The notes under the pieces: model-generated
The model's database searches: none
What the model was told of the DNA's origin: nothing
What the model saw: the letters and a program-made list of their open reading frames with translations, nothing else
Source of the DNA: an uncultured Bacteroidales bacterium
GTDB taxonomy: Bacteria; Bacteroidota; Bacteroidia; Bacteroidales; F082
Direction: 5' to 3'
DNA length: 64,000 nucleotides
Assembly: GCA_900317155.1 (NCBI GenBank)
Contig: ONFO01000005.1
Coordinates: forward strand, 56,358-120,357
Shown: positions 1 to 64,000 of the stretch, in pieces
Layout: the number at the start of each line of letters is the position of its first letter
How positions within the stretch are numbered: the stretch's first letter is position 1
Translations under genes and position numbers: made by a program

Positions 1-153
1 ACAAGATGAGCCATCCTCAATGGTATAATAATCTGCGCCCAAATCCACGACTTCCTCATTCTGTATGGTGGTGCACTTGCAATACCTCGTCTTCTTGCAG
101 GCGGGCAAAACCAGCACTGCCATGGCGAGTATCAAAATCAGAATCCTTTTCAT
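1..153 (-). CDS. lipoprotein, N-terminal part (cut by window edge)
   Basis: The reverse strand from an ATG at 153 stays open to base 1, giving 51 residues. The product begins MKRILILILAMAVLVLPAC: a basic start, a hydrophobic core and a lipobox (LPAC, Cys19), so this is an exported lipoprotein anchored by its N-terminal cysteine. The mature part starts with lysines and several further cysteines (KKTRYCKC). The gene has its own promoter match just upstream (173-204). Function is unknown, and the C-terminal part lies outside the window. The lipobox and the promoter together make it a real gene although it is short here. Confidence 0.75.
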   Translation of the reverse strand, partial: MKRILILILAMAVLVLPACKKTRYCKCTTIQNEEVVDLGADYYTIEDGSSC

Positions 154-172
154 CTTCAACAATTTTTCACGG

Positions 173-204
173 CAAAAGTACAAATTTTTGCCTTTTTGGT
201 GCAA
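173..204 (-). promoter_or_regulatory. Bacteroidetes-type promoter
   Basis: The minus strand reads TACTTTTG at 180-173, a perfect TAnnTTTG -7 box, with TTG at 204-202 after a 21-bp spacer. It lies 20 bp upstream of the lipoprotein ATG at 153. Confidence 0.65.
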
Positions 205-221
205 TAACGGAAAAAAATAAG

Positions 222-229
222 TAATATTG
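222..229 (+). promoter_or_regulatory. possible -7 box for the T9SS protein gene
   Basis: TAATATTG matches TAnnTTTG at seven of eight positions and lies about 60 bp before the ATG at 291. No clear -33 element was found, so this is a weak call. Confidence 0.3.
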
Positions 230-238
230 CAGTTCCAT

Positions 239-283
239 CAACAATTAAACAATCAACAATTAAACAATCAACAATTAAACAAT
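239..283 (+). repeat. three tandem 15-bp repeats in a 5' leader
   Basis: The unit CAACAATTAAACAAT occurs three times without gaps (239-253, 254-268, 269-283) and a partial fourth copy, CAACATT, runs into the ATG at 291. The array fills the likely untranslated leader of the T9SS protein gene. Confidence 0.85.
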
Positions 284-290
284 CAACATT

Positions 291-3236
291 ATGAAAAAGC
301 CTCTATTATTCACCCTCATCCTGACCGTGATGGCTGCAGGTAGCCTCTTTGCCCAGCATCGCGCCGTAAGAACCACAACTGAGCCCAGCAAGGGCACGTT
401 CCTTGAATACGGCATCAGTAACCCCATGGCCGACAGAGCCATAACCGAAGACCCAAACATCCTTTGGGAGAAATACGAGAGTGGCGCCGTGCCCGAAGAT
501 GTATTCTACATTGAAGCCACAGGCGACTACCTTGTGTATTACGGTCTCAACCAAAAACGCGTCACCCTCTTCGACGCCAACGGCAACGTGAAATGGGAAA
601 AACCTATTGTGGAAGGTGGTCGGGCGGCCGTATCCCACTCAGGCAATGCCATTGCCTACTCCGACGCCTATGACCTTTACGTCGTCGACATTGAAGGCAA
701 CGAAGTCTTCCATGAGATCTTCAACTACCCTGTCTCCCACTTCAAGCTCTCCGCTGATGGCTTGAGGATCTATGTTTCCTACGGCCGTTACGAGGACAAC
801 TACTACGCCGTCGCATGCTATGACTACGGCACCTACAAAAGCGACCCGATGTGGATGATTGGCGACCTCACCGTCAACCCTGTCGGAATCAGCCTTTCAA
901 AAGATGACACCCGGCTCGTCGTTGCCTTTGCGCAAGGTTACAAGCAGATTTGGGTCATCGACCCGATGACAGGCGACGTCCTGCAAAACGACCTCTATTA
1001 CTACGACAACTCGCCCAGCCAAGACCCTGCCCTGAGCGCCAACGGCGACTACCTCGCCTACGCCGACTTCAGCGGCATGGCTTACCTCTACCACTGGAAC
1101 GGCGAACGCTATGAGAGCGTGTGGACGGCCAACATCGCTGGTCCCGGTGCCTCCTCCACCTGGGGCTGCGCCAACGCCATCTCCGACGACGGTAGCATCA
1201 TCGCCATCGGCACCCTCGACTTCGTCAGTTCTGGCTACGACGGCTGCTGCTACCTCTTCAACAACTACTCCAACGAGCCCATCTGGAGCTATACGGGCTG
1301 CGGCGACGAAGTGACCCAAGCCGCCGTAAGCGACGACGGTTGCATCATCGGCTTTGCCACTTGGGGCCCCATCAACCACTCCACGCCCGATTTCTTCCTC
1401 TTCCGCAAGCAGAGCAACGTGCCCATCGCCGAACTCAACACCCCTGGCTCGATGGAACACATCGACATCTCCAGTACCGGCGACCGCTTCATCGTAGCTG
1501 GCAAGGCCGTCCACTGCCGTGAGATGGGCAGCGGCAGCCGCACCTACGCCATCGAGACCTTTTCCGGCGAGATCGGCTCACTGGAGGGTAGCGTCAACTT
1601 GGGAGCCAGCGCCAACAACAGCGGTGTCAACATCAACATTAACGAGCTCGAAGACTACTTTGAGACCACCGACGAAAACGGTGACTTCACCTTCCGCTTC
1701 GTCCCAACAGGCGATTATACCGTCACCGCCAGCATCCCGGGCTACCTCCCCGAGACCAAAGAAGTCAGCATCAGCCAAGGCATGATTACGAATGTCGAAT
1801 TCGATTTGCAGGCCGTAGGCACACCCATCAGCGACCTCTATGCCTCGCAAGGCGCCTACGACTATGTGGAACTCATCTGGACCAAAGATGATGCAGCCAT
1901 AGGTTACAACATCTACCGCAAAAACGCACTCAATGCACCTTTTGGCGAGCCTATGACCACCGTCAGTGCCGATGAAGGCTATTTCGAGGACCACACCGCC
2001 ATCCCCACACAGCATTACTACTATTGCGTCACCTCACAACTCGACGAAGAGTTGCAGACACCTTATTCAAATGTCTGCCTCGGTTATGCCACCACAGCCT
2101 ACATCACCCATACCATCGACGTCTATGACGGTACTGCTCCCACCATCGACGGCATCATGAGTGAAGGCGAATGGGACGATGCCTTCCGAGTAGATGTGAG
2201 CAACTACCTCCTACCCGTTGATATGGGCAGCGTCACCCTGCACCTCAAAATGGATGACAACTACCTCTACGTCTGCTCCGAGAACCGCATGGACAACGAA
2301 TGGACCAACAACGACGGCGTGGCTTTCTACATCGACGACAACAACGATGGCACCTACCCGCCTGCCGAAGACAACAGCGAAGGCAACTACTGGATGTACT
2401 ACGGCGACCCCAACACCGTGCGCTACCGTCCCATCTACGAGACCGGCGGAGTGGGCACCGTCATGAACCTGCCGGAGGAAATCATCGGCTGCGACATGAG
2501 CCAAGGCTATGAGATCATCGAGTTTGCCCTGCCCTTAGGCAACGACGAAGACTGGAAAATCAACACCGACAACGGCAGCAGCGGTCTCTATCTCTTTGTG
2601 CGCGATGCTGCCACGGCCACCATGTTCGGCAAATGGCCTGCCGAGAACAACGAGACCTTCGCCCCGACCTACTACGGCGTGATGAACTACCATGCGGAGA
2701 ACGCCGTGCCCGAGCCACCAACCAACCTCCGCATCGACGAGGAAGTGAACGCACAAGGTCTCTACACGCCCATCTTATGGGACATGCCCGTGATGAACGA
2801 CTTCGACCACTTCAACCTCTATTTCGTGGACTATCCTGACCAGCACATGGAAGTCTTCGGTACCCAATGGATCTTCGAGGTGGATGACGAAGAGGAAGTG
2901 AGCATCTATGTCACCACTGTCGACCAAGCGAGTCAAGAGTCTGAGCCTTCCGAGACTTTGACTTTCCGTCCCGGTACCGAGAACGTGGTCGAGAACGGAC
3001 AGGCCCTGCTCAGCCTCTACCCCAACCCGACGCAGAGCGTGCTTAACCTCAGTGCCGACCTGCAAGGCCGCACCGAAGTGAAGGTTCTCGACCTGCAAGG
3101 CCGCACCGTGAAGCATTATGTTGTGAATGGCTTGAGCGCCTTGCGTCTCAACGTCAGTGACTTGCAGAGTGGCGCGTATTTCCTCTCCGTGAGCAACGAG
3201 ACGACTACTGTTGTAGGTAAGTTTGTCGTGGAATAA
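291..3236 (+). CDS. T9SS-sorted multidomain surface protein
   Basis: This 981-residue protein is likely exported by the Sec system and then the type IX system to the cell surface. The signal peptide is MKKPLLFTLILTVMAAGSLFA. Residues about 45-430 look like beta-propeller repeats with SxDG motifs. A carboxypeptidase regulatory-like domain follows at about 430-515 (GSLEGSVN, TDENGDF, GDYTVTASIPGY), then a fibronectin III-like stretch, then a CBM9/DOMON-like domain at about 605-800 (TIDGIMSEGEWDDA, LYVCSENRMDNEW), and another fibronectin-like part. The end is a classic type A sorting domain: SLYPNPTQSVLNLS, LQGRTVK, and a last strand SGAYFLSVSNET with VGKFVVE. The CBM9-like domain hints at glycan binding; substrate and any enzymatic role are unknown. 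A terminator follows directly. Confidence 0.85.
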   Translation: MKKPLLFTLILTVMAAGSLFAQHRAVRTTTEPSKGTFLEYGISNPMADRAITEDPNILWEKYESGAVPEDVFYIEATGDYLVYYGLNQKRVTLFDANGNVKWEKPIVEGGRAAVSHSGNAIAYSDAYDLYVVDIEGNEVFHEIFNYPVSHFKLSADGLRIYVSYGRYEDNYYAVACYDYGTYKSDPMWMIGDLTVNPVGISLSKDDTRLVVAFAQGYKQIWVIDPMTGDVLQNDLYYYDNSPSQDPALSANGDYLAYADFSGMAYLYHWNGERYESVWTANIAGPGASSTWGCANAISDDGSIIAIGTLDFVSSGYDGCCYLFNNYSNEPIWSYTGCGDEVTQAAVSDDGCIIGFATWGPINHSTPDFFLFRKQSNVPIAELNTPGSMEHIDISSTGDRFIVAGKAVHCREMGSGSRTYAIETFSGEIGSLEGSVNLGASANNSGVNININELEDYFETTDENGDFTFRFVPTGDYTVTASIPGYLPETKEVSISQGMITNVEFDLQAVGTPISDLYASQGAYDYVELIWTKDDAAIGYNIYRKNALNAPFGEPMTTVSADEGYFEDHTAIPTQHYYYCVTSQLDEELQTPYSNVCLGYATTAYITHTIDVYDGTAPTIDGIMSEGEWDDAFRVDVSNYLLPVDMGSVTLHLKMDDNYLYVCSENRMDNEWTNNDGVAFYIDDNNDGTYPPAEDNSEGNYWMYYGDPNTVRYRPIYETGGVGTVMNLPEEIIGCDMSQGYEIIEFALPLGNDEDWKINTDNGSSGLYLFVRDAATATMFGKWPAENNETFAPTYYGVMNYHAENAVPEPPTNLRIDEEVNAQGLYTPILWDMPVMNDFDHFNLYFVDYPDQHMEVFGTQWIFEVDDEEEVSIYVTTVDQASQESEPSETLTFRPGTENVVENGQALLSLYPNPTQSVLNLSADLQGRTEVKVLDLQGRTVKHYVVNGLSALRLNVSDLQSGAYFLSVSNETTTVVGKFVVE

Positions 3237-3259
3237 GAAGAAATTAACTAAAAGATAAA

Positions 3260-3282
3260 GGGAGGATAGCCTCCCTTTTTTT
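3260..3282 (+). terminator. rho-independent terminator
   Basis: GGGAGG at 3260-3265 and CCTCCC at 3270-3275 form a 6-bp stem with loop ATAG, followed by seven T (3276-3282). It ends the surface-protein gene and runs into the stop codon of convergent trmH. Confidence 0.85.
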
Positions 3283-4027
3283 ATTTGAACTCTGGATGCA
3301 ACGCCAGGAACTTCCTGTCGTATTGCCTAATCCGGCTCAGTGAGCGTCGAGTCCAAACAAGGCGCAAGGCATTGCGCTCCTCTTCCGTGAGGTGCCAATT
3401 GATGTCGGAGGAGGCATGCAAGCGGTTGGTAAGGGTGTACATCAACAAAGCCGCTGACACACTGATGTTGTAACTCTCCGTGAAGCCGTACATCGGGATT
3501 CGGACGTGCATGTCGGCGTTTTCCACGGCATAATCCGAAAGGCCCAGCTTCTCCGTGCCGAAGACCAAGGCGATGGGTTGGTCGAGAGGTAAGGTATCAG
3601 GCGTGAAATCGTCGCGGTGCGGACAAGTGGCCACAATCTTGTAACCCTTCTCGTGCAGCTGCTGATAGGCCGCAGGCGTATTGAACTCGCCCTGCTCATA
3701 ATAATACATATTGAGCCATTTCGTGCTGCCCAACACCACATCGGGATTCACATCGTAACGGTTGTTGTTCTCCACGATATGCACATCCTGGATGCCGCGC
3801 AACTCACAACTGCGCAAAACGGCACTCGCATTATGAGGCTGGAAGATATCCTCCAATACAACGGTAATATGCCGTGTGCGGAAGTCGAGCACCTCCTCGA
3901 AACGCTGCTTGCGCTCGTCGGTGATAAACTGGGTCAGGAACTCAAGCATGGCCGCGTCACGAGCTGCATTCAGTTGAGGTTCAGCGTACTGTAATTCTCT
4001 TCCGTCATACACAATGGGTTTCTTCAT
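3281..4027 (-). CDS. trmH: tRNA (guanosine-2'-O-)-methyltransferase TrmH
   Basis: A 248-residue SPOUT methyltransferase that would methylate the ribose of G18 in tRNA using S-adenosylmethionine. All three SpoU motifs are present: NASAVLRSCE (motif 1, with the conserved Arg), ALVFGTEKLGLS (motif 2), and IPMYGFTESYNISVSAAL (motif 3, forming the knotted SAM site). It lacks the N-terminal L30e-like domain of the rRNA enzymes RlmB and TsnR, which favours TrmH. The open frame extends 46 codons upstream, but that stretch is low-complexity and covers the promoter; the ATG at 4027 (MKKPIVYDG) sits just behind a good -7/-33 pair and was chosen. It converges on the surface-protein gene. Confidence 0.88.
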   Translation of the reverse strand: MKKPIVYDGRELQYAEPQLNAARDAAMLEFLTQFITDERKQRFEEVLDFRTRHITVVLEDIFQPHNASAVLRSCELRGIQDVHIVENNNRYDVNPDVVLGSTKWLNMYYYEQGEFNTPAAYQQLHEKGYKIVATCPHRDDFTPDTLPLDQPIALVFGTEKLGLSDYAVENADMHVRIPMYGFTESYNISVSAALLMYTLTNRLHASSDINWHLTEEERNALRLVWTRRSLSRIRQYDRKFLALHPEFK

Positions 4028-4053
4028 GTGCTTTTTATTATTAAAAAGGGGTG

Positions 4054-4083
4054 CAAAAATACGAAAAAAGAAAAAATTACAAA
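4054..4083 (-). promoter_or_regulatory. promoter of trmH
   Basis: The minus strand has TATTTTTG (4061-4054) with TTTG (4083-4080) 18 bp upstream. The ATG of trmH follows 26 bp downstream, which supports the shorter start. Confidence 0.7.
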
Positions 4084-4112
4084 AAAATGAACGAGGGTAT
4101 GACGAAAAAGCG

Positions 4113-4120
4113 TACTTTTG
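4113..4120 (+). promoter_or_regulatory. -7 box of the TPR gene
   Basis: TACTTTTG is a perfect -7 match ending 21 bp before the ATG at 4142. No convincing -33 TTG is seen. It is divergent from the trmH promoter. Confidence 0.65.
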
Positions 4121-4141
4121 CACGCAAAATTTTGAATCGCT

Positions 4142-4873
4142 ATGGCAAAACAAAACACAAAACAAGGAGACGAGAGACTTGAAAACGTCGAAGAAGCTTT
4201 AAGTAAGACCGAACTTTGGATTGAAAACAACCAGAAGACCCTGTGGATTATCCTCATTGCCTTGTTGGTAGCGGCCTTCGCCATCTATGGCATCACCAAC
4301 TACAACAAGAAACGCAACGAGAAAGCCATGAACCTGAGCTATCCCCAGGAAATCAGCTTCGAGCAGAAAGCCACCCAAGCTGTTGACTTCGCCTCATACT
4401 ACATGGAGAATGAAGATTATGCCACCGCTTTGAACGGCGACGGCGAGAAGATCGGTTTCATCGATATCGTCAAAGATTATGGTTCCACCAAGGCTGGCAA
4501 GCTCGCCGCCTACTACGCAGGTCTCTGCTACCTGAAGCAAGGCGACTACAACAACGCCATCGAATACCTCAAGAAATACACCAACGATGACAAGGTGTTG
4601 GCTCCTTTGGCCTTGGGTCTTATCGGCGACTGCTATCTCGAGCTCGGCAACCAACAGGAAGCTGTGAGTTACTACGAGAAGGCCGCCAAGAAGAACGCCA
4701 ATGACTTCTCTTCGCCGATGCACCTCGTCAAACTGGGCATGACTTACGAGATTATGGGCAACTACGCCAAGGCTCTGGAAACCTACCAGACCTTGAAGAA
4801 GGATTATCCTATGAGCAACGAGGCTTTCGAAATCAGCAAGAACATTGCCTATCTTGAACAGAAGATGAAATAA
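4142..4873 (+). CDS. membrane-anchored TPR protein
   Basis: This 243-residue protein has a charged N-terminal segment, one transmembrane helix at about residues 32-52 (TLWIILIALLVAAFAIYGIT), and then tetratricopeptide repeats from about residue 100 to the end (AAYYAGLCYLKQGDYNNAIEYL, LGLIGDCYLELGNQQEAVSYY, LGMTYEIMGNYAKALETY). The layout resembles the YfgM/TPR_21 family, in which a TPR domain outside the membrane binds envelope chaperones or the Sec machinery. In Bacteroidota such a gene is common but its partner is not firmly known. It is flanked by its own -7 box and a strong terminator, so it is probably monocistronic. Confidence 0.8.
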   Translation: MAKQNTKQGDERLENVEEALSKTELWIENNQKTLWIILIALLVAAFAIYGITNYNKKRNEKAMNLSYPQEISFEQKATQAVDFASYYMENEDYATALNGDGEKIGFIDIVKDYGSTKAGKLAAYYAGLCYLKQGDYNNAIEYLKKYTNDDKVLAPLALGLIGDCYLELGNQQEAVSYYEKAAKKNANDFSSPMHLVKLGMTYEIMGNYAKALETYQTLKKDYPMSNEAFEISKNIAYLEQKMK

Positions 4874-4910
4874 CTTTTTTTATAATGTTTTAGAGTTTTA
4901 CATTTTTAAG

Positions 4911-4938
4911 ACTGGCCTGTAACAGGGCCAGTTTTTTT
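4911..4938 (+). terminator. rho-independent terminator
   Basis: ACTGGCC (4911-4917) pairs with GGCCAGT (4926-4932) around an 8-nt loop, followed by a run of seven T. It separates the TPR gene from fmt. Confidence 0.85.
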
Positions 4939-4952
4939 GTCCTTACGAGTAC

Positions 4953-5921
4953 ATGGAAAAGATAAGAATTGCCTATTTCGGTACGCCAGAGTTCGCCGCT
5001 TCGCAATTGGAGGCCATCATCGGTGCCGGCTATGAAGTGGCCGTCGTCGTCACCATGCCCGACAAACCTGCCGGACGTGGACGCAAGATTCAGTATTCCG
5101 ACGTGAAGATGACCGCCATGGAGCACAACCTGCCCCTGCTCCAGCCCGAGAAGCTGAAAGATCCCGACTTCTTGGAACAACTGGCTTCCTATCAGGCCAA
5201 CCTCTTCATCGTGGTGGCCTTCAGGATGCTACCTGCCCTGGTGTGGCAGATGCCTGCGCTCGGCACCTTCAACCTCCATGCCTCACTCCTACCCCAATAC
5301 CGAGGTGCAGCCCCTATCAACTTCGCTATCATCAACGGAGAGACGGAAACCGGCCTCACCACCTTCTTCCTTAACGAGGAAATCGACAAAGGTGCTGTCA
5401 TCATGCGCGAGAAAGTCAGCATCCGCCCCGACGAGACCGCTGGCGAGCTCCACGACGAGCTGATGCTGTTGGGCAACAAAGTCGTTGTAGAGACTATCAA
5501 AAAGATTGAAAGCGGACAAGTCAGTGCCCTGGCCCAAGATGAGCTCACTGAGGGCCAAGCCTTGAAACCCGCGCCGAAAATCAGCAAGGAATTCTGCAAC
5601 ATCGACTGGAGCCAAGACTGCCAAACCGTCTACAACCATATCCGAGGCCTGTCGCCCTACCCCGCTGCCCACACCCAGCTCGTTTCCGAAAACGGAGAAG
5701 CTATCGATTTGAAGGTCTTCTCTTCCGAAATCGAACGCTGCAAGCACGGACTACCGATAGGCAGCGTTGTCACCGACAACAAGAAACACCTCAAAATCGC
5801 CCTTTCCGATGGTTACATCTGCCTGACCAACATCCAACAATCCGGCAAAAAATCCATGCCGATTGACGATTTTTTACGTGGCACACAGCTGAATGGCGTA
5901 TGGAAAACAGCTTTTAAATGA
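4953..5921 (+). CDS. fmt: methionyl-tRNA formyltransferase
   Basis: A 322-residue enzyme that formylates the amino group of initiator Met-tRNA with 10-formyltetrahydrofolate in the cytosol. The N-terminal formyltransferase domain begins IRIAYFGTPEFAA and carries the diagnostic loop and active site TFNLHASLLPQYRGAAPINFAI, with catalytic Asn107 and His109, and the later Asp145 in EEIDKGAVI. The C-terminal OB-like domain runs from about residue 205 (PAPKISKE onward). Length is normal for the family. It starts 15 bp after the preceding terminator; no -7 box could be placed in that gap, so transcription may read through from the TPR gene. Confidence 0.95.
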   Translation: MEKIRIAYFGTPEFAASQLEAIIGAGYEVAVVVTMPDKPAGRGRKIQYSDVKMTAMEHNLPLLQPEKLKDPDFLEQLASYQANLFIVVAFRMLPALVWQMPALGTFNLHASLLPQYRGAAPINFAIINGETETGLTTFFLNEEIDKGAVIMREKVSIRPDETAGELHDELMLLGNKVVVETIKKIESGQVSALAQDELTEGQALKPAPKISKEFCNIDWSQDCQTVYNHIRGLSPYPAAHTQLVSENGEAIDLKVFSSEIERCKHGLPIGSVVTDNKKHLKIALSDGYICLTNIQQSGKKSMPIDDFLRGTQLNGVWKTAFK

Positions 5922-5992
5922 GGAAAATAGTCACTTTTTGAAAAAATTTACCTTTTTTTTGACAAAAATTGTACATTTTTTATCAAAAACGC

Positions 5993-6021
5993 TTGCATAT
6001 TAGAAAAATAAACTACTTTTG
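5993..6021 (+). promoter_or_regulatory. promoter of the HU gene
   Basis: TTG at 5993-5995 and TACTTTTG at 6014-6021 are separated by 18 bp, a textbook Bacteroidetes promoter. It lies 35 bp upstream of the HU start codon in a very AT-rich leader. Confidence 0.8.
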
Positions 6022-6056
6022 TCGGGTAAAAGTTTAACCACTAATTATATCTAACT

Positions 6057-6320
6057 ATGAATAAAGTAGAATTAATCAATGCTGTAGCCGAAAAGGCCGA
6101 CATGACTAAAGTCGATGCAAGAAAGGCTGTTGACGCTGTTGTTGACGCCATCAAAGAAGAACTTAAGAAAGATGGTAAAGTCGCCCTCGTTGGTTTTGGT
6201 ACCATGCTTGTTACCAAACGCGACGCCAGACAAGGTCGCAACCCAAGAACGGGTAAGGACATCAAGATTCCGGCAAAGAAAGTCGTGAAGTTCAAGCCAG
6301 CCCTGAACATTCTGAAATAA
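6057..6320 (+). CDS. HU family DNA-binding protein
   Basis: An 87-residue histone-like protein that bends and compacts DNA as a dimer. The sequence runs MNKVELINAVAEKADMTK, then the dimerisation helices (AVDAVVDAIKEELKKDGKV), then the beta arm with the family signature GFGTMLVTKRDARQGRNPRTG and the end VVKFKPALNILK. It is full length for HU. A strong promoter and a strong terminator surround it, so it is a single-gene unit, probably highly expressed. Confidence 0.95.
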   Translation: MNKVELINAVAEKADMTKVDARKAVDAVVDAIKEELKKDGKVALVGFGTMLVTKRDARQGRNPRTGKDIKIPAKKVVKFKPALNILK

Positions 6321-6343
6321 GAGAATTCGAAAAAACTACGAAG

Positions 6344-6367
6344 GCCGTCTTAATGACGGCTTTTTTT
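6344..6367 (+). terminator. rho-independent terminator
   Basis: GCCGTC (6344-6349) pairs with GACGGC (6355-6360) around loop TTAAT, followed by seven T. It overlaps the stop codon of convergent recQ at 6350. Confidence 0.85.
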
Positions 6368-8275
6368 ATGCCCTCTCTGTCGCACGGAACCACCAGCCTC
6401 TAGCTGCAGCACACCATTGTCGGCAAGGAAACGAATGGCTTCCAGCACCTCACCCTCCTCATACTCATTACATTTGGAGAGCACCGACTTGATAGGCACC
6501 GCATCCTCACTCACCATGCTCTTCAGTTTCTCCTCAATTGAGTTATAGGCCACCACTGAGTGGCTATCGTTTTTCCTGCAAACATCGCAACGACCACAAC
6601 GCTTCGAGGTTTTCTCATTGAAATAACGCAACAGTTGCACACTACGGCATTCCACGTCGTTGTTCACGAACTCGACTACCGCTTTCACACGTGCCTCAGC
6701 TTCCCTTTTACGGTCATGATAGTTCTCCTTGGAAAGATTAAAATGCTTGGTGTCAACAAATTCCGAAAGAAAAAACACTTGAGGCTTATCGTTGCACGGC
6801 GCATAGGAAAGGAAATGATATGCTTCCAATTTCTTCAATTGTTCCTGCACCTTTTCCGCAGTCAGACCCGTCTTTTTCGCCAAGACCTCTTCATTGATTT
6901 TCACAAAATCAGTGAGCACCCCTGGCAAACTTCGCAACATGCATTTAATCAATTCACCATATTGAGGATTATTGACTTGAAAACCATAGAGCTCGTCGCG
7001 CGCGGCCTTGATCATCACTTTGGAAGGCTCGTCAAAGCTGTCGGAGAGCATGAGGAAGCCTTCCTTTTCTAGGATTTTCAGCGTATGGAACACTTCCAAG
7101 ACCGAGAAGCCGTAGCGATTGGCAAAATCAGTGATTATCAAGGGATACGAGACATTTTCTCCAGCCCCGACAGGAATATTGAAATAGTTGCCCAACGCAT
7201 TATAAATCAACTTAATCCGTTCCAATTCTGGGAACGACTGTGCCAAATCATCCTGCAACTTCCTAATGTCGGCAGGCGAAACGAGCAGAAAAGCCTCGGC
7301 AGGTTTCAGGTCACGTCCGGCGCGACCAGCCTCTTGGAAATAAGCCTCGATGCTGTCAGGCAAATCCATGTGGATGACAAGACGAACATCGGGCTTGTCG
7401 ATACCCATGCCGAAAGCATTGGTCGCCGCGATGACCTTGACTTTGCCTTTCATCCAGAGGTCCTGACGATCGTCACGCGTCTTGGCATCCAGTCCTGCAT
7501 GATAAAAAGTCGCTGGGATACCTACCGAGTTGAGCCAGTCGGCGATGACTTGCGTGCGTTTGCGGTTGCGCACATACACGATGGCACTCCCTTCGGTCAT
7601 GGCCTCCAACTTGCGCCGCAACACGCCGTATTTGTCGGCTTCGTGATAAACATTGTAGGTCAAGTTCTTACGTTCGAAGCTGCTTTGGAAGACGTTCTTC
7701 TCCTTAAATCCAAGACGGAATTGGATGTCATCCACCACCTTAGCCGTCGCCGTCGCGGTCAAGGCCAGAACAGGCGTCTTAGGCATATAAGGCCTGATCT
7801 CCGCTATCTTCAGGTAAGGCGGACGGAAATCGTAGCCCCATTGTGAGATGCAATGCGACTCGTCGACAGCCAACAGGCAGACTTTCATCAGCTTTACAGC
7901 TTCAATAAACACTTGGGTTTGGAGGCGTTCGGGCGAAACATAAAGAAACTTCAGTCGACCATAAGCCGCCTGATTATAAGCCAGTTCCTGCTCATCGGGG
8001 TGCATCCCCGAATAGATGGCTGCCGCTGCCATGCCTTTCTCCACAAGATGCGCCACTTGGTCTTTCATAAGCGCAATAAGGGGTGTGATGACGAGGCAAA
8101 CGCCCTCCATCGCCATGGCTGGCACCTGGAAGCAGATGCTCTTTCCACCACCGGTAGGCAGCAAAGCCAAGGTGTCCCTTCCGGCCATCACCGAATCGAC
8201 GATGTCCTCTTGTAAGGGGCGAAAGCTAGGATAGCCCCAATATTTTGTTAGAATGGCTCTTGTGGTCGTGCTCAT
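6350..8275 (-). CDS. recQ: ATP-dependent DNA helicase RecQ
   Basis: A 641-residue superfamily 2 3'-5' DNA helicase for recombination and repair. Visible motifs are Walker A TGGGKS (41-46), the DExH box DESH (138-141) with the RecQ aromatic loop ISQWGYDFRP, motif III LTATATAK, and motif VI EAGRAGRD. The zinc-binding RecQ-Ct region follows, with four cysteines in C..CGRCDVC context. After a winged-helix part the protein ends in a basic tail; no HRDC domain is evident. It starts 23 bp downstream of the SDR gene on the same strand and may be co-transcribed with it. Confidence 0.95.
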   Translation of the reverse strand: MSTTTRAILTKYWGYPSFRPLQEDIVDSVMAGRDTLALLPTGGGKSICFQVPAMAMEGVCLVITPLIALMKDQVAHLVEKGMAAAAIYSGMHPDEQELAYNQAAYGRLKFLYVSPERLQTQVFIEAVKLMKVCLLAVDESHCISQWGYDFRPPYLKIAEIRPYMPKTPVLALTATATAKVVDDIQFRLGFKEKNVFQSSFERKNLTYNVYHEADKYGVLRRKLEAMTEGSAIVYVRNRKRTQVIADWLNSVGIPATFYHAGLDAKTRDDRQDLWMKGKVKVIAATNAFGMGIDKPDVRLVIHMDLPDSIEAYFQEAGRAGRDLKPAEAFLLVSPADIRKLQDDLAQSFPELERIKLIYNALGNYFNIPVGAGENVSYPLIITDFANRYGFSVLEVFHTLKILEKEGFLMLSDSFDEPSKVMIKAARDELYGFQVNNPQYGELIKCMLRSLPGVLTDFVKINEEVLAKKTGLTAEKVQEQLKKLEAYHFLSYAPCNDKPQVFFLSEFVDTKHFNLSKENYHDRKREAEARVKAVVEFVNNDVECRSVQLLRYFNEKTSKRCGRCDVCRKNDSHSVVAYNSIEEKLKSMVSEDAVPIKSVLSKCNEYEEGEVLEAIRFLADNGVLQLEAGGSVRQRGHKKSRH

Positions 8276-8298
8276 AACACATCGTCACTCGTATCACA

Positions 8299-9135
8299 TC
8301 ATGCTGCCTTAATCTTCCCTCCTTGACGCATCATGGCATCCCACCAACGGGCAGGTAAAAGAGCATGCACAATTCTGCCGATAATCGAAAAACGTCCGCG
8401 GGAATAACGTGCTTTGGGGTGACGGCTGTTGACAGCGCGACTGATAGCCTTAGTAATAACGGATGGCTTCGTCAGGAGATTGGTCTTATAGAACCAATCC
8501 ATGTTTTTGGCCCATTGTGTGCCAACTTCTTCGTAAGCCGTACCCGCCGACGATTCCTTCAGGTGTTTCGCAGCGATAAGTCCCCAGTCGGTTTTGATGG
8601 CACCTGGCTCAATCATCACCACATCGATGCCTAAGGGGGTCGTCTCCATACGCAAAGCATCGCTAAAAGCTTCCACGGAATACTTGGTTACATTGTACCA
8701 GCCGCCCATATAAAACGTCATCTTGCCAGCGATGGACGAGGTGTTGATGATGCGGCCGCTTTTCTGTTTGCGCATATAAGGCAGCACCAACTGGGTCAGA
8801 CGCGCCAAGCCGAACACATTCACCTCCAACTGCCGACGCGCCTCGGCCAGAGGAACCGTCTCGATGGCACCGAAAAAACCATAGCCCGCGTTGTTGACCA
8901 AAACATCAATACGTCCTTCCGCTTGGACAACGGCCTCAACGCCTTGCCGCATCGAATCCTCATCGGTGACATCCATCCTAATAACCTGCACACCGTCAAC
9001 CTTCAAAGGCTCCATCAACTCCATCCTGCGAGCGGCTGCATACACACGATGTCCTTGTCGAGCTAAGGTTTGTGCAGCGTCAAAACCAATACCACTGCTG
9101 GCACCAGTAATAAGAATTACCTTTTTAGTCCTCAT
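8299..9135 (-). CDS. SDR family NAD(P)-dependent oxidoreductase
   Basis: A 278-residue classical short-chain dehydrogenase/reductase. The cofactor motif TGASSGIG is at residues 10-17, NNAG at 81-84, catalytic Ser near 133, and the Tyr-x-x-x-Lys pair YNVTK at 147-151. The open frame begins 16 codons further upstream, but the ATG at 9135 (MRTKKVILITGASSG) fits the family and stands directly behind a promoter whose -7 box would fall inside the longer version. The C-terminal part (ARYSRGRFSIIGRIVHALLP) is that of oxidoreductases acting on lipophilic substrates, but the substrate cannot be read from sequence. Confidence 0.88.
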   Translation of the reverse strand: MRTKKVILITGASSGIGFDAAQTLARQGHRVYAAARRMELMEPLKVDGVQVIRMDVTDEDSMRQGVEAVVQAEGRIDVLVNNAGYGFFGAIETVPLAEARRQLEVNVFGLARLTQLVLPYMRKQKSGRIINTSSIAGKMTFYMGGWYNVTKYSVEAFSDALRMETTPLGIDVVMIEPGAIKTDWGLIAAKHLKESSAGTAYEEVGTQWAKNMDWFYKTNLLTKPSVITKAISRAVNSRHPKARYSRGRFSIIGRIVHALLPARWWDAMMRQGGKIKAA

Positions 9136-9143
9136 AATGCTTG

Positions 9144-9175
9144 CAAAATTACAAATTCCAAAGGTAATCGCCAAA
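9144..9175 (-). promoter_or_regulatory. promoter of the SDR gene
   Basis: The minus strand has TAATTTTG (9151-9144) and TTTG (9175-9172) with a 20-bp spacer, 8 bp upstream of the ATG at 9135. It is divergent from the thioesterase promoter. Confidence 0.7.
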
Positions 9176-9193
9176 GGATTCATGTTTTTTCAC

Positions 9194-9201
9194 TAATTTT
9201 G
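9194..9201 (+). promoter_or_regulatory. -7 box of the thioesterase-exporter unit
   Basis: TAATTTTG is a perfect -7 match 27 bp before the ATG at 9229. No clear -33 element was found. Confidence 0.6.
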
Positions 9202-9228
9202 CAGCTTCTTTTTCTCAATGTTTTTTTA

Positions 9229-9633
9229 ATGAACGTTTATAAACACGAAGTAAAATACTACGAATGCGACCGCATGGGTGTAACGCACCATTCCAACTAC
9301 ATCCGTTTCATGGAAGAGGCGCGCGTTGACTGGCTCGACCAATTAGGTTTCGGCTTCGAGAAGATTGAGGCGGATAATGTTTTCTCCCCAGTCATCTCGA
9401 TTTCATGCGAATACAAACATCCGACCACCTTTAAGGATATTATCGATATTGAAGTGAATATCAGCAAGATGACCGAAATGAAATTTGACTTCACCTACAC
9501 AATGCGGGTGGAAGGCAAGATTGTATGCCTTGGGCACAGTTCACATTGCTTCATCGAAAACGGCCGTCCCGTAGCCATCTCCAAACGTCTCCCCGAGTTT
9601 TACAATTCATTGAAAGAAAGACTTTCAGAATAA
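9229..9633 (+). CDS. hotdog-fold acyl-CoA/acyl-ACP thioesterase (YbgC/FadM-like)
   Basis: A 134-residue thioesterase that would release an acyl chain from CoA or ACP. The sequence has the 4-hydroxybenzoyl-CoA-thioesterase signature YYECDRMGVTHHSNYIRFMEEARVDWL, including the catalytic Asp in CDRMG and the helix ending in EEAR. Length is typical of YbgC/FadM proteins. The open frame starts further upstream, but that part contains the promoter; the ATG at 9229 (MNVYKHEVKYYE) is the family start. It is followed after 9 bp by an MMPL exporter, a pairing known from aryl-polyene and related lipid clusters. Confidence 0.88.
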   Translation: MNVYKHEVKYYECDRMGVTHHSNYIRFMEEARVDWLDQLGFGFEKIEADNVFSPVISISCEYKHPTTFKDIIDIEVNISKMTEMKFDFTYTMRVEGKIVCLGHSSHCFIENGRPVAISKRLPEFYNSLKERLSE

Positions 9634-9642
9634 TAATTTACC

Positions 9643-12117
9643 ATGCACAAGATATTTGTTCCCATATACAACTTTTTCAAAGGCCACAAAATGCTGATGT
9701 ACCTCATTATGGGTATCTCAACTGTGGTTTTTATCGTTTACGGACTGAAGCTCCACTTTGAGGAAGACATCACAAGACTCCTACCCTCTTCAAGTGTTGA
9801 GAGCCAATTGGCCTTCAGTTCCATCCAACTCAAGGACAAGATTTACATTCAGGTGACCTCTGCAGACGAGCGGCTATCCACCGACGTCCTTGCCGAGAGA
9901 GCCGATGAATTCATCGAGTTGCTCTATGAAAAAGACTCATCGAACCATTTCATCTCCAATGTGTTATACAAACTTGAGCCAGAGGTGGCCATCAACGCCT
10001 TGGATTTCGTGTTGGAGCATATTCCCTCGTTTATCGACACCTCGGCATATCACGACTTCGAGAAAGCACTTGAGCCAGAAGCCATAGAGAAACAGATGTG
10101 GGTCAACTACGAACAGATGATGGAAGATGAGACGGGCGACCTCACGCAAGCCATTATGTACGACCCGCTCAACTTGCGCAATGTGGTGCTCGGCGATGTA
10201 CTGCAAAGTGCCGTCGGCAACTTCAACATCATCGATGGACAGCTCTTCTGCCCCGACAGTACTGCGGCTATGGCCTTCCTTGCTCCTGCCTTCCGTTCGT
10301 TGGACTCGAAAGCCTCCACCCAATTCTCCCGTATGCTTTCACACGCAAGAAAAGAGTTTGAGGCCACGCATCCCGACGTTAAGGTTTACACTCACGGCGA
10401 CCCCATCGGTAGTGTGTCGAATGCTGGCCGTATTCGCACCGACCTTGTGATTACAGTAGGCATCTCATTGGTTTTGATACTACTGCTTATCGGCTTGTGT
10501 TTCAGAAGCTTTCCATTCATCTGGAAACTCCTGTTGCCCATCCTTTACGGAACCGCTTTCTCTTTAGCGTGCATCTATTGGATTAAAGGAGGCATGTCGC
10601 TCATGGCCTTGGGATTGGGCGCCATTGTGTTGGGTGTCGCCATCAGCTACACCCTTCATGTGCTCATCCACCATTTCTTTGTCGGCGACCCTGAAAAACT
10701 GCTGAGGGACGAGTCCACACCCGTGTTTTTGGGCTGCATCACCACAGTGGGTGCTTTCTGTAGCCTGCTCTTCACCGACAGCGACCTGCTCCGTGACTTC
10801 GGCTTGTTCGCTTCCTTCGCCCTGTTGGGCAGCACGCTGTTCGCCCTTATCTTCTTGCCGCATTTTCTGCCCTCCATCAAGGCCGACAGCCATGGCAAGA
10901 CTTTCCGCCGCATTTCACGCATCAACAACTTGCCTTTCGACAAAAAGAAATGGTTTTTGGTGCTGATAACGGTCATCGTGGTGATAGGCATCCTTTTCTC
11001 GCCCAAGGTGAAATTCGACAGCGACCTTCGCAACCTCGACTACAACTCACCTGATGAAGTGGCAGCCGAAGGTCTCTACAACGAAAAGAACAACGACGGT
11101 TTCTTCCACTTGTATTTTGCCACCGTCTCCACCGACATTGACGAAGCTTTGGAAGCCGACAAGTCTTTGATGCGCAGTCTTGATACCCTTTCTCAGAAAG
11201 GCCTCGTTCACAGCTACACTGGCTTCATTCCCAAACTGTTTGTGACCCAATCCGACCAGGAACAACGCATTGCCGCATGGAACAACTTCTGGACTGAGGA
11301 AAGGAAGGCTTATGCCATTGCACAAGTCGACAAAGGGGCACATAACTTCGGCCTTGACCCGATGATGTTTTACGATTTCAAGGAGTTGCTGAATGCTGAT
11401 TTCGAGGCGGCTTCGCTGTTGGAAAGCGGTGTGGTGCCTGCCAATTTACTCGGCAACTTCATCGAGTGCAATGCCGACAACCAATACATGGTCTTCACCG
11501 ATGTTTCCATGCTCTTCGACGAAAAGGACATCGTTACTGATATCTTGGTTACCAACCCGAAGACCTTTGTGCTGGAGCCGTTCTACTACTGCAAGAGCAT
11601 GGTGGAGGTCATCAACGACGACTTCAACATCGCAGTGTGGATTTCCTCATTGTTCGTGCTGTTGATTCTGTTGGTCTCGTTCCGAAACATCATCACCGCC
11701 CTGTTGTCATTCATTCCCATGGTACTCAGCTGGTTCATGGTTCAGGGCTACATGGCCATCATCGGCTTGGAGTTCAACCTCATCAACATCATCATTTCCA
11801 CCTTCATCTTCGGTGTGGGCGTCGACTACAGTATCTTCATCACCGAAGGTCTGCTCAAACAAGCAAGGACGGGCGACAGCGATGTGCTCACCTGGCACAA
11901 GGTGGCTATCTTCTTCTCAGCAATCATTTTGGTCATTGTGGTGACCTCGCTGTTGTTTGCAGTGCATCCCGCCATCCGATCCATCGGTCTCAGCACCCTC
12001 ATCGGGATGGCCTCAACGATAATGATTTCCTACGCCCTTCAGCCCTTTGCCTTCTGGCAGCTGATGAAGTGGCCTTGGTATAAGAAGAGCGTAATGAAGA
12101 AGGCTCTGAAGAAATGA
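9643..12117 (+). CDS. MMPL/RND-type lipid exporter
   Basis: An 824-residue inner-membrane transporter of the MMPL branch of the RND superfamily. It shows the duplicated RND plan: a transmembrane helix at about 17-37, a large periplasmic loop to about 265, a helix bundle at about 266-410, a second lone helix near 427-445, a second periplasmic loop, and a final bundle at about 660-810. The acidic motif FGVGVDYSIFITEG in the second bundle is the proton-relay region of MMPL/SSD proteins; the first bundle has GVAISYTLHVLIHH at the same place. Such proteins move lipids or lipid-linked products toward the outer membrane. Coupling to the thioesterase suggests an acyl-derived cargo, which is inference. 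Confidence 0.85.
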   Translation: MHKIFVPIYNFFKGHKMLMYLIMGISTVVFIVYGLKLHFEEDITRLLPSSSVESQLAFSSIQLKDKIYIQVTSADERLSTDVLAERADEFIELLYEKDSSNHFISNVLYKLEPEVAINALDFVLEHIPSFIDTSAYHDFEKALEPEAIEKQMWVNYEQMMEDETGDLTQAIMYDPLNLRNVVLGDVLQSAVGNFNIIDGQLFCPDSTAAMAFLAPAFRSLDSKASTQFSRMLSHARKEFEATHPDVKVYTHGDPIGSVSNAGRIRTDLVITVGISLVLILLLIGLCFRSFPFIWKLLLPILYGTAFSLACIYWIKGGMSLMALGLGAIVLGVAISYTLHVLIHHFFVGDPEKLLRDESTPVFLGCITTVGAFCSLLFTDSDLLRDFGLFASFALLGSTLFALIFLPHFLPSIKADSHGKTFRRISRINNLPFDKKKWFLVLITVIVVIGILFSPKVKFDSDLRNLDYNSPDEVAAEGLYNEKNNDGFFHLYFATVSTDIDEALEADKSLMRSLDTLSQKGLVHSYTGFIPKLFVTQSDQEQRIAAWNNFWTEERKAYAIAQVDKGAHNFGLDPMMFYDFKELLNADFEAASLLESGVVPANLLGNFIECNADNQYMVFTDVSMLFDEKDIVTDILVTNPKTFVLEPFYYCKSMVEVINDDFNIAVWISSLFVLLILLVSFRNIITALLSFIPMVLSWFMVQGYMAIIGLEFNLINIIISTFIFGVGVDYSIFITEGLLKQARTGDSDVLTWHKVAIFFSAIILVIVVTSLLFAVHPAIRSIGLSTLIGMASTIMISYALQPFAFWQLMKWPWYKKSVMKKALKK

Positions 12118-12326
12118 GCTATTCTTCCTCCAATCCCGCTTTTTTGTCTTGGTAAAAAGCTTTTGTGCTGATTTTTTGGGTCGACTTTTTACGGTATAAA
12201 ACGCCAAGAAGATGCTTTGGTTGCCATGCCAGAAATATCCAAAGCCTTCTTGAAATCTATCTTTTTTCGACATTTCGCTGTTTCTGACGTGTTTTTGGAA
12301 TTGTTGAGACACATTAAAATACAACT

Positions 12327-12578
12327 TCACTCTTCGCCCATTCGCGCCTTCATTGCCGCATTGACCTCAGCTGAATAGTATTGGAAGAAGTTGAAACTCA
12401 TGGCGATGGAGATTTTGAGAATCAAATCGGCATCGAGCGAAGGCCTATTGAAAATTTTGTAGACATGGTTGCGGGTGCAGCCAATCTCACGCGAAAGCCA
12501 GCCTACGCTGCGTTGGTCGGCTTTCAGTTGCTCTCGGATGAGGTGCCCGATGTGGATGTTGCTTTGAAGGTTTTCCAT
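12327..12578 (-). CDS. small HTH DNA-binding protein (XRE-like), copy 1
   Basis: An 83-residue protein whose middle is a predicted helix-turn-helix: LKADQRSVGWLSREIGCTRNHVYKIFNRPSLDADLILKISIAM. It has the XRE-like order of helices and no other domain. A paralogue with the same core lies at 14934-15155, on the other side of the kinase module. It has a perfect -7 box (12608-12601) and, further upstream, a 10-bp direct repeat that may be its operator. It is divergent from the kinase-partner gene, a common arrangement for a local regulator. Targets are not known. Confidence 0.7.
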   Translation of the reverse strand: MENLQSNIHIGHLIREQLKADQRSVGWLSREIGCTRNHVYKIFNRPSLDADLILKISIAMSFNFFQYYSAEVNAAMKARMGEE

Positions 12579-12600
12579 CTGCTCACGTAATCGAATAGCG

Positions 12601-12650
12601 CAAAAGTAGCCTTTAACAGGCTTTCATTTTTCATCCATTTCATCCATTTG
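12601..12650 (-). promoter_or_regulatory. HTH promoter with 10-bp direct-repeat operator candidate
   Basis: The -7 box is TACTTTTG on the minus strand (12608-12601). At 12631-12650 the plus strand reads TCATCCATTTCATCCATTTG, two 10-bp repeats placed where the -33 region of this promoter would be. Sixteen of 18 bases of 12633-12650 recur in inverted orientation at 20888-20905. Confidence 0.55.
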
Positions 12651-12682
12651 CATTTTCTTTCGATTCCTAACATGAAAATGTT

Positions 12683-12690
12683 TAATTTTG
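12683..12690 (+). promoter_or_regulatory. -7 box of the kinase module
   Basis: TAATTTTG is a perfect match 18 bp before the ATG at 12709. It overlaps a TTG codon at 12688 that would otherwise extend the reading frame, so it decides the start. Confidence 0.65.
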
Positions 12691-12708
12691 CCCAAAATAA
12701 GCAAAACC

Positions 12709-13272
12709 ATGTTATCCCTTCCCATCATAGCAATGATCAAGAAGAAATCCGGGCTCGACTTCAGTAATGCCAAAGACTTCGAGGTGCTGTCAGAATCTTT
12801 TTCTGCCAGCGACCGTTTGGGTGTCAACACCCTGAAACGGCTGATGGGCTATGCCAAATCTCCTATCGCGCCACGCAAAGCCACCCTTGACGCTTTGGCG
12901 CATTATCTCGGTTCGCCTTCATGGGAAGCGCTGACAGGTGTCCAACCCGTTGAAAGTGACTGGATGGAGAAGGCTTTTTTCGCCGATGAGATTCGCGAAG
13001 GCACGACGGTGGAGGCATCGTGGCTACCCAACCGTCATATCGCTTTGCTGTGTATCGGTGAAAACAAGTTTAGGGTGACCGAAAGTCTTAACGGCAAGTT
13101 GCAAGTCAACGATGAGGTGACCATCCTTAGTTTTCGTTTGGAGTATCCTTTGCAGGTGTACCAAGTCATCCGCAATGGCGAGATTGTGCGCGATGCCGCC
13201 GGTAACGAGTTGGGATATGTGGCTGGCCGACAGAATGGATTGACTGAACTATTCATCAAGGAGGCAGCCTAA
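12709..13272 (+). CDS. uncharacterised kinase-partner protein with HTH-like N-terminus
   Basis: A 187-residue protein of no family I can name. Residues 1-85 are helical and look like a divergent DNA-binding or adaptor domain (MIKKKSGLDFSNAKDFEVLSES, TLKRLMGYAKSPIAPRKATLDALAHYLGSPSWEAL). The rest is beta-rich (VEASWLPNRHIALLCIGENKFRV, LEYPLQVYQVIRNGEIV). The reading frame continues to a TTG at 12688, but this lies inside the -7 box, so the ATG at 12709 was chosen. Its stop codon overlaps the start of the Ser/Thr kinase by one base (TAATG), so the two are translationally coupled and probably act together, perhaps as substrate or output of the kinase. Confidence 0.65.
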   Translation: MLSLPIIAMIKKKSGLDFSNAKDFEVLSESFSASDRLGVNTLKRLMGYAKSPIAPRKATLDALAHYLGSPSWEALTGVQPVESDWMEKAFFADEIREGTTVEASWLPNRHIALLCIGENKFRVTESLNGKLQVNDEVTILSFRLEYPLQVYQVIRNGEIVRDAAGNELGYVAGRQNGLTELFIKEAA

Positions 13273-14918
13273 TGAGCGATTCCGATTTCATCAATCCTGT
13301 ACAACACAACCAAGATGAAGTGTTGTTTGACAGTGGAGGCACCTGTGATTGCTATCGTCTCGTCAAAGACAATCGTGTGTATTGTGTCAAACGGCCTAAG
13401 AAGGACATGCGTTCGTCGGAGGCTTACATGAACCTGTTCCGCAAGGAGTTTGAACTCGGCATCGAGTTAGAGCATCCCAACATTGTGCGTTACTTCGCCT
13501 ACGATGAGGACGAACAAGGCCCATTCATCCGCATGGACTACATCGACGGCGACAGCCTTGAGGCTTTTGTTGCTCAGCATCCTGACTATTTCAAAGATAA
13601 AGGACATAGGAAACAATTCTGCGACGAGTTGTTTTCAGCTTTGGACTATCTCCACGACAAGAAGATGCTGCACCTCGACCTTAAGCCCAGCAACATCCTC
13701 ATCACCAACAAAGGACATCATGTGAAGCTTATTGATTTGGGGTTCGGTTGGAGCGAGAGTTACTTGCATGATTTAGGGTTTACCCGTGATTATTGTGCGC
13801 CAGAACAACAGACTGCCGAGACCGAGTTGTTCGGCCCAGCCACCGACATCTATGCCTTGGGCAAGATACTACAGCGTTTCGGTTTGGCCAAGGATGCCGT
13901 AATTCAAGGTTGCCTGAAAGAAAATTCGAAGGAACGTTACCAAAGCGTTGGAGCGCTTCAAAAGGCCTTCCGGCGAAATGAGACTAAAAGCAAAGCCACC
14001 AAAGTATTGTATGGCGTGTTGGGAGTCGTTGTGATAGGCGTTGCAATATTGCTGCTTGGACAACCCAAGGAACCTCCCATCCCCGTTCGTCCACCTGCGC
14101 CAGAGGGTGCAGAGGATGCCATCAACGGCTTGTTCACTATCAATGCCAAAGGCGATCAGGTGTATTTCTCAAAGGGTAACTTGCAATACAAACCCTACAC
14201 CAACACTTGGCGTTTTGCAGAAAACCAATTTGACTACATTGGTGGCGACAATGCAAATGTTATTCAAGAGGCAAACCACAGGGGCTGGATTGACTTGTTT
14301 TGTTGGAGTTCCAACGGGCAAGAGCATGGTGCCATTAATTATCAACCTTGGAGTCACCAAACCGAGGACCAGGAATCAGGTACATGCCTTTACAATGCAT
14401 ACGGTTCTGACACATGTGACCTTTGCGACTTTAATGGACAAGCCGATTGGGGCTACAATGCCATTAGCAATGGCGGCAATGAAGAAGGACTTTGGCGCAC
14501 CATGACCATGGACGAATGGCTCTACCTCCTTGATGAACGAAGCACCGCCACGGGCATACGCTTCGCAAAGGCCAATGTTGTGGGAGTGAATGGCTTGTTA
14601 CTCTTGCCTGATGACTGGGACAATTCGTATCAACTACACGATGTTAACAACGATGATGTCGACTATATGAGCAACACTATTCCGCAGCCTTTCTGGACGG
14701 AAAAAGTGGAATCACAAGGAGCGGTTTTCCTCCCAGCGGCAGGTATTCGTGACGGAACCATCGTTGGATTGATAGGGAGATATGGTTTTTATTGGTCAGC
14801 TACTCATTTGGGAACCTTTGATGCTAAGGGTGTATATTTCTCAGGCTCCTTTTTCAACCATGAAAACAAACATGAAAAATGCTTCTCACACAGTGTGCGG
14901 CTGGTGAGAGATAGGTAA
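13272..14918 (+). CDS. membrane Ser/Thr kinase with extracytoplasmic FISUMP-like domain
   Basis: A 548-residue eukaryotic-like kinase. The cytoplasmic kinase domain (about 15-235) has a loosened glycine loop (FDSGGTCDCYRLV), the ATP lysine in VYCVKRP, catalytic loop HLDLKPSN (HRD as HLD), DLG in place of DFG, and CAPEQQ as the APE motif. One transmembrane helix follows at about 246-265 (VLYGVLGVVVIGVAILLLG). The outside part, from about 285, is a FISUMP-like domain: GLFTINAKGDQVYFSKGNLQY, WRTMTMDEWLYLL, FLPAAGIRDG, FYWSATHLG and the end SVRLVRDR. The same domain type ends the giant surface proteins at 55977 and 62453. All catalytic residues seem present, so it is probably active and signals from outside to inside. 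Ligand and target are unknown. Confidence 0.82.
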   Translation: MSDSDFINPVQHNQDEVLFDSGGTCDCYRLVKDNRVYCVKRPKKDMRSSEAYMNLFRKEFELGIELEHPNIVRYFAYDEDEQGPFIRMDYIDGDSLEAFVAQHPDYFKDKGHRKQFCDELFSALDYLHDKKMLHLDLKPSNILITNKGHHVKLIDLGFGWSESYLHDLGFTRDYCAPEQQTAETELFGPATDIYALGKILQRFGLAKDAVIQGCLKENSKERYQSVGALQKAFRRNETKSKATKVLYGVLGVVVIGVAILLLGQPKEPPIPVRPPAPEGAEDAINGLFTINAKGDQVYFSKGNLQYKPYTNTWRFAENQFDYIGGDNANVIQEANHRGWIDLFCWSSNGQEHGAINYQPWSHQTEDQESGTCLYNAYGSDTCDLCDFNGQADWGYNAISNGGNEEGLWRTMTMDEWLYLLDERSTATGIRFAKANVVGVNGLLLLPDDWDNSYQLHDVNNDDVDYMSNTIPQPFWTEKVESQGAVFLPAAGIRDGTIVGLIGRYGFYWSATHLGTFDAKGVYFSGSFFNHENKHEKCFSHSVRLVRDR

Positions 14919-14933
14919 GAGCATCGACCAAAT

Positions 14934-15155
14934 TCAGTTTTCTCCTACGCGCCCTTTCATCCCTTCAAGGAACTCCGCAGTATAGTATTGGAAAAAGTTG
15001 AATTTCATGGCCAAGGAGATGCAGAGCAGCAGTTCGCCATCCAGTGAGGGTTTGCGGAACACCTTGTAAAGATGGTTGCGGGTGCAGCCAATCTCGCGTG
15101 CCAGCCAACTGGCGCTGCGTTGGTCAGCCTTCAGTTGCGCCCGATTTTTAGCCAA
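14934..15155 (-). CDS. small HTH protein, copy 2 (possibly 5'-truncated)
   Basis: About 73 residues with the core QLKADQRSASWLAREIGCTRNHLYKVFRKPSLDGELLL, closely matching the HTH protein at 12327-12578. The first 15 residues of copy 1 (MENLQSNIHIGHLIR) have no counterpart: the frame runs upstream without ATG or GTG to a stop, and only a TTG at 15155 is available. No perfect -7 box lies before it. It may use the TTG, or be a duplicate that lost its 5' end and promoter. Together the two copies bracket the kinase module. Confidence 0.5.
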   Translation of the reverse strand: MAKNRAQLKADQRSASWLAREIGCTRNHLYKVFRKPSLDGELLLCISLAMKFNFFQYYTAEFLEGMKGRVGEN

Positions 15156-15272
15156 AACTTGGGAAAAAGGTGAGTTTGGGGCAAAAATTATAGTAATCTA
15201 TCGATGGCGAGAAGAAATTAGGTCTCAAACAAAAGGAATTCGCCATGTCGTCCCATTAACATCGTCTATTAT

Positions 15273-17282
15273 TTAGAGTTTTTTTAAGGGCACACCGTCG
15301 CCGCCTTCAAAATACAGTTTTTCTTTCATCATGACAAAACTAAATTGACAAACACTATTTTTCCCTTGAAGATAAATGAAATCACCATCAACATCATACG
15401 ATCCTTCATCAACGACTTTCCCATTGACTATATAGGTAAATCCCGTTGGGGTCATTTCTACTACTTCGTTGTCGTCACAGTCCCATTTTCCTATTACCCA
15501 ATTGGGAACCTTAGAAACTATCGATTGATTCTTGGACTCATTATAAGATTGGTTACCAGATTCATGAATTGTACTAGGCCTCGGAAGTTTTTTACATTCA
15601 TAAAAAACGTCATCAAAATCAAACTCAAGATTTGGATTTTGTATAGTTGCGGAGGTAAGCCCATAACACCCCCCAAAAGCATGGTATCCGATATTTGTTA
15701 CGCCACTTGGAATGGTAATTATCTTAAGAGAGCCACAGTTCTCAAAAGCATGGGCCTCAATGTTGGTCACATTCTTTGGAATAGTTATTTCAGTAAGTGA
15801 ACCACAATCGTAAAAAGTACCCTCTTCTATACGTGTCACACCAGTCGGGACATTGATTGACTTTAGTGCTTTACAACCTGTGAAAGCTTCAGCACCAATG
15901 CTGGTCACGCTATTAGGAATGTTTATTGAAGCTAAACTATTGCATCCCCTAAAAGCACATTGTCCAATGCTGGTTACGCTGTTTGGGAGGGTGACCGATA
16001 CCAAATCATAGTGCCGTCCATCAAAAGCATAATTGCAGATGTGTGCCACACCATCAGGGATAATAACGGCTCCATCAGGTAAATTGCCCTTGAATGTATA
16101 GATGGCATCACCTATCCTTACCAATCCATCTGTCTGATTCTCAAACCATGTTGTGCCTTCAAAAGCATGGTATCCTATGTCATTTACGGAATTTGGGATT
16201 ACTATAGAAGCAACACCTTTTTTATCGGCAAATGCCCGATCACTAATACTGGTTACAGTATTAGGAATGATGACGGAAGTCCCTTCATCTGGCTCGCCCT
16301 TGTATTCATAAGCCACTGGCCCTAACACTATTAAACCATCGGGGTGACTATTAAACCACGCTGTCCCACGAAATGCACCACCCCCGATAGATTTTACACT
16401 TTGAGGAATCGTAATTGAAGACAGGCTGCTGCAATTTGAAAACGCGCCCCATTCGATGGCTTCTACACTTTGTGGAATTGTGATAGAGGTAAGACCGGTG
16501 CAATCCTTGAATGCTTCTCTGTCTATTTTGGCCACACCTACGGGAATATGCACAGTGGTTAAGCTGGTACAACCCTCAAAAGCCCTTTCTCCTAAATTAG
16601 TCATACTTTGGGGAATGTTCACAACAGTTAAACCAATGCAATCCTCAAACATACGTAAACCAATAGATTTTACACCTTCCATAAAAGTGACCGAAGCCAA
16701 CTGAGGGCAATTGGCAAAAGCCATTTTCCCCATAGTTTTGACACTGCCTGGAATGGTTATTGAGGTCAGTTTTTTGCAATGCTCAAATGCAGACCAACCA
16801 ATTCGAGTCACCGAATTAGGGATGGACACGGATGTTATTTCCTCACCATCAAATGCTTCTGATGCAATGGAAGTGACGGGATAATCATTTCCATCGATAC
16901 TAACTATACTCGGAATGGTCACTTCTCCTGAATAACTACCGTTACGAGGACTTAACACACTAAGTTTAGAACCTTCGAAAACCTTAAACCACATCTTGGT
17001 ATTGTCATTAAAGGTAGCCATAATTACTTTGGGTGTATTATCATCATACCTTTCAACAATTTCTTGGGAAATAATTATTGGCTCTTCGCAGTTTGATTGA
17101 TTCTGAACGGAGGCTATGGTTCCTGCAAGTGCGTAGTCGTTATAACTCGTGGAGTCGTGTTTTACTTGCTCATTGGAACTAGCCACATTTGAAGAAATGT
17201 TTTTATTCGCATGGTTATTATAGCATGACATATAGCCCATCATAATGGCTATTGCAATGACGGTTTTGTTAAATGTTTTCAT
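15273..17282 (-). CDS. BspA-type leucine-rich-repeat lipoprotein
   Basis: A 669-residue lipoprotein (signal peptide with lipobox MGYMSC, Cys21). From about residue 100 to 570 it carries a row of BspA/LRR_5 repeats of about 23 residues (consensus SITIPNSVTSIGEAFxGC), interrupted twice by longer inserts (TAWFNSHPDGLIVLG, TTWFENQTDGLVRIG). The last 80 residues form a separate domain starting VPNWVIGKWDCDD, whose W-x-x-G-x-W start resembles lipocalin-like domains and recurs in the next gene upstream. BspA repeats mediate adhesion or protein binding on the surface. It is the last gene of the minus-strand envelope operon, 86 bp behind the 666-residue protein gene. Confidence 0.85.
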   Translation of the reverse strand: MKTFNKTVIAIAIMMGYMSCYNNHANKNISSNVASSNEQVKHDSTSYNDYALAGTIASVQNQSNCEEPIIISQEIVERYDDNTPKVIMATFNDNTKMWFKVFEGSKLSVLSPRNGSYSGEVTIPSIVSIDGNDYPVTSIASEAFDGEEITSVSIPNSVTRIGWSAFEHCKKLTSITIPGSVKTMGKMAFANCPQLASVTFMEGVKSIGLRMFEDCIGLTVVNIPQSMTNLGERAFEGCTSLTTVHIPVGVAKIDREAFKDCTGLTSITIPQSVEAIEWGAFSNCSSLSSITIPQSVKSIGGGAFRGTAWFNSHPDGLIVLGPVAYEYKGEPDEGTSVIIPNTVTSISDRAFADKKGVASIVIPNSVNDIGYHAFEGTTWFENQTDGLVRIGDAIYTFKGNLPDGAVIIPDGVAHICNYAFDGRHYDLVSVTLPNSVTSIGQCAFRGCNSLASINIPNSVTSIGAEAFTGCKALKSINVPTGVTRIEEGTFYDCGSLTEITIPKNVTNIEAHAFENCGSLKIITIPSGVTNIGYHAFGGCYGLTSATIQNPNLEFDFDDVFYECKKLPRPSTIHESGNQSYNESKNQSIVSKVPNWVIGKWDCDDNEVVEMTPTGFTYIVNGKVVDEGSYDVDGDFIYLQGKNSVCQFSFVMMKEKLYFEGGDGVPLKKL

Positions 17283-17368
17283 AACACAATGATTTTAAAA
17301 TTACATTTTTACGTTTTCAAGTGTAACATAAGTGCCTATTTCAAAATAGTTTAGTATACAAATCTTAA

Positions 17369-19369
17369 TCATTCAACAGAAACATATGTAAAGCCCAAAT
17401 CATTATCGTCTGACATTTGTACCGACCCAGCACTTTCTGTCTTTCCAGGCATCAGATTAAATTCGTGAAGCTCACGTTCCCTTTTTACATACGGGGGAAT
17501 ATCCCCATATATATGAACACCAATTGTCACTTTTTCTATCTTTATCTTTTGGGGGCAAACATTTTTAACCATGACAATTTTACCACCAAAACCAGATTCC
17601 GACCAATATTTTACACACGAACTGTTGTGTATATGACCGGAATTCGTGCTGTTTCTTCCTTTTTGAGTGGAGGTACTTGTTGTCCTTTGTTCTGATTGGG
17701 CGGTGCTATAAACACTTTGTCCGGGTCGGATGCCAAGAATCGGAATGAGAATAAGCAGGGCAAACACAGCAGCCTTTACCCAATTGTTTTGCCAGATCTT
17801 TCCTAGTTTCAATTTGTCACATATTCCCGCACAACCATCGTCAATCTTTTGTGCAATGGCTGGCGCAAATTTGGTCAAGGCCAAGAAGGCTGCCGACAAT
17901 CCGATGATAATCCAACCAGGAATAATCCCCAAGGTCCTCAAAACTACAATGCCCACTAACAAAGCGATGAAACCATGTTTGAGCATGGGTTTTGAAGTTA
18001 TCGGCTGTAATTTTTGCTTGATATTGTCCACCAATTGTTCTGCTTTTTCAGGATTCACCTTTTTTAAAATGAGATAGATAACCGCAGGTATCAAAAGGAG
18101 AAGTCCAATATAGATGTCGAAGAAAATAATCGAATAAATACCCAAAAGAGAGATAAGCCATGGCGTAAAAGACTTTTTCTCTGTGGTATCATATCCTTTT
18201 TCTTCCACCACCGTCTTGATCTTCTCGAAAGATTGCTCGCCTACAGTCTTGCCTTTCTCCATCAATTCTTTCGACTTGTCGATCAATTTGTCTTTGGATT
18301 CTTTTGCTATTTCAGACATCTCTTTTGCTTTTTCCTTGGCATTGTCTGTAACTTTCAAAGCCGAAGCCTTAATCTTAGGCATCAACTTCTTAATCCACCT
18401 GACCAACAGCAACAGCAGAACGATTCCAACAACGCCTATCGCAGCCCAAATCAGATACTTTATGATTTGGCTTTTCTTATAAGCAGTTTGCCTTTCAGCT
18501 TCTTCTTTTTTGGCGATGGCTAATTGCTCTTGTTCTGTGTATTCAGAGACCTTTGTGAAATCAATTCTTTGGTCGAAATCATAAAAACTGTACAAACCTT
18601 GCTGATCTTTGTCCACATACACAGTATTTGGTATCAATGCCAATCGGATTGTGTTTGATTCAATGACATTGTGCAATTCAAACGGAAATTGATTCGTTGC
18701 ATCTATCTCTATATTCCCTTGCTCTTCAAATCCTTTTGCATAGCTGATGGAAGTTGAGTCGATATTGATGATGGCAATGTCGCCATATAGGTTTTGCTTC
18801 CATTGTCCATGAAGCCAACCATAACCGTTTGAAGCCAACTCTTGGGAAAGCTGTTGCTCTTTCTCTTCGAAATCCGCTAACAATTGATTTTCTGAAATCA
18901 AGTCGGAAGTTTTATCCAAAACGACTTTTGTCCCGTCTTCAAGGTAATAATATACTTGTTTATTGCTTGAATCCAGATACAAATGGGTTTTTATTTTGTC
19001 GAAAGGATAAACGTCCGTTTCATAGTCAAAAGCCAAAGAAAGCATTTCTTGTCCTTGAATGGAATCGAAGTGATAGCCATATTCAAAGGGCACCTTCCTT
19101 CGATTTACAAAAAAATCCTCAAGGTCGTTAATGCTTTCAGGTTTGGGGTAATCCCACGACCAATCCTCTTCTTCCTCTTTGCTAAACACCAATCCGTTTT
19201 TCAAGAAACGAAGGCTGTCTTGGGAAACATTCAATATGTCGCCGTATTTAGCGTTTTCCCATCTTCCAATAATCCATTTTTGGCTTTCAATCGTTGCGTC
19301 TTGACCTAAACAAATGTTTGTGATTATGACGGTGAGTCCCAATAGGATTGCAAATGAGTATTTGTTCAT
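17369..19369 (-). CDS. multi-pass envelope protein with two lipocalin-like repeats
   Basis: A 666-residue protein with a signal peptide (MNKYSFAILLGLTVIITNICLG). Its exported N-terminal half holds two related units starting WIIGRWENAKYGDILNVSQDSL (about residue 32) and WLHGQWKQNLYGDIAIINIDS (about 186), each W-x-x-G-x-W followed by beta strands. A coiled stretch leads to a membrane helix at about 308-325, then a lysine/glutamate-rich cytoplasmic helix, several further membrane helices (about 405-550), and a soluble C-terminal domain with two cysteines. No known family fits the whole. Genes on both sides share the G-x-W/G-T-Y motif, so it likely belongs to one envelope system with them. Confidence 0.6.
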   Translation of the reverse strand: MNKYSFAILLGLTVIITNICLGQDATIESQKWIIGRWENAKYGDILNVSQDSLRFLKNGLVFSKEEEEDWSWDYPKPESINDLEDFFVNRRKVPFEYGYHFDSIQGQEMLSLAFDYETDVYPFDKIKTHLYLDSSNKQVYYYLEDGTKVVLDKTSDLISENQLLADFEEKEQQLSQELASNGYGWLHGQWKQNLYGDIAIINIDSTSISYAKGFEEQGNIEIDATNQFPFELHNVIESNTIRLALIPNTVYVDKDQQGLYSFYDFDQRIDFTKVSEYTEQEQLAIAKKEEAERQTAYKKSQIIKYLIWAAIGVVGIVLLLLLVRWIKKLMPKIKASALKVTDNAKEKAKEMSEIAKESKDKLIDKSKELMEKGKTVGEQSFEKIKTVVEEKGYDTTEKKSFTPWLISLLGIYSIIFFDIYIGLLLLIPAVIYLILKKVNPEKAEQLVDNIKQKLQPITSKPMLKHGFIALLVGIVVLRTLGIIPGWIIIGLSAAFLALTKFAPAIAQKIDDGCAGICDKLKLGKIWQNNWVKAAVFALLILIPILGIRPGQSVYSTAQSEQRTTSTSTQKGRNSTNSGHIHNSSCVKYWSESGFGGKIVMVKNVCPQKIKIEKVTIGVHIYGDIPPYVKRERELHEFNLMPGKTESAGSVQMSDDNDLGFTYVSVE

Positions 19370-19385
19370 GGTGTGTTTTTGTTAA

Positions 19386-19787
19386 TTATTTCTTGAATGT
19401 ATATGGAATTCCGTTTCTACCATCAATAAACTCACCATATCTATGATAAAACTTCTTGTGCTTGAAATCGATAATAGTGCGCTCATTACCCAAATAATAG
19501 GTTTGAACATAACCCTTATCAAAATCCCATGTCCAAGAAATGGATTGTTTATCTGTAAACTGTGTTCTTCCTTGCGAGTCCCTATAACACAAATTGCTGC
19601 TATGGTCTTCTCCATATTTTCTCCATTCGTTGTCGCTATCGGGTTTGAGCGTAATACTAACGGTGTTTCCATGGGCATCTTCCCCTTCGTACGTTCCGTA
19701 TAGCGAAGAGACGTCACTTCCACCACCACAAGAAGTCATCATGTTCAAACCAAGCAGGAGCATCGCTGCATACATAAATCTTTTCAT
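19386..19787 (-). CDS. small lipocalin-like lipoprotein
   Basis: A 133-residue lipoprotein: MKRFMYAAMLLLGLNMMTSC gives a signal peptide and lipobox. The mature part begins GGGSDVSSLYGTYEGEDAHGN and is mostly beta, ending EFIDGRNGIPYTFKK. The ending RNGIP is shared with the lipoprotein at 20352-20684, so the two are probably diverged paralogues. The ATG at 19787 was preferred to one eight codons upstream because it gives a normal signal peptide. It lies 16 bp before the 666-residue protein gene. Function unknown. Confidence 0.65.
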   Translation of the reverse strand: MKRFMYAAMLLLGLNMMTSCGGGSDVSSLYGTYEGEDAHGNTVSITLKPDSDNEWRKYGEDHSSNLCYRDSQGRTQFTDKQSISWTWDFDKGYVQTYYLGNERTIIDFKHKKFYHRYGEFIDGRNGIPYTFKK

Positions 19788-19828
19788 TTTGTAATTCTTT
19801 TGATATGACATTTGTTTATATTTATTGC

Positions 19829-20245
19829 TTATTTGGTTTTCTCTAACTTAAACAATCCAGTTTTATGTCCGTCATTTCCCATGATAGACAAATTTCCTTT
19901 CTTGTCGATTAGGAACACTTCGCCTTTATGAGCACCGATAACAGCACAATCGCCCCCGTCTTCCCAAGAGGTTTCGTACTCATAATCTTCAGAGGATCTA
20001 ACTGTAGCAGAGCCGTCTTTTCTAAGTACAAACTTCCATGGACTTTGTTCGTAGGTACCAACCCATTGTCTGGAAACACTTTGGCTCGAGGAACCGCTAT
20101 TATCACCTGAAGAACCGCATCCGATGCAAGACCTAAACGACACAAAAAACCATGCGACAACAACCCCAACATAGATTAATATTTTAATGAAAGAAGGGCC
20201 ACCTTTTTGTTCATTGTTTGTTTCGTTGTTCTCTGAATTTACCAT
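19829..20245 (-). CDS. small membrane-anchored lipocalin-like protein
   Basis: A 138-residue protein with a polar start, one membrane helix at about 19-40 (FIKILIYVGVVVAWFFVSFRSC), a serine/glycine linker, and an outer beta-rich domain starting RQWVGTYEQSPWKFVLRKDGS. The V-G-T-Y start matches the neighbours in this operon. The cysteines at the end of the helix (SCIGCGSSG) do not form a normal lipobox position. It lies between two lipoprotein genes on the same strand. Function unknown. Confidence 0.6.
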   Translation of the reverse strand: MVNSENNETNNEQKGGPSFIKILIYVGVVVAWFFVSFRSCIGCGSSGDNSGSSSQSVSRQWVGTYEQSPWKFVLRKDGSATVRSSEDYEYETSWEDGGDCAVIGAHKGEVFLIDKKGNLSIMGNDGHKTGLFKLEKTK

Positions 20246-20351
20246 ATTACTTTGTATGTTATGTTTTCAATACCATTCTACTAGTTAACTCTTATTTGAC
20301 GATGTTGCTCGTTTGGCCTATTAGTTTTTGGTTCTAATATGATTATTGGTT

Positions 20352-20684
20352 TTAACGCCTTTTGCAGGGAATGCCGTTTCTATATGCGTCAAAATCGTCA
20401 TTAGAACTATAAACCATCTTATTCTTGACATCAATAAGGGCTATTCCTTTAATATATAATTGCGGCCTGTCAGAAACATACTTATAGTAGCTGTATGATT
20501 CATTTGTCTGTTCGCCATCCTCGCCACGCCAAATGCAAGGTCCCATCTCTTTGTTAGAATTGATGATTATTGTTTGAGTGTAACCGTTTTCGGCCACCCA
20601 TGTGTAAGTCCCTTTGATGTTAGTACATGAGACAAAACAACAAAGGCTAATGAATAAAATCGTGATTTTTACCAATTTCTTCAT
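20352..20684 (-). CDS. small lipocalin-like lipoprotein (first gene of operon)
   Basis: A 110-residue lipoprotein: MKKLVKITILFISLCCFVSC, then TNIKGTYTWVAENGYTQ, a G-T-Y strand, and the end DDFDAYRNGIPCKRR. The RNGIP ending is shared with the lipoprotein at 19386-19787. It is the first gene behind a well-formed promoter at 20780-20810, and four more genes on the same strand follow. Function unknown. Confidence 0.65.
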   Translation of the reverse strand: MKKLVKITILFISLCCFVSCTNIKGTYTWVAENGYTQTIIINSNKEMGPCIWRGEDGEQTNESYSYYKYVSDRPQLYIKGIALIDVKNKMVYSSNDDFDAYRNGIPCKRR

Positions 20685-20779
20685 AATTACTTATTTTAAA
20701 AGCGTACATATTGATTTGATTACATTCTTAATTACATATAGCATGGTTTTTTCTTTTGCCAGTGACAAATTTCATTCTG

Positions 20780-20810
20780 CAAAACTACAACAATTTTCCA
20801 TACAATCAAA
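20780..20810 (-). promoter_or_regulatory. promoter of the envelope operon
   Basis: The minus strand has TTTG (20810-20807), a 19-bp spacer and TAGTTTTG (20787-20780), a consensus pair. The first start codon (20684) is about 95 bp downstream, leaving a long leader. Confidence 0.7.
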
Positions 20811-20835
20811 TTAATTATTTGATAATCAATATTTT

Positions 20836-20905
20836 AATTATCCAAATTGGATACAAATATTATATCCAAAATGGATAATTCTTGTTAGAAATGGATGAAG
20901 TGGAT
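20836..20905. promoter_or_regulatory. paired dyads and half-sites upstream of the envelope operon
   Basis: Two 18-bp arms (20836-20853 and 20863-20880) form an imperfect inverted repeat around a 9-nt loop. Each arm holds its own dyad ATCCA-N3-TGGAT (20840-20852 and 20864-20876, centres 24 bp apart). Two further TGGAT half-sites lie at 20888-20905. All are upstream of the -33 box, a position typical of activator sites. Confidence 0.55.
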
Positions 20906-21034
20906 AGATTTTAAGAAACAAACGCTTTGCATTGGCTCCGCCGAAATCCTCGATTCAGCGTAGCTAATCTTCGATTTCAACGTAGTTAAATCTTATAAAA
21001 ATCCACCAAAATCCTTTTTCGGGTCATCCTTTTT

Positions 21035-21217
21035 ATGGCTGGTATGAAGTGTCCATTGAAAATTGCGCTCAGGGAACATTTTGGTCATTTGAAAATTGCG
21101 CTCAGGGAACATTTTGGTCATTCAAAAATTGCGCTCAGGGAACATTTTTTTGATTTTTCTTGCATAATTCAAAGATTTACAGTTTTTTTGCAGAAATTTA
21201 AAAAATCAGAAATATGA
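21035..21217 (+). other. possible leader ORF built of 11-residue repeats
   Basis: A 60-codon frame from an ATG at 21035 encodes KIALREHFGH three times because the underlying 33-bp DNA repeats are a multiple of three. Its TGA (21215-21217) overlaps the ATG of the following ATPase pseudogene (21214) as ATGA, as in coupled genes. The rest of the frame is AT-rich and not protein-like. It may be a leader peptide or just a by-product of the repeats. Confidence 0.3.
21058..21156 (+). repeat. three 33-bp direct repeats
   Basis: Units start at 21058, 21091 and 21124, with a conserved core AAATTGCGCTCAGGGAACAT. Each core is bounded by AAAAT and ATTTT. The last unit diverges after the core. Period 33 bp puts the cores on the same DNA face, iteron-like. 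They lie just before the ATPase pseudogene. Confidence 0.85.
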
Positions 21218-21562
21218 TTGAGCATATTTTCAAGCGCAAGGCATATCAAAAAATGTTGCAATGGAAACAAGAATCACATGGAGAAACGGCTCTCCTAATT
21301 GAGGGCGCGAGACGTGTAGGCAAGTCAACTCTTGTACGCCAATTTGCAAAAAATGAGTATGATTGATTTCCTGTTGTCAGACAAGACGAAAATATGTCCT
21401 ATCGAAGTGAAGGCAGAAGGCTACAGCACACATCGCTCGCTTGACGAATTTTGCACGAAGTTCTCGTCACGAGTGGGCAACCGCTACCTTGTTAATACCA
21501 AAGACCTTCGCAAAGATGGCAACACTATATTAGTGCCGATATATATGGCGGGTGCGCTATGA
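21214..21562 (+). pseudogene. AAA ATPase (DUF4143 family), internal deletion remnant
   Basis: The first 50 codons from ATG 21214 encode the start of a Bacteroidales-type ATPase: MIEHIFKRKAYQKMLQWKQ followed by the Walker A motif EGARRVGKSTLVRQFAKNEYD, then a stop at 21364-21366. The next frame, from about 21360 to 21562, encodes the far C-terminal end of the same family: IDFLLSDKTKICPIEVKAEGY, LDEFCTKFSSRVGNRYLVNTKDLRKDG, VPIYMAG. Intact members are around 400-450 residues, so roughly 300 residues between the two parts are gone. The join falls near GATTGATTTC, and the family has similar Ile-Asp-Phe codons on both sides, so deletion between short repeats is plausible. The gene is dead. Confidence 0.8.
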
Positions 21563-21627
21563 GTCGAATGACACATTCATGTCTAAAATGACAAGAATGC
21601 CACTTAAAATCGTTTCAAAAAAAACCG

Positions 21628-21635
21628 TATTTTTG
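21628..21635 (+). promoter_or_regulatory. -7 box of the fatty-acid operon
   Basis: TATTTTTG is a perfect -7 match 23 bp before the ATG at 21659. It lies just before a TTG codon at 21644 that would extend the frame by five codons. Confidence 0.65.
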
Positions 21636-21658
21636 CAGACTTTTTGAAAAACATTTGC

Positions 21659-23296
21659 ATGCAGAAAACCACTGAACTTGACAGCCTAACTTTCGCCGCA
21701 ATGCTGCGCCAAGGTGCGGTGCAACTGGGCAGGGACAAAAAGGTCATCAACGACCTCAACGTCTTCCCTATCCCCGACGGCGACACGGGCGACAACATGC
21801 TGATGACCCTCAAGGCGGGGTGTACTGCCTTGAACGACCAACTCGGTACCCTTTCCGAAATAGCCTCAGCCGCTTCATCAGGGATGTTACTCGGCGCAAG
21901 AGGCAACTCCGGCGTCATCCTTTCGCGTATCTTTGCAGGCTTGGCCAAAGGTCTTCAAGGTGTGATAGAAGCAGACACGAAAGCCTTCGCCAAAGCCATG
22001 CAATCCGCTGTGGAAGAGGCTTATAAATCTGTTCCCGTTCCCGTTGAAGGTACTATCATCACCGTGCTGCGCGAAGGCGTGGCCAATGCTGATGCAAGTT
22101 CGGACTTGAACCATTATTTTGAGACTTTATTGGAGGCCATGCAAGTTTCCCTTGACCATACGCCCGAACTGCTTCAAGTGTTGAAAGATGCAGGTGTGGT
22201 CGATAGCGGCGGCGCTGGACTAGTGAGCATCTTCCGAGGCATGAACGATGCTTTAAACGGCATCATTTCGGATGAGGAAATCGCCCCCTCTCAAGCCTCG
22301 GCCCCCACAGTGGAGCTCGACAAATTCACCGAAGACAGCACCTTGGAGTTTGGCTACTGCACCGAGTTCCTGCTCCGACTGATGCGCTCCAAAGTCGACT
22401 TGGACACCTTTGATGAAAACGTAATCTTCGATTATCTAAATAAAGTGGGCGAGTCGGTGGTGGCTTTCCGCGAAGGCTCGATTGTTAAGGTGCATGTCCA
22501 TACCTTCACGCCAGGAGTGATTCTCAACGAGATGCAGAAATACGGTGAGTTCCTGACCATCAAGATTGAGAACATGGCACTGCAACATCACCAATCGACC
22601 AACCAAAACAACGCCTCGTTCAAGCTGCCTCCCAAGCCTTACGGCATCGTGACGGTAGCCTCGGGCGAAGGTCTTATCAACGCCTTCCGCGAGTTTGGCA
22701 CCGATGAGGTGATTGCGGGCGGTCAGACAATGAACCCCTCAACGCAAGATTTCCTCGATGCTTTTGCCCGCATCAACGCGCAACACATCCTCGTGTTCCC
22801 CAACAACAAGAACATCAAGATGGCCGCCGACCAGGCTGCCGAACTCTATAAAGACGCCGACATCCATGTGCTTCCGTCGACCACCATCGGTGAAGGCTAC
22901 TATGGCATCGGCTCCATCGACCGCGACAATCCTAACGTTGAGGAGGTCATCGCGAGCGTCACGGAAACAATGCAATCTGTGGTGACAGGTATGGTCTCCA
23001 CTGCCATCCGCGATGCCGAAGGCGAGCAAGTGAGCGTCCATACGGGTGATTATGTGGGCTACTGCGGCAAGCAAATCCTTTCCGACAGCCGCGACCGCGA
23101 AACGGCAGCCCAAGCCCTCATTGAACGTCTTGGTGCAGCTTCTCGCGACGTGATGCTAATCTTTTATGGCGAGGACGTCCCTACAGAAGAAGCGGAACGC
23201 CTCGTCGCCAACCTGCAAACCCAATACAAGAACCTTGAAATTATGTTGAACAACGGCGCACAGCCGGTTTACGATTATATAATTGTTTGTATATGA
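21659..23296 (+). CDS. fakA: fatty acid kinase ATP-binding subunit FakA-like (DAK2 domain)
   Basis: A 545-residue protein with an N-terminal DhaL/DAK2 nucleotide domain and a C-terminal FakA-type domain. The Mg-ATP signature PDGDTGDN is at residues 39-46, preceded by NDLNVFPI; LLGARGNSGVILSRIFAG and DSGGAGLVSIFRG are further family motifs. The last 90 residues (DYVGYCGKQILSD ... FYGEDVPTEEAERLVANL) are the family's C-terminal fold. FakA phosphorylates a fatty acid held by a DegV/FakB protein to acyl-phosphate. Such a protein is encoded next, and plsX, which uses acyl-phosphate, is two genes further on. ATG 21659 was chosen over an upstream TTG. Length is normal. Confidence 0.88.
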   Translation: MQKTTELDSLTFAAMLRQGAVQLGRDKKVINDLNVFPIPDGDTGDNMLMTLKAGCTALNDQLGTLSEIASAASSGMLLGARGNSGVILSRIFAGLAKGLQGVIEADTKAFAKAMQSAVEEAYKSVPVPVEGTIITVLREGVANADASSDLNHYFETLLEAMQVSLDHTPELLQVLKDAGVVDSGGAGLVSIFRGMNDALNGIISDEEIAPSQASAPTVELDKFTEDSTLEFGYCTEFLLRLMRSKVDLDTFDENVIFDYLNKVGESVVAFREGSIVKVHVHTFTPGVILNEMQKYGEFLTIKIENMALQHHQSTNQNNASFKLPPKPYGIVTVASGEGLINAFREFGTDEVIAGGQTMNPSTQDFLDAFARINAQHILVFPNNKNIKMAADQAAELYKDADIHVLPSTTIGEGYYGIGSIDRDNPNVEEVIASVTETMQSVVTGMVSTAIRDAEGEQVSVHTGDYVGYCGKQILSDSRDRETAAQALIERLGAASRDVMLIFYGEDVPTEEAERLVANLQTQYKNLEIMLNNGAQPVYDYIIVCI

Positions 23297-23319
23297 ATGA
23301 ATTTTCGACAATGACTTGT

Positions 23320-23371
23320 GACAATGACTATGACCGCTCCAACGTAAGTGAAAGCTGTCATAGTCATAGTC
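23320..23371. repeat. 15-bp inverted repeat between fakA and fakB
   Basis: GACAATGACTATGAC (23320-23334) faces GTCATAGTCATAGTC (23357-23371) with one mismatch and a 22-nt loop. A third GTCATAGTC follows at 23376-23384. There is no T-run, so it is not an ordinary terminator. Confidence 0.65.
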
Positions 23372-23401
23372 ACTGGTCATAGTCCAATAAAAAAACACAA
23401 A

Positions 23402-24271
23402 ATGCTGACTTTTTTTAGCGACACCGATTGCGACATCACTCCCAAGGAGTGCACCGCCTATGGCATCAAACTCATTAGCATGCCTTATACCGTGGGTGAT
23501 CAAGTGATTTACCCCTACATCGACTTCGATGAGTTCGATTCCCACAAATTCTACGACATGCTTCGCGCCGGAATCATGCCGACCACCAGTGCCATGAGCG
23601 AAGAGGCTTACATCCAGTATTTTGAGCCTGAATTCGCAGCGGGAAACGACATCCTTTATGCGCATTTCTCTTCGGGCACCTCCAACACCTTTTCCATCAT
23701 GAATCAAGCGGTGGAGAAACTGAAAGCGAAGTATCCCGAAAGAAAGTTCTATACCGTTGACACATTGGGCATCAGTGCCTTGTGTTACAATGTTGTCCTT
23801 GAAGTGGCCGATCTCCTGAAAGCTGGCAAGACTGCCGAGGAAATCGTGGAATGGGCTAAAATAGAGGTGCCGAAGTTCCCTATGTATTTCTTCGCTGATG
23901 ACTTGAAGTTCTTCCGTCGCAGCGGTCGCGTGAGCGGATTGGCGGCTACCATGGGTGGCTTCATCGGCATCCGTCCCATCATCTACCTCAACGACGAGGG
24001 CAAGATGGTGAGCATTGGCAAGGAAACAGGACGCGCTAAGGCCATCGCGCGTTTGGTGAAATACGTTGAGGAACTCGGCGAGGACGTGAAAGCCCACCGC
24101 GTGGTCATCGGCCACAGCGACTGCCCCGACATCGCCGCTGAGGCAGAACGACAGCTTAAAGAGAAGTTCGGTCAAGACCTAAACGTCATCACCACCGTCG
24201 TCAACCCGACCATCGGAAGCCACTGCGGTCCCAACGGTTTGGGCATCTGCTTCCATGCTAAACACAGGTGA
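23402..24271 (+). CDS. fakB: DegV family fatty-acid-binding protein (FakB-like)
   Basis: A 289-residue DegV protein that holds one fatty acid and presents its carboxylate to FakA. Motifs: SDTDCDI at the start, MPTTSAMS at residues 59-66, SSGTSNTFS, RRSGRVSGLAATMGGFIGIRPI, and GSHCGPNGLGICF near the end. The open frame starts 18 codons earlier inside the intergenic inverted repeat, so the ATG at 23402 (MLTFFSDTDCD) was chosen. The adjacency to fakA supports the FakB assignment over other DegV roles. Fatty-acid preference cannot be told from the sequence. Confidence 0.85.
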   Translation: MLTFFSDTDCDITPKECTAYGIKLISMPYTVGDQVIYPYIDFDEFDSHKFYDMLRAGIMPTTSAMSEEAYIQYFEPEFAAGNDILYAHFSSGTSNTFSIMNQAVEKLKAKYPERKFYTVDTLGISALCYNVVLEVADLLKAGKTAEEIVEWAKIEVPKFPMYFFADDLKFFRRSGRVSGLAATMGGFIGIRPIIYLNDEGKMVSIGKETGRAKAIARLVKYVEELGEDVKAHRVVIGHSDCPDIAAEAERQLKEKFGQDLNVITTVVNPTIGSHCGPNGLGICFHAKHR

Positions 24272-24313
24272 TTTTTTGATTTAAAATTCAAAATTTAAAA
24301 TTCAAAGATTCTT

Positions 24314-25432
24314 TTGGTGATAACAATAACTAAAGTAGCGACAAAAAAGCAACAGAAGGAATTCCTTGATTTTCCTTTGAAGCTCTACAAGGGCAACCCT
24401 TACTTCACGCCGCCTTTGTATATGGACGAGAAGAAGATATTCCGTAAGGACTTCGTCTACAACGACATGTGCGAAGCCGTCTATTTCAACGCCTATAAAG
24501 ACGGAGTGATGGCGGGACGCATCTCGGGTATCATCCAACGTGCCGCCAACGAGAAAACAGGCAAGAAACAAGTGCGTTTCACCCGTTTCGATGTCGTTGA
24601 GGATGAAGAAGTGGCAAAAGAACTCTTCAAGACCTTGGAAGAATGGGCGCTTAAAAAAGGCATGAACGAGGTGGTAGGCCCTTTGAGTTTCTCCGACCTC
24701 GAACGCGAAGGCCTTTTAATCGATGGCTTCGACTATCCCGCCACTTTCGAGGAGACTTACAACTATCCTTATTATCAGACCTTTATCGAGAACTATGGTT
24801 ATCAGAAAGATGTCGACTGGACGGGCAGCCGCATCCGCATTCCCAAGGACTATGATGGCGAGGTCGACAAACTGGCTGCTTTCGTGATGAAACGCTACAA
24901 CCTGCATCTCGGCACAGCACGCAACACCAACGAATTCCTCAAGAAATACGCCGACGGCATCTTTGAGTTGCTCGATAAATCCTATGAACTGCTTTACGGC
25001 ACCGTGCCTTTCACCGAGGGCATGAAAAAGATGATGATCGACAACTTCCGTCTGGTCATCGATGTGAAGAACGTGGCCGTCATCCTCGACGAGAACGAGA
25101 GGATGATTTGCTTCGGACTGGCTTTCCCAGCCATCGCCGATGCCGTGCGGCCTTCGGGCGGAAGACTGACACCCACTACCTTAATCAAGTTGCTCAAAGC
25201 CTTGAAAAAGCCCAATGTCATCGACCTCTGCCTCATCGGTGTCGACCCCGAGTGGCTCAACCGCGGCGTGAGCATCATCGTCTCTGCGGGTTTGATGAAT
25301 ATGCTGAAGAATGTGGAATACGCTGAGACCAACATGAACCTGGAAGACAATTACGCCATACAGAATCAATGGAAACGCTTTGACGAACAGAAGATCAAGC
25401 GTCACCGTTGCTATGTAAAAAAACTTCTTTGA
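24314..25432 (+). CDS. GNAT-like acyltransferase (YghO-like), copy A
   Basis: A 372-residue protein of the large GNAT-like family seen in Bacteroidota as N-acetyltransferase or YghO-like. It starts with TTG at 24314; there is no ATG in frame nearby, and this start aligns exactly with that of its paralogue at 27322-28437. Shared blocks are FPLKLYK, NEVVGPLSFSDLEREGLLIDGFD (the other copy has RGPWGFTDMDKEGLLVDGFE), YNYPYY, GYQKDVDWT, NLEDNYAIQ. It sits between fakB and plsX with a 2-bp gap to plsX, so it is part of the lipid operon. A plausible job is transfer of an acyl chain from acyl-ACP to an amine or hydroxyl. Substrate is unknown. Confidence 0.7.
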   Translation: MVITITKVATKKQQKEFLDFPLKLYKGNPYFTPPLYMDEKKIFRKDFVYNDMCEAVYFNAYKDGVMAGRISGIIQRAANEKTGKKQVRFTRFDVVEDEEVAKELFKTLEEWALKKGMNEVVGPLSFSDLEREGLLIDGFDYPATFEETYNYPYYQTFIENYGYQKDVDWTGSRIRIPKDYDGEVDKLAAFVMKRYNLHLGTARNTNEFLKKYADGIFELLDKSYELLYGTVPFTEGMKKMMIDNFRLVIDVKNVAVILDENERMICFGLAFPAIADAVRPSGGRLTPTTLIKLLKALKKPNVIDLCLIGVDPEWLNRGVSIIVSAGLMNMLKNVEYAETNMNLEDNYAIQNQWKRFDEQKIKRHRCYVKKLL

Positions 25433-25434
25433 CT

Positions 25435-26454
25435 ATGATAAAAATCCTGATAGACTGTTTCGGCGGCGACCATAGCCCCGAGGCCAATGTAGACGGTGCC
25501 TTGGCTGCTTTGGCCAAAATGCCCGACCTGTATCTCATCCTTACGGGCGACGAGGCTACGCTCCAGAACTGCCTGAAAGGCAAGACCTACGACAATTCGC
25601 GTCTCGAGATTGTCCACGCGTCCGAGGTTATCGGCTGCGAGGAACGCCCCATCGACGTCATCCGTTTGAAGAAGGAAAGCTCGATGATCAAGGCTGTCCG
25701 TATGTTACGCGACTGCGACGACATTAATGCCATGGTGAGCATCGGTTCCACGGGCGCGCTCGTTGCCGCTGCCTTGACCCGCATCGGCCGTGTGAAGGGG
25801 GTCATCCGTCCTGCCTTCTGCCCTATCCTGCCCACCATGAATGGAGGTATTGTCGGTATCTGCGACAGCGGAGCCAACGTAGAGGTCACACCTGAACATC
25901 TGAGGCAGTTCGCCATCATGTCGAGCCTGTACATGGAGAAGGTCTACAATATTGAAAAACCGCGCATTGCCTTGCTCAATGTGGGAAAAGAAGCGGAAAA
26001 AGGCGATGAAATCAGACAAAAGGCATACTTTTTGCTGAGTGAGACCCCCGAAATCCATTTTGTGGGCAACATGGAGAGCCGCGACTTGCTTTCGGGCAAC
26101 TACGATGTGGTGGTTTGTGACGGTTTCTCAGGCAATGTTTTGGTGAAGACCACTGAAGGCACAGCCTTGGAACTGCTGAAGAAGTTGAAGAAAGACATCT
26201 ATTCGAGACCCATATATAAATTAGGTGCGCTCTTGATGAAGCGGATGTTTATGGAGGAGAAGGAGTTCATGAACTATCAGAACTACGGCGGCAGCGTATT
26301 GTTGGGCACCTCGAAGACGGTGGTGAAAGGCCATGGATCAAGCAAGGCAACGGCAGTGGAGAAATGCATCGAGCAAGCCTACAAGATGGAAGTCAGTTCC
26401 TTGTCATCCAAGATGGAAGAGATTATTATGAGGTATGAACATTATGAATATTAA
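25435..26454 (+). CDS. plsX: phosphate acyltransferase PlsX
   Basis: A 339-residue enzyme that interconverts acyl-ACP and acyl-phosphate, the first step of phosphatidic acid synthesis with PlsY. The N-terminus MIKILIDCFGGDHSPEANV is the family start, and VSIGSTGALVAAALTRIGRVKGVIRPAF and VVVCDGFSGNVLVKTTEGTA are family hallmarks. The usual D-A-M-G-G-D is here D-C-F-G-G-D. The open frame reaches 27 bp further upstream into copy A of the acyltransferase; the ATG at 25435 fits the family. In an operon with fakA and fakB it gives two ways into acyl-phosphate and back to acyl-ACP. No rpmF-fabH neighbour, as in many bacteria, is present here. Confidence 0.93.
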   Translation: MIKILIDCFGGDHSPEANVDGALAALAKMPDLYLILTGDEATLQNCLKGKTYDNSRLEIVHASEVIGCEERPIDVIRLKKESSMIKAVRMLRDCDDINAMVSIGSTGALVAAALTRIGRVKGVIRPAFCPILPTMNGGIVGICDSGANVEVTPEHLRQFAIMSSLYMEKVYNIEKPRIALLNVGKEAEKGDEIRQKAYFLLSETPEIHFVGNMESRDLLSGNYDVVVCDGFSGNVLVKTTEGTALELLKKLKKDIYSRPIYKLGALLMKRMFMEEKEFMNYQNYGGSVLLGTSKTVVKGHGSSKATAVEKCIEQAYKMEVSSLSSKMEEIIMRYEHYEY

Positions 26455-26465
26455 GCATTAAGCCA

Positions 26466-26517
26466 TTAGCCGTTAGCTATTAGCTCAGTTGCTACCATGC
26501 TAATAGCTAACGGCTAA
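26466..26517. repeat. perfect 19-bp inverted repeat between plsX and ACP gene
   Basis: TTAGCCGTTAGCTATTAGC (26466-26484) and its exact reverse complement (26499-26517) are separated by 14 nt. The arms are built from repeated TTAGC words. No T-run follows. It could form a stable RNA hairpin within the operon or be a dispersed palindrome. Confidence 0.85.
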
Positions 26518-26579
26518 AAGCTAAAAGCCAAGCAAGCTAATCTTGAATTTTGAATTTTAAATCTTTGAATTTGAATAAT

Positions 26580-26804
26580 ATGTACGAAGTAGTAAAAGCC
26601 ACCTTAGCGCGTCAATTGCGCATCGACCCGGAGCGGGTTACACTGGATGCCCAAATCAAGAGAGACCTCGGCGCCGATTCCGTCGACATCCTCCAGTTGC
26701 TCATGCGTCTTGAAGACGACTATGGCATTGTCATCCCCGACCAGGCTTTGGCCAAATTTGAAACCGTCAACGATGTAGTCACTTATTTAGATAATTTAAA
26801 ATAA
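26580..26804 (+). CDS. acyl carrier protein, copy A
   Basis: A 74-residue acyl carrier protein. The phosphopantetheine serine is Ser34 in RDLGADSVDILQLLMRLEDDYG, and the four-helix pattern ends DVVTYLDNLK. It differs clearly from a housekeeping AcpP (which has GADSLDTVEL) and so is likely a dedicated carrier for this pathway. ATG 26580 (MYEVVKATL) was chosen over a frame start ten codons upstream in AT-rich sequence. Its stop overlaps the start of the LolA-like gene by one base (TAATG), so the two are coupled. Confidence 0.88.
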   Translation: MYEVVKATLARQLRIDPERVTLDAQIKRDLGADSVDILQLLMRLEDDYGIVIPDQALAKFETVNDVVTYLDNLK

Positions 26805-27325
26805 TGAAACACATTACATTAATCATCGCAATGCTGTTCTCCTTAACGGCATTTGCGCAACAGACTTTCGACACCGAATTCACCCAAACCAAGGTAATGA
26901 AGGTATCGGGCAAGACCACCGAAAAAGCCGGTCACCTCACTTTCGACGGCGTCAACCAACTCAGCATGATTTACTCCATGCCAGAAGGTGATTACTTCAA
27001 GGTGGAAGGCAACATAGTGAAAATCAACATGGATGGCAAGAAGGTTGAGCTTGATTCCGAGAAAGTGAAGATGGTCGGGCTGCAACGTTCCACTTTGTTG
27101 AACTGCCTGTCAGGCAACTGGGAACAAGCCGCCACCGACAACAACGCCGAGTTGATTGTCACCGAGGAGAAAGGACTGAAAAACATCTCCATCGTCGCCA
27201 AAGGCAAGGTGCCGAAAGGTGGTTACAAATCTGTCGAATTGACCTATCGTGTGTCAGATAACACTTTGGTCAAGATGGTGCTTGAAGAAGCCATCGGCAT
27301 CATCAACACTTACGAAATCCATTAA
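26804..27325 (+). CDS. LolA-like periplasmic lipid or lipoprotein carrier
   Basis: A 173-residue exported protein with signal peptide MKHITLIIAMLFSLTAFA. The rest follows the LolA/LolB half-barrel pattern: FDTEFTQTKVMKVSGKTTEKAGHLTFDGVNQLSMIYSMPEGDYFKVEGNIV in outline, then a conserved hinge and an ISIVAKGKVPKGGYKSVELTYR strand pair. Proteins of this kind in lipid and aryl-polyene clusters carry lipid products across the periplasm. It is coupled to an ACP gene and its stop codon overlaps that of the convergent acyltransferase copy B by two bases. Confidence 0.75.
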   Translation: MKHITLIIAMLFSLTAFAQQTFDTEFTQTKVMKVSGKTTEKAGHLTFDGVNQLSMIYSMPEGDYFKVEGNIVKINMDGKKVELDSEKVKMVGLQRSTLLNCLSGNWEQAATDNNAELIVTEEKGLKNISIVAKGKVPKGGYKSVELTYRVSDNTLVKMVLEEAIGIINTYEIH

Positions 27326-28437
27326 ATGCTCTTCTTGTAGGCCCTGCGGCGCATGAAGGGTTCGGTCTTGTAGTCGCCAAACAGCGATTGCACCTTGTAG
27401 TTTTCCTCCAATTGGGGATTCATGATGATGGTGTCGATACAGCGCTTGATGCAGTTTTCATGCAGGTATTTAAACATCAGCACGGGTATTCCACACTGCT
27501 GATACTCAGGCATGACACCCATAATCAAAGCCTCAAGCGTGTCGTTTTTCTTCAAGGCTTTCAAAATGTTCAGGAAACCGAAGGGGAACAAACGCCCGTT
27601 GGATTTCTTCACAGCCTTTGAGAGCGAAGGCACACAGAAGAGGAAGCCTACTGGCTTGTCTTGGTCATTGACGGCAACTGCCACGAAATCCTTGTCCAAA
27701 ATAGGAACGTAAGTCTTCAGATAAGCCTCTATCTGCTTGTCAGTCAAAGGTGAGAAGCCGTGCAAAGGAGCAAAAGCTTCATTGTACATGTGGAATATCT
27801 CCATTCCATAGCGGTTGGCCATGTCTTTCATGCTTCGAGGATTGACCACATGGACTTTAAACCTTTCCTCAATCAGGTTGGTGAACCGGAACATGGAGGG
27901 CAATTCCTTGCTCACCAAGAGGGTTCTTTGCGTCCAGTCCACATCTTTCTTGAAACCGAGTCGCTCCAACATCGTGCCATAATAGGGGAAATTGTAGAGA
28001 CAGGTGAAGGGACTCAGATGCTCGAAACCGTCAACCAGCAGACCTTCCTTGTCCATGTCGGTGAAGCCCCACGGGCCTCTCATCTCGGTGCGACCACGTT
28101 GTTTACCCCATTCGGCAACAGTGTTGATGAGTGCGCGAAGCACTTCTTCGTCTTCGATGAAATCAAGCCAACCGAAACGGACGAGGTGCTGCTCGTCGTC
28201 AGCTTTATGGTTGATGATGGCCGCAACGCGACCCACTATCTCATCGCCACGATAAGCTAAGAAGCAATCGGCTTCGCAGAAGTCGTAGGCGCCGTTCTTC
28301 TCTGGGTTGAACGTGTCGTATTCATCGCCTTCCAAGGCCGGCACCCAGTTCTCACAGTCTTTGTATAGTTTGAGGGGGAAAGTCACAAACTTTTTCAGCT
28401 GCTTGTGACTTTCCACCTTTATAATTTGGATTGACAT
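27322..28437 (-). CDS. GNAT-like acyltransferase (YghO-like), copy B
   Basis: A 371-residue paralogue of the protein at 24314-25432, aligned from its first residue. Shared or similar blocks include FPLKLYKDCENWVP, RTEMRGPWGFTDMDKEGLLVDGFE, YNFPYYGTMLERLGFKKDVDWT, ALKKNDTLEALIMGVMPEYQ and NPQLEENYKVQSLF. It is the last gene of a minus-strand unit ligase - ACP - acyltransferase, 3 bp behind the ACP gene. The likely role is to receive the acyl chain from that ACP and transfer it to an amine or hydroxyl acceptor. The acceptor is unknown. The general scheme resembles the acyl-ACP ligase, ACP and ceramide synthase set described in Caulobacter, but no serine palmitoyltransferase is in the window. 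Confidence 0.7.
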   Translation of the reverse strand: MSIQIIKVESHKQLKKFVTFPLKLYKDCENWVPALEGDEYDTFNPEKNGAYDFCEADCFLAYRGDEIVGRVAAIINHKADDEQHLVRFGWLDFIEDEEVLRALINTVAEWGKQRGRTEMRGPWGFTDMDKEGLLVDGFEHLSPFTCLYNFPYYGTMLERLGFKKDVDWTQRTLLVSKELPSMFRFTNLIEERFKVHVVNPRSMKDMANRYGMEIFHMYNEAFAPLHGFSPLTDKQIEAYLKTYVPILDKDFVAVAVNDQDKPVGFLFCVPSLSKAVKKSNGRLFPFGFLNILKALKKNDTLEALIMGVMPEYQQCGIPVLMFKYLHENCIKRCIDTIIMNPQLEENYKVQSLFGDYKTEPFMRRRAYKKSI

Positions 28438-28440
28438 AGG

Positions 28441-28683
28441 CTAACGCGTTGTGTTTGAACTGATATAGTCGATCACCTCTCCTACCGTAGTAAACTTCGG
28501 GTTGCCATCAAACTTGAAACCGAACTTGTTCTCGATAGCCAGGCTCAGCAGCAAAATAGTCAGCGAGTCGAGCCCAACATCACGCACGAGTTGTGATTCC
28601 TCTGTGACCTTCGCCAAATCCATTGAAGGCTTGATGAGTATCAAGATTTCCTTCAGTTCGTTCAAAATGGTTTCTCTTTCCAT
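28441..28683 (-). CDS. acyl carrier protein, copy B
   Basis: An 80-residue acyl carrier protein with the attachment serine at Ser40 in RDVGLDSLTILLLSLAIENKFG. The helix pattern and the end TVGEVIDYISS are normal for ACPs. The open frame extends 50 codons upstream into the ligase gene, but the ATG at 28683 (MERETILNEL) gives the family length. It starts 8 bp after the ligase stop and is followed 3 bp later by acyltransferase copy B, so the three act as one unit. Confidence 0.88.
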   Translation of the reverse strand: MERETILNELKEILILIKPSMDLAKVTEESQLVRDVGLDSLTILLLSLAIENKFGFKFDGNPKFTTVGEVIDYISSNTTR

Positions 28684-28691
28684 GGCGTAAG

Positions 28692-30185
28692 TTAATTGCG
28701 TGAGACTTTCATGGCACCCGTACGCTTGAAGTCTTCCTTGCGCACAGTGATTTTGCCGACCTGGTGGGTTGTGGGCAACGTGGCATTGACTTTTCCGACA
28801 AGGTCCTTGAAATAGGCTTCCACCACTTCCCAAGGCTCATTGCCAAACTCTTCCATGCGCGGAAGAATCTCGATGGCAATCACCTGACGTCCATCCACTT
28901 CGTCTTCCTTGACGAGGCAGTCACGCAGTTTGCTATCCTTGTAGAACGGCTCTTCGATGCTTTCAGGGCTGACATTCTCGCCATTGGAAAGAATGATGAG
29001 GTTCTTGATACGGCCTACGATGTACATATAGCCTTCGTCGTCGAAACGAACGAGGTCACCCGTCTTCACCCAACCATCGGGAGTGAGGGTCTCAGCGGTC
29101 TTTTCGGGGTCACCATAGTAGCCGAGGAACACATTGTCGCCACGATACCACAACTCGCCGTCGACCACCTTGGCTTCTTGCTCGGGATACAGCTTACCGA
29201 CTGAGGTGGGTTTGGCCACGACATCGATGTTACCCGTGGTAAGGTTGGCACCTTCTGTCATGCCATAACCTGCAAACAGGCTGATACCCAATTTATCGAA
29301 CTCGCCGATGAGTTTCGGAGGCACATTGGCTGCACCAGAGATGATGAACTTCAGGTTCCCGCCGAGGAAAGGCGCGCCATACATCTTGACGAGACCCAGC
29401 AAGATTTCGCAAATGCCTGGAACGGCAACGAGGCAAGTCGGCTTGATCATCGGGAACTTGGTGATGGTCTCCTTGGTGTTGGCGGCTGCATACCATGCTC
29501 CACCTTCGAACAACACAGACAAAGTGCTTCTAACCAATCCAAACACATGGCTGAGCGGCAACACACATGCGTAACGATGGCAGCCCAACTGATGTCCAGG
29601 AGCGTAAACGCCGTTCAAAGCGCCACGCATCAAAGCCCTGTGAGGCAGAACGGCACCCTTGGGAGCGCCCGTCGTGCCACCCGTGAAGAAAATGGCGGCT
29701 GGATCGTTCTTGTCGACCGTAGCGACAGGAGCCGTATGGTCGGCACAATCCGTGATAGCAATCACTTTGCAAGGCGCATCTTTCACGGCATCCATAAAGT
29801 CTTTGCCAGCGGCAAGCACCTTCACACCAAACTTCATGCAGCATCCAACGATGGCCTGAGGGGGCAACTGCGAAGGCAGATTGATGGCCACGAAGCCCGC
29901 CGATGTGACGGCAAGAAACATTTCCACGGCTTCCACAGTGGTATTGTCGATGATGGCTACCTTGTCGCCTTTTTGCAAGCCCATGTCGCAGAGCAAGGCG
30001 CGTTTGCGTGCCACAATATCGCATACTTGACCGTAGTTCAATGTATTAACGGTATCGGATAAGCAAGGCAGGTCGGTCCATTTCTGCTCAATCCATGTTA
30101 CAAATTCGGGAAGGGTTGGGATGTACTTCAACTGCGCAAGTTCTTCGGCAGGAAGCATACTGGGAAAATAAGTGTCATTCTTCAT
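28692..30185 (-). CDS. AMP-dependent acyl-ACP/acyl-CoA ligase
   Basis: A 497-residue ANL-superfamily adenylating enzyme that activates a carboxylic acid with ATP and passes it to a thiol. The phosphate loop TGGTTGAPKG is at 168-177, then FAGYGMTEGANLTTG, the ribose-binding GDLVRFDDEGYMYIVGR, and the catalytic lysine at 493 in the end FKRTGAMKVSRN. An ACP gene follows 8 bp later, so the acceptor is more likely that ACP than CoA. Size and layout fit fatty-acid or aryl-acid ligases; chain specificity is not readable. Its own promoter is at 30221-30228. Confidence 0.85.
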   Translation of the reverse strand: MKNDTYFPSMLPAEELAQLKYIPTLPEFVTWIEQKWTDLPCLSDTVNTLNYGQVCDIVARKRALLCDMGLQKGDKVAIIDNTTVEAVEMFLAVTSAGFVAINLPSQLPPQAIVGCCMKFGVKVLAAGKDFMDAVKDAPCKVIAITDCADHTAPVATVDKNDPAAIFFTGGTTGAPKGAVLPHRALMRGALNGVYAPGHQLGCHRYACVLPLSHVFGLVRSTLSVLFEGGAWYAAANTKETITKFPMIKPTCLVAVPGICEILLGLVKMYGAPFLGGNLKFIISGAANVPPKLIGEFDKLGISLFAGYGMTEGANLTTGNIDVVAKPTSVGKLYPEQEAKVVDGELWYRGDNVFLGYYGDPEKTAETLTPDGWVKTGDLVRFDDEGYMYIVGRIKNLIILSNGENVSPESIEEPFYKDSKLRDCLVKEDEVDGRQVIAIEILPRMEEFGNEPWEVVEAYFKDLVGKVNATLPTTHQVGKITVRKEDFKRTGAMKVSRN

Positions 30186-30220
30186 ATTAAAAAATATTTG
30201 TCGTTTTCGAAATTAAGGCA

Positions 30221-30228
30221 CAAAGGTA
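30221..30228 (-). promoter_or_regulatory. -7 box of the ligase-ACP-acyltransferase unit
   Basis: The minus strand reads TACCTTTG, a perfect TAnnTTTG match, 35 bp upstream of the ligase ATG. No good -33 element was found. Confidence 0.6.
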
Positions 30229-30279
30229 GTGAAAAAAACCATTACCTTAAAAAAAAGTCCTCAATTTCTCCCACGACAT

Positions 30280-33255
30280 TCATTCTGACAAGGGATAAGC
30301 CTCATACAGAATATCATGCAAAGCTGTTCTGGTGCCCTGCCGCACCAATTTGTTAGGCTCTGCATCGGGATAGACGCGATTGGAAAGGAACACGATAACA
30401 GTCTTGTTTTCAGGGTCAGCCCACACGAAAGTACCCGTAAAGCCAGTATGTCCATAGCCTTTCATAGAGCCTAACTTAGATGCCGTACAAGTGCCTTTCT
30501 TGTTGATGGGAAGCTTGTCAAAACCAATGCCGCGACGGTTGTCGTTGCTTGCAGCAAAAGGAGCCTTGGTAAAATATCGCACTGTCTCAGGTTTCAAATA
30601 CTGTACGCCTTGATAGGTGCCTTCATCGAGAAACATCTGCATGAGAACGGCCAAGTCACGAGCATTGGAGAACAACCCTGCATGACCCGAGACGCCACCA
30701 AACATGGCTGCAGCTTGGTCGTGAACATCACCCCAAATCAACTGACGGCGAAACACAGTGTCGTTTTCCGTCGGGGCAATCTGATCGCGAGTGAAGTGCT
30801 GCAACGGCTGGTAACAGATATGGGAAAGGTTCATTGGAAAGTAAAACTTCTCGTTCAAATAATCCTGGATGCTCTGGTTGGTGATCAGTTTCACTATCTT
30901 AGGCATATAATAAAAGCCCATATCGCTATACAAGTATTTCTTTTTCCCCAAAGGCGTCTTTGCCACAGAATCGAAAATCTGGTCCACATAGTCATTGACA
31001 AGGAAAAGGTTTTCCGCCACTCTGATAGTATGGCTTTCGTCCATCTCATCACTGTAAAACTCAGGCATCGGACCATTCTCGTCGACTGTCACTTTGTAGA
31101 ATGGCACCCAAGCCTTCAACCCAGCCTGATGCGTCATAATGTCGATGAGTTTGAGTTTACCGTGCGCCTTGCCTTTTAGATAGGGGAAAAAATCGGCTAA
31201 AGTCTTGTTCAGGTCGATCAGCCCGTCATCGTACAACTTCATGACGGCCAGCGTGGAAGCGAAAATTTTGGTGCATGAGGCAATGTCGTAGAGGTCATCG
31301 GCCTGCACCTTATGGCCGCCTCCGTAGGTAAAATTTCCAAAACACTTGTCATAAACCACATTTCCATCTTTCATAACGACAATCTGGCAACCCGGATAAG
31401 CCCCATTCCTGATTCCTGACTTGGCGACAGAATCAAGACGATGTTCATATTTCGGATCCATTTCAGCCGTCGGCAACGGCATAGGCTGCACATTATGAAT
31501 CTGTTGTCCTACCGAAGGCAAGGCCTTGCCAGGCATTTCTTTTGAGGGTAGTACATGCGCTTTCTTTACGGGTGCATTGACCACAATGCCATCACCACAC
31601 TTGAATTTGTTGACCGAAACAGGCAGTGTTCCATGAGGCTCCAATTCGCCCACAAGCAGACGCACCACTGCATCTACTGCCGGCACCTCATCTTGATAGC
31701 CAACCACTACAGCCTTTACGCTGTTGTTGATACGGAACATATCCAAAGCGTAAGGACAAGCGAACAAATTGAGAATCACGTCGTTCTGGGCCACCAAACG
31801 GTTGAAGAACTTCACAGTTGCCTCATTGATGCCGTAGTTGCTGTTGGCAAACATCGATGTCTTCTCGATGCTGACCACCACCAAGTCATACTTTTCCAGT
31901 TTCTTCAGCCAGTCTGTCGACTTGTTCGCGATCTCATCTTTACTCGTGACAAAAGAGGTCGTGCTATAGCCGCGTTCCACAAGTCCGTTATTCACATCAT
32001 TTTTGGCATTTCCTATCGTCACTACCGCGATTTTCTTGTTGTTGTCCAGCGGAATCACCTGATTGTCATTGCGCAACAAAGTGACGGCCTCATCATATAG
32101 TTGCTGACGCAGGTCGGTGTATGATTTCTTTTTCAAGTCCGTCATCAGGTTATCAGTCGACACGGCTTTATAATGATTGAGTCCGGCACGATACTTATAG
32201 CGCAGGATTTTCTTGCAGCTCTCTTCCACTCTTGCCGCCGCATTAGGGTCGCGTTCCGCAGCCGCTTTGATGGTCTTGATGGCGAAAGGCACGTTAGAAG
32301 GTAGAATCAAGACATCATTGCCTGCCATGAAGGCCACATACGGCACACTATCATTGCGCACCTTCTCCGACACACCCTTCATGTCGAGGCCATCGGTGAA
32401 AATCAGGCCTTCAAAACCCATATCCTGCTTAAGCAGCTCGGTGACCACGCCATACGACAACGAGGACGACGTGTTTTTCACCTTCTCAATGGCCGGAAAA
32501 TAAAGATGGCCTACCATCGCGCCATTCGCACCTTGTTCAATCATATAACGGAAAGGCGCCAACTCGATGTCGTGCACCTCTTCCATCGTACGGGTTACAG
32601 TGGGCAAGGTCAGGTGCGAGTCAGTAGACGTGTTGCCGTGACCTGGGAAGTGTTTCATCGTGGTAATCAAGCCCTTGCTCTGCATGCCGAGAGCGTATGC
32701 AGAGGCTTTCTCGCCCACAGCCTGCGGATTCTCGCCAAAGCTACGCATTCCGATAATCGGATTAGCCGCATTGGAGTTAACATCGGCCACTGGAGCAAAG
32801 TTGACATGAATGCCCATGCGTTGGCATTGTTCAGCCACCTGTTGCCCCATCTCATAAATCAGTTCATCGTCGGCGATGGCGCCCAAGGTCATCTGATAGG
32901 GATAGGCCAAAGTCTTGTTCACGCGCATGGCCAAACCCCATTCCGCATCAATGGAAACCATCAGCGGGGTCTTTGCCATGGCCTGCCATTCGTTGGTCTT
33001 TCGCACCTGAGCATCCGCATCAGCACGGAAGAAACATACGCCTCCGATGTTGTACTTCTTGATGTATTTTGCTACATCCTCATAAAAAGGCTTGCTCGGC
33101 TGGTTGGCGCGCATACAAATCAGCTGCCCAACCCTTTGCTCTAAAGTCAAGCTGTTATACACCGAATCCACCCAACGGCTTTCGGCATCTTGGGCGAAAA
33201 CAGAACCTAAGCCCAAAGCCATAAAAGCCATCAACAAACAAAATCTACATTTCAT
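30280..33255 (-). CDS. GH3 N-acetylhexosaminidase fused to a serine beta-lactamase-family domain
   Basis: A 991-residue exported fusion (signal peptide ending SVFAQ). The N-terminal GH3 domain (about 30-370) has KHFPGHGNTSTDSH at 201-214, the NagZ-type Asp-His pair, and the nucleophile region FTDGLDMKG. A GH3 C-terminal-like domain follows. The C-terminal domain (about 620-991) is a serine hydrolase of the beta-lactamase/AmpC fold with SCTK near residue 660, a YSD motif near 776 and GHTGFTG near 935. Such NagZ-AmpC-type fusions are common in Bacteroidota and are thought to act on cell-wall muropeptides. It is the last gene of a six-gene operon. The hydrolase may be an esterase or peptidase rather than a lactamase. 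Confidence 0.88.
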   Translation of the reverse strand: MKCRFCLLMAFMALGLGSVFAQDAESRWVDSVYNSLTLEQRVGQLICMRANQPSKPFYEDVAKYIKKYNIGGVCFFRADADAQVRKTNEWQAMAKTPLMVSIDAEWGLAMRVNKTLAYPYQMTLGAIADDELIYEMGQQVAEQCQRMGIHVNFAPVADVNSNAANPIIGMRSFGENPQAVGEKASAYALGMQSKGLITTMKHFPGHGNTSTDSHLTLPTVTRTMEEVHDIELAPFRYMIEQGANGAMVGHLYFPAIEKVKNTSSSLSYGVVTELLKQDMGFEGLIFTDGLDMKGVSEKVRNDSVPYVAFMAGNDVLILPSNVPFAIKTIKAAAERDPNAAARVEESCKKILRYKYRAGLNHYKAVSTDNLMTDLKKKSYTDLRQQLYDEAVTLLRNDNQVIPLDNNKKIAVVTIGNAKNDVNNGLVERGYSTTSFVTSKDEIANKSTDWLKKLEKYDLVVVSIEKTSMFANSNYGINEATVKFFNRLVAQNDVILNLFACPYALDMFRINNSVKAVVVGYQDEVPAVDAVVRLLVGELEPHGTLPVSVNKFKCGDGIVVNAPVKKAHVLPSKEMPGKALPSVGQQIHNVQPMPLPTAEMDPKYEHRLDSVAKSGIRNGAYPGCQIVVMKDGNVVYDKCFGNFTYGGGHKVQADDLYDIASCTKIFASTLAVMKLYDDGLIDLNKTLADFFPYLKGKAHGKLKLIDIMTHQAGLKAWVPFYKVTVDENGPMPEFYSDEMDESHTIRVAENLFLVNDYVDQIFDSVAKTPLGKKKYLYSDMGFYYMPKIVKLITNQSIQDYLNEKFYFPMNLSHICYQPLQHFTRDQIAPTENDTVFRRQLIWGDVHDQAAAMFGGVSGHAGLFSNARDLAVLMQMFLDEGTYQGVQYLKPETVRYFTKAPFAASNDNRRGIGFDKLPINKKGTCTASKLGSMKGYGHTGFTGTFVWADPENKTVIVFLSNRVYPDAEPNKLVRQGTRTALHDILYEAYPLSE

Positions 33256-33272
33256 AACACTATAATTTTTAA

Positions 33273-34109
33273 TTATTTATTCGATTTAATATAAAGTTTT
33301 AGTTCATCCCAGTCATAAGGCTTACAAACTATGTTTTTCTCGGCATCCAACAGGAAAACCGTAGGAGTAGAAGTGATGTGATAGTCCAAAAAAGCCTTGC
33401 TTTCCCATCGCAACGAATCATAGAAATGATGACCTGGCAAACGCATTTGCCTTACCGTTTCAGCCACCTCCTCCTGACTATCGGCCAACGCAAAGGTAAC
33501 CAGCTCGTAATCAGACTTCAAATCAAGATGTCTTCGTATTTTTGTCAAGAAATCATGACAATACTCACAGTCCATCGACCAAAACACGACAAGAACACGC
33601 TTTGCCTCCGACCGATACAACTGATAGGTCTCGCCTTCGATGCCAACTCCCATAAAATCAGGAGCCTTGGCACCAACTTTCACCAACTGATACGGCGCAG
33701 TGATGGAATCCAATCTATAGCCTTCCTCAACTGAAACCTCTCCTTCAGTTAGCATTGGATAATTCAAAAGATAATCAACCACTTGCGTCCTTCCCATATT
33801 GGTATATCCATTCAACATGAAGTCCAAAACATACTCGTAAACCCGCATATTTACCTTGGCTCTTTCAAGGATATTGGAGATGCTGATCATGGAAAGGCTG
33901 TCAAAACGCTTCATGTCGCCATCGGTTGTCGTCCGAAACAAATAATCCACCATCTTTGCGCTAAAGGCTTGCGATGAAATCAACGCCGTATCCTTAAAAT
34001 CGACCTCTCTCCATTCCTCGTCGGGCAGTGCGACTTGTGCCCTCAAACTGACCACAGGACAAAGAATAGCCAGAAGCAATAGAATAATATGTAAATACTT
34101 AATTTTCAA
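33273..34109 (-). CDS. exported thioredoxin-like (TlpA-type) protein
   Basis: A 278-residue protein with a signal peptide (IILLLLAILCPVVSLRA). The N-terminal half is helical and specific to Bacteroidota. The C-terminal half is a thioredoxin fold: APDFMGVGIEGETYQLY, then VVFWSMDCEYCHDFL with the redox pair C-E-Y-C near residues 178-181, and the cis-proline strand TSTPTVFLLD. It would act in the periplasm on disulfides or as a redox-linked chaperone. It lies between rnhB (15 bp) and the GH3 fusion (17 bp). Confidence 0.8.
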   Translation of the reverse strand: MKIKYLHIILLLLAILCPVVSLRAQVALPDEEWREVDFKDTALISSQAFSAKMVDYLFRTTTDGDMKRFDSLSMISISNILERAKVNMRVYEYVLDFMLNGYTNMGRTQVVDYLLNYPMLTEGEVSVEEGYRLDSITAPYQLVKVGAKAPDFMGVGIEGETYQLYRSEAKRVLVVFWSMDCEYCHDFLTKIRRHLDLKSDYELVTFALADSQEEVAETVRQMRLPGHHFYDSLRWESKAFLDYHITSTPTVFLLDAEKNIVCKPYDWDELKLYIKSNK

Positions 34110-34124
34110 ATTATTTTCTTTAAT

Positions 34125-34724
34125 TCATTTCAAGTCCAACTTTAACTGAATGGCCATGTTGAAAGTCATGCGATGCAGGGGTGTGGTACCATAGTCAGCT
34201 ATGGCTTGCTTGTGTTGTTGTGTGGGATAACCTTTGTTCTTTTTCCAATTGTAAACGGGATATTGCTCACCATATTGTTCCATCAACATGTCCCTCGTGG
34301 TCTTGGCCAAGATGGAAGCCGCTGCAATGGATTGGTATTTGGCGTCGCCACCCACGATGCAAACATGCTTCACCTTCTTATACGGATTAAAACGGTTGCC
34401 ATCAATCAACAATAACTCTGGTTCAAGTGATAGTTCATCCAATGCCCTATGCATCGCTAAAAATGAAGCATTTAGAATATTGATTTCATCTATCTCTTGA
34501 GCAGAAACGATGCCTATCCCATAGGACAAAGCCTCCTGCATAATCAGTTCACGGAGCTGCATCCTTTTCTTTTCAGTCAGTTGTTTGGAATCATTCAGTT
34601 CGGGGTAATCCGCATCTTGTTTCAAGATTACTGCCGCTGCCACAACGGGACCCGCCAAACAACCACGGCCAGCCTCATCGCATCCCGCCTCAACCTTATC
34701 GGAATAATGTGTCATCAGTCCCAT
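34125..34724 (-). CDS. rnhB: ribonuclease HII
   Basis: A 199-residue endonuclease that removes ribonucleotides from DNA. The metal-binding residues are visible: Asp16 and Glu17 in [15 protein letters not shown], Asp108 in LLIDGN and Asp127 in [17 protein letters not shown]. Length is normal. The ATG at 34724 lies 3 bp after the stop of the membrane protein gene; a second ATG three codons later is also possible. It is part of the purD operon. Confidence 0.93.
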
Positions 34725-34727
34725 AAC

Positions 34728-35711
34728 TTACAAAAATCTAAAGTAGTAGTGATTGGCAAAGACCATTAGGAGAAACAAGGTCAGGAACATATTGGCCCAA
34801 CCCGTATTCCCCATGTAAGAGAAAGCATAGGAAATCAGAATAGATAAGACGATGAAAATCAGCCCATTCATCAACACATTGCCTGTCACAAAAAGGAGGA
34901 GCACGCCAAAGAAAACCATAATCGTGGTCATTGAAATCTTGATTCTCACTGCAATAGTCTTCTCGAAACCAGAATTATTGCCGCCAAAGAAAAGGAATAC
35001 CGTAGCTATCAACAAAAGTGACAACAATATGATAGTCTTCAAGTTAAAGCCACCAACAGAGAAGTGCAGCACAGAGAGATACTCCTTATACCCTAACCAC
35101 ATGCTTGGGAAATCGCCAAACAAGAAGACACCGACGAAATAAAAGAAATAGACAAACAGAAATCCGACAATTGGAATCAGTTGCAAGCGAAGGGAACCTT
35201 TTTTAGCGATAGGCAGAACGATCATTACCCAAAACATCAAAACAATGGATGGGAAGTAACACATGGAGGCCAAAGCAAGATACGCCCCTGCCTTCAAAAG
35301 GTTCATTTCGGCGTTAGGCATCAAATAGGAGTCAAATAGATTGCTGATTACCAACAATATGAAAAACACAGACAAGGCAAAAGGATAGAAATTCGTTTGT
35401 GTTTCTGTCATACTCATCAGCAGGACAAACACAAAAGCGCCCATGGTGCTCACCTTGCCCACAATCTGGTTCTTCACCATTATCGCGTTGAAGAGCAGGG
35501 TCTCAAACACCAACAAGACAAAGGCAAAGATATGTTGGACAAAAGGAGAAAAGTCTAGAAGTCGGTCCACCAGGTTAAAAATCGGGGTCACAGGTTCGCC
35601 CAAACCCATGGTCAACTTCCCTGACACAAAAGCCGGTATCCATAGGGCAATGGCCATCAAGGCAATCACCACATACTGAATGGCATAGCTCTGTCTGAAA
35701 AACTTAATCAT
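34728..35711 (-). CDS. polytopic membrane protein (DUF6427-like)
   Basis: A 327-residue integral membrane protein with about nine or ten predicted helices and hardly any soluble parts. Start MIKFFRQSYAIQYVVIALMAIALWIP and the general plan fit the DUF6427 family of Bacteroidota, which has no known function. Its ATG overlaps the TGA of purD by four bases (ATGA), and rnhB follows 3 bp later, so it is firmly in this operon. Confidence 0.7.
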   Translation of the reverse strand: MIKFFRQSYAIQYVVIALMAIALWIPAFVSGKLTMGLGEPVTPIFNLVDRLLDFSPFVQHIFAFVLLVFETLLFNAIMVKNQIVGKVSTMGAFVFVLLMSMTETQTNFYPFALSVFFILLVISNLFDSYLMPNAEMNLLKAGAYLALASMCYFPSIVLMFWVMIVLPIAKKGSLRLQLIPIVGFLFVYFFYFVGVFLFGDFPSMWLGYKEYLSVLHFSVGGFNLKTIILLSLLLIATVFLFFGGNNSGFEKTIAVRIKISMTTIMVFFGVLLLFVTGNVLMNGLIFIVLSILISYAFSYMGNTGWANMFLTLFLLMVFANHYYFRFL

Positions 35712-37078
35712 TGCATCCTCATCAAGTCAAGCCCAATGTCGTGGCGATAGTTAATACCTTCAAAATGAATCTTCTCTACTTCCCGATATGCGATGCTCCT
35801 CGCTTCTTCAATCGAAGCGCCGTGAGCCGTCACCGCGATGACACGGCCACCTGCCGTGACCACGTTCTTTTCGGCATCAAATGCTGTGCCGGCATGGAAG
35901 GCAACAACGTCCTTCAAATTGTCCAACCCACTCATTATCATGCCTTTCTTATAGGCTTCAGGATAGCCGCCAGAGACCATCATCACCGTGACTGCCGTCT
36001 TGTCGCTCTTGGCATAATGCACCTCGTCAAGACGACCGTCGGCACAAGCCATGAGCAGGTCGGCGAAGTCGCCCTCGATGCGGGTCATCACGGCCTCGGT
36101 CTCAGGGTCGCCCATGCGCACGTTGTACTCAATCACGTAAGGATTGCCACCATCGTTCATCAAACCCAAGAAAATGAAGCCTTTATAGTCGATGCCTTCG
36201 GCTTTCAAGCCCTTGAGGGTCGGCTTCACAATGCGATCCTCCACCTTGTTCAAGAACTCAGGTGTGCAGAACGGGACCGGCGAGACGGCACCCATGCCGC
36301 CCGTGTTCAGACCTTGGTCGCCGTCGCCGATGCGCTTGTAGTCCTTCGCTTCGGGCAGCAACACATAATGCTCGCCGTCGGTCAGCACAAAGACAGACAC
36401 TTCGATGCCTTTCAGGAACTCCTCGATGACCACTGTGGCTGAAGCCGCACCAAACTTGCCGTCAAGCATCTTGCCGAGTTCGTCTTTGGATTCTTGCAAG
36501 TCGTTGAGAATCAACACGCCCTTGCCTGCCGCCAGACCGTCGGCTTTCAGCACGTAAGGTGCTTTCACACTCTCAAGGAACTTATAGCCTTCGTTGAGGT
36601 TGTCCTTGTTGACTTTGAAGCACTTCGCCGTCGGCACGCCATACTTCTCCATGAAGTCCTTGGCATACGCCTTGCTGCCTTCCAGTTGGGCGCCTTGCTT
36701 GTCGGGACCGATAATCTTCACTCCTTTCAGCTCGGCATCACCTTTGAAGAAGTCGACGATGCCATCCACCAAAGGCTGCTCTGGACCTACCACAACAAGA
36801 TTAATCTCTTGCTTTAAGCAGAAGTCTTTTACAGCTTCAAAATCAGAAGGTTTTATATTCACATTCACGCCAACTTGAGCTGTTCCGGCATTGCCTGGAG
36901 CAATGAAGACATGGGCACCTTCGCTTTGGGCCAGCTTCCATGCCAAGGCATGTTCTCTTCCTCCTGAGCCTAGCACCAATATGTTGCGTTTTACTGCAGT
37001 TATATGTTGTCCTTGTATTGCTTTCCAGTCCACAGCTTCCTTTTCGTTGTCGGCCGGATACATGATGATGTTTTCCAT
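35708..37078 (-). CDS. purD: phosphoribosylamine-glycine ligase
   Basis: A 456-residue ATP-grasp enzyme joining phosphoribosylamine and glycine in purine synthesis. The family start is NILVLGSGGREHALAWKLAQS, followed by FIAPGNAGTAQ, PEQPLVDGI, the ATP-grasp core LKADGLAAGKGV and FIFLGLMNDGGNPYVIEYNVRMGDPETEAVM. Compared with the usual start it carries about 30 additional residues (MENIIMYPADNEKEAVDWKA). The frame continues 13 codons further, into the glycosyltransferase gene; the ATG at 37078 leaves a 5-bp gap and was chosen. It overlaps the next gene by four bases. Confidence 0.93.
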   Translation of the reverse strand: MENIIMYPADNEKEAVDWKAIQGQHITAVKRNILVLGSGGREHALAWKLAQSEGAHVFIAPGNAGTAQVGVNVNIKPSDFEAVKDFCLKQEINLVVVGPEQPLVDGIVDFFKGDAELKGVKIIGPDKQGAQLEGSKAYAKDFMEKYGVPTAKCFKVNKDNLNEGYKFLESVKAPYVLKADGLAAGKGVLILNDLQESKDELGKMLDGKFGAASATVVIEEFLKGIEVSVFVLTDGEHYVLLPEAKDYKRIGDGDQGLNTGGMGAVSPVPFCTPEFLNKVEDRIVKPTLKGLKAEGIDYKGFIFLGLMNDGGNPYVIEYNVRMGDPETEAVMTRIEGDFADLLMACADGRLDEVHYAKSDKTAVTVMMVSGGYPEAYKKGMIMSGLDNLKDVVAFHAGTAFDAEKNVVTAGGRVIAVTAHGASIEEARSIAYREVEKIHFEGINYRHDIGLDLMRMQ

Positions 37079-37083
37079 ATCTG

Positions 37084-38208
37084 TTATTTTTCTATAGCTT
37101 TCATTAATGAATTCCAAATAGCATTCGCTGCTTTATCCCACGAAAAATCCATGACACGTTCCCTGCCCTTCTCAATAAGCGACTCGCGTACGTTCTCGTC
37201 AAGCATTTCCGTCATGCCTTCGGCAATGGAGGCCTCGCTGAAGGGATCGACGAGCAAAGCTGCATCGTCCGCCACCTCGGGCATGGAAGTCACATTGGAG
37301 GTGATGACGGGCGTCTCACACTTGAACGCCTCCAGAATCGGGATGCCAAAGCCCTCGAAATACGACACATACACCGAAGCGAGAGCCGCTGCCGTCACCA
37401 GATGCAAGTCCTCGGCACTCAAACGACCGGCAAAGACCACCTCGTCCTTGAAACGCATCTGGCTGTAAGCCTGCTCGATAGGCTCCGACCACCAACGCTT
37501 CTCCCCTACAATCAACAACTTGACATTGGAAGGTGTCTGGCTCTTGAACAAGTCGAATGCCGTGAACAGTCGTGCCAGGTTCTTGCGCGGATGCAACGAA
37601 CCAACGAACATGAAATAAGGATTCCCGTTGGTATAATGGGCTCTTATCCTTTCCTGCTCCTCTTCAGAAATCGGCGCAAACCTCTCATTCACACCGTTAT
37701 AGGCCACATCAATCTTCTCGGGCTCAATGCCATAGCATTCCACGATGTCCTGTTTCGAGAACTCCGACACCGTCACGATACGTATAGCTTTACGGGCAAA
37801 ACGAGGGAAGAAAGTCTTGTAGTGCCAAAGATGTATCTTCGGCATGTCCTTTGGAAAATGCTCAAAGTTAAGGTCATGGAACTGAGCCACTTGTGGCACA
37901 TCGGAGCGAAGGCTAAGGTAGCCGTCGGGCGAGAAGAACAGGTCGGGCTGGATTTGCTTCAGGGCTTTCTTCACCGAGAACTCGAAGAACCAGATGAAGA
38001 GGAAGGGGTGCCGTGCCTGAGGGAACAGCACTATGGGTTTCACATTGTCGCCGAAGACAAACATCGGGTCGGGCTCGCGGTCGAAGAGGAAGTAGAACTC
38101 CACCTCAGGATGGTCCTTCACCATGCGGCGCAAGGTTTCGTATGCCACCCAACCGATACCTTCCAACTTGTTTTTCAGCAACAAGCGTGTATTGACTGCA
38201 ATTTTCAT
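37084..38208 (-). CDS. glycosyltransferase family 4-like, GT-B fold
   Basis: A 374-residue sugar transferase of the GT-B class. Start MKIAVNTRLLLKNKLEGIGWVAYETLRRM is the N-terminal domain beta strand and loop; FVGSLHPRKNLARLFTAFDLFK marks the linker and C-terminal Rossmann domain, and YEGFGIPILEAFKCETPVITSNVTSMPEVADDAALLVDP is the nucleotide-sugar site with the conserved E-x7-E pattern. It probably acts on a surface polysaccharide or glycoprotein. First gene of the operon, behind a promoter at 38262-38269. Confidence 0.85.
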   Translation of the reverse strand: MKIAVNTRLLLKNKLEGIGWVAYETLRRMVKDHPEVEFYFLFDREPDPMFVFGDNVKPIVLFPQARHPFLFIWFFEFSVKKALKQIQPDLFFSPDGYLSLRSDVPQVAQFHDLNFEHFPKDMPKIHLWHYKTFFPRFARKAIRIVTVSEFSKQDIVECYGIEPEKIDVAYNGVNERFAPISEEEQERIRAHYTNGNPYFMFVGSLHPRKNLARLFTAFDLFKSQTPSNVKLLIVGEKRWWSEPIEQAYSQMRFKDEVVFAGRLSAEDLHLVTAAALASVYVSYFEGFGIPILEAFKCETPVITSNVTSMPEVADDAALLVDPFSEASIAEGMTEMLDENVRESLIEKGRERVMDFSWDKAANAIWNSLMKAIEK

Positions 38209-38261
38209 TGTTCTGTTTTGACACTCGTTTTCTTGCAGTCATCACACTGCAATTTTGTTCG

Positions 38262-38269
38262 CAAAGATA
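38262..38269 (-). promoter_or_regulatory. -7 box of the glycosyltransferase-purD operon
   Basis: The minus strand reads TATCTTTG, a perfect match, 53 bp upstream of the ATG at 38208. A TTTTG lies 16 bp further upstream (38290-38286), slightly closer than usual. Confidence 0.6.
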
Positions 38270-38322
38270 CAATTTTTACCCACATCAAAACCTTGCCAAC
38301 AAGAATTGATTAGGATTTTTAT

Positions 38323-38330
38323 TACTTTTG
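38323..38330 (+). promoter_or_regulatory. -7 box of the DUF5060 hydrolase gene
   Basis: TACTTTTG is a perfect match 22 bp before the ATG at 38353. No -33 element at a normal distance was found. It is divergent from the glycosyltransferase operon. Confidence 0.6.
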
Positions 38331-38352
38331 CTCCGAAATAATACCTAACGCC

Positions 38353-40470
38353 ATGGGGAAAACTTTTTTCGTCTCCTTGATTACACTTTGGTGCGCCTTC
38401 GTTTACGCCCAACCGGCCATCACCAACCTTTCATTGCCAAGCTCCGTGGATGTCTTTAGTTTATTCGAGATGTCGTTCCAACTGGGGAAATACGACAATC
38501 CTTACGACCCCGAAGTCATCGATGTGTACGCAGAATTCATGGCGCCTGACGGCAAAACCTTCAAGGTCAATGGGTTCTATTACGAAGGGTATACCTTCCA
38601 ACAGAAAGACGACTATGAAGTGGCATCAGCAAGTCGCGACAAGGGTTGGCGTGTGAGATTCACGCCCAACCAGGCAGGAAAATGGAGTTTCAGCCTCCAT
38701 GCCATCGACCGCAAAGGCAAGACCACCCTTTCGGCAAGCGACAACTACCCTACCACTTTTGAATGCAGGTCGGTAGGTAGCGCACCAGGTTTCATCAGAA
38801 AGGCCAACACGAGATACCTGAAACGCGAGGTGATGCAGAACGGCAAGTCGGAGTATCAAGCATTCTACCCCATCGGACCCAATGTGGCATGGTACGAATA
38901 CAAAGGTTCAAGTGCTTATCCCAAAGGCATTTACGACTATAATCATTATATCGACAAAATGGCTGGAAGTGCCAACTATATGCGCATTTGGCTCACCCGC
39001 TACCAATACCTTTCGCTTTATGGGCCGGAATTCACGCAGATGAACGGCAAAAAGCCTACTGTTTATTTTGACTCGTCACTCAACCAAAAAGACGCTGCCG
39101 AACTCGACCATATCATTGCCTACGCAGCAGAGAAAGGCATCAACGTCATGCCCTGCTTGTTCTCATTTGGTGACTTTGGCAACATGCACCAGAGTTCATG
39201 CCGATGGGACAATAACCCCTACAACACCGTGCTCGGATTGAAGTCGCCCACGATGTTCTTCACCGACAAAGAGGCCAAAAGGATTGCCAAAAACCTGGTC
39301 CGCTACATCGTTGCACGTTGGGGGTATGCCACCAATATCGTTTGTTGGGAGTTATGGAACGAGGTCAACAACATCCCATCCGACGGCCAACCAGAAGCGT
39401 CGTTCCACGCCAACATCGTCAAGTGGCACGAGGAGATGGCCGACTATGTACGCTCCATCGACCCCTTCAAACACCTTGTCAGCACCTCACTTGGCCCTTT
39501 TTCCGAAAAAGACTACATCGGGGGTGCGCTCTACAAAAACCTCGACATCGTGCAATTCCACAACTACGGCAACATCCAAAAGGCCAAGTCCTCGGAGCAA
39601 CGCACCAAGCAATTATTCGACAAATTCGCAACTTATCATCCTCTTTACCCCGACAAACCCATCTTCTGCGGAGAGTTCGGTTTCGGGCAATCCGCTCCCC
39701 CGAAATACCAAGACAAAGATCCGTTTGGATTCGACACGCACAACTGCATTTGGGCTTCGCTCTTTTCGGGCACGATGGGCCCCGGCTCCATCTGGTTATG
39801 GAGCTACCTTCGCGACAGGGACTTGCTTCGCATCTATGCACCCGTGTTGGCCTACAGCAAAAACTTACCGCTCCTCCCCGACTCTTTCACCCCTCATACC
39901 ACCGTCTCGACAAACAAGAGCTCTTTGGTATGCCCCAACGGCATTGAGACCTATTATCTTTCCAGTGCCGACGAAGACACGCTCTACGGCTGGTGCCAAG
40001 ACACTGCCTTCAGCTACCAAGCCTTGCGCCGCCTCACCGACAAATCAATTTCAAAAGGACATTTCATCACCGATGCCAAAGTCGACACGAAAGGCTACGT
40101 CTACACTTTGGACGAAGAAAAGAAGCCTCGACCTTGCTCAAAAAGCAACACCATCATCTTGCCCATTAGCAAACAAGATGTTGGGACGCAATATGTTGTG
40201 AGGTGGTTCGATGGAGAAACCGGACTCGAAATCACCCAAGAGAAAACACAAGCCACAGTGACACACGACAGAAAGAACAACCAATTCATCGAGATACAGT
40301 TCCCATCGACGATTCGCGACTTGAAGAAACGCCAAATCTACAACACCTACGGCGACGCCGCCTTCATCATCATCGCTGAGAAAGATAAAACAAAAGGGAG
40401 CAACACCCAAGGCATCGCTCCCAATAAACGTTTGAAAGTCACAAAGACTTCAAAAGACAAATCACATTAA
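38353..40470 (+). CDS. DUF5060 / GH5-like secreted glycoside hydrolase
   Basis: A 705-residue exported enzyme (signal peptide ending FVYAQ). Residues about 20-115 are a DUF5060 beta domain ([31 protein letters not shown]). The central TIM barrel (about 150-500) has the acid/base Glu in [10 protein letters not shown] and the likely nucleophile in FCGEFGFG, as in clan GH-A. FWLTRYQY-type aromatic residues and [11 protein letters not shown] line the cleft. The C-terminal 200 residues form a beta domain followed by a lysine-rich tail. No T9SS sorting domain is seen, so it is probably periplasmic or released. Substrate is a beta-glycan, not further determined. Its stop codon overlaps that of convergent ahcY. 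Confidence 0.8.
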
Positions 40471-41897
40471 TAACGGTAGATGTCCGACTTGTAAGGTCCC
40501 TCAACGGGCACACCGATGTAGTCGGCCTGCTTCTGCGTGAGCTTGGTCAGCTTCACGCCAATCTTCTCAAGGTGCAGGCGGGCGACTTCCTCGTCCAAAT
40601 ACTTCGGCAGGCAATACACACCTACTTTATATTGTCCTCGCTTCTCCCAGAGGTCCATCTGGGCCAAGGTCTGGTTGGTGAACGAGTTACTCATCACGAA
40701 ACTGGCGTGACCCGTGGCGCAACCAAGGTTGACCAGTCGACCCGAGGCCAACAGGAAGATGCAATGACCGTCGTCGAAGACATACTTGTCGACTTGCGGC
40801 TTAATGTTGATTTTCTCCTTCAGATGCTCGGTCTTTTCGAGGCGATCCACCTGGATTTCGTTGTCGAAATGGCCGATATTGCACACGATGGCCTGGTCTT
40901 TCATCTGCAGGATGTGCTCCAGCGTGATGACGTCACAGTTACCTGTAGTGGTCACAAAGATGTTGCCTTCTTTGACGGCCTCCTCCATCGTCGTGACTTC
41001 GAAGCCTTCCATGGCAGCTTGCAAGGCGCAGATGGGGTCGATTTCGGTGACGAGTACGCGGGCACCGTAGCTCTTCATCGAGTGAGAGCAGCCCTTGCCC
41101 ACCTCACCGTAACCACAAACCACGACTACCTTACCGGCAATCATCACGTCGGTGGCGCGCTTGATGCCATCAGCCAACGACTCGCGGCAGCCATAGAGGT
41201 TGTCGAACTTCGACTTGGTCACCGAGTCGTTCACGTTGATGGCGGGAACGAGCAACTCACCGCGCTCGTGCATTTGGTACAGACGGTGTACGCCTGTGGT
41301 GGTCTCTTCCGAAACACCCTTCCAGCCAGCCACAACCGTGTGCCAGAAGGTCGGATTCTCTTTATAGGTGGCCTTGATGACGCTCATCAATGCGGCTTCC
41401 TCGGCACTGCCCGTGGGTGCATCAAGGAGTTTGGGATCATTTTCGCAGGCATAGCCTTTGTGAATCAGCAAGGTGGCATCGCCGCCATCATCGACAATCA
41501 AGTCCGGACCCGTGCCATCGGGGAAAGTGATGGCGCGTTTGGTGCACCACCAATAGTCTTCGAGGGTCTCGCCTTTCCAAGCGAAGACGGAAGTGCCCGT
41601 TTCGGCGATGGCCGCCGCAGCGTGGTCTTGCGTGGAGTAAATGTTACACGAGCACCAGCGCACCGTAGCCCCCAACTTCACCAAAGTCTCAATTAGGCAG
41701 GCCGTTTGGATGGTCATGTGCAGCGAGCCCATAATCTTGGCGCCCTTCAGCGGTTTCGTGTCGCCATATTTCTTGCGCAGCGACATCAGGCCAGGCATTT
41801 CGTGTTCCGACACTTCAATTTCCTTACGTCCCCAAGCGGCCAGGTTCATGTCGGCCACCAAATAAGGGAGTTTGTTATCTAATAGTCTGTTATCCAT
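40467..41897 (-). CDS. ahcY: adenosylhomocysteinase
   Basis: A 476-residue NAD-dependent hydrolase that splits S-adenosylhomocysteine to adenosine and homocysteine. Family blocks seen: [53 protein letters not shown] with the active-site Lys, the NAD motif CGYGEVGKG, and the C-terminal YRY typical of the enzyme. Length fits the long bacterial form. It has a clear promoter (41936-41964) and no neighbour of the methyl cycle; it is convergent with the DUF5060 hydrolase gene, overlapping by four bases. Confidence 0.96.
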
Positions 41898-41935
41898 TGT
41901 TTTAAGTATTTTGTATTCGTCTTAATATGAAGAGG

Positions 41936-41964
41936 CAAAGATACACAAATTCCCCTTACATCAA
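41936..41964 (-). promoter_or_regulatory. promoter of ahcY
   Basis: The minus strand has TTG (41964-41962), an 18-bp spacer and TATCTTTG (41943-41936), 38 bp upstream of the ATG. No SAH riboswitch-like fold was recognised in the short leader. Confidence 0.75.
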
Positions 41965-42134
41965 CACAAAAAGCGGAGAAATTCTCCGCATGATTTATAA
42001 CATGAATTGCCATGAATTGGACACGAATTTTCAAAAACAATAATTTATGAAGAAATTGACTTCGTCGAAATCTCCGATTCGGCTGAGCCAATCTTCGATT
42101 TCGTGATAAATTTCTGATAATTCGTGTTTTAAAT

Positions 42135-42782
42135 TCAATCTGGCAAGCGATACAAAGTCAGTTTGTCGTCCAAGGTGCATTGAATCAGGCCATAATGCTT
42201 GGCGTAATAGATTTCTGTAGGGAAATTTTTGGTTTGCGGATAGGCAACATCTATGAGTTTGAGGTGCATCACACCTTGATAGGTCTTTTCGCTAACCGTG
42301 TAGGAATCAAGATATTCCGCAGTGTAATCCATAGCGTTATCGTAACCAGATTCATAACATTTGTATCTTTTATCGCTATCGGGATAGAACAAGTTCCCGT
42401 CAATGCCCATCACATAAACAGCTTCGTTAAAGTACAGCCTGAACTCATTAATATCCGAATACTCCACCCACTTGTAGGCGGAAATCGTGGGTGAAACCCT
42501 TAATGTGCCGTAAGAGTTCGCCCCGCTCTGTTCAATGTGCTCATATTCACCCTTTTCCGTAGGGATGAAAAGAATGGTGGTTCCCGTTTCGGTCGTATAG
42601 GAATTGGCAAGGGCAAATCTGAACGACTGATGGATGCCGTTGTCGTCCTGCATCGTGAAGTAGCAATTCGTGCTGTCGGCAAACCAATCACGGTTGGCAT
42701 CGTTCACGCGATAGGTCTTGGTCTTTACACAAGAGGACATAACAAATGACAATACCATCAAAATCAACAATTTATTCTTCAT
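42135..42782 (-). CDS. lipoprotein of unknown function
   Basis: A 215-residue lipoprotein. The ATG at 42782 gives MKNKLLILMVLSFVMSSC, a normal signal peptide with lipobox; the open frame upstream of it is AT-rich and lies within the preceding gene. The mature protein is beta-rich (FTMQDDNGIHQSFRFALANSY, YTAEYLDSYTVSEKTYQGVMHLKLID) and ends IYYAKHYGLIQCTLDDKLTLYRLPD, similar in plan to the neighbour encoded just upstream, which also ends with a YENGLLGV strand. The two genes overlap by 11 bp and are probably expressed together. Confidence 0.7.
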   Translation of the reverse strand: MKNKLLILMVLSFVMSSCVKTKTYRVNDANRDWFADSTNCYFTMQDDNGIHQSFRFALANSYTTETGTTILFIPTEKGEYEHIEQSGANSYGTLRVSPTISAYKWVEYSDINEFRLYFNEAVYVMGIDGNLFYPDSDKRYKCYESGYDNAMDYTAEYLDSYTVSEKTYQGVMHLKLIDVAYPQTKNFPTEIYYAKHYGLIQCTLDDKLTLYRLPD

Positions 42783-43431
42783 AGAGCCAATATTTTTCAC
42801 CGTTAGACATAACAACTCCGAGCAAGCCATTTTCATAATTATAATAATAGGTATCGGCGTGGATGGAGCCTTCTTCTTCGTAATAATCAACAAGTTCCGA
42901 CTTCAGCTTGAAGACATCGTGGTAATAGCGTCCATTAACTTTCAGGGAGTCAAGCATTTCATAGTTGGATGTGTCTTCGCCGATGAGCGGTAACCGTGCG
43001 CTTCCTACAGCAAAAATTGTGGCGCGTTTCGCATAGTTTTGCCCACCTTCTTCCTCGAAAGCCATATACCGGTTGGAGAATTCGATTTCCACGTTGAAAA
43101 TCGGGTAGTTAGGCGTGCATTTGGTGATGTCTGACTCATATTCATAGATGCAGTTGGGGGCGGGCTTGTACTTTTCATACATATAGTCGAAGCCCGTTTC
43201 CTTTTGGCGGTGGCGCGACACGGTGAAGTCGATGACGGTGCGGTCGCTCTCGTGCTGCATACGGAACACGTCGCCGTTTCGGTAAGGCACGGTGGCCAGA
43301 TACTGCTCGGGGATGCGCCCCAAATCGACATAGGTGGTTTTGCTGCGTGGGCAGGCCGTGAACAGCATCAACATGACTCCAAAAAGCATCGGAGCCACCA
43401 TTTTTCTGAGAATTTGCTTTTTCGTTTGCAT
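42772..43431 (-). CDS. lipoprotein of unknown function
   Basis: A 219-residue lipoprotein: MQTKKQILRKMVAPMLFGVMLMLFTAC. The mature part is predicted beta-rich (VFRMQHESDRTVIDFTVSRHRQ, FNVEIEFSNRYMAFEEEG) and ends with HADTYYYNYENGLLGVVMSNGEKYWLYEE. The end has the same plan as that of the following lipoprotein (a plain strand, then a recurring hydrophobic strand), which suggests an old duplication. The ATG at 43431 was chosen over a frame start 20 codons upstream that covers the promoter. Confidence 0.7.
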   Translation of the reverse strand: MQTKKQILRKMVAPMLFGVMLMLFTACPRSKTTYVDLGRIPEQYLATVPYRNGDVFRMQHESDRTVIDFTVSRHRQKETGFDYMYEKYKPAPNCIYEYESDITKCTPNYPIFNVEIEFSNRYMAFEEEGGQNYAKRATIFAVGSARLPLIGEDTSNYEMLDSLKVNGRYYHDVFKLKSELVDYYEEEGSIHADTYYYNYENGLLGVVMSNGEKYWLYEE

Positions 43432-43459
43432 AACCGATGTGGTTTTGAGATTTCGGCTG

Positions 43460-43467
43460 CAAAAATA
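43460..43467 (-). promoter_or_regulatory. -7 box of the two-lipoprotein unit
   Basis: The minus strand reads TATTTTTG, a perfect match, 28 bp upstream of the ATG at 43431. Confidence 0.6.
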
Positions 43468-43571
43468 TGGCAAATTTTCACTCAAAATCATAGTCTTATG
43501 GGCATTACAAACTTTTGGAAAACCTGCACTTTGATTTCCAACGCGTTATGATTTCCGATTACAACATTTCT

Positions 43572-43615
43572 ATTTCCGAAAAAGAGAACACATTTCCGAA
43601 AAATATGTATTTTTG
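43572..43615 (+). promoter_or_regulatory. SPFH gene promoter with two direct repeats
   Basis: TATTTTTG at 43608-43615 is the -7 box, 23 bp before the ATG. The 12-mer ATTTCCGAAAAA occurs at 43572-43583 and 43592-43603, 20 bp apart, spanning the -33 region; a related ATTTCCGATTA lies further upstream. The repeats may bind a regulator on one DNA face. Confidence 0.55.
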
Positions 43616-43638
43616 CCAAAACTTAAAACAACAGCAAA

Positions 43639-44457
43639 ATGAATCAACCGTACACTAACATTAACATCAACCCCAACAGTAAGAAAATCGGACGTTTCAT
43701 CCTTTGGGGCGTTTTGGGACTATTAGCCATTTTGGTGTTCTTCTCCTCGTTCTACACCATCCGCTCGACGGAGCGCGGGGTGCTCGCCACCTTCGGCAAG
43801 ATGAGTGACGAGGTCATTGGCGACGGCCTTCACATGAAGATCCCATTCATCCAAACCATCAAACGTGTGAACGTGCAACAGAAGAAACACGACGGCAAGG
43901 AGAACAGCTACACCAAGGACGTCCAGACCTCGGAGGTGGAATACACCATCAACTACGACCTGGTGCGCGAGAACGTCAGCAAGCTGATGAAAAACGTCGG
44001 CGACGACTACCACAACCGCATCGTGGTGCCCTTCATCCGCTCGTCCATGAAACAAAGCTTCGGCAACTTTGCGGCCACCGAAATCGTTGAGAACCGTGAT
44101 GCTGTGCGCCGCGAGATTGAACAGACACTGCGCCAGACCTTGGACAGCAACTACTTCATGAACATCCAGTTTCAGATTACAAACATCGACTTCGACGACG
44201 ACTTCGAGACCGCCATCAAAGAGAAACAGGTGGCCGAGCAGAACGCCCTGAAGGCCAAGAACGTCACCATACAAGTGGAGGAGCAGGCCAAGCAGACCAA
44301 AATCAAGGCCCAAGCCGAGGCCGAGGCCATGAGCATCAAGGCAGCTGCATTGGAAAGCAACCCCAAACTGGTGAACTATGAAGCCGTGCAGAAGTGGGAC
44401 GGCAAGATGCCCCAATACATGCTCGGCAACTCGGTGCCGTTTATTGATTTGAAGTAA
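43639..44457 (+). CDS. SPFH/prohibitin-like membrane protein
   Basis: A 272-residue protein with a short cytoplasmic or periplasmic start, one membrane helix at about 18-40 (GRFILWGVLGLLAILVFFSSF), and an SPFH/Band 7 domain: TIRSTERGVLATFGKMSDEVIGDGLHMKIPFIQTIKRVNVQQ, EVEYTINYDL, VPFIRSSMKQSFG. An alanine/glutamate-rich coiled coil follows (KEKQVAEQNALKAKNVTIQVEEQAKQ, AQAEAEAMSIKAAA). These proteins form large ring assemblies that organise membranes and regulate proteases such as FtsH. No partner gene is adjacent; the 118-bp repeat array follows directly. Confidence 0.88.
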   Translation: MNQPYTNININPNSKKIGRFILWGVLGLLAILVFFSSFYTIRSTERGVLATFGKMSDEVIGDGLHMKIPFIQTIKRVNVQQKKHDGKENSYTKDVQTSEVEYTINYDLVRENVSKLMKNVGDDYHNRIVVPFIRSSMKQSFGNFAATEIVENRDAVRREIEQTLRQTLDSNYFMNIQFQITNIDFDDDFETAIKEKQVAEQNALKAKNVTIQVEEQAKQTKIKAQAEAEAMSIKAAALESNPKLVNYEAVQKWDGKMPQYMLGNSVPFIDLK

Positions 44458-44466
44458 GACGTGACT

Positions 44467-44820
44467 CCAGCAGCCATGTCAAGCCGACGCTGGAATGCGC
44501 GATGGCGAGCATCTATGGCTGCGGCTTATCATTAATCCGTCTTATTATGAAAACCCGACATTGCATATCGGGGTGAGATAGGGTCCAGCAGCCATGTCAT
44601 GCCGACGCTGGCTTGTACGGTGGCGGGCATCTATGGCTGCGGCTTATCATTAATCCGTCTTATAATAAAAACCCGACATTGCATATCGGGGTGAATTAGG
44701 GTCCAGCAGCCATGTCATGCCGACGCTGAAATGCGCGATGGCGGGCATCTATGGCTGCGGCTTATCATTATTCCGTCTTATAATAAAAACCCGACATTGC
44801 ATATCGGGGTGAAGTAGGGT
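44467..44820. repeat. three tandem 118-bp units carrying a hairpin element
   Basis: Units begin at 44467, 44585 and 44703 with CCAGCAGCCATGTCA and have no unique spacers. Each unit contains one hairpin element bounded by GCAGCCAT and ATGGCTGC, and then a second small hairpin CCCGA-N9-TCGGG. Unit 1 differs most. This stretch fills the space after the SPFH gene; no protein-coding gene was seen in it. Confidence 0.88.
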
Positions 44821-44865
44821 CGTCCTTTCAGGACTCGGTTCAATCCTAACTCCTGCATATACAAA

Positions 44866-45666
44866 TCACTTATGTGCCGCCATTGAAACCTCGTTTTCAT
44901 TGACAGGATACAATGGAATCACCACATTATGAATGTTTTCGATGTACCTTGCCAAGGGAATCATATAGGCACTGAAGACATCTAACCTCTCGTCAAAAGG
45001 CGGGTCGTTCACCACAATTTCCTTGGTAATGTCGCCGTTTTCACACACATAACTAATCACGGTCATCAAGAACTCTTCTTGCTCCGAATTGAGTTCAATG
45101 CCCGAGATGAAGCTACCGAAACGCTGCATGGCCACCTTTCTGTCAACACCAATCAACGAACGGATAAGTACGGCCACATTGTCGCCACACATCTTGCCTT
45201 GGGTGTAATGGTTGTAGTCGTCCCTGCTGCCCAATTCTTCCCAAAGGATGCGCTGCAACTCGCGGAAATCGCGGTCTTCCAGTTTCTCCATGTTGTAAAT
45301 CTTGTCCAACACGGGCAAATGTCTGTTGTTGGCAAGGAAATCCATCACACGCTGCCTATAGCTGACCTTCGGCGTCACGCCCTCGACCTCTCCTTCCTCG
45401 CTGATGACATCGTCAATGTCGACCACAAACCATTTCTTCTTGTCGCCCAAAAGGAACTTCACCAGGTCGCGCAAGTCGGTCCTGACCTTTTCAAGCCATT
45501 GCAGCGAAACGTTTTGCCAAGCCACATCGGAAAGCACCTCCTTACATGGCCGTGCTTTCTGCCCATAGATCCCCGCCTCCACACCTGCCAGCGCGGGGAT
45601 GACATGGGCAGAAAGAATACCAACGTTGGAATGACATGGCTGCTGAGCCTTGCCGAAGGATGACAT
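44866..45666 (-). pseudogene. C-terminal remnant of type I restriction subunit HsdR
   Basis: A 266-codon frame. From about residue 42 to the end it matches the C-terminal domain of type I restriction R subunits: LRDLVKFL, VSYRQRVMDFLANNRHLPVLDKI, RELQRILWEELGSRDDY, GKMCGDNVAVLIRSLIGVDRKVA, LNSEQEEFLMTVISYVCENGDI and PPFDERLDVF. The nuclease and helicase domains of the usual 900- to 1000-residue enzyme are missing, and no hsdM or hsdS is near. The first 41 residues (HVIPALAGVEAGIYG and neighbours) are only the translation of a palindromic repeat element inserted at the break (45555-45647). It is a decayed defence gene; a short product could still be made but should not be a nuclease. Confidence 0.8.
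45555..45647. repeat. hairpin element (full copy plus right-half copy) at the HsdR break
   Basis: CTTTCTGCCCAT (45555-45566) and ATGGGCAGAAAG (45604-45615) are perfect 12-bp inverted arms, enclosing a second pair ATCCCCGC (45569-45576) and GCGGGGAT (45593-45600). A right-half copy of the same family element follows to 45647 (GGAATGACATGGCTGCTG). The outer arms differ from the other copies but still pair. Confidence 0.85.
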
Positions 45667-45719
45667 GGCTACTTACAACTCATTGAATATTTGCGGACAA
45701 CAATAATTGATTTATTTCG

Positions 45720-45739
45720 TACTTTTGCACCTACTTTTG
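45720..45739 (+). promoter_or_regulatory. two -7 boxes before the surface-protein gene
   Basis: TACTTTTG occurs twice, at 45720-45727 and 45732-45739, 12 bp apart. Either could serve the gene at 45843 with a leader of about 75-100 nt. No -33 element at a normal distance was identified. Confidence 0.5.
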
Positions 45740-45842
45740 AGGCACTTTTTAGCAAAATTTGGATAGAAATATTTTGATAATCAACTAAATACTAACAAAT
45801 ATATTTAGAAACAATAAAAAAAGATCTTTATTTCTTTTCTTG

Positions 45843-48800
45843 ATGCTCGCCTTGCTCTCGGGCAGTGCTTGGGCGCAAGAAACCATTTACACGTCGTACA
45901 CTTTCATAAATGGCACAGACACCGGTAATGATCATCCTAGTAACTTGGTGGATAATGACAAAAGCAGCAGATGGCTCGTGTCGCAACAGTCGACCTTCGC
46001 AAGCAGCCCTGCCTTTTGCCAGTTCCATAGCGCAGAGCCTATCACGCCCGTCGGCTATGTGATCACTTCTGGAACTGACTCTCAAGAATATAGTAGGCGT
46101 AACCCCAAGAGTTGGAAGATCGAGGCCAGCATCGACAACTACAATTGGGTTACTCTTGCAACCTTCACTGTTGACGATAACATACTGGCGCATAACACGG
46201 AAGACGTGGAATTCTTTTTCGAAGACCCCGGCACAACTGCCTATCAGTATTTTAAGTTCGTTGTAACAGACATTCAGGGAACGGAACCGGAAAATGATGG
46301 TTGGTGGGCAATGCAGCTCAACGAATTCCAATCCAAGGTTGTGCCGAATAGTGGCATTGCCTCGCTGACTGTGTGCGATGACACAGAAATAAATTCAAAC
46401 ATTCCCATGTGCGGTATAAATTTTGACGAATATACCAAAAGTGAATGCATCATTCCAGCCTCTGAACTCACTGATATGACACGAGGCATCATTACCGCCA
46501 TTACCTTCTATCCATCCTCTGTAACTACCATCAATCCCACATGGGCAAATACACACCAAACAGTTTTCATAAAAGAAGTTTCGGGAACTACCCTTGACGA
46601 AAGCTATAGCGGTATGAGCGGTGCCACAACGGTTAAGCAAGGTTCGCCGCTGCCTATGCCAGTTGCAGGCGCAGCATACACCATCACCTTCGATACACCT
46701 TATATTTACCATGGAGGCAACCTGTTGATAGGCGTGTACAATGACGACAAGGGTTCACACAATAATGTGATTTGGCGTGGAACCAACTCTTCGTACGGCG
46801 TATCTGCCTACGGAACGAGTAGCAGCAGCCTTGAAGAAGTCGAATACAAGGCACAATCTTTCCTGCCCAAGACCACATTCACCTATATTCCTCCCAAACC
46901 GCTCCGTACCTCCGACAATGTTTTTTTGACTTGGGAAGAGTTTGCCGCCAGCGTGACCGATGGCAACACCTACGAAGGCAAAACGGTCTATCTTGAAACG
47001 GACATTACCACCCCCGTTACCGCTATGGTGGGCACTAACGACGCCCCTTTCAAAGGCACTTTCGATGGCACGGGTCATACGCTTACTGTCAATTACACCT
47101 CGACAGCCGGAAGATGTGCCGTGTTCAACACTGTCGACAATGCATCGTTTATGAATCTGAATCTCGCCGGCACCATGTCGGTAGGACATTTCCCGTCGGG
47201 CGGTCTCATCGGTTATGTCCTCAATGGTTGCCATATCACGAACTGCGTGAGTGCCGTGGAGATAACCGCTACCAATCCCGATGCTGGCGATTGGGGCATC
47301 GGTGGCTTCCTTGGAGAGGCAGACCGCAACTCCCATCCTGGTATTTTCTTTGAAGGCTGTGCCTTTACAGGGAAATTTATTGGCACCTGCAATGGCTGGG
47401 GCGGCTTTGTGGGAAGAAATAGAGGATTCGTAACTTGGACCACAGTCTGTTCTTCTGTCCACATTAACAATTGCGTGTTTGCCCCTGCTGCTATCCCTAC
47501 GACAACTGAAGGTTGCGCCACTTTTGGACGAAGCGATAAATATACTAATCAAGGTTATAGTTATGTTTATACAACCAACAGCTACTTCACCCAAGCTCTT
47601 GGCGTAGTCCAAGGTAAGGAGCGGCACACCGTCACAGGCGACACTGGCGTTACCGTTACCCTCAACGGCACTGATATCAGCCACGACTTGAGCAACATCA
47701 CGGGTTATGGTTCCTTGACAGGCGATGGCATCACTTACAACGGCACCATTTGGGCGGGCAACGAGGACATCGTGAGCCTCAACCTCAGCGGTGCATTCCA
47801 ATATGGAGCCGACCACGGCACCCTTACACAAAGCGGCAACAATTGGACCCTCGCTATGGAAGACAACCACAACACTGTGATTTCGGCAATAAACAGCCCC
47901 GTCACCCTCACCAAAACCATTGAGCCTTACGTTAACAGCCAAGGCGGAAAAGGCGGTTACTACCTCATCGCCTCGCCTTTGGCCGCTGATGTCAATCCCA
48001 CCACAGTGGGCGGCATGATTACCGCTGATGAAGGGGAAGGTGAAGACGTCGTCCTCACCTACGACTTCTATCGTTTCGACCAAAGCGAAGCGTCGGAATG
48101 GCGCAACTACAGAGCAAATGCCTTCAACCTGGTCAACGGACAAGGCTACCTCTATGCCAGCAAGAACGGTACCACCCTCACTTTCACTGGAATACCATAC
48201 AGCGGCAATGGCCAAGTGGGACTGGTATACGACAACAATGCTCAAGGGTTCAAAGGCTGGAATCTCGTTGGCAACCCCTTCGCACAGGCCGCTTATGCCG
48301 ACCGTGACTACTACGCTTTGCAAAACGGCAGCGGGCTCATTCCAACAAGTAGTGCCACTGCCATTGGCGCCATGGAAGGCATTTTCGTCACAGCCGCAGA
48401 TGCTAACGACGCCAGCATGACCTTCAGCACCACGCAGCCTGGACAAAAGAGCGCCAACCTTGCACTGAACATCACGAGCAGCAACAAACTTGTTGACCGC
48501 GCCATCGTCCGCTTCGGCGAAGGCCGTCAGCTGCCTAAGTTCCAACTCAATCCTAACCACACCAAGGTCTGCTTCCCGCAGGAAGGCGAGGACTACGCCA
48601 TCGTCAATGCTGAAGAGATGGGCGAGATGCCCGTCAGCTTCAAGGCTGAAAAGAACGGCAGCTACACCCTTAGCTTCAACACCGAGGATGTCAGCTTCGC
48701 CTACCTCCACCTCATTGACAACATGACCGGCAACGACGTCGACCTGCTCTCCCCCCAGAACGTCATTGCGGGCGAAGACCCGCAATCTCCTGCGCCCACG

Positions 48801-49061
48801 TACACCTTCTACGCCAAGACCACCGACTACGAGAGACGCTTCAAGTTGGTGTTTGCTACCATCTGCGAGGACGCAGATGGCGACAATGAGGTGTTTGCCT
48901 TCATCAGCGACGGCAACCTCATCGTCAACGGTGAAGGCACCCTGCAGGTCATCGACATGTTAGGGCGACAAGTGTTCAGCCGTGACATTCATTCATCATT
49001 TATCATTCAGCATTCCCCACTGGTGTGTACGTGCTCCGCCTCGTCAACGGCGAGAACGTGA
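45843..49061 (+). CDS. T9SS-type surface protein with lesions at both ends
   Basis: About 1070 residues. Domains in order: a discoidin/F5/8C-like domain (about 10-160), a beta domain (about 165-360), GLUG-like strands (TFDGTGHTLTVNYTSTAGRCAVFN, about 395-550), and a C-terminal part with GYLYASKNGTTLTFTG. Two defects are seen. At the 5' end the normal signal peptide frame (KKRSLFLFLMLALLSGSAWAQ) has no start codon: AAT AAA AAA stands where ATG is expected, so translation must use TTG 45840 or ATG 45843 inside the hydrophobic core. At the 3' end the type A sorting domain is broken: after LQVIDMLGRQVFSRD the frame runs to a stop at 49061, while the next frame reads TGVYVLRLVNGENVKVQKVVVR to a stop at 49085-49087. 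One extra C in the CCCC run at 49015-49018 would restore it. Either a pseudogene or sequence errors. Confidence 0.75.
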   Translation: MLALLSGSAWAQETIYTSYTFINGTDTGNDHPSNLVDNDKSSRWLVSQQSTFASSPAFCQFHSAEPITPVGYVITSGTDSQEYSRRNPKSWKIEASIDNYNWVTLATFTVDDNILAHNTEDVEFFFEDPGTTAYQYFKFVVTDIQGTEPENDGWWAMQLNEFQSKVVPNSGIASLTVCDDTEINSNIPMCGINFDEYTKSECIIPASELTDMTRGIITAITFYPSSVTTINPTWANTHQTVFIKEVSGTTLDESYSGMSGATTVKQGSPLPMPVAGAAYTITFDTPYIYHGGNLLIGVYNDDKGSHNNVIWRGTNSSYGVSAYGTSSSSLEEVEYKAQSFLPKTTFTYIPPKPLRTSDNVFLTWEEFAASVTDGNTYEGKTVYLETDITTPVTAMVGTNDAPFKGTFDGTGHTLTVNYTSTAGRCAVFNTVDNASFMNLNLAGTMSVGHFPSGGLIGYVLNGCHITNCVSAVEITATNPDAGDWGIGGFLGEADRNSHPGIFFEGCAFTGKFIGTCNGWGGFVGRNRGFVTWTTVCSSVHINNCVFAPAAIPTTTEGCATFGRSDKYTNQGYSYVYTTNSYFTQALGVVQGKERHTVTGDTGVTVTLNGTDISHDLSNITGYGSLTGDGITYNGTIWAGNEDIVSLNLSGAFQYGADHGTLTQSGNNWTLAMEDNHNTVISAINSPVTLTKTIEPYVNSQGGKGGYYLIASPLAADVNPTTVGGMITADEGEGEDVVLTYDFYRFDQSEASEWRNYRANAFNLVNGQGYLYASKNGTTLTFTGIPYSGNGQVGLVYDNNAQGFKGWNLVGNPFAQAAYADRDYYALQNGSGLIPTSSATAIGAMEGIFVTAADANDASMTFSTTQPGQKSANLALNITSSNKLVDRAIVRFGEGRQLPKFQLNPNHTKVCFPQEGEDYAIVNAEEMGEMPVSFKAEKNGSYTLSFNTEDVSFAYLHLIDNMTGNDVDLLSPQNVIAGEDPQSPAPTYTFYAKTTDYERRFKLVFATICEDADGDNEVFAFISDGNLIVNGEGTLQVIDMLGRQVFSRDIHSSFIIQHSPLVCTCSASSTART

Positions 49062-49147
49062 AAGTCCAGAAGGTAGTGGTGAGATAACGATGGTCCCTAT
49101 CCTATAGCTGATAACTACAAACTGAACAACTGCTTTTTGTTATCCCC

Positions 49148-49177
49148 TTGACGTTTCGGGAAAAATGTGTATTTTTG
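49148..49177 (+). promoter_or_regulatory. promoter of the toxin-antitoxin pair
   Basis: TTG at 49148-49150 and TATTTTTG at 49170-49177 are separated by 19 bp. The antitoxin ATG lies 21 bp downstream. The TTG is not a start codon, although the reading frame is open there. Confidence 0.75.
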
Positions 49178-49198
49178 CAATCTGTAATTAAATGGAAA

Positions 49199-49408
49199 AT
49201 GATAAGCAACGCAACCACACAAGGAATTTACATCAATGTGCCGATGGCTGATTGGGGTCTTTTGCAGGAGCTCATCAATAGGTTTGGATGGCAATTTGAA
49301 ACCCGAGAGCAATTGCTTGAGCGTTTTGTGAAAAGCCGTCCTAAGTATCCCACACTCAGCGAAGAGGATATTTTGAACGAAGTCATGGCCGAAAGATACG
49401 GGAAATGA
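49199..49408 (+). CDS. antitoxin of a type II TA pair
   Basis: A 69-residue protein, MISNATTQGIYINVPMADWGLLQELINRFGW then a helical tail ending EEDILNEVMAERYGK. The first part resembles short beta-strand DNA-binding or toxin-wrapping antitoxin starts. The evidence is mostly the position: directly behind a promoter and overlapping the PIN gene by four bases (ATGA). The ATG at 49199 was selected because the promoter occupies the upstream frame. Such antitoxins usually repress their own promoter. Confidence 0.72.
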   Translation: MISNATTQGIYINVPMADWGLLQELINRFGWQFETREQLLERFVKSRPKYPTLSEEDILNEVMAERYGK

Positions 49409-49821
49409 AAGCCATCCTCGATTGCAATATTTGGATTTCGTTTCTCATCGGCCATCAGGCCGAATGGATGGGCCGTTTTTTGACGGATACACGATTCGAG
49501 GTTTACGTATGTGATGAGTTGCTGAACGAAATTCATGATGTCTGTTCACGTCCAAAGATCCGTTCAAGGATTAATGATGAGGAATTGGAAGACTTTTTCC
49601 GTATCATTTATGCGTTCTGTCATGTCGCAAAAATCGAAAGTGAAGCTCAATCCGATATTCGAGACCCCAAGGATTTGTATCTACTTTCGTTGGCCGAAAC
49701 AGTGGCAGCTGACTACATTGTTTCAGGCGATGCCGACCTGCTCGCTTTGCAGCAGCACAAAACTACCCGTATGATGACTTTGGCGAATTTCAAGGAGTTG
49801 GCCATGAACCATCAGTCTTAG
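49405..49821 (+). CDS. PIN-domain toxin (COG1569 type)
   Basis: A 138-residue PIN-fold ribonuclease. The first acidic residue is Asp6 (MKAILDCNIWISFLIG), a Glu follows in CDELLNEIHDVCSRPKI, and the C-terminal Asp pair is in RDPKDLYLLSLAETVAADYIVSGDADLLAL. This is the putative toxin PIN family COG1569. Active-site acids appear intact, so it could cut RNA when the antitoxin is lost. Lies next to the HsdR remnant and a broken surface gene, in keeping with an accessory region. Confidence 0.85.
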   Translation: MKAILDCNIWISFLIGHQAEWMGRFLTDTRFEVYVCDELLNEIHDVCSRPKIRSRINDEELEDFFRIIYAFCHVAKIESEAQSDIRDPKDLYLLSLAETVAADYIVSGDADLLALQQHKTTRMMTLANFKELAMNHQS

Positions 49822-49883
49822 TAACTGCAAACTGAACAACCGAACAACTGAACAACTCCCAACTCTAAACTCTAAACTCTATA

Positions 49884-51815
49884 CTAAAACCTAAAGTTCA
49901 CCATCACCTCAAAGCTCCTACCTGGCATGGCCCTCCATATCACATTCTGGTAGTCCTTGTCAGTGAGGTTGTTGCAGCGCAACTCGATGCGGAACTTCTT
50001 AATCTGCTTGCCAAGGGCGACATGGTGCAGCACATACGAAGGCAGGTCGTAGGCAAAAAAGTCTTGTTCATTATAGGAGGTGCTGCGGCGACCCGTCATC
50101 TCAACGGTGTAGCTCAGGTTCCAGGTCTTCCACTGGGTGTTGAGGAAGAAATTGGCGTGGTGACGCGGGATGTAGATGAGCTGTTTGCCGTTGGTGCCTT
50201 GGGCGTAGGCTTTCTCGCTCTCGTCGGTGGTGACGGTGAAGACGTAGTTGCCCGACAGCGTGACCTTCCAGTTTTCCTTAACAAAGGCCGCATCGATGTG
50301 GTTCTCGATGCCGCGTGCATAGACCTTGGCCACATTCTCCGGCACCCAGAAACGATACGAGGTCGGCATCCATTGGATCCAGTTTTTCACGTTGGAGAAG
50401 TAGCCACCTGTGCGCAGGTCAAGCTTGAAAGGTCCTTTTTGCAAGCCGTATTTCACAGCCAAGTCGACGGTGCGGCCATTCTCGGGCAGGAGGTCGGGGT
50501 TGCCGCCGGGATACCAATAGAGGTCGTTCAAGGTGGGGTTGCGGTAGTTGTGGCTGTAGCCCAAGGTGAAGCTCACGGCCTTGTAGAAAGGCAGTTGGTA
50601 TGAGAAGGTAGCCGTCGGGAACAAGCCCATGGCCTTGCCATCGGTCCAGTCGAAGCGGGCAGTGAGGTTGAGGTTGGCACAATTGAACGGCTCACCGTTG
50701 ACGGCAGCATAGGCCGACACCACGTTACGTCGTTTCTCGCCTTCGTAATTGTTGCTCCTCACCTGCTCGTTGTCCCACTGCAGTTTGGCTTTCAAGGTCC
50801 AGCTTTGGTAAAGCTGCTGCTCCAAATTGGCGATTTGGTGCAGAATCAGGGCGTGGTTCTCTGAATTAATAAAGGTGACGGTGTCGTCGGTGACAGGGTT
50901 GCGAGTCAAAAGGAAATAACGTTGGTTCTCCATGAATGCCGCCGATTTCAGTTGCAGGCTACCTGTTTCCCAATAGGTCTTGAACGAGACGAAGTTGCGC
51001 GAAAAGTTGTCGCGCGTCCACTCCTCCGAGTTGACGTTGAACACATTGGGCATGATGGGCGGCAGGTTGCGGTTGTTCCACTGGTTCCACGATGACACGG
51101 AAATCACATTGTTGCCCAACATCACGCTCATCTCGGGCATCACGCCATAGTCGACGAAGTCGGCGTTGCGTTGTTTCATCTTTTGGTGCGGTATCGTGGC
51201 CAGGTTCTCGTATTCAAATTCATTGTCCGACGAGTTGCGATAGGCCTTCACACGGAAGGAGAACTTCCTGCCATAGTTGCCCACCGTGACGAAACTCCCC
51301 AAAGTGTTGAAGCTGCCGTAGGTCTGCTTCAGGTCAAGCAGGAAACCGTCGCCAAAGTGGTGGGTGTTGTCGATGTTGACGGTACCGCCCAAGCCACCGC
51401 TGTTGTTGGAAGTGCCGCTGCCCCAGTTGAGGCTGACATCGTCGGCCAGAAACACGGGGATGGTGCTGAAATCCACTTGGCCGAGGCTGGGTGCATTGAG
51501 CTGAAAGCCGTTCCAAAGCACGAGGGTATGGCTGGCTGTCGTGCCACGAAACGAAGCCGTGGAGGTGCCGCCTGGGCCGTAGGTCTTGATGAAAACGGGG
51601 CTATGCTGGATGAGCAAGTCCGAGAGGCTGGAAGTGCTCTTTGACTGCAGCACAAGGGTATCGAGTTTCCTCGCCACCAAGGGCTTCAACGCCTCGATAT
51701 TATACTTATCCGCCGTCACTTCAACGGATTGCAACACGATGGTATCCTGCGCGCAGAGCTCAGAAAGCACCATACTCAGCAGAAAAACGACTATATTTCT
51801 GACGACATGCTTCAT
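49884..51815 (-). CDS. TonB-dependent outer-membrane receptor
   Basis: A 643-residue receptor with a signal peptide (ending SELCAQ), the TonB-box region DTIVLQSVEVTADKY, a plug domain at about 50-150 (SLSDLLIQHSPVFIKTYGPGGTSTASFRGTTASHTLVLWNGF), and a barrel ending in the aromatic strand SFEVMVNFRF. It has no carboxypeptidase-like N-terminal domain and no SusD partner, so it is not a SusC polysaccharide importer. The size and plan resemble BtuB and siderophore receptors of Bacteroidota. No cobalamin riboswitch was seen upstream, so the ligand is open. Confidence 0.85.
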   Translation of the reverse strand: MKHVVRNIVVFLLSMVLSELCAQDTIVLQSVEVTADKYNIEALKPLVARKLDTLVLQSKSTSSLSDLLIQHSPVFIKTYGPGGTSTASFRGTTASHTLVLWNGFQLNAPSLGQVDFSTIPVFLADDVSLNWGSGTSNNSGGLGGTVNIDNTHHFGDGFLLDLKQTYGSFNTLGSFVTVGNYGRKFSFRVKAYRNSSDNEFEYENLATIPHQKMKQRNADFVDYGVMPEMSVMLGNNVISVSSWNQWNNRNLPPIMPNVFNVNSEEWTRDNFSRNFVSFKTYWETGSLQLKSAAFMENQRYFLLTRNPVTDDTVTFINSENHALILHQIANLEQQLYQSWTLKAKLQWDNEQVRSNNYEGEKRRNVVSAYAAVNGEPFNCANLNLTARFDWTDGKAMGLFPTATFSYQLPFYKAVSFTLGYSHNYRNPTLNDLYWYPGGNPDLLPENGRTVDLAVKYGLQKGPFKLDLRTGGYFSNVKNWIQWMPTSYRFWVPENVAKVYARGIENHIDAAFVKENWKVTLSGNYVFTVTTDESEKAYAQGTNGKQLIYIPRHHANFFLNTQWKTWNLSYTVEMTGRRSTSYNEQDFFAYDLPSYVLHHVALGKQIKKFRIELRCNNLTDKDYQNVIWRAMPGRSFEVMVNFRF

Positions 51816-51831
51816 TGCCTTAAAACCGCGG

Positions 51832-51839
51832 CAAAATTA
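51832..51839 (-). promoter_or_regulatory. -7 box of the TonB receptor gene
   Basis: The minus strand reads TAATTTTG, a perfect match, 16 bp upstream of the ATG at 51815. The leader is too short for a riboswitch. Confidence 0.6.
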
Positions 51840-51934
51840 CGGAAAAAAGGCATAAAAAACATCCGAAAACCCAACAAGTCTTCGGATGTCCTGCCTTTAT
51901 AGATTATGGCTGTGTTATATTAGGAATTATTTGG

Positions 51935-52672
51935 TTAGCCTTTTTTTTCCTTGGCCTTTCCCGCTGGCATTTCCATCGGCTTCCCTTTTACTGGGGTCTT
52001 TTCTTTCGGCATGTCCTTCTCTTTGACCTCCTGCATAGGTTTCTCTTTCTCGGCGTATGTCTTCTTCTTGCCTTGCAACTCACCATTCTTATAGACCGCC
52101 TCACTCTTCAAGGAGCCATCGGGATAGAAGCTCTCTTGGCGACCGTTGAACTGACCCTTTGTGTACTGGATGGTCATCTTCTTCTGACCGTCTTCATAGA
52201 ACCAGGTGGTCAAGCCATCGCGGAGGCCATCCTTATACTCCGACACTTCCAAGTTGCCGCCCTTCTCGTAGCAGAGAATCTGGTTGCCATCGAGTTTGCC
52301 GTTCTTATAGGTGTTCAATTTGGAGAGACGTCCGCCACGATACCATTCGCTCACCTGTCCGTTCAGTTCTCCGTTCTTATACTCAGCCTTTTTCGTGAGC
52401 GAACCCGTCTTGTCGATTTCCACATACACGCCCTCCATCTTACCGTTCACGTAGTTCACGATTTTCTTGGGAAGGTAGGTGTTGCTGTTGAAATACTCTA
52501 TCCATGTGCCAACCTTCTGGCCATTCAAGACTGTGCCCTCAATGGTGCATTCGTATGAGGAAGCCGTGAACTTGCCGTCCTTGGCTTTCGAAACGTCCAC
52601 TGTTTCGATAGTTTGTGAGAACATAGGCATGGAAAACAATGCCATTGCAATGATAATTAAAGTCTTACGCAT
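51935..52672 (-). CDS. exported MORN-like (YwqK-type) repeat protein
   Basis: A 245-residue protein with a signal peptide (MRKTLIIIAMALFSMPMFSQ). The middle is a run of MORN-like repeats, each with Y-K-N-G and a glycine: YKNGELNGQVSEWY, YKNGKLDGNQILCY, YKDGLRDGLTTWFY, YTKGQFNGRQESFY, YKNGELQGKKKTYA. These match the YwqK family, sometimes annotated as antitoxin, which in Bacteroidota is usually a plain envelope protein. The last 35 residues are a lysine/proline/glutamate tail. Function is unknown; no toxin gene is next to it. Confidence 0.8.
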   Translation of the reverse strand: MRKTLIIIAMALFSMPMFSQTIETVDVSKAKDGKFTASSYECTIEGTVLNGQKVGTWIEYFNSNTYLPKKIVNYVNGKMEGVYVEIDKTGSLTKKAEYKNGELNGQVSEWYRGGRLSKLNTYKNGKLDGNQILCYEKGGNLEVSEYKDGLRDGLTTWFYEDGQKKMTIQYTKGQFNGRQESFYPDGSLKSEAVYKNGELQGKKKTYAEKEKPMQEVKEKDMPKEKTPVKGKPMEMPAGKAKEKKG

Positions 52673-52988
52673 TTCTTTATTCTTTTATTGGTTGAGCAAA
52701 ATTATAAAATTTGGGGCAAACGGCTACAATTTTCGTGCAAAATCTTTAAAATTCGGTTTTTTTTCGGAATTTCGCAGTCAGAAAAATGTCTGTCTAGTAG
52801 AGAAACTACAGATTATACGGATTAAACGGATCTGATTAAGAATTAAAAAGTCACAAGCTCCAATGAGTACAGATTTCCTCATACAAAAGCCCATCTGTAA
52901 TAATCAGACGCTTGCATCAAAATTGCTATGAATCAAATCAGTACAATCTGTCAAATCCGTAGTTAAACAAATCAATAAGCTATAACCA
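52673..52988. other. 316-bp gap, AT-rich, one -7 box
   Basis: Apart from the -7 box of the YwqK-type gene at 52697-52704, nothing was recognised: no gene, no hairpin with T-run, and no promoter for the gene that starts at 52989. Confidence 0.5.
52697..52704 (-). promoter_or_regulatory. -7 box of the YwqK-type gene
   Basis: The minus strand reads TAATTTTG, a perfect match, 24 bp upstream of the ATG at 52672. Confidence 0.6.
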
Positions 52989-53288
52989 ATGAAAAAGATA
53001 GAAGTCAAAAACTTTAAGCTCTACACCACAGCGGTCATCAGCATCGAATGGAAGCAAGAGCTGCTCAACGTCAACCTCGACCTCGCCATGATGCTCAAGA
53101 TGATGCGTATGGAAGGTCTCACCGAAGCCGACATCGAACGTTACAGCAAAAACGGCCAGCCCATACCCTTCAAGAAAGTGACGCTCATCCTCTTCCAAGA
53201 CGACAACAAACCCGGACAATACTATACGGATGAGTCATTCTGCGAGGATGATGACCCGACGGTGTTTTATGTGGAAATTAAAGAGTAA
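52989..53288 (+). CDS. small protein of unknown function
   Basis: A 99-residue acidic protein (MKKIEVKNFKLYTTAVISIEWKQELLNVNLDLAMMLKMMRMEG, then KVTLILFQDDNKPGQYYTDESFCEDDDPTVFYVEIKE). The pattern suggests a beta-alpha-alpha-beta fold with alternating strands. There is no signal peptide or membrane helix. The codon use looks normal for the region, so it is likely a real gene, but I recognise no family and no promoter. Confidence 0.55.
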   Translation: MKKIEVKNFKLYTTAVISIEWKQELLNVNLDLAMMLKMMRMEGLTEADIERYSKNGQPIPFKKVTLILFQDDNKPGQYYTDESFCEDDDPTVFYVEIKE

Positions 53289-53299
53289 TGCTGAATGCA

Positions 53300-53351
53300 G
53301 AATGCAGAATGGCGCGAATTTGCACTTGGCTTCGCCCTCCATTCTGCATTC
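53300..53351. repeat. 13-bp inverted repeat between convergent genes
   Basis: GAATGCAGAATGG (53300-53312) and CCATTCTGCATTC (53339-53351) are perfect complements with a 26-nt loop. TTAATTC repeated with a 7-bp period follows. It lies between convergent stops and may act as a terminator in both directions. Confidence 0.75.
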
Positions 53352-53375
53352 TTAATTCTTAATTCTTAATTCGCC

Positions 53376-55646
53376 TTAGTGTAACGACTTGATGTACTCA
53401 TCAATCGCCTTGGCGGATTTCTTGCCAGCACCCATGGCGAGGATGACCGTGGCGGCACCACTCACCGCATCGCCACCAGCGAAGATGCCAGGACGTGAGG
53501 TCGTGCCTACCTCATCGGCCACGATGCAGCCCTTCTTGTTCAAGTCGAGGTTGCGGGTCGTGCTGCCAATCAGCGGGTTCGGTGAGGTACCGAGAGCCAT
53601 GATGATCATGTCGACATCGAGGACAAACTCCGAGTCCTTGATCGGGACGGGGCTACGACGACCCGATGCATCAGGCTCGCCCAGTTCGCACTTCACGCAC
53701 TTGAAGCCTTTCACCCAGCCGTTTTCGTCGCCCAACACCTCGACGGGAGCCGTCAGCAGGTCGAAGATGACGCCCTCTTCCTTGGCATGGTGCACCTCCT
53801 CCACTCTGGCAGGCAGCTCGGCCTCGGAACGACGGTAGACGATATGCACCTCTGAGCCGAGACGTAAGGCAGTACGTGCAGCGTCCATAGCCACATTTCC
53901 ACCACCCACCACGGCGACTTTCTTACCGACGAAGTTCGGGGTCTCGAAGCCTTCCTTATAGGCAAAGAGCAGGTTGTTACGGGTCAGGAACTCGTTGGCC
54001 GAGACGACACCGCAGAGGTTTTCGCCCGGCACGTTCAGCATCATCGGGAAACCGGCACCCGAGCCGACGAACACAGCCTCAAAGCCTTCGCGTTTCATCA
54101 ATTCATCGATGGTGATGGTACGGCCAACGACCACGTCTTTCTCGAACTTGGCGCCCAACTTGCGCACGCTCTCCACCTCTTTCTTCACAACGCTGTCCTT
54201 AGGCAGACGGAACGACGGAATGCCATACATCAACACGCCGCCCAGCTCGTGCAAGGCCTCGAAGATGGTGACGTCGTAGCCCATCGAGAGCAGGTCTTTG
54301 GCGCAGGTCAAGCCGGAAGGACCGCTACCGATGATGGCCACCTTGTGACCATTCGGGATGCATTGACTGCTGAAGTGCAGGTCGTGCTCGATGGCATAGT
54401 CGCCAACGAAACGCTCCAGCTTGCCGATGGCGATAGGCTCAAACTTCTTGCCCATCACGCAAGCGCCTTCGCATTGGGTTTCTTGCGGGCACACACGGCC
54501 ACAAACGGCAGGCAGTGCCGAGTCGCAGCTGATGACGCCGGCAGCACCTTCGAAGTCGCCTTTGGCCACACGGGCAATAAAGCCTGGGATGTCAACATTG
54601 ACAGGGCAATGCGCCACGCACTGCGGGCTCTTGCAGTGCAGGCAACGCTGGGCTTCCATGATAGCCATGTCAGCCGAATAGCCCAAGCACACCTCGTCGA
54701 AGTTGTGGGCACGGATTTCAGGCTTCTGTTCCGGAACAGGCACACGCTTTTTCTTGTCGAAGCTCTCTTCCGAGATGCCTCCGATATGGCACTTGTGGCC
54801 TTCGGCCTTCTCCTCTTCTTGGAGTTGCTTGCGCGTCACCACATTATTATACATGGCCTGACGTTTCATGGCCTCGTCGAAGTCGACATCCTTACCCAAG
54901 AACTCGGGACCATCGATGCAGGTGAACTTGGTCTTGCCACCGATGCTCACACGGCAGGCACCGCACATGCCCGTGCCGTCGACCATAATTGAGTTGAGCG
55001 ACACTGTGCAGCGGATGCCCAACTCCTCGCAGGTCTTGGTAGCGAACTTCATCATGATCATGGGACCGATGGCCACGGCTTCGTCATACTGCTTGCCGCT
55101 GGCCACGAGCTGGCGCAACACATCAGTCACCAAGCCCTTGCGGCCCGTGGAGCCGTCGTCGGATGTGACATAGAGGTTACTGACCTCGGCCAGCTCCTTT
55201 TCGAAGATGAGCAAGTCCTTGGTACGGGCACCGATGATACAGTCGGCAGTGGCACCATGGTCGTTCAACCATTTCACCTGAGGATAGATAGGGGCGATAC
55301 CCACGCCGCCGCCGATGAAGACGAACGAACGCTTGCGGAGTTCCTCAGCGGTCATCGTGGCAAACTCAGAGGGCTTGCCCAAGGGGCCTACGATGTCGGC
55401 AAAGCGGTCGCCTTCTTTGTACTCGGCCATCTTCTTGGTGGATTCGCCGATGGCCTTGAAGACGATGGTCACCGTTCCACGGACGCGATGGTAATCGCTG
55501 ATGGTCAACGGGATACGTTCGGAGTTCTCCTCCATCTTGACGATGAGGAACTGACCTGGCAGGGCCGAATGGGCGATACGCGGCGCGTAGACATCCATGA
55601 GGTAGGTCTCAGCCGCGAAGGTTTCTTTGTGTAGAATTTCGAACAT
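53376..55646 (-). CDS. fused PyrK-like electron-transfer subunit and GltD-like flavoprotein
   Basis: A 756-residue cytosolic fusion. Residues 1-290 are a DHODB/PyrK-type NAD(P)H reductase: RIPLTISDY (FAD), IGGGVGIAPIYPQVKWL (NAD), and a [2Fe-2S] site around MCGACRVSIGG and FTCIDGPEF. Residues about 300-756 are a glutamate synthase small-subunit-type flavoprotein: CLHCKSPQCVAHCPVNVDIP for iron-sulfur, FAD motif GSGPSGLTCA, and the second nucleotide site GGGNVAMDAARTA. This is the arrangement of NfnA-NfnB and of sulfide dehydrogenase SudAB, here in one chain. It may be a bifurcating transhydrogenase; electron carriers cannot be proven. Confidence 0.9.
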   Translation of the reverse strand: MFEILHKETFAAETYLMDVYAPRIAHSALPGQFLIVKMEENSERIPLTISDYHRVRGTVTIVFKAIGESTKKMAEYKEGDRFADIVGPLGKPSEFATMTAEELRKRSFVFIGGGVGIAPIYPQVKWLNDHGATADCIIGARTKDLLIFEKELAEVSNLYVTSDDGSTGRKGLVTDVLRQLVASGKQYDEAVAIGPMIMMKFATKTCEELGIRCTVSLNSIMVDGTGMCGACRVSIGGKTKFTCIDGPEFLGKDVDFDEAMKRQAMYNNVVTRKQLQEEEKAEGHKCHIGGISEESFDKKKRVPVPEQKPEIRAHNFDEVCLGYSADMAIMEAQRCLHCKSPQCVAHCPVNVDIPGFIARVAKGDFEGAAGVISCDSALPAVCGRVCPQETQCEGACVMGKKFEPIAIGKLERFVGDYAIEHDLHFSSQCIPNGHKVAIIGSGPSGLTCAKDLLSMGYDVTIFEALHELGGVLMYGIPSFRLPKDSVVKKEVESVRKLGAKFEKDVVVGRTITIDELMKREGFEAVFVGSGAGFPMMLNVPGENLCGVVSANEFLTRNNLLFAYKEGFETPNFVGKKVAVVGGGNVAMDAARTALRLGSEVHIVYRRSEAELPARVEEVHHAKEEGVIFDLLTAPVEVLGDENGWVKGFKCVKCELGEPDASGRRSPVPIKDSEFVLDVDMIIMALGTSPNPLIGSTTRNLDLNKKGCIVADEVGTTSRPGIFAGGDAVSGAATVILAMGAGKKSAKAIDEYIKSLH

Positions 55647-55759
55647 AATATGATGATTTAAAATTTAAGATTTAAAATTTAAAGATTTAAGATTCTATGA
55701 TTCTATGCAAGGCGTTATTTTTTGGGGCAGGTCAATGAACTTGCCGAAATAATTCTCCG

Positions 55760-55790
55760 CAAAGATAGTGTTTTTCATAAAGGCAAGCAA
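55760..55790 (-). promoter_or_regulatory. promoter of the flavoprotein gene
   Basis: The minus strand has TTG (55790-55788), a 20-bp spacer and TATCTTTG (55767-55760). The leader to the ATG at 55646 is about 110 nt and includes an AT-rich repeat (55648-55694). Confidence 0.6.
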
Positions 55791-55821
55791 AAATGCCTGT
55801 TTTTTTTCATAAAAAAGCGTC

Positions 55822-55874
55822 GCAGCCATAGATCCCCGCCAGCGCACAGGCCCGCGTTGGGATGACATGGCTGC
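55822..55874. repeat. hairpin element copy
   Basis: Outer arms GCAGCCAT (55822-55829) and ATGGCTGC (55867-55874) enclose inner arms ATCCC and GGGAT. It lies between the stop of the giant gene and the flavoprotein promoter. Confidence 0.85.
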
Positions 55875-55891
55875 TGCGGATATGGTTGCAT

Positions 55892-55939
55892 GAAAGCCGC
55901 CAGGCGGGGCATCCGTGCGCGCCCCGCCCAACGGCTTTC
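55892..55939. repeat. strong GC-rich hairpin in the shared 3' block
   Basis: GAAAGCCG (55892-55899) pairs with CGGCTTTC (55932-55939), and GCGGGGC (55904-55910) with GCCCCGC (55921-55927). The same structure occurs at 62356-62415. Each lies downstream of a giant surface gene, on the minus strand; no T-run follows, so it may be a processing or stability element. Confidence 0.8.
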
Positions 55940-55976
55940 ACGATCCTTGCCCGTCTTGCCTGTAACGGAACAAAGG

Positions 55977-58900
55977 TTAGTTCTGCCCTGAAGAACGCAC
56001 TGGGCGGACAGAAAAGCCACATTGACGGTATGTACTGCTCGTGCCACCTATATAACTAATTATGTAGAAACGCCACGCAGTACTCGGGAGAAAATCATCG
56101 ACCGTACTCGACCAGTATTCACCTATTTCGTCTACATCATAGAACTCATCGTCCAAACGGTAGCCAGCGATAGGAAAAAAGATGCTGTTGCCGTTCGTGG
56201 CGGTGAAACGTCTGCCAGCCAGACCATTCTGTAATTCCCAAGTTACAGTCGTGTTGTAGACCAATTCCATCCATTCCTCTTCGGTCGGCATGCGCCAGTT
56301 TCCGCCCCAGTTGGCCGTGGCCGCGTCGTCCTCGGGCAACAGGGTGGTCAAACCATCGTCGCTTCCAGTGTATTTGGTTATCGTACTTTCGCTGCCGTTA
56401 CAGTACTTATAGGTGCTCCAGTTGTAGACATCCTTCGGCGTGGTCTCGCCCCAGGCGAAGTAGTCTCCGTATTCTCCAGGGCTGTTGGCACCCACGTTGC
56501 AAGTGGCCCACAGCAAACCGCTCGGCAGGCCGAGATCGACGTAGTCGTGCTCGCCGCGGATGCAGACCGTGGTCGTCTCCGTCACATGCACGAAGAAGCC
56601 TTGCATCGGAGCCACGGGGCCTCCGTAGATTGTCTGCGAGTCGCCGTTCTCATCATACATCATGATGGACATCGGCTCCAATTCGCCATCGCTGGTCTGG
56701 CGGTAGACGTAGGCATTGTAGGTGAAGGGGTTGCCCAAGAGCTCCCAACCGTTGTAGGGATTAGTTGAGCCTTCGGTGTACTCCACGGTAATATCCATAG
56801 TTGTTTCATAATTGGTAGAAAGCGTGGCGCCCGGCACCGAAATCTCAATGGACTCGGGATTGGCATAAAGGTATCCCGAACCATAACCGACATAACTGAT
56901 GGAGTACTGCTTGTGGTTGCGCCATTCGGCATTCGGCTCGTTCGGGTCAAAACGGTAGAGGTCGTTGCCCTCGTTGGCAGTCATGGCTGTAGGCACTTGG
57001 GAATTTAGGAACGGAAAAGCCAGCAGGTAATAGTTGTCCTGATTGTTCGCATCGCCATAGCCTACGATATTCTTCTTCATCGTCACCACAAGGCCTGGGG
57101 TATTGTGCTTCAGCTGTCCGCCGTCGGCCACGGTGATGCTGCCGCCTTGTTTGCTCACCGTGTTGGCCACGGCTATATAGCCTGCAGGAACGATGACGTC
57201 AGCTTGGATGATGACGTCGCTGCCCGCGGGAGGCACCGTGCCTGTGTTCCAATGGCTGCCTTCGTTCCAGTTGCCGTTGCTAATGAAGATGGGGGGCGTG
57301 TCGGTGGTGAAGTAGTGCATGGCACTCCAATCCGTATAGGTGCCACTGCCGTCGCAGTCCATGCCTCTCACCTGCCATTCGTATTCGGTGGCAGGCATAA
57401 GACCAGTGATGTCGAAGCTTGAGCCGGTGACAAGAACTGTCGTCCAGTCGGTCAGGGCATTGGAATAACAAACACTGAAGTCGTCCACGTCGAGGTAACA
57501 CTTATCTGTGCAGTCAAAGTGACGGATGGCCACATAGCCTTGCAGTCCGGCATAGGCACCCAGGTCAACGGTAAACTCGTACCATGTTCCTTGGGCACGA
57601 CTGTCGCCGCGGGTAGCGATGGCGCGACCGCCACTTCCCTTGGCTGCCATCGTCCATTCTTGCACCATAGTGAAAGCTGATGGACTGGTGTTGTTCGTTG
57701 TAGAGACGGCCACACCGAAATGTTCGGCTGCATAGAGGTTATCCTGAGCGCAAGCATAGAACCTGACAACGCCTCCTAAAGGTATCCTTGGCGTGACGAG
57801 ATAGTTGTCGGGGGTCAGGGGACCTACTCCAGACACCCAACTTGCGGAAAGCACCATGGATTGGCTCTCATGGCCTCCCCAAGTCGTGTTAACTTGCCAG
57901 CTATAGCCATCGCCGTCGGCGTCAATGGTCGTCCATTGGTCAAGGCCATCCTCGAAGTCATCATAGAAGACGGAGGCCTGCCTATACCTCAGCGTGTAGG
58001 CGTCTTGCAATCCGTTCCAACTCAGCGTAGCCGAGTTCAGTGCGACATCGGAAGCCGCCAATGCACCAGGCCGCATGCAAGGCTCGGGTGCCGTGAAGCT
58101 GAAGTCGTCAAGGTATAAGTAGAACTGGTCATACGAATTACACCTGACGGCCACAAACTTGGTACCAGCAGGAAGCAATGTGTGGTAGCGTTTCCAACGT
58201 GTATTGGAAACAGTGGTCTCTTCCTCCCAGGTGAAGCTGTCCACATCGGCGTCGGTGGTTGACCAGCCCACTTGGAACCTTTCGCAATATGCAAGGGAAT
58301 TGTTCTTGTATTGGAACTCGACAGCCAAGCCCTCATCGGTGCCGACCAGCTCGGGGGAAATCAGATATTGGGGCGGAGCATAGTTATACTTGAACCCGAA
58401 ACCGTTAGAGCCAGTGTACGCGCCATTTACGTTGATACCCGATAATCCGTCGCAGTCAACCATCGACCAGCAGTTGAACTCGTCGCTGTCCTCGAAGCCA
58501 TAGGCATAAGGAATGGTTCTTGCGCATGTGCCGCTCCCGTTGAGGATGAGCTGGTTCTTGAAGGGGATGGTGAATAATGTGCCAACATAGCCCGAGGGAC
58601 TGCTGGGGTTGAAGTTGGTGTTGTCGTTGTAGATATAAATGGACTGTTGCTCATCGGGTATGTAGCCTCGACACTCCATGTGCGGTTCATTCGACCAGCT
58701 TCCCGTGTTGTCATCCATGACCAAGAGAAGGTTGGACGTGCCGTTGTAGGCGAAGGGCGTGTCAAGCTCAATGGTGGTCCAGTAGCCCTTGGTCATGGTC
58801 ACCGTGCCGCTGAAGACGCGGTTGGCCGACGACACGGACACCCAGTCGGTGCCGCTGCTGAAGCTGTTCTTGGTGGTATGCAACATATAGATGTCATAGC

Positions 58901-61900
58901 TTCGGGTTTTCGTGTTGCCGGCATTGTAGAAGGATATGCTATTGATCGTGGTGCTTCCGCCAAGCTCATTGGGGGTGTAGATTTGTTCCGACAGGCCGTA
59001 TCTGAAATAGGAATAGCTAGGCAGGTAGGTAGAGTTTGCTGTCCAATTGTTGCTCACATAAACGCCACTGATAGGCATGAAGACGGCCTCAAGCTGCGCA
59101 TTCTCTGTCACGACGAAGCTGTATGTGGTTTCGCAGCTGGCCACTGTCCCGTTCAGGCTCCAATGCAGGAAGAGGTTCCCCTCGTCGGGAGTAGCCCTCA
59201 GTGTGCAGGTCATGCCAGCGCCATAGTGCCCTGCCCCGCTCACCGTGCCTGTGCCGTTGCCAGCCACGGTGGCCGTGACGTCATACGAATGGCTGTTCAA
59301 GAGGATTTGGTTCTTCACCCCTAAAGTTGAGCCCGAGTAAGAGGAAGCATTGCTGGGGTTATAGTTGGTGCCATCGCTATAAACACGGAGCGATTGGACG
59401 CCACTACCATACGTCCGGCAAGCCATCTGGGGGGCCATCGTCCAGTCTCCCGTGTTATCGTCCACGACCAAGAGAAGGTTGGAGGTACCGTTGTAGGCGA
59501 AGGGCGTGTCAAGCTCGATGGTGGTCCAGTAGCCTCGGGTCATGGTCACCGTGCCGCTGAAGACACGGTTGGCTGTTGTAACGTTGACCCAATCTGTGCC
59601 GCTGCTGAAGGCATTCTTTGTGGTATGCGACATATAAATATCGTAGCTACGCGTTTTTGTCGGGCCTTCGTTGAAGAACGACAGCGAACTTATGGTGGTG
59701 CTTCCGCCAATCTCCGACGGGTTGTAGATTTGCTCAGAAAGCGAGTAGTTAAAATACGAATAGCTTGGAAGGGTCTCGTTGGTTGACTGGTCTTCGCCGA
59801 CGAGTGTCCCTGTTACGAGCATGAAGACCGCATTGATTTGTACCGTCTCACCTTGCATCGTCCAGCTGTAGGTCGGGTCGCAGCTGACCACTTCACCGTC
59901 GATGCTCCAATGGAGGAACATGTATCCGGCATTCGGCGTGGCCGTCACCGTGCATGTCTGACCGTAATTGTAGTAGCCGTTGCCCGTCACTGTGCCGCCT
60001 GCAGATGGAACGGCATGGGGCACGACGACTCCGCCGCACAACACACCCGTCATGTTGGTGAACGCGCTCCAGCCCTGTGCAGCCTGATACTGTGAAAGCG
60101 TATGGCATGGCACTTGGACCAAGATGCTTTTCGGCACATTGGCAAACGCTGTTGCGCTCGTGGTAGGTGGAAATTCGGGCAAGGCTTGGATGGACGTCAA
60201 GTGATTGCAATTATTAAAGGCATAAGCACCTATCGAGTTCACGGAAAGGCCGATGGTCAGCGTGCCGTTGAATCCAGTGCACCCAGCGAAAGCAGTCTCG
60301 CCAATCGTGGTCACGGAATTCGGGATGGTAAGGCTTCCAGTGAAGCCGTCACAAAGGTAGAAAGCACGGTTGCCTATCGAGGCCACAGAATTACCGAGAG
60401 CCAGGGTGCCGACAAAGCCATCGCATCCAGCGAAAGCTTCCTCTCCTATCGAAATCACGGAATTGCCAATGGTCAAGTTGCCATTGAAACCGTTGCATTG
60501 GTAGAAGGCATTTTCTCCTATCGTGGTCACGGAATTCGGGATGGTCAAGTTACCCGTGAAACCATGGTTGCCATAAAAAGCCGCATAACCAATCGAGGTC
60601 ACCGAATTGCCAATGGTTAGCGTACCATCGAAACCACTGTAATTAAAGAAAGCATAATCACCTATCGAGGTCACGGAATTGCCTATGATGAGCGAACCAC
60701 TGAAATTGGCAGCAAATCTACCTCTAAAGCTTTCAGGGATGTTAGGCATGTTAACATTCAAGCCGTTGAAAGTGCAATCCTTGAAAGCATTCATGCCAAT
60801 CGAAGTCACGGAATTGCCGATGAACAACGGGCCGCTATACGTTCCGCCAACAGTGCTTATGAAATTGTTTGGGATGTTAGGCATGTTGATGCTCAAGCCG
60901 TTGAAAGTGCAATGCCAGAAAGCATTCTCGCCAATCGTGGTCACGGAATTGCCGATGGTTAGCGTGCCCGTGAAGCCTGAGCAATTATGAAAAGCCATTT
61001 TGCCAATCTCGGTCACGGAATTGGGGATGGTGAGCGAGCCTGTGAAGCCAGTGCAATTCTGGAAAGCATAATTGCCTATCGAGGTCACAGATTCAGGGAT
61101 AGTCAGCGAGCCCGTGAAGCCAATGCAATATTGGAAAGCATTATCGCCAATCGAGGTCACGGAATTGGGGATGGTCAGGCTTCCGGTAAATCCAATGCAT
61201 TCAGCGAAAGCACCAGCGCCTAACGAAGTCACGGAATTTGGAATGGTCAGCGAGCCAGTGAAGCCAGGGCAATAATTGAAAGCAGAAATGCCTATCGAAG
61301 TCACAGAATTGGGGATTGTCAGGCTTCCGGTAAATCCGCTGCAACCAGCGAAAGCCCAATTGCCAATCGAGGTCACGGAATTGGGGATGGTCAGCGAGCC
61401 TGTTAAATAAACGCAGTCTACGAACATAAAAGCAGGAATTCTTGTCACATTGCTACCTATGCTTAAAGTGCCACTACATTCAGTAAATGGTGCTTCACTG
61501 GATAAATCAATGACCATGTTGGAGCAATTGGTGGCATTGAAGTTCACATGTGTGAGGTTGTGGCAATACCGAAATGCGCGACGGCCTATCGAGGTGATAG
61601 CATTAGGGATGGTCAGGGTGCCCGTGAAACCAGTGCAATCCTCGAAAGCAGACTCGCCTATTTGGGTCACGGAATTCGGGAAGGTCAATGAGCCTGTAAG
61701 ACCAGAGCACTCATAGAAAGCATAATCGCCAATCTTTTTCACCGTGTAAGTTACGCCATTACTGGTAACAGAGGATGGCAAGGTGATGTTTCCCGTGGGT
61801 TTGGTGTATCCATTCCATGGGTTTGAAGTGCTTGTTCCTGGATAGGTTATCTCCACATAATGGTTGGTGGCATTGGTGATGTTGTAGTACAGCGTCTGCC

Positions 61901-62012
61901 CCGTGGAGCAAACTGCCGAGAAATCGTACGACGCATACGCCGTTCCCATGCCCAAGCTGAGGGCAAGGAGGAGGGCGAAGACTCCTTTTAGGTTGGGTAA
62001 AATTCTTTTCAT
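55977..62012 (-). CDS. giant BspA / adhesin / FISUMP surface protein
   Basis: A 2011-residue exported protein with a signal peptide (MKRILPNLKGVFALLLALSLGMGTAYAS). About twenty BspA-type leucine-rich repeats of 23 residues (SLTIPNSVTSIGxxAFxxCxGFTG) fill residues about 70-640. Two copies follow of a unit made of an InlB-like repeat (GTVTGNGYYNYGQTCTVTATPNAGYMFLHW; GTVSGAGHYGAGMTCTLRATPDEG) and a beta domain (SYFxYxLSEQIYxPxExGGSTTI), at about 665-1150. Then come MAM/cleaved-adhesin-type domains (about 1165-1510), a fibronectin III-like part, a beta domain, and a C-terminal FISUMP domain from about 1825 (DYVDLGLPSGLLWATCNVGA ... EYWSSTVDDF ... GFSVRPVRSSG). No T9SS sorting domain is visible. 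Likely role: adhesion. It precedes a related gene at 62453. Confidence 0.85.
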   Translation of the reverse strand: MKRILPNLKGVFALLLALSLGMGTAYASYDFSAVCSTGQTLYYNITNATNHYVEITYPGTSTSNPWNGYTKPTGNITLPSSVTSNGVTYTVKKIGDYAFYECSGLTGSLTFPNSVTQIGESAFEDCTGFTGTLTIPNAITSIGRRAFRYCHNLTHVNFNATNCSNMVIDLSSEAPFTECSGTLSIGSNVTRIPAFMFVDCVYLTGSLTIPNSVTSIGNWAFAGCSGFTGSLTIPNSVTSIGISAFNYCPGFTGSLTIPNSVTSLGAGAFAECIGFTGSLTIPNSVTSIGDNAFQYCIGFTGSLTIPESVTSIGNYAFQNCTGFTGSLTIPNSVTEIGKMAFHNCSGFTGTLTIGNSVTTIGENAFWHCTFNGLSINMPNIPNNFISTVGGTYSGPLFIGNSVTSIGMNAFKDCTFNGLNVNMPNIPESFRGRFAANFSGSLIIGNSVTSIGDYAFFNYSGFDGTLTIGNSVTSIGYAAFYGNHGFTGNLTIPNSVTTIGENAFYQCNGFNGNLTIGNSVISIGEEAFAGCDGFVGTLALGNSVASIGNRAFYLCDGFTGSLTIPNSVTTIGETAFAGCTGFNGTLTIGLSVNSIGAYAFNNCNHLTSIQALPEFPPTTSATAFANVPKSILVQVPCHTLSQYQAAQGWSAFTNMTGVLCGGVVVPHAVPSAGGTVTGNGYYNYGQTCTVTATPNAGYMFLHWSIDGEVVSCDPTYSWTMQGETVQINAVFMLVTGTLVGEDQSTNETLPSYSYFNYSLSEQIYNPSEIGGSTTISSLSFFNEGPTKTRSYDIYMSHTTKNAFSSGTDWVNVTTANRVFSGTVTMTRGYWTTIELDTPFAYNGTSNLLLVVDDNTGDWTMAPQMACRTYGSGVQSLRVYSDGTNYNPSNASSYSGSTLGVKNQILLNSHSYDVTATVAGNGTGTVSGAGHYGAGMTCTLRATPDEGNLFLHWSLNGTVASCETTYSFVVTENAQLEAVFMPISGVYVSNNWTANSTYLPSYSYFRYGLSEQIYTPNELGGSTTINSISFYNAGNTKTRSYDIYMLHTTKNSFSSGTDWVSVSSANRVFSGTVTMTKGYWTTIELDTPFAYNGTSNLLLVMDDNTGSWSNEPHMECRGYIPDEQQSIYIYNDNTNFNPSSPSGYVGTLFTIPFKNQLILNGSGTCARTIPYAYGFEDSDEFNCWSMVDCDGLSGINVNGAYTGSNGFGFKYNYAPPQYLISPELVGTDEGLAVEFQYKNNSLAYCERFQVGWSTTDADVDSFTWEEETTVSNTRWKRYHTLLPAGTKFVAVRCNSYDQFYLYLDDFSFTAPEPCMRPGALAASDVALNSATLSWNGLQDAYTLRYRQASVFYDDFEDGLDQWTTIDADGDGYSWQVNTTWGGHESQSMVLSASWVSGVGPLTPDNYLVTPRIPLGGVVRFYACAQDNLYAAEHFGVAVSTTNNTSPSAFTMVQEWTMAAKGSGGRAIATRGDSRAQGTWYEFTVDLGAYAGLQGYVAIRHFDCTDKCYLDVDDFSVCYSNALTDWTTVLVTGSSFDITGLMPATEYEWQVRGMDCDGSGTYTDWSAMHYFTTDTPPIFISNGNWNEGSHWNTGTVPPAGSDVIIQADVIVPAGYIAVANTVSKQGGSITVADGGQLKHNTPGLVVTMKKNIVGYGDANNQDNYYLLAFPFLNSQVPTAMTANEGNDLYRFDPNEPNAEWRNHKQYSISYVGYGSGYLYANPESIEISVPGATLSTNYETTMDITVEYTEGSTNPYNGWELLGNPFTYNAYVYRQTSDGELEPMSIMMYDENGDSQTIYGGPVAPMQGFFVHVTETTTVCIRGEHDYVDLGLPSGLLWATCNVGANSPGEYGDYFAWGETTPKDVYNWSTYKYCNGSESTITKYTGSDDGLTTLLPEDDAATANWGGNWRMPTEEEWMELVYNTTVTWELQNGLAGRRFTATNGNSIFFPIAGYRLDDEFYDVDEIGEYWSSTVDDFLPSTAWRFYIISYIGGTSSTYRQCGFSVRPVRSSGQN

Positions 62013-62069
62013 AATGTGATATTTTGTTGGTTAGTAATTCTTTGTTGAGAGCCTTTAGGATTTTCGCCT

Positions 62070-62077
62070 CAAAAATA
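62070..62077 (-). promoter_or_regulatory. -7 box of the giant gene
   Basis: The minus strand reads TATTTTTG, a perfect match, 57 bp upstream of the ATG at 62012. Confidence 0.6.
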
Positions 62078-62175
62078 TAGGAAATTTTTGAAACAGCTGT
62101 AAGTAAAATTACTTATTGCAACAAAAAAAAAGCAACTTTAGGTGTCGTATGCGCGGTAAAACTTGAAAGAATGAC

Positions 62176-62228
62176 GCAGCCATAGATCCCCGCCAGCGCA
62201 CAGGCCCGCGTTGGGATGACATGGCTGC
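62176..62228. repeat. hairpin element copy
   Basis: GCAGCCAT (62176-62183) and ATGGCTGC (62221-62228) with the same interior as the copy at 55822. The 440-bp gap 62013-62452 consists of this, the next copy, the GC-rich hairpin and the promoter; no gene is seen in it. Confidence 0.85.
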
Positions 62229-62286
62229 TGCGGAACCCGACAGGCTGCAGGGCTGTCACACCGGGGCAGCCGAAACATGCAATGAC

Positions 62287-62339
62287 GCAGCCATAGATCC
62301 CCGCTAGCGCACAGGCCCGCGTTGGGATGACATGGCTGC
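62287..62339. repeat. hairpin element copy
   Basis: GCAGCCAT (62287-62294) and ATGGCTGC (62332-62339); it differs from the neighbour copy at one loop-side base (CCGCTAGCGC for CCGCCAGCGC). Confidence 0.85.
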
Positions 62340-62355
62340 TGCGGACACGGATGCT

Positions 62356-62415
62356 GAAAGCCGCCAGGCGGGGCCTCCGTGCGCACTCCCGTGCGCGCCC
62401 CGCCCAGCGGCTTTC
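62356..62415. repeat. GC-rich hairpin, second copy
   Basis: GAAAGCCG (62356-62363) pairs with CGGCTTTC (62408-62415); inner GGCGGGGC (62367-62374) pairs with GCCCCGCC (62397-62404). It is the counterpart of 55892-55939, with a longer loop. Confidence 0.8.
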
Positions 62416-62452
62416 ACGCCCCTCGCCCGTCTTGCCCGTGACGGAACAAAGG

Positions 62453-64000
62453 TTAGTTCTCTAGAACAGGGCGAACAATGAACCCCAAGTAGCGGTTGCT
62501 GCCGTTGTCCGGCCAGACGCTGTTCGTAAAGAAGAAGGGACACCATGCTTTGTTCGGTTCGCTGGTGCGGAGCGAACCCGTCCAGTAGCCGCCGCCGTTG
62601 CCTGCATTTTTGAGGCTGCTTTCGCTGCGGTAGCCAGCTGCGGGCAGGAAGAGACTGTTGCCGTTGCTTGCAATGAAGAGCATACCGTACACGCCGTTCT
62701 GAGTCGTCATTATATTGCCCGTGTTCCAGTAAAGTTCCTGCCATTCCTCATAGGTGGGCATGCGCCAGCCGCTGCCCCAATTGGCCGTGGCCGCATCGTC
62801 CTCGGGCAACAAAGTGGTCAAGCCATCGCTTCCAGTGTATTTAGTGAAAGTGTCGCCGTCACCATATTGGTAGGTACTCCAGTTGTAGACATCCTTCGGC
62901 GTGGTCTCGCCCCAGGCGAAGTAGTCGCCATAGTCCTCGGGGCTGTCGGCACCCACGTTGCAGGTGGCCCACTTGGTGCCGCTCGGCAGGCCCAGGTCGA
63001 CGTAGGCATGCTCGGTCTGCGGGGAACGCACGGGACGGACAGAGTGGCCGAAGTGGCGGAAGTAATGCTGGTTGACGATGTTGTTCGGATCGAATTCGAG
63101 TACCGATGCGTGGCCCGGGTTATCTGTATAGAGCGAACTCGACCAGTATGCGCCGTTGTAGCCATCAAGGATGAGGTCGCTAGCATCGCGGTAGCCCGCA
63201 GCGGGCAGGAAGACACTGTTGCCGTTGGCAGCGGTGAACAGCCATCCGTTCACGCCATTCTGGGTCGTCCAAGTGTTGGTCGTGTTGTTGAGGAGTTCCT
63301 CCCACTCTTCTTCAGTGGGCATGCGCCAGCCATCGCCCCAGTTGGTTGTGGCCGCATCGTCCTCGGGCAACAAGGTGGTCAGGTTGTCGGTGAAACCGTT
63401 GTAGCCGTAGCTGGCATTGTTGCAGTATTTGGTTAACGTTGTATTGTTAATGTAGGAATACTGGTAGTTGCTCCAGTAGTAGGTGTCCTTCGGCGTGGTC
63501 TCGCCCCAGGCGAAGTAGTCGCCGTAGTCCTCGGGGCTGTCGGCACCCACGTTGCAGGTGGCCCACAGCAGGCCGCTCGGCAGGCCGAGGTCGACGTAGT
63601 CGTCCTCATGAATGGCCGTGCCGCGGAAGCAGACCGTGGTCGTCTCCGTCACGTGCACGAAGAAGCCTTGCATCGGGGCCACGGGACCGCCGTAAACCGT
63701 CTGCAAGTCGCCGTTCGCGTCATACATCATGATGGGCATAGGCACCAGCTCGCCGTCGCTGGTCTGGCGGTAGATGTAGACATTATAGGTGAGGGGGTTG
63801 CCCAGCAGCTCCCAACCGTTGTAGGGGTTGGCCGAGCCCTCGGTGTACTCGACGACATGGTCCCACATCGTTTCAGTAGTGGTAGGATACGTGTGGCCTG
63901 TCAACGAAAGCACGTTGGACTCGGGGCTGGCAAAGAGGTATCCGTGTACTATTTGGATGTTGAACGACTCACTTTTTAGGTTGCGCCATTCGGCATTCGG
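62453..64000 (-). CDS. giant surface protein, C-terminal part with two FISUMP domains (cut by window edge)
   Basis: The minus-strand frame is open from the window end to a TAA at 62453-62455, 515 codons. A GTG at 63913 is not the start: the codons before it continue a protein sequence (PNAEWRNLKSESFNIQ) that matches the same region of the 2011-residue protein (PNAEWRNHKQYSIS). After that shared stretch come NPYNGWELLGNPLTYNVYIYRQTSDGEL and two tandem FISUMP domains, each starting YVDLGLPSG(L/T)xWATCNVGADSPEDYGDYFAWGETTPKD and ending with VRPVR or IVRPVLEN. It is a paralogue of the 2011-residue protein and ends with the same 3' repeat block. The N-terminal part is outside the window. Confidence 0.85.
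   Translation of the reverse strand, partial: PNAEWRNLKSESFNIQIVHGYLFASPESNVLSLTGHTYPTTTETMWDHVVEYTEGSANPYNGWELLGNPLTYNVYIYRQTSDGELVPMPIMMYDANGDLQTVYGGPVAPMQGFFVHVTETTTVCFRGTAIHEDDYVDLGLPSGLLWATCNVGADSPEDYGDYFAWGETTPKDTYYWSNYQYSYINNTTLTKYCNNASYGYNGFTDNLTTLLPEDDAATTNWGDGWRMPTEEEWEELLNNTTNTWTTQNGVNGWLFTAANGNSVFLPAAGYRDASDLILDGYNGAYWSSSLYTDNPGHASVLEFDPNNIVNQHYFRHFGHSVRPVRSPQTEHAYVDLGLPSGTKWATCNVGADSPEDYGDYFAWGETTPKDVYNWSTYQYGDGDTFTKYTGSDGLTTLLPEDDAATANWGSGWRMPTYEEWQELYWNTGNIMTTQNGVYGMLFIASNGNSLFLPAAGYRSESSLKNAGNGGGYWTGSLRTSEPNKAWCPFFFTNSVWPDNGSNRYLGFIVRPVLEN

Follow-up and report, generated by a model that had tools for sequence, protein, structure and literature searches.

Ceramide synthesis genes have been described in Caulobacter and Escherichia coli B, and the set (spt, acpR, aasR, cerR and cerS/bcerS) includes likenesses to a ligase, an acyl carrier protein (ACP) and an acyltransferase of the bacterial ceramide synthase (bCerS/CerS) family that are found together here. 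Two sources state that in bacteria cerS is never in the same operon as the genes for de novo synthesis (PMC11324152), and that in Bacteroidota the three ceramide genes are not close together (PMC11334938). A second related system is the Gram-positive FakAB-PlsX pathway, which resembles the FakA-type, FakB-type and PlsX genes described below, their motifs being intact. The flexirubin LolA2/MMPL export pairs are similar to LolA-like and MMPL genes that here accompany an ACP and an acyltransferase gene.

We analysed a stretch of 64,000 nucleotides (the window) from a genome labelled G000, which is 96.8% complete. Nine open reading frames at 21628..30228 form two convergent units: arm 1 (FakA-FakB-GNAT1-PlsX-ACP1, with a LolA-like gene) on the plus strand and arm 2 (LIG-ACP2-GNAT2) on the minus strand. 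Their stop codons overlap at 27322-27325, with the TAA of the LolA-like gene at 27323-27325 and the stop of GNAT2 at 27322-27324. The earlier note had given this layout of nine genes, and reading frames and family matches confirm it. Together with three genes further upstream, the features are as follows.

21659..23296, plus strand: FakA-type catalytic subunit of a fatty acid kinase (start at ATG, with TTG at 21644 as an alternative)
23402..24271, plus strand: FakB-type DegV-family protein, presumed fatty-acid binding subunit (PF02645, 188.5 bits)
24317..25432, plus strand: GNAT1, acyltransferase with tandem GNAT, bacterial ceramide synthase family (starts at GTG; TTG at 24314)
25435..26454, plus strand: PlsX, acyl-ACP:phosphate acyltransferase, cassette type (TIGR00182, 336.6 bits, cut-off 243.4)
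26580..26804, plus strand: ACP1, acyl carrier protein with DSVD serine (NF002148, 78 bits, cut-off 71)
26804..27325, plus strand: LolA-like protein (PF03548, 20.5 bits, and NF053544, 50.6 bits, each below cut-off)
27322..28437, minus strand: GNAT2, like GNAT1 a tandem-GNAT member of the bacterial ceramide synthase family (PF00583, 22.5 bits, cut-off 20.7)
28441..28683, minus strand: ACP2, acyl carrier protein with DSL serine (PF00550, 25.1 bits, cut-off 20.8)
28692..30185, minus strand: LIG, AMP-forming acyl ligase, presumed to charge ACP2 as an acyl-ACP synthetase (PF00501, 184.8 bits)
9643..12117, plus strand: MMPL-family exporter, displaced partner of arm 1 (PF03176, 61.7 bits)
9070..9633, plus strand: 4HBT thioesterase, start codon uncertain (PF13279, 58.3 bits)
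8299..9183, minus strand: short-chain dehydrogenase, SDR (PF00106, 164.4 bits)

The carrier serine is intact in both ACPs and the adenylation motifs are present in LIG, for which no NCBIfam model reached its cut-off among the 25 matches listed of 102. The original picture of fatty-acid activation alongside dedicated ACPs, each with one acyltransferase, is supported.

Arm 1 is the novel part of the locus, a fatty-acid kinase cassette common to unrelated gut bacteria. In contrast to the Gram-positive pathway, its FakA, FakB and PlsX genes share one run with genes for an ACP and a GNAT of the bCerS family, joined in Bacteroidales by an exporter and a carrier. A scan found 102 relatives, of which 80 were kept as loci, 27 labelled as Clostridia, Bacillota and kin or Treponema and 53 as Bacteroidales or Bacteroidia. 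The order FakA-FakB-GNAT1-PlsX-ACP is present in 47 of the 63 loci with enough flanking sequence (the other 17 of the 80 being left out for insufficient flank), and these include Bacteroidales, Clostridia, and one Treponema. The PlsX and GNAT1 clades each cross phyla, and support for the PlsX cassette clade is 100/100. The unusual setting proposed for Fak in the earlier note is supported; the sharing with Clostridia had been missed.

The kinase subunits are assigned by several matches. FakA scores 518.9 bits against TIGR03599 (cut-off 396.1), contains three Pfam domains, and in phmmer searches matches PDB 7w7h chain A (7e-109) as well as Fatty Acid Kinase A domains. Its DGDTG, FGYCTE and HVH motifs are intact and were equated, by motif rather than full alignment, with the catalytic residues of Staphylococcus aureus FakA, given in PMC9136124 as an Asp pair, Cys240, His282 and His284. 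FakB matches 25 DegV, FakB or Fak-complex chain sequences (1e-27 to 2e-5), and PlsX matches PDB 6a1k (1e-81). Both subunits miss the NCBIfam equivalog cut-offs (FakA, 417.3 of 975 bits for NF038248; FakB, 86.9 of 350 bits for NF038249, FakB1), and we therefore call them FakAB-type rather than by the named equivalogs.

The two acyltransferases appear to be members of the bacterial ceramide synthase family by full-length homology. In a phmmer search of a 15-protein set, E. coli B YghO matched GNAT1 (1e-36), GNAT2 (4e-44), and GNAT3 (6e-40), with 26 to 29% identity across 370 to 390 columns. An acyltransferase in each arm had been recognized previously, without this kinship. GNAT1 has a tandem GNAT fold, matches neither a Pfam nor an NCBIfam model at E 0.001, and forms a long separate branch of the family tree. 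A PDB sequence search with the GNAT alignment returned YpeA and RimI only, over weak stretches. GNAT3-type genes also occur in genus genomes without SPT-class matches (G004, G005, G011 and G026; SPT, serine palmitoyltransferase).

Arm 2 looks like part of sphingolipid synthesis, judging from gene content and neighbourhood. Among 36 genomes of the window's genus, arm 2 and SPT accompany each other in 17 of 18 in each direction (SPT-class scores being at least 233 bits and other scores at most 191), a tie that the earlier note had missed. Unlike the published ceramide sets, the ligase, ACP2 and GNAT2 genes form one run, and in L061 this extends to a single strand-wise run SPT-SDR-ligase-ACP2-GNAT2; in a minority of loci (4/15), the GNAT2 ortholog shares a run with SPT or lies near it. 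There is no SPT within the window. Compared with the five-gene set of Caulobacter, the putative counterparts SPT and a reductase-like SDR are located elsewhere in the genome (L052), and beside arm 2 in some relatives. By blastp (1e-4), the SDR after SPT does not match the epimerase-type reductase of E. coli. In B. thetaiotaomicron an SDR, BT_0972, is reported to have 3-ketosphinganine reductase activity. A sulfonolipid SPT in G000 was considered and rejected, since the position 30 residues past the PLP lysine holds Ala by plain offset without alignment, the diagnostic positions being those of PMC9304779.

The arms are separate, independently conserved units. Of the 13 genomes in the genus that carry both, three have them adjacent, one has them 13 kb apart on one contig, and nine have them on different contigs; the proposal of a single two-armed system thus fails the neighbourhood check that the earlier note itself had suggested. 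Arm 2 occurs without detected arm 1 in five of the 36 genomes, one of which (G029) carries Dak2 at the edge of a contig. The arms may nevertheless share physiology, because all 13 genomes with arm 1 (including two at contig ends: G028, where 44 residues of the GNAT1 tail are present, and G019, where the cassette is cut) also carry arm 2.

We give an even chance to a model in which arm 1 converts free fatty acid, by way of acyl-phosphate and acyl-ACP1, to an exported N-acyl lipid, most likely on a sphingoid base, while arm 2 acylates an SPT-derived base. FakB would bind free fatty acid, either scavenged or freed by the nearby thioesterase, FakA would phosphorylate it, and PlsX would use the acyl-phosphate to charge the dedicated ACP1. 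GNAT1 would then place the acyl group on an amino group, most likely that of a sphingoid long-chain base, and the MMPL protein and LolA-like carrier would export the product, plausibly a (dihydro)ceramide, to the outer membrane. In arm 2, LIG would adenylate free fatty acid and load ACP2, and GNAT2 would N-acylate the base made by SPT. We infer the direction of PlsX, the acyl donor, the acceptor, and the export step. Several observations count against the ceramide model: cassette and SPT never share a stretch, a number of carriers have no detected SPT, the enrichment of SPT among carriers is modest, GNAT3-type genes occur without SPT, G038 has a PF01553 protein in place of GNAT1, GNAT1 branches far from its kin, and SPT is near arm 2 in a minority of loci. 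Among the papers listed by searches of open-licence literature, none, judged by title and the start of the abstract, connects Fak with ceramide synthesis. If the model is true, acyl-phosphate chemistry of phospholipid synthesis is tied to N-acyl lipids, perhaps ceramides, in gut Bacteroidales and Clostridia.

FakAB and PlsX are reported to feed phospholipids in Gram-positives, and arm 1 could be such a route, with GNAT1 acylating glycerol-3-phosphate or a lysophospholipid in the place of PlsY; we judge this rather unlikely. Unlike genomes with a FakAB-PlsX-PlsY pathway, all 13 genomes of the genus that carry the cassette, G000 included and some of them incomplete, contain no match to PlsY (PF02660). 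Moreover, in G038 the GNAT1 slot between FakB and PlsX-ACP holds a PF01553 (PlsC-superfamily) protein (25.0 bits, cut-off 23). However, among the 23 genomes of the genus that have no arm 1, PlsX is absent from all and PlsY from 20, so these are expected to use a different first acyltransferase; GNAT1 has a tandem GNAT fold and is related to YghO; and 13 of the 27 Clostridia- or Treponema-labelled carriers have at least two PlsX matches over the cut-off (those of G064 partly in pieces), the PlsX sequences from elsewhere in these genomes falling outside the cassette clade. We label the latter 'housekeeping' PlsX, with two of ten clostridial ones (G070 and G074) being the sole PlsX found in the genome. 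That the cassette PlsX is the usual housekeeping gene of the window's lineage was rejected, since PlsX in the genus was found only in the cassette and the cassette clade is fully supported. G000 has five PF01553 matches, four of them over the cut-off.

It is unlikely that arm 1 makes some other N-acyl lipid (an amino-acid lipid, N-acyl phosphatidylethanolamine or a new class) in place of ceramide. The long separate clade of GNAT1 would fit this, as would carriers without SPT and the lack of a physical link: none of the 80 cassette stretches, which reach up to 10 kb on either side, contains SPT, and FakA, GNAT1 and PlsX are absent from the 38 SPT stretches from the order of G074. In contrast, other members of the GNAT family lie beside SPT, and SPT is present in 12 of the 13 arm 1 genomes of the genus, the exception being G033, which is listed as 100% complete and has both arms. 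The SPT check covered the genomes of 40 of the 80 loci (all 27 Clostridia- or Treponema-labelled and 13 of the 53 Bacteroidales- or Bacteroidia-labelled), with SPT scores of at least 352 bits (269 in G064) and others of at most 258. SPT was not detected in 12 of the 27 and three of the 13 Bacteroidales-labelled carriers; the 15 with SPT include G064, where it is partial. Because SPT is common in the order of G074 (39/151 genomes, at least 470 bits versus at most 285, a background that may hold cassette genomes), the odds for 15 of 27 are raised only 3.7-fold (p=0.003, Fisher), and the 27 carriers may lie outside that order. Fisher tests take no account of common descent or of missing genome sequence, completeness in the genus being 58 to 100%. 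A DegV gene directly precedes SPT in three of the 38 stretches, an observation judged too weak.

That arm 1 simply feeds scavenged fatty acids to the general pool of acyl-ACP, GNAT1 being a bystander, is very unlikely: FakAB activation and acyl-ACP conversion are reported for Enterococcus faecalis in PMC11586512, but GNAT1 is kept between FakB and PlsX across phyla in those 47 of 63 loci, and exporter and carrier join the cassette in Bacteroidales.

As a tentative extension of the ceramide model, arm 1 could be a mobile cassette for sphingolipid assembly or salvage, in which a fatty-acid kinase drives N-acylation of sphingoid bases in unrelated gut bacteria. The bases might come from SPT, the host, diet or neighbours, the carriers without SPT would be salvagers, and diderm carriers would have added the exporter and carrier so that the lipid reaches the outer membrane. 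Whether bacteria salvage sphingolipids is posed as an open question in PMC11324152, and the cassette offers a concrete candidate.

The MMPL and LolA-like proteins are candidate lipid exporters. Transporters in Caulobacter are called unidentified in PMC11087976, and Lpt-like candidates were later proposed for it in PMC11324152. The MMPL gene directly precedes FakA in 31 of 38 Bacteroidales loci; that of the window lies 9.5 kb upstream of the cassette and is 73.7% identical over 820 amino acids to the one before FakA in L039. An envelope lipid with a LolA-like carrier, as first suggested, is plausible; this exporter had been missed. A LolA-like gene often follows the cassette in Bacteroidales. 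In the window it falls short of PF03548 (cut-off 23.6), which its ortholog in L078 passes with 24.6 bits, and it has an apparent signal peptide, as read by eye; a PDB sequence search with it gave chance-level rows only. In contrast to flexirubin pairs, its score for LolA2_flexi (NF053544), its only NCBIfam match, is far below the cut-off of 125, and there is no ketosynthase among the families scanned. Presumably the export pair also resembles those of aryl polyene clusters, for which a literature search found nothing. The thioesterase and SDR genes (8299-9633), likewise missed at first, adjoin MMPL, and among 17 loci listed they are near MMPL-FakA in one other, L084, where the thioesterase is 70% and the SDR 81% identical. 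This SDR is 37% identical to the one following SPT in the window's genome and 67% identical to the SDR beside arm 2 in L056.

All nine genes described in the earlier note are present in the window, and the stop codons of the two convergent arms overlap as it had stated. The genes are as follows:

21659-23296, plus strand, FakA, arm 1
23402-24271, plus strand, FakB, arm 1
24317-25432, plus strand, acyltransferase GNAT1, arm 1
25435-26454, plus strand, PlsX, arm 1
26580-26804, plus strand, ACP1, arm 1
26804-27325, plus strand, LolA-like protein, arm 1
30185-28692, minus strand, AMP-forming acyl ligase (LIG), arm 2
28683-28441, minus strand, ACP2, arm 2
28437-27322, minus strand, acyltransferase GNAT2, arm 2

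FakA retains the motifs with residues shown to be important in S. aureus FakA, the serine is intact in both ACPs, and LIG has intact adenylation motifs. Long imperfect inverted repeats occupy the fakA-fakB gap (23304-23387, 35-nt arms) and the plsX-ACP1 gap (26455-26528, 30-nt arms). The former is not conserved in locus L081, since the fakA and fakB matches there are only about 4 nt apart. Directly before FakA (21200-21562), frames read by eye resemble remnants of an AAA ATPase gene.

Orthologs were sought in one set of 60 genomes, 36 of which, including the window's own (G000), belong to its genus. GNAT1 orthologs (at least 75% identity) occur in 12 of these 36, and G028 has a fragment in addition; for GNAT2 (at least 65% identity) the number is 18. 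Both arms are found in 13 genus genomes; they lie on different contigs in nine, and G010 has them on a single contig with 13 kb between. Arm 2 is present without a detected GNAT1 in five genus genomes, among them G007, where a LolA gene remains on its own, convergent to GNAT2, and G029, where a Dak2 gene sits at the edge of a contig. Arm 1 without arm 2 was not found in any of the 36. The earlier note's proposal of a single two-armed fatty-acid activation system is not borne out: in only three of the 13 genomes with both (G000, G012 and G028) do the arms stand next to each other in convergent orientation, and they are separate units.

It is quite likely that arm 2 is a ceramide module. Serine palmitoyltransferase (SPT) class matches, scoring at least 233 bits where the next class reaches at most 191, occur in 18 of the 36 genus genomes, and 17 of those 18 carry arm 2 (Fisher p = 7e-8, shared ancestry ignored). 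The exceptions are G003 (71% complete), with SPT and no arm 2, and G033 (100% complete), with arm 2 and no SPT. SPT falls within the stretch around arm 2 in four of the 15 loci fetched for this arm (L053 to L067). In L061, SPT, a short-chain dehydrogenase (SDR), LIG, ACP2 and GNAT2 form a single strand-wise run; in L055 and L058 a convergent SDR-SPT pair lies immediately past GNAT2; and in L054 SPT is 3.7 kb away. For the remaining 11 loci, SPT is on another contig or was not found. In G029, a gene for an acyl-ACP thioesterase (PF01643; L054, 7314-8015) comes after SPT and SDR, and in G055 two GNATs of the GNAT1 and GNAT2 family stand in tandem directly 3' of an SPT (L049, 8007-10270).

A scan of genome contigs with a GNAT1 alignment retained 80 of 102 loci, labelled as Bacteroidales or Bacteroidia (53), Clostridia, Bacillota or kin (26) and Treponema (1). 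FakA, FakB, PlsX and ACP surround GNAT1 in order in 47 of the 63 loci with enough flank; ACP alone is missing in five and more genes in 11. The gene content and conservation of the locus are firm. Cassette PlsX forms its own clade (100/100), apart from other PlsX of Bacteroidales (31 to 38% identity to the window protein) and of clostridial carriers (38 to 44%). Within the PlsX tree, the cassette rows from Bacteroidales make up one clade (100/97) nested among clostridial rows; GNAT1 is also a clade (100/100), in which the Bacteroidales rows require two changes. This fits a transfer of arm 1 from Clostridia to Bacteroidales; the direction is an inference, and labels of metagenome bins can err.

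PlsX was found in 12 genus genomes, every one an arm-1 carrier, and PlsY in three, none of them carriers. As far as the assemblies show, acyl-phosphate in the genus carriers thus has no PlsY to feed, and its simplest use is handover to ACP1 and GNAT1. A flow from acyl-phosphate through ACP1 to GNAT1 is likely. The genus genomes G001, G009 and G027 have PlsY as well as a Dak2 gene each, with 583- to 618-aa open frames; PlsX was not found in them.

The chances that a sphingoid base is the acceptor of GNAT1 are about even. SPT is present in 10 of 13 Bacteroidales-labelled cassette genomes and in 15 of 27 labelled Clostridia or Treponema (one SPT partial). In 26 of these 27, GNAT1 is the sole family match at E 0.001, and therefore the only ceramide-synthase candidate of its family seen there. 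SPT is enriched in the 27 relative to the order of G074 (odds 3.7, p=0.003), a background that may include carriers and to which the 27 need not belong; because 39 of its 151 genomes have SPT, the enrichment is only modest. The modest enrichment counts against a sphingoid base, as does the finding that no cassette adjoins SPT, either in the cassette stretches or in the 38 SPT stretches from that order. In three of these 38 (L249, L251 and L256) a DegV-family gene immediately precedes SPT. Several genomes count against a sphingoid base: G033 has both arms, and SPT was not found in it; G004, G005, G011 and G026 carry genes of the related GNAT3 type, all without an SPT-class match; and in G038 a PF01553 protein occupies the GNAT1 slot. 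The G038 cluster is split over two contigs, both cut inside FakB; this 458-aa acyltransferase-like protein, with zinc-ribbon-like cysteines, lies between FakB and PlsX-ACP (L045, 744-2117). Assembly gaps could account for some SPT-less carriers, and such carriers would also make sense under a hypothetical salvage of sphingoid bases from outside.

Among the 38 Bacteroidales-labelled loci that include FakA and 2.6 kb upstream, 31 have a match to the MMPL exporter family that stops no more than 33 nt from the FakA match (246 nt in one); none of 12 Clostridia- or Treponema-labelled loci has MMPL directly before FakA. The LolA-like gene 3' of ACP1 was likewise found in Bacteroidales-labelled loci only; its strand is that of ACP1 in the window's kin and the opposite one in seven other loci. 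Locus L084 holds thioesterase, SDR, MMPL and both arms together; the ligase there is truncated where the contig stops. The MMPL gene of the window (9643-12117), adjoined by a 4HBT thioesterase and an SDR, is separated from FakA by 9.5 kb of other genes. This stretch (12118-21643) comes between two genes that adjoin each other in most Bacteroidales relatives; it encodes a protein with a protein-kinase domain and a BspA-type leucine-rich repeat protein, and also has small unnamed genes.
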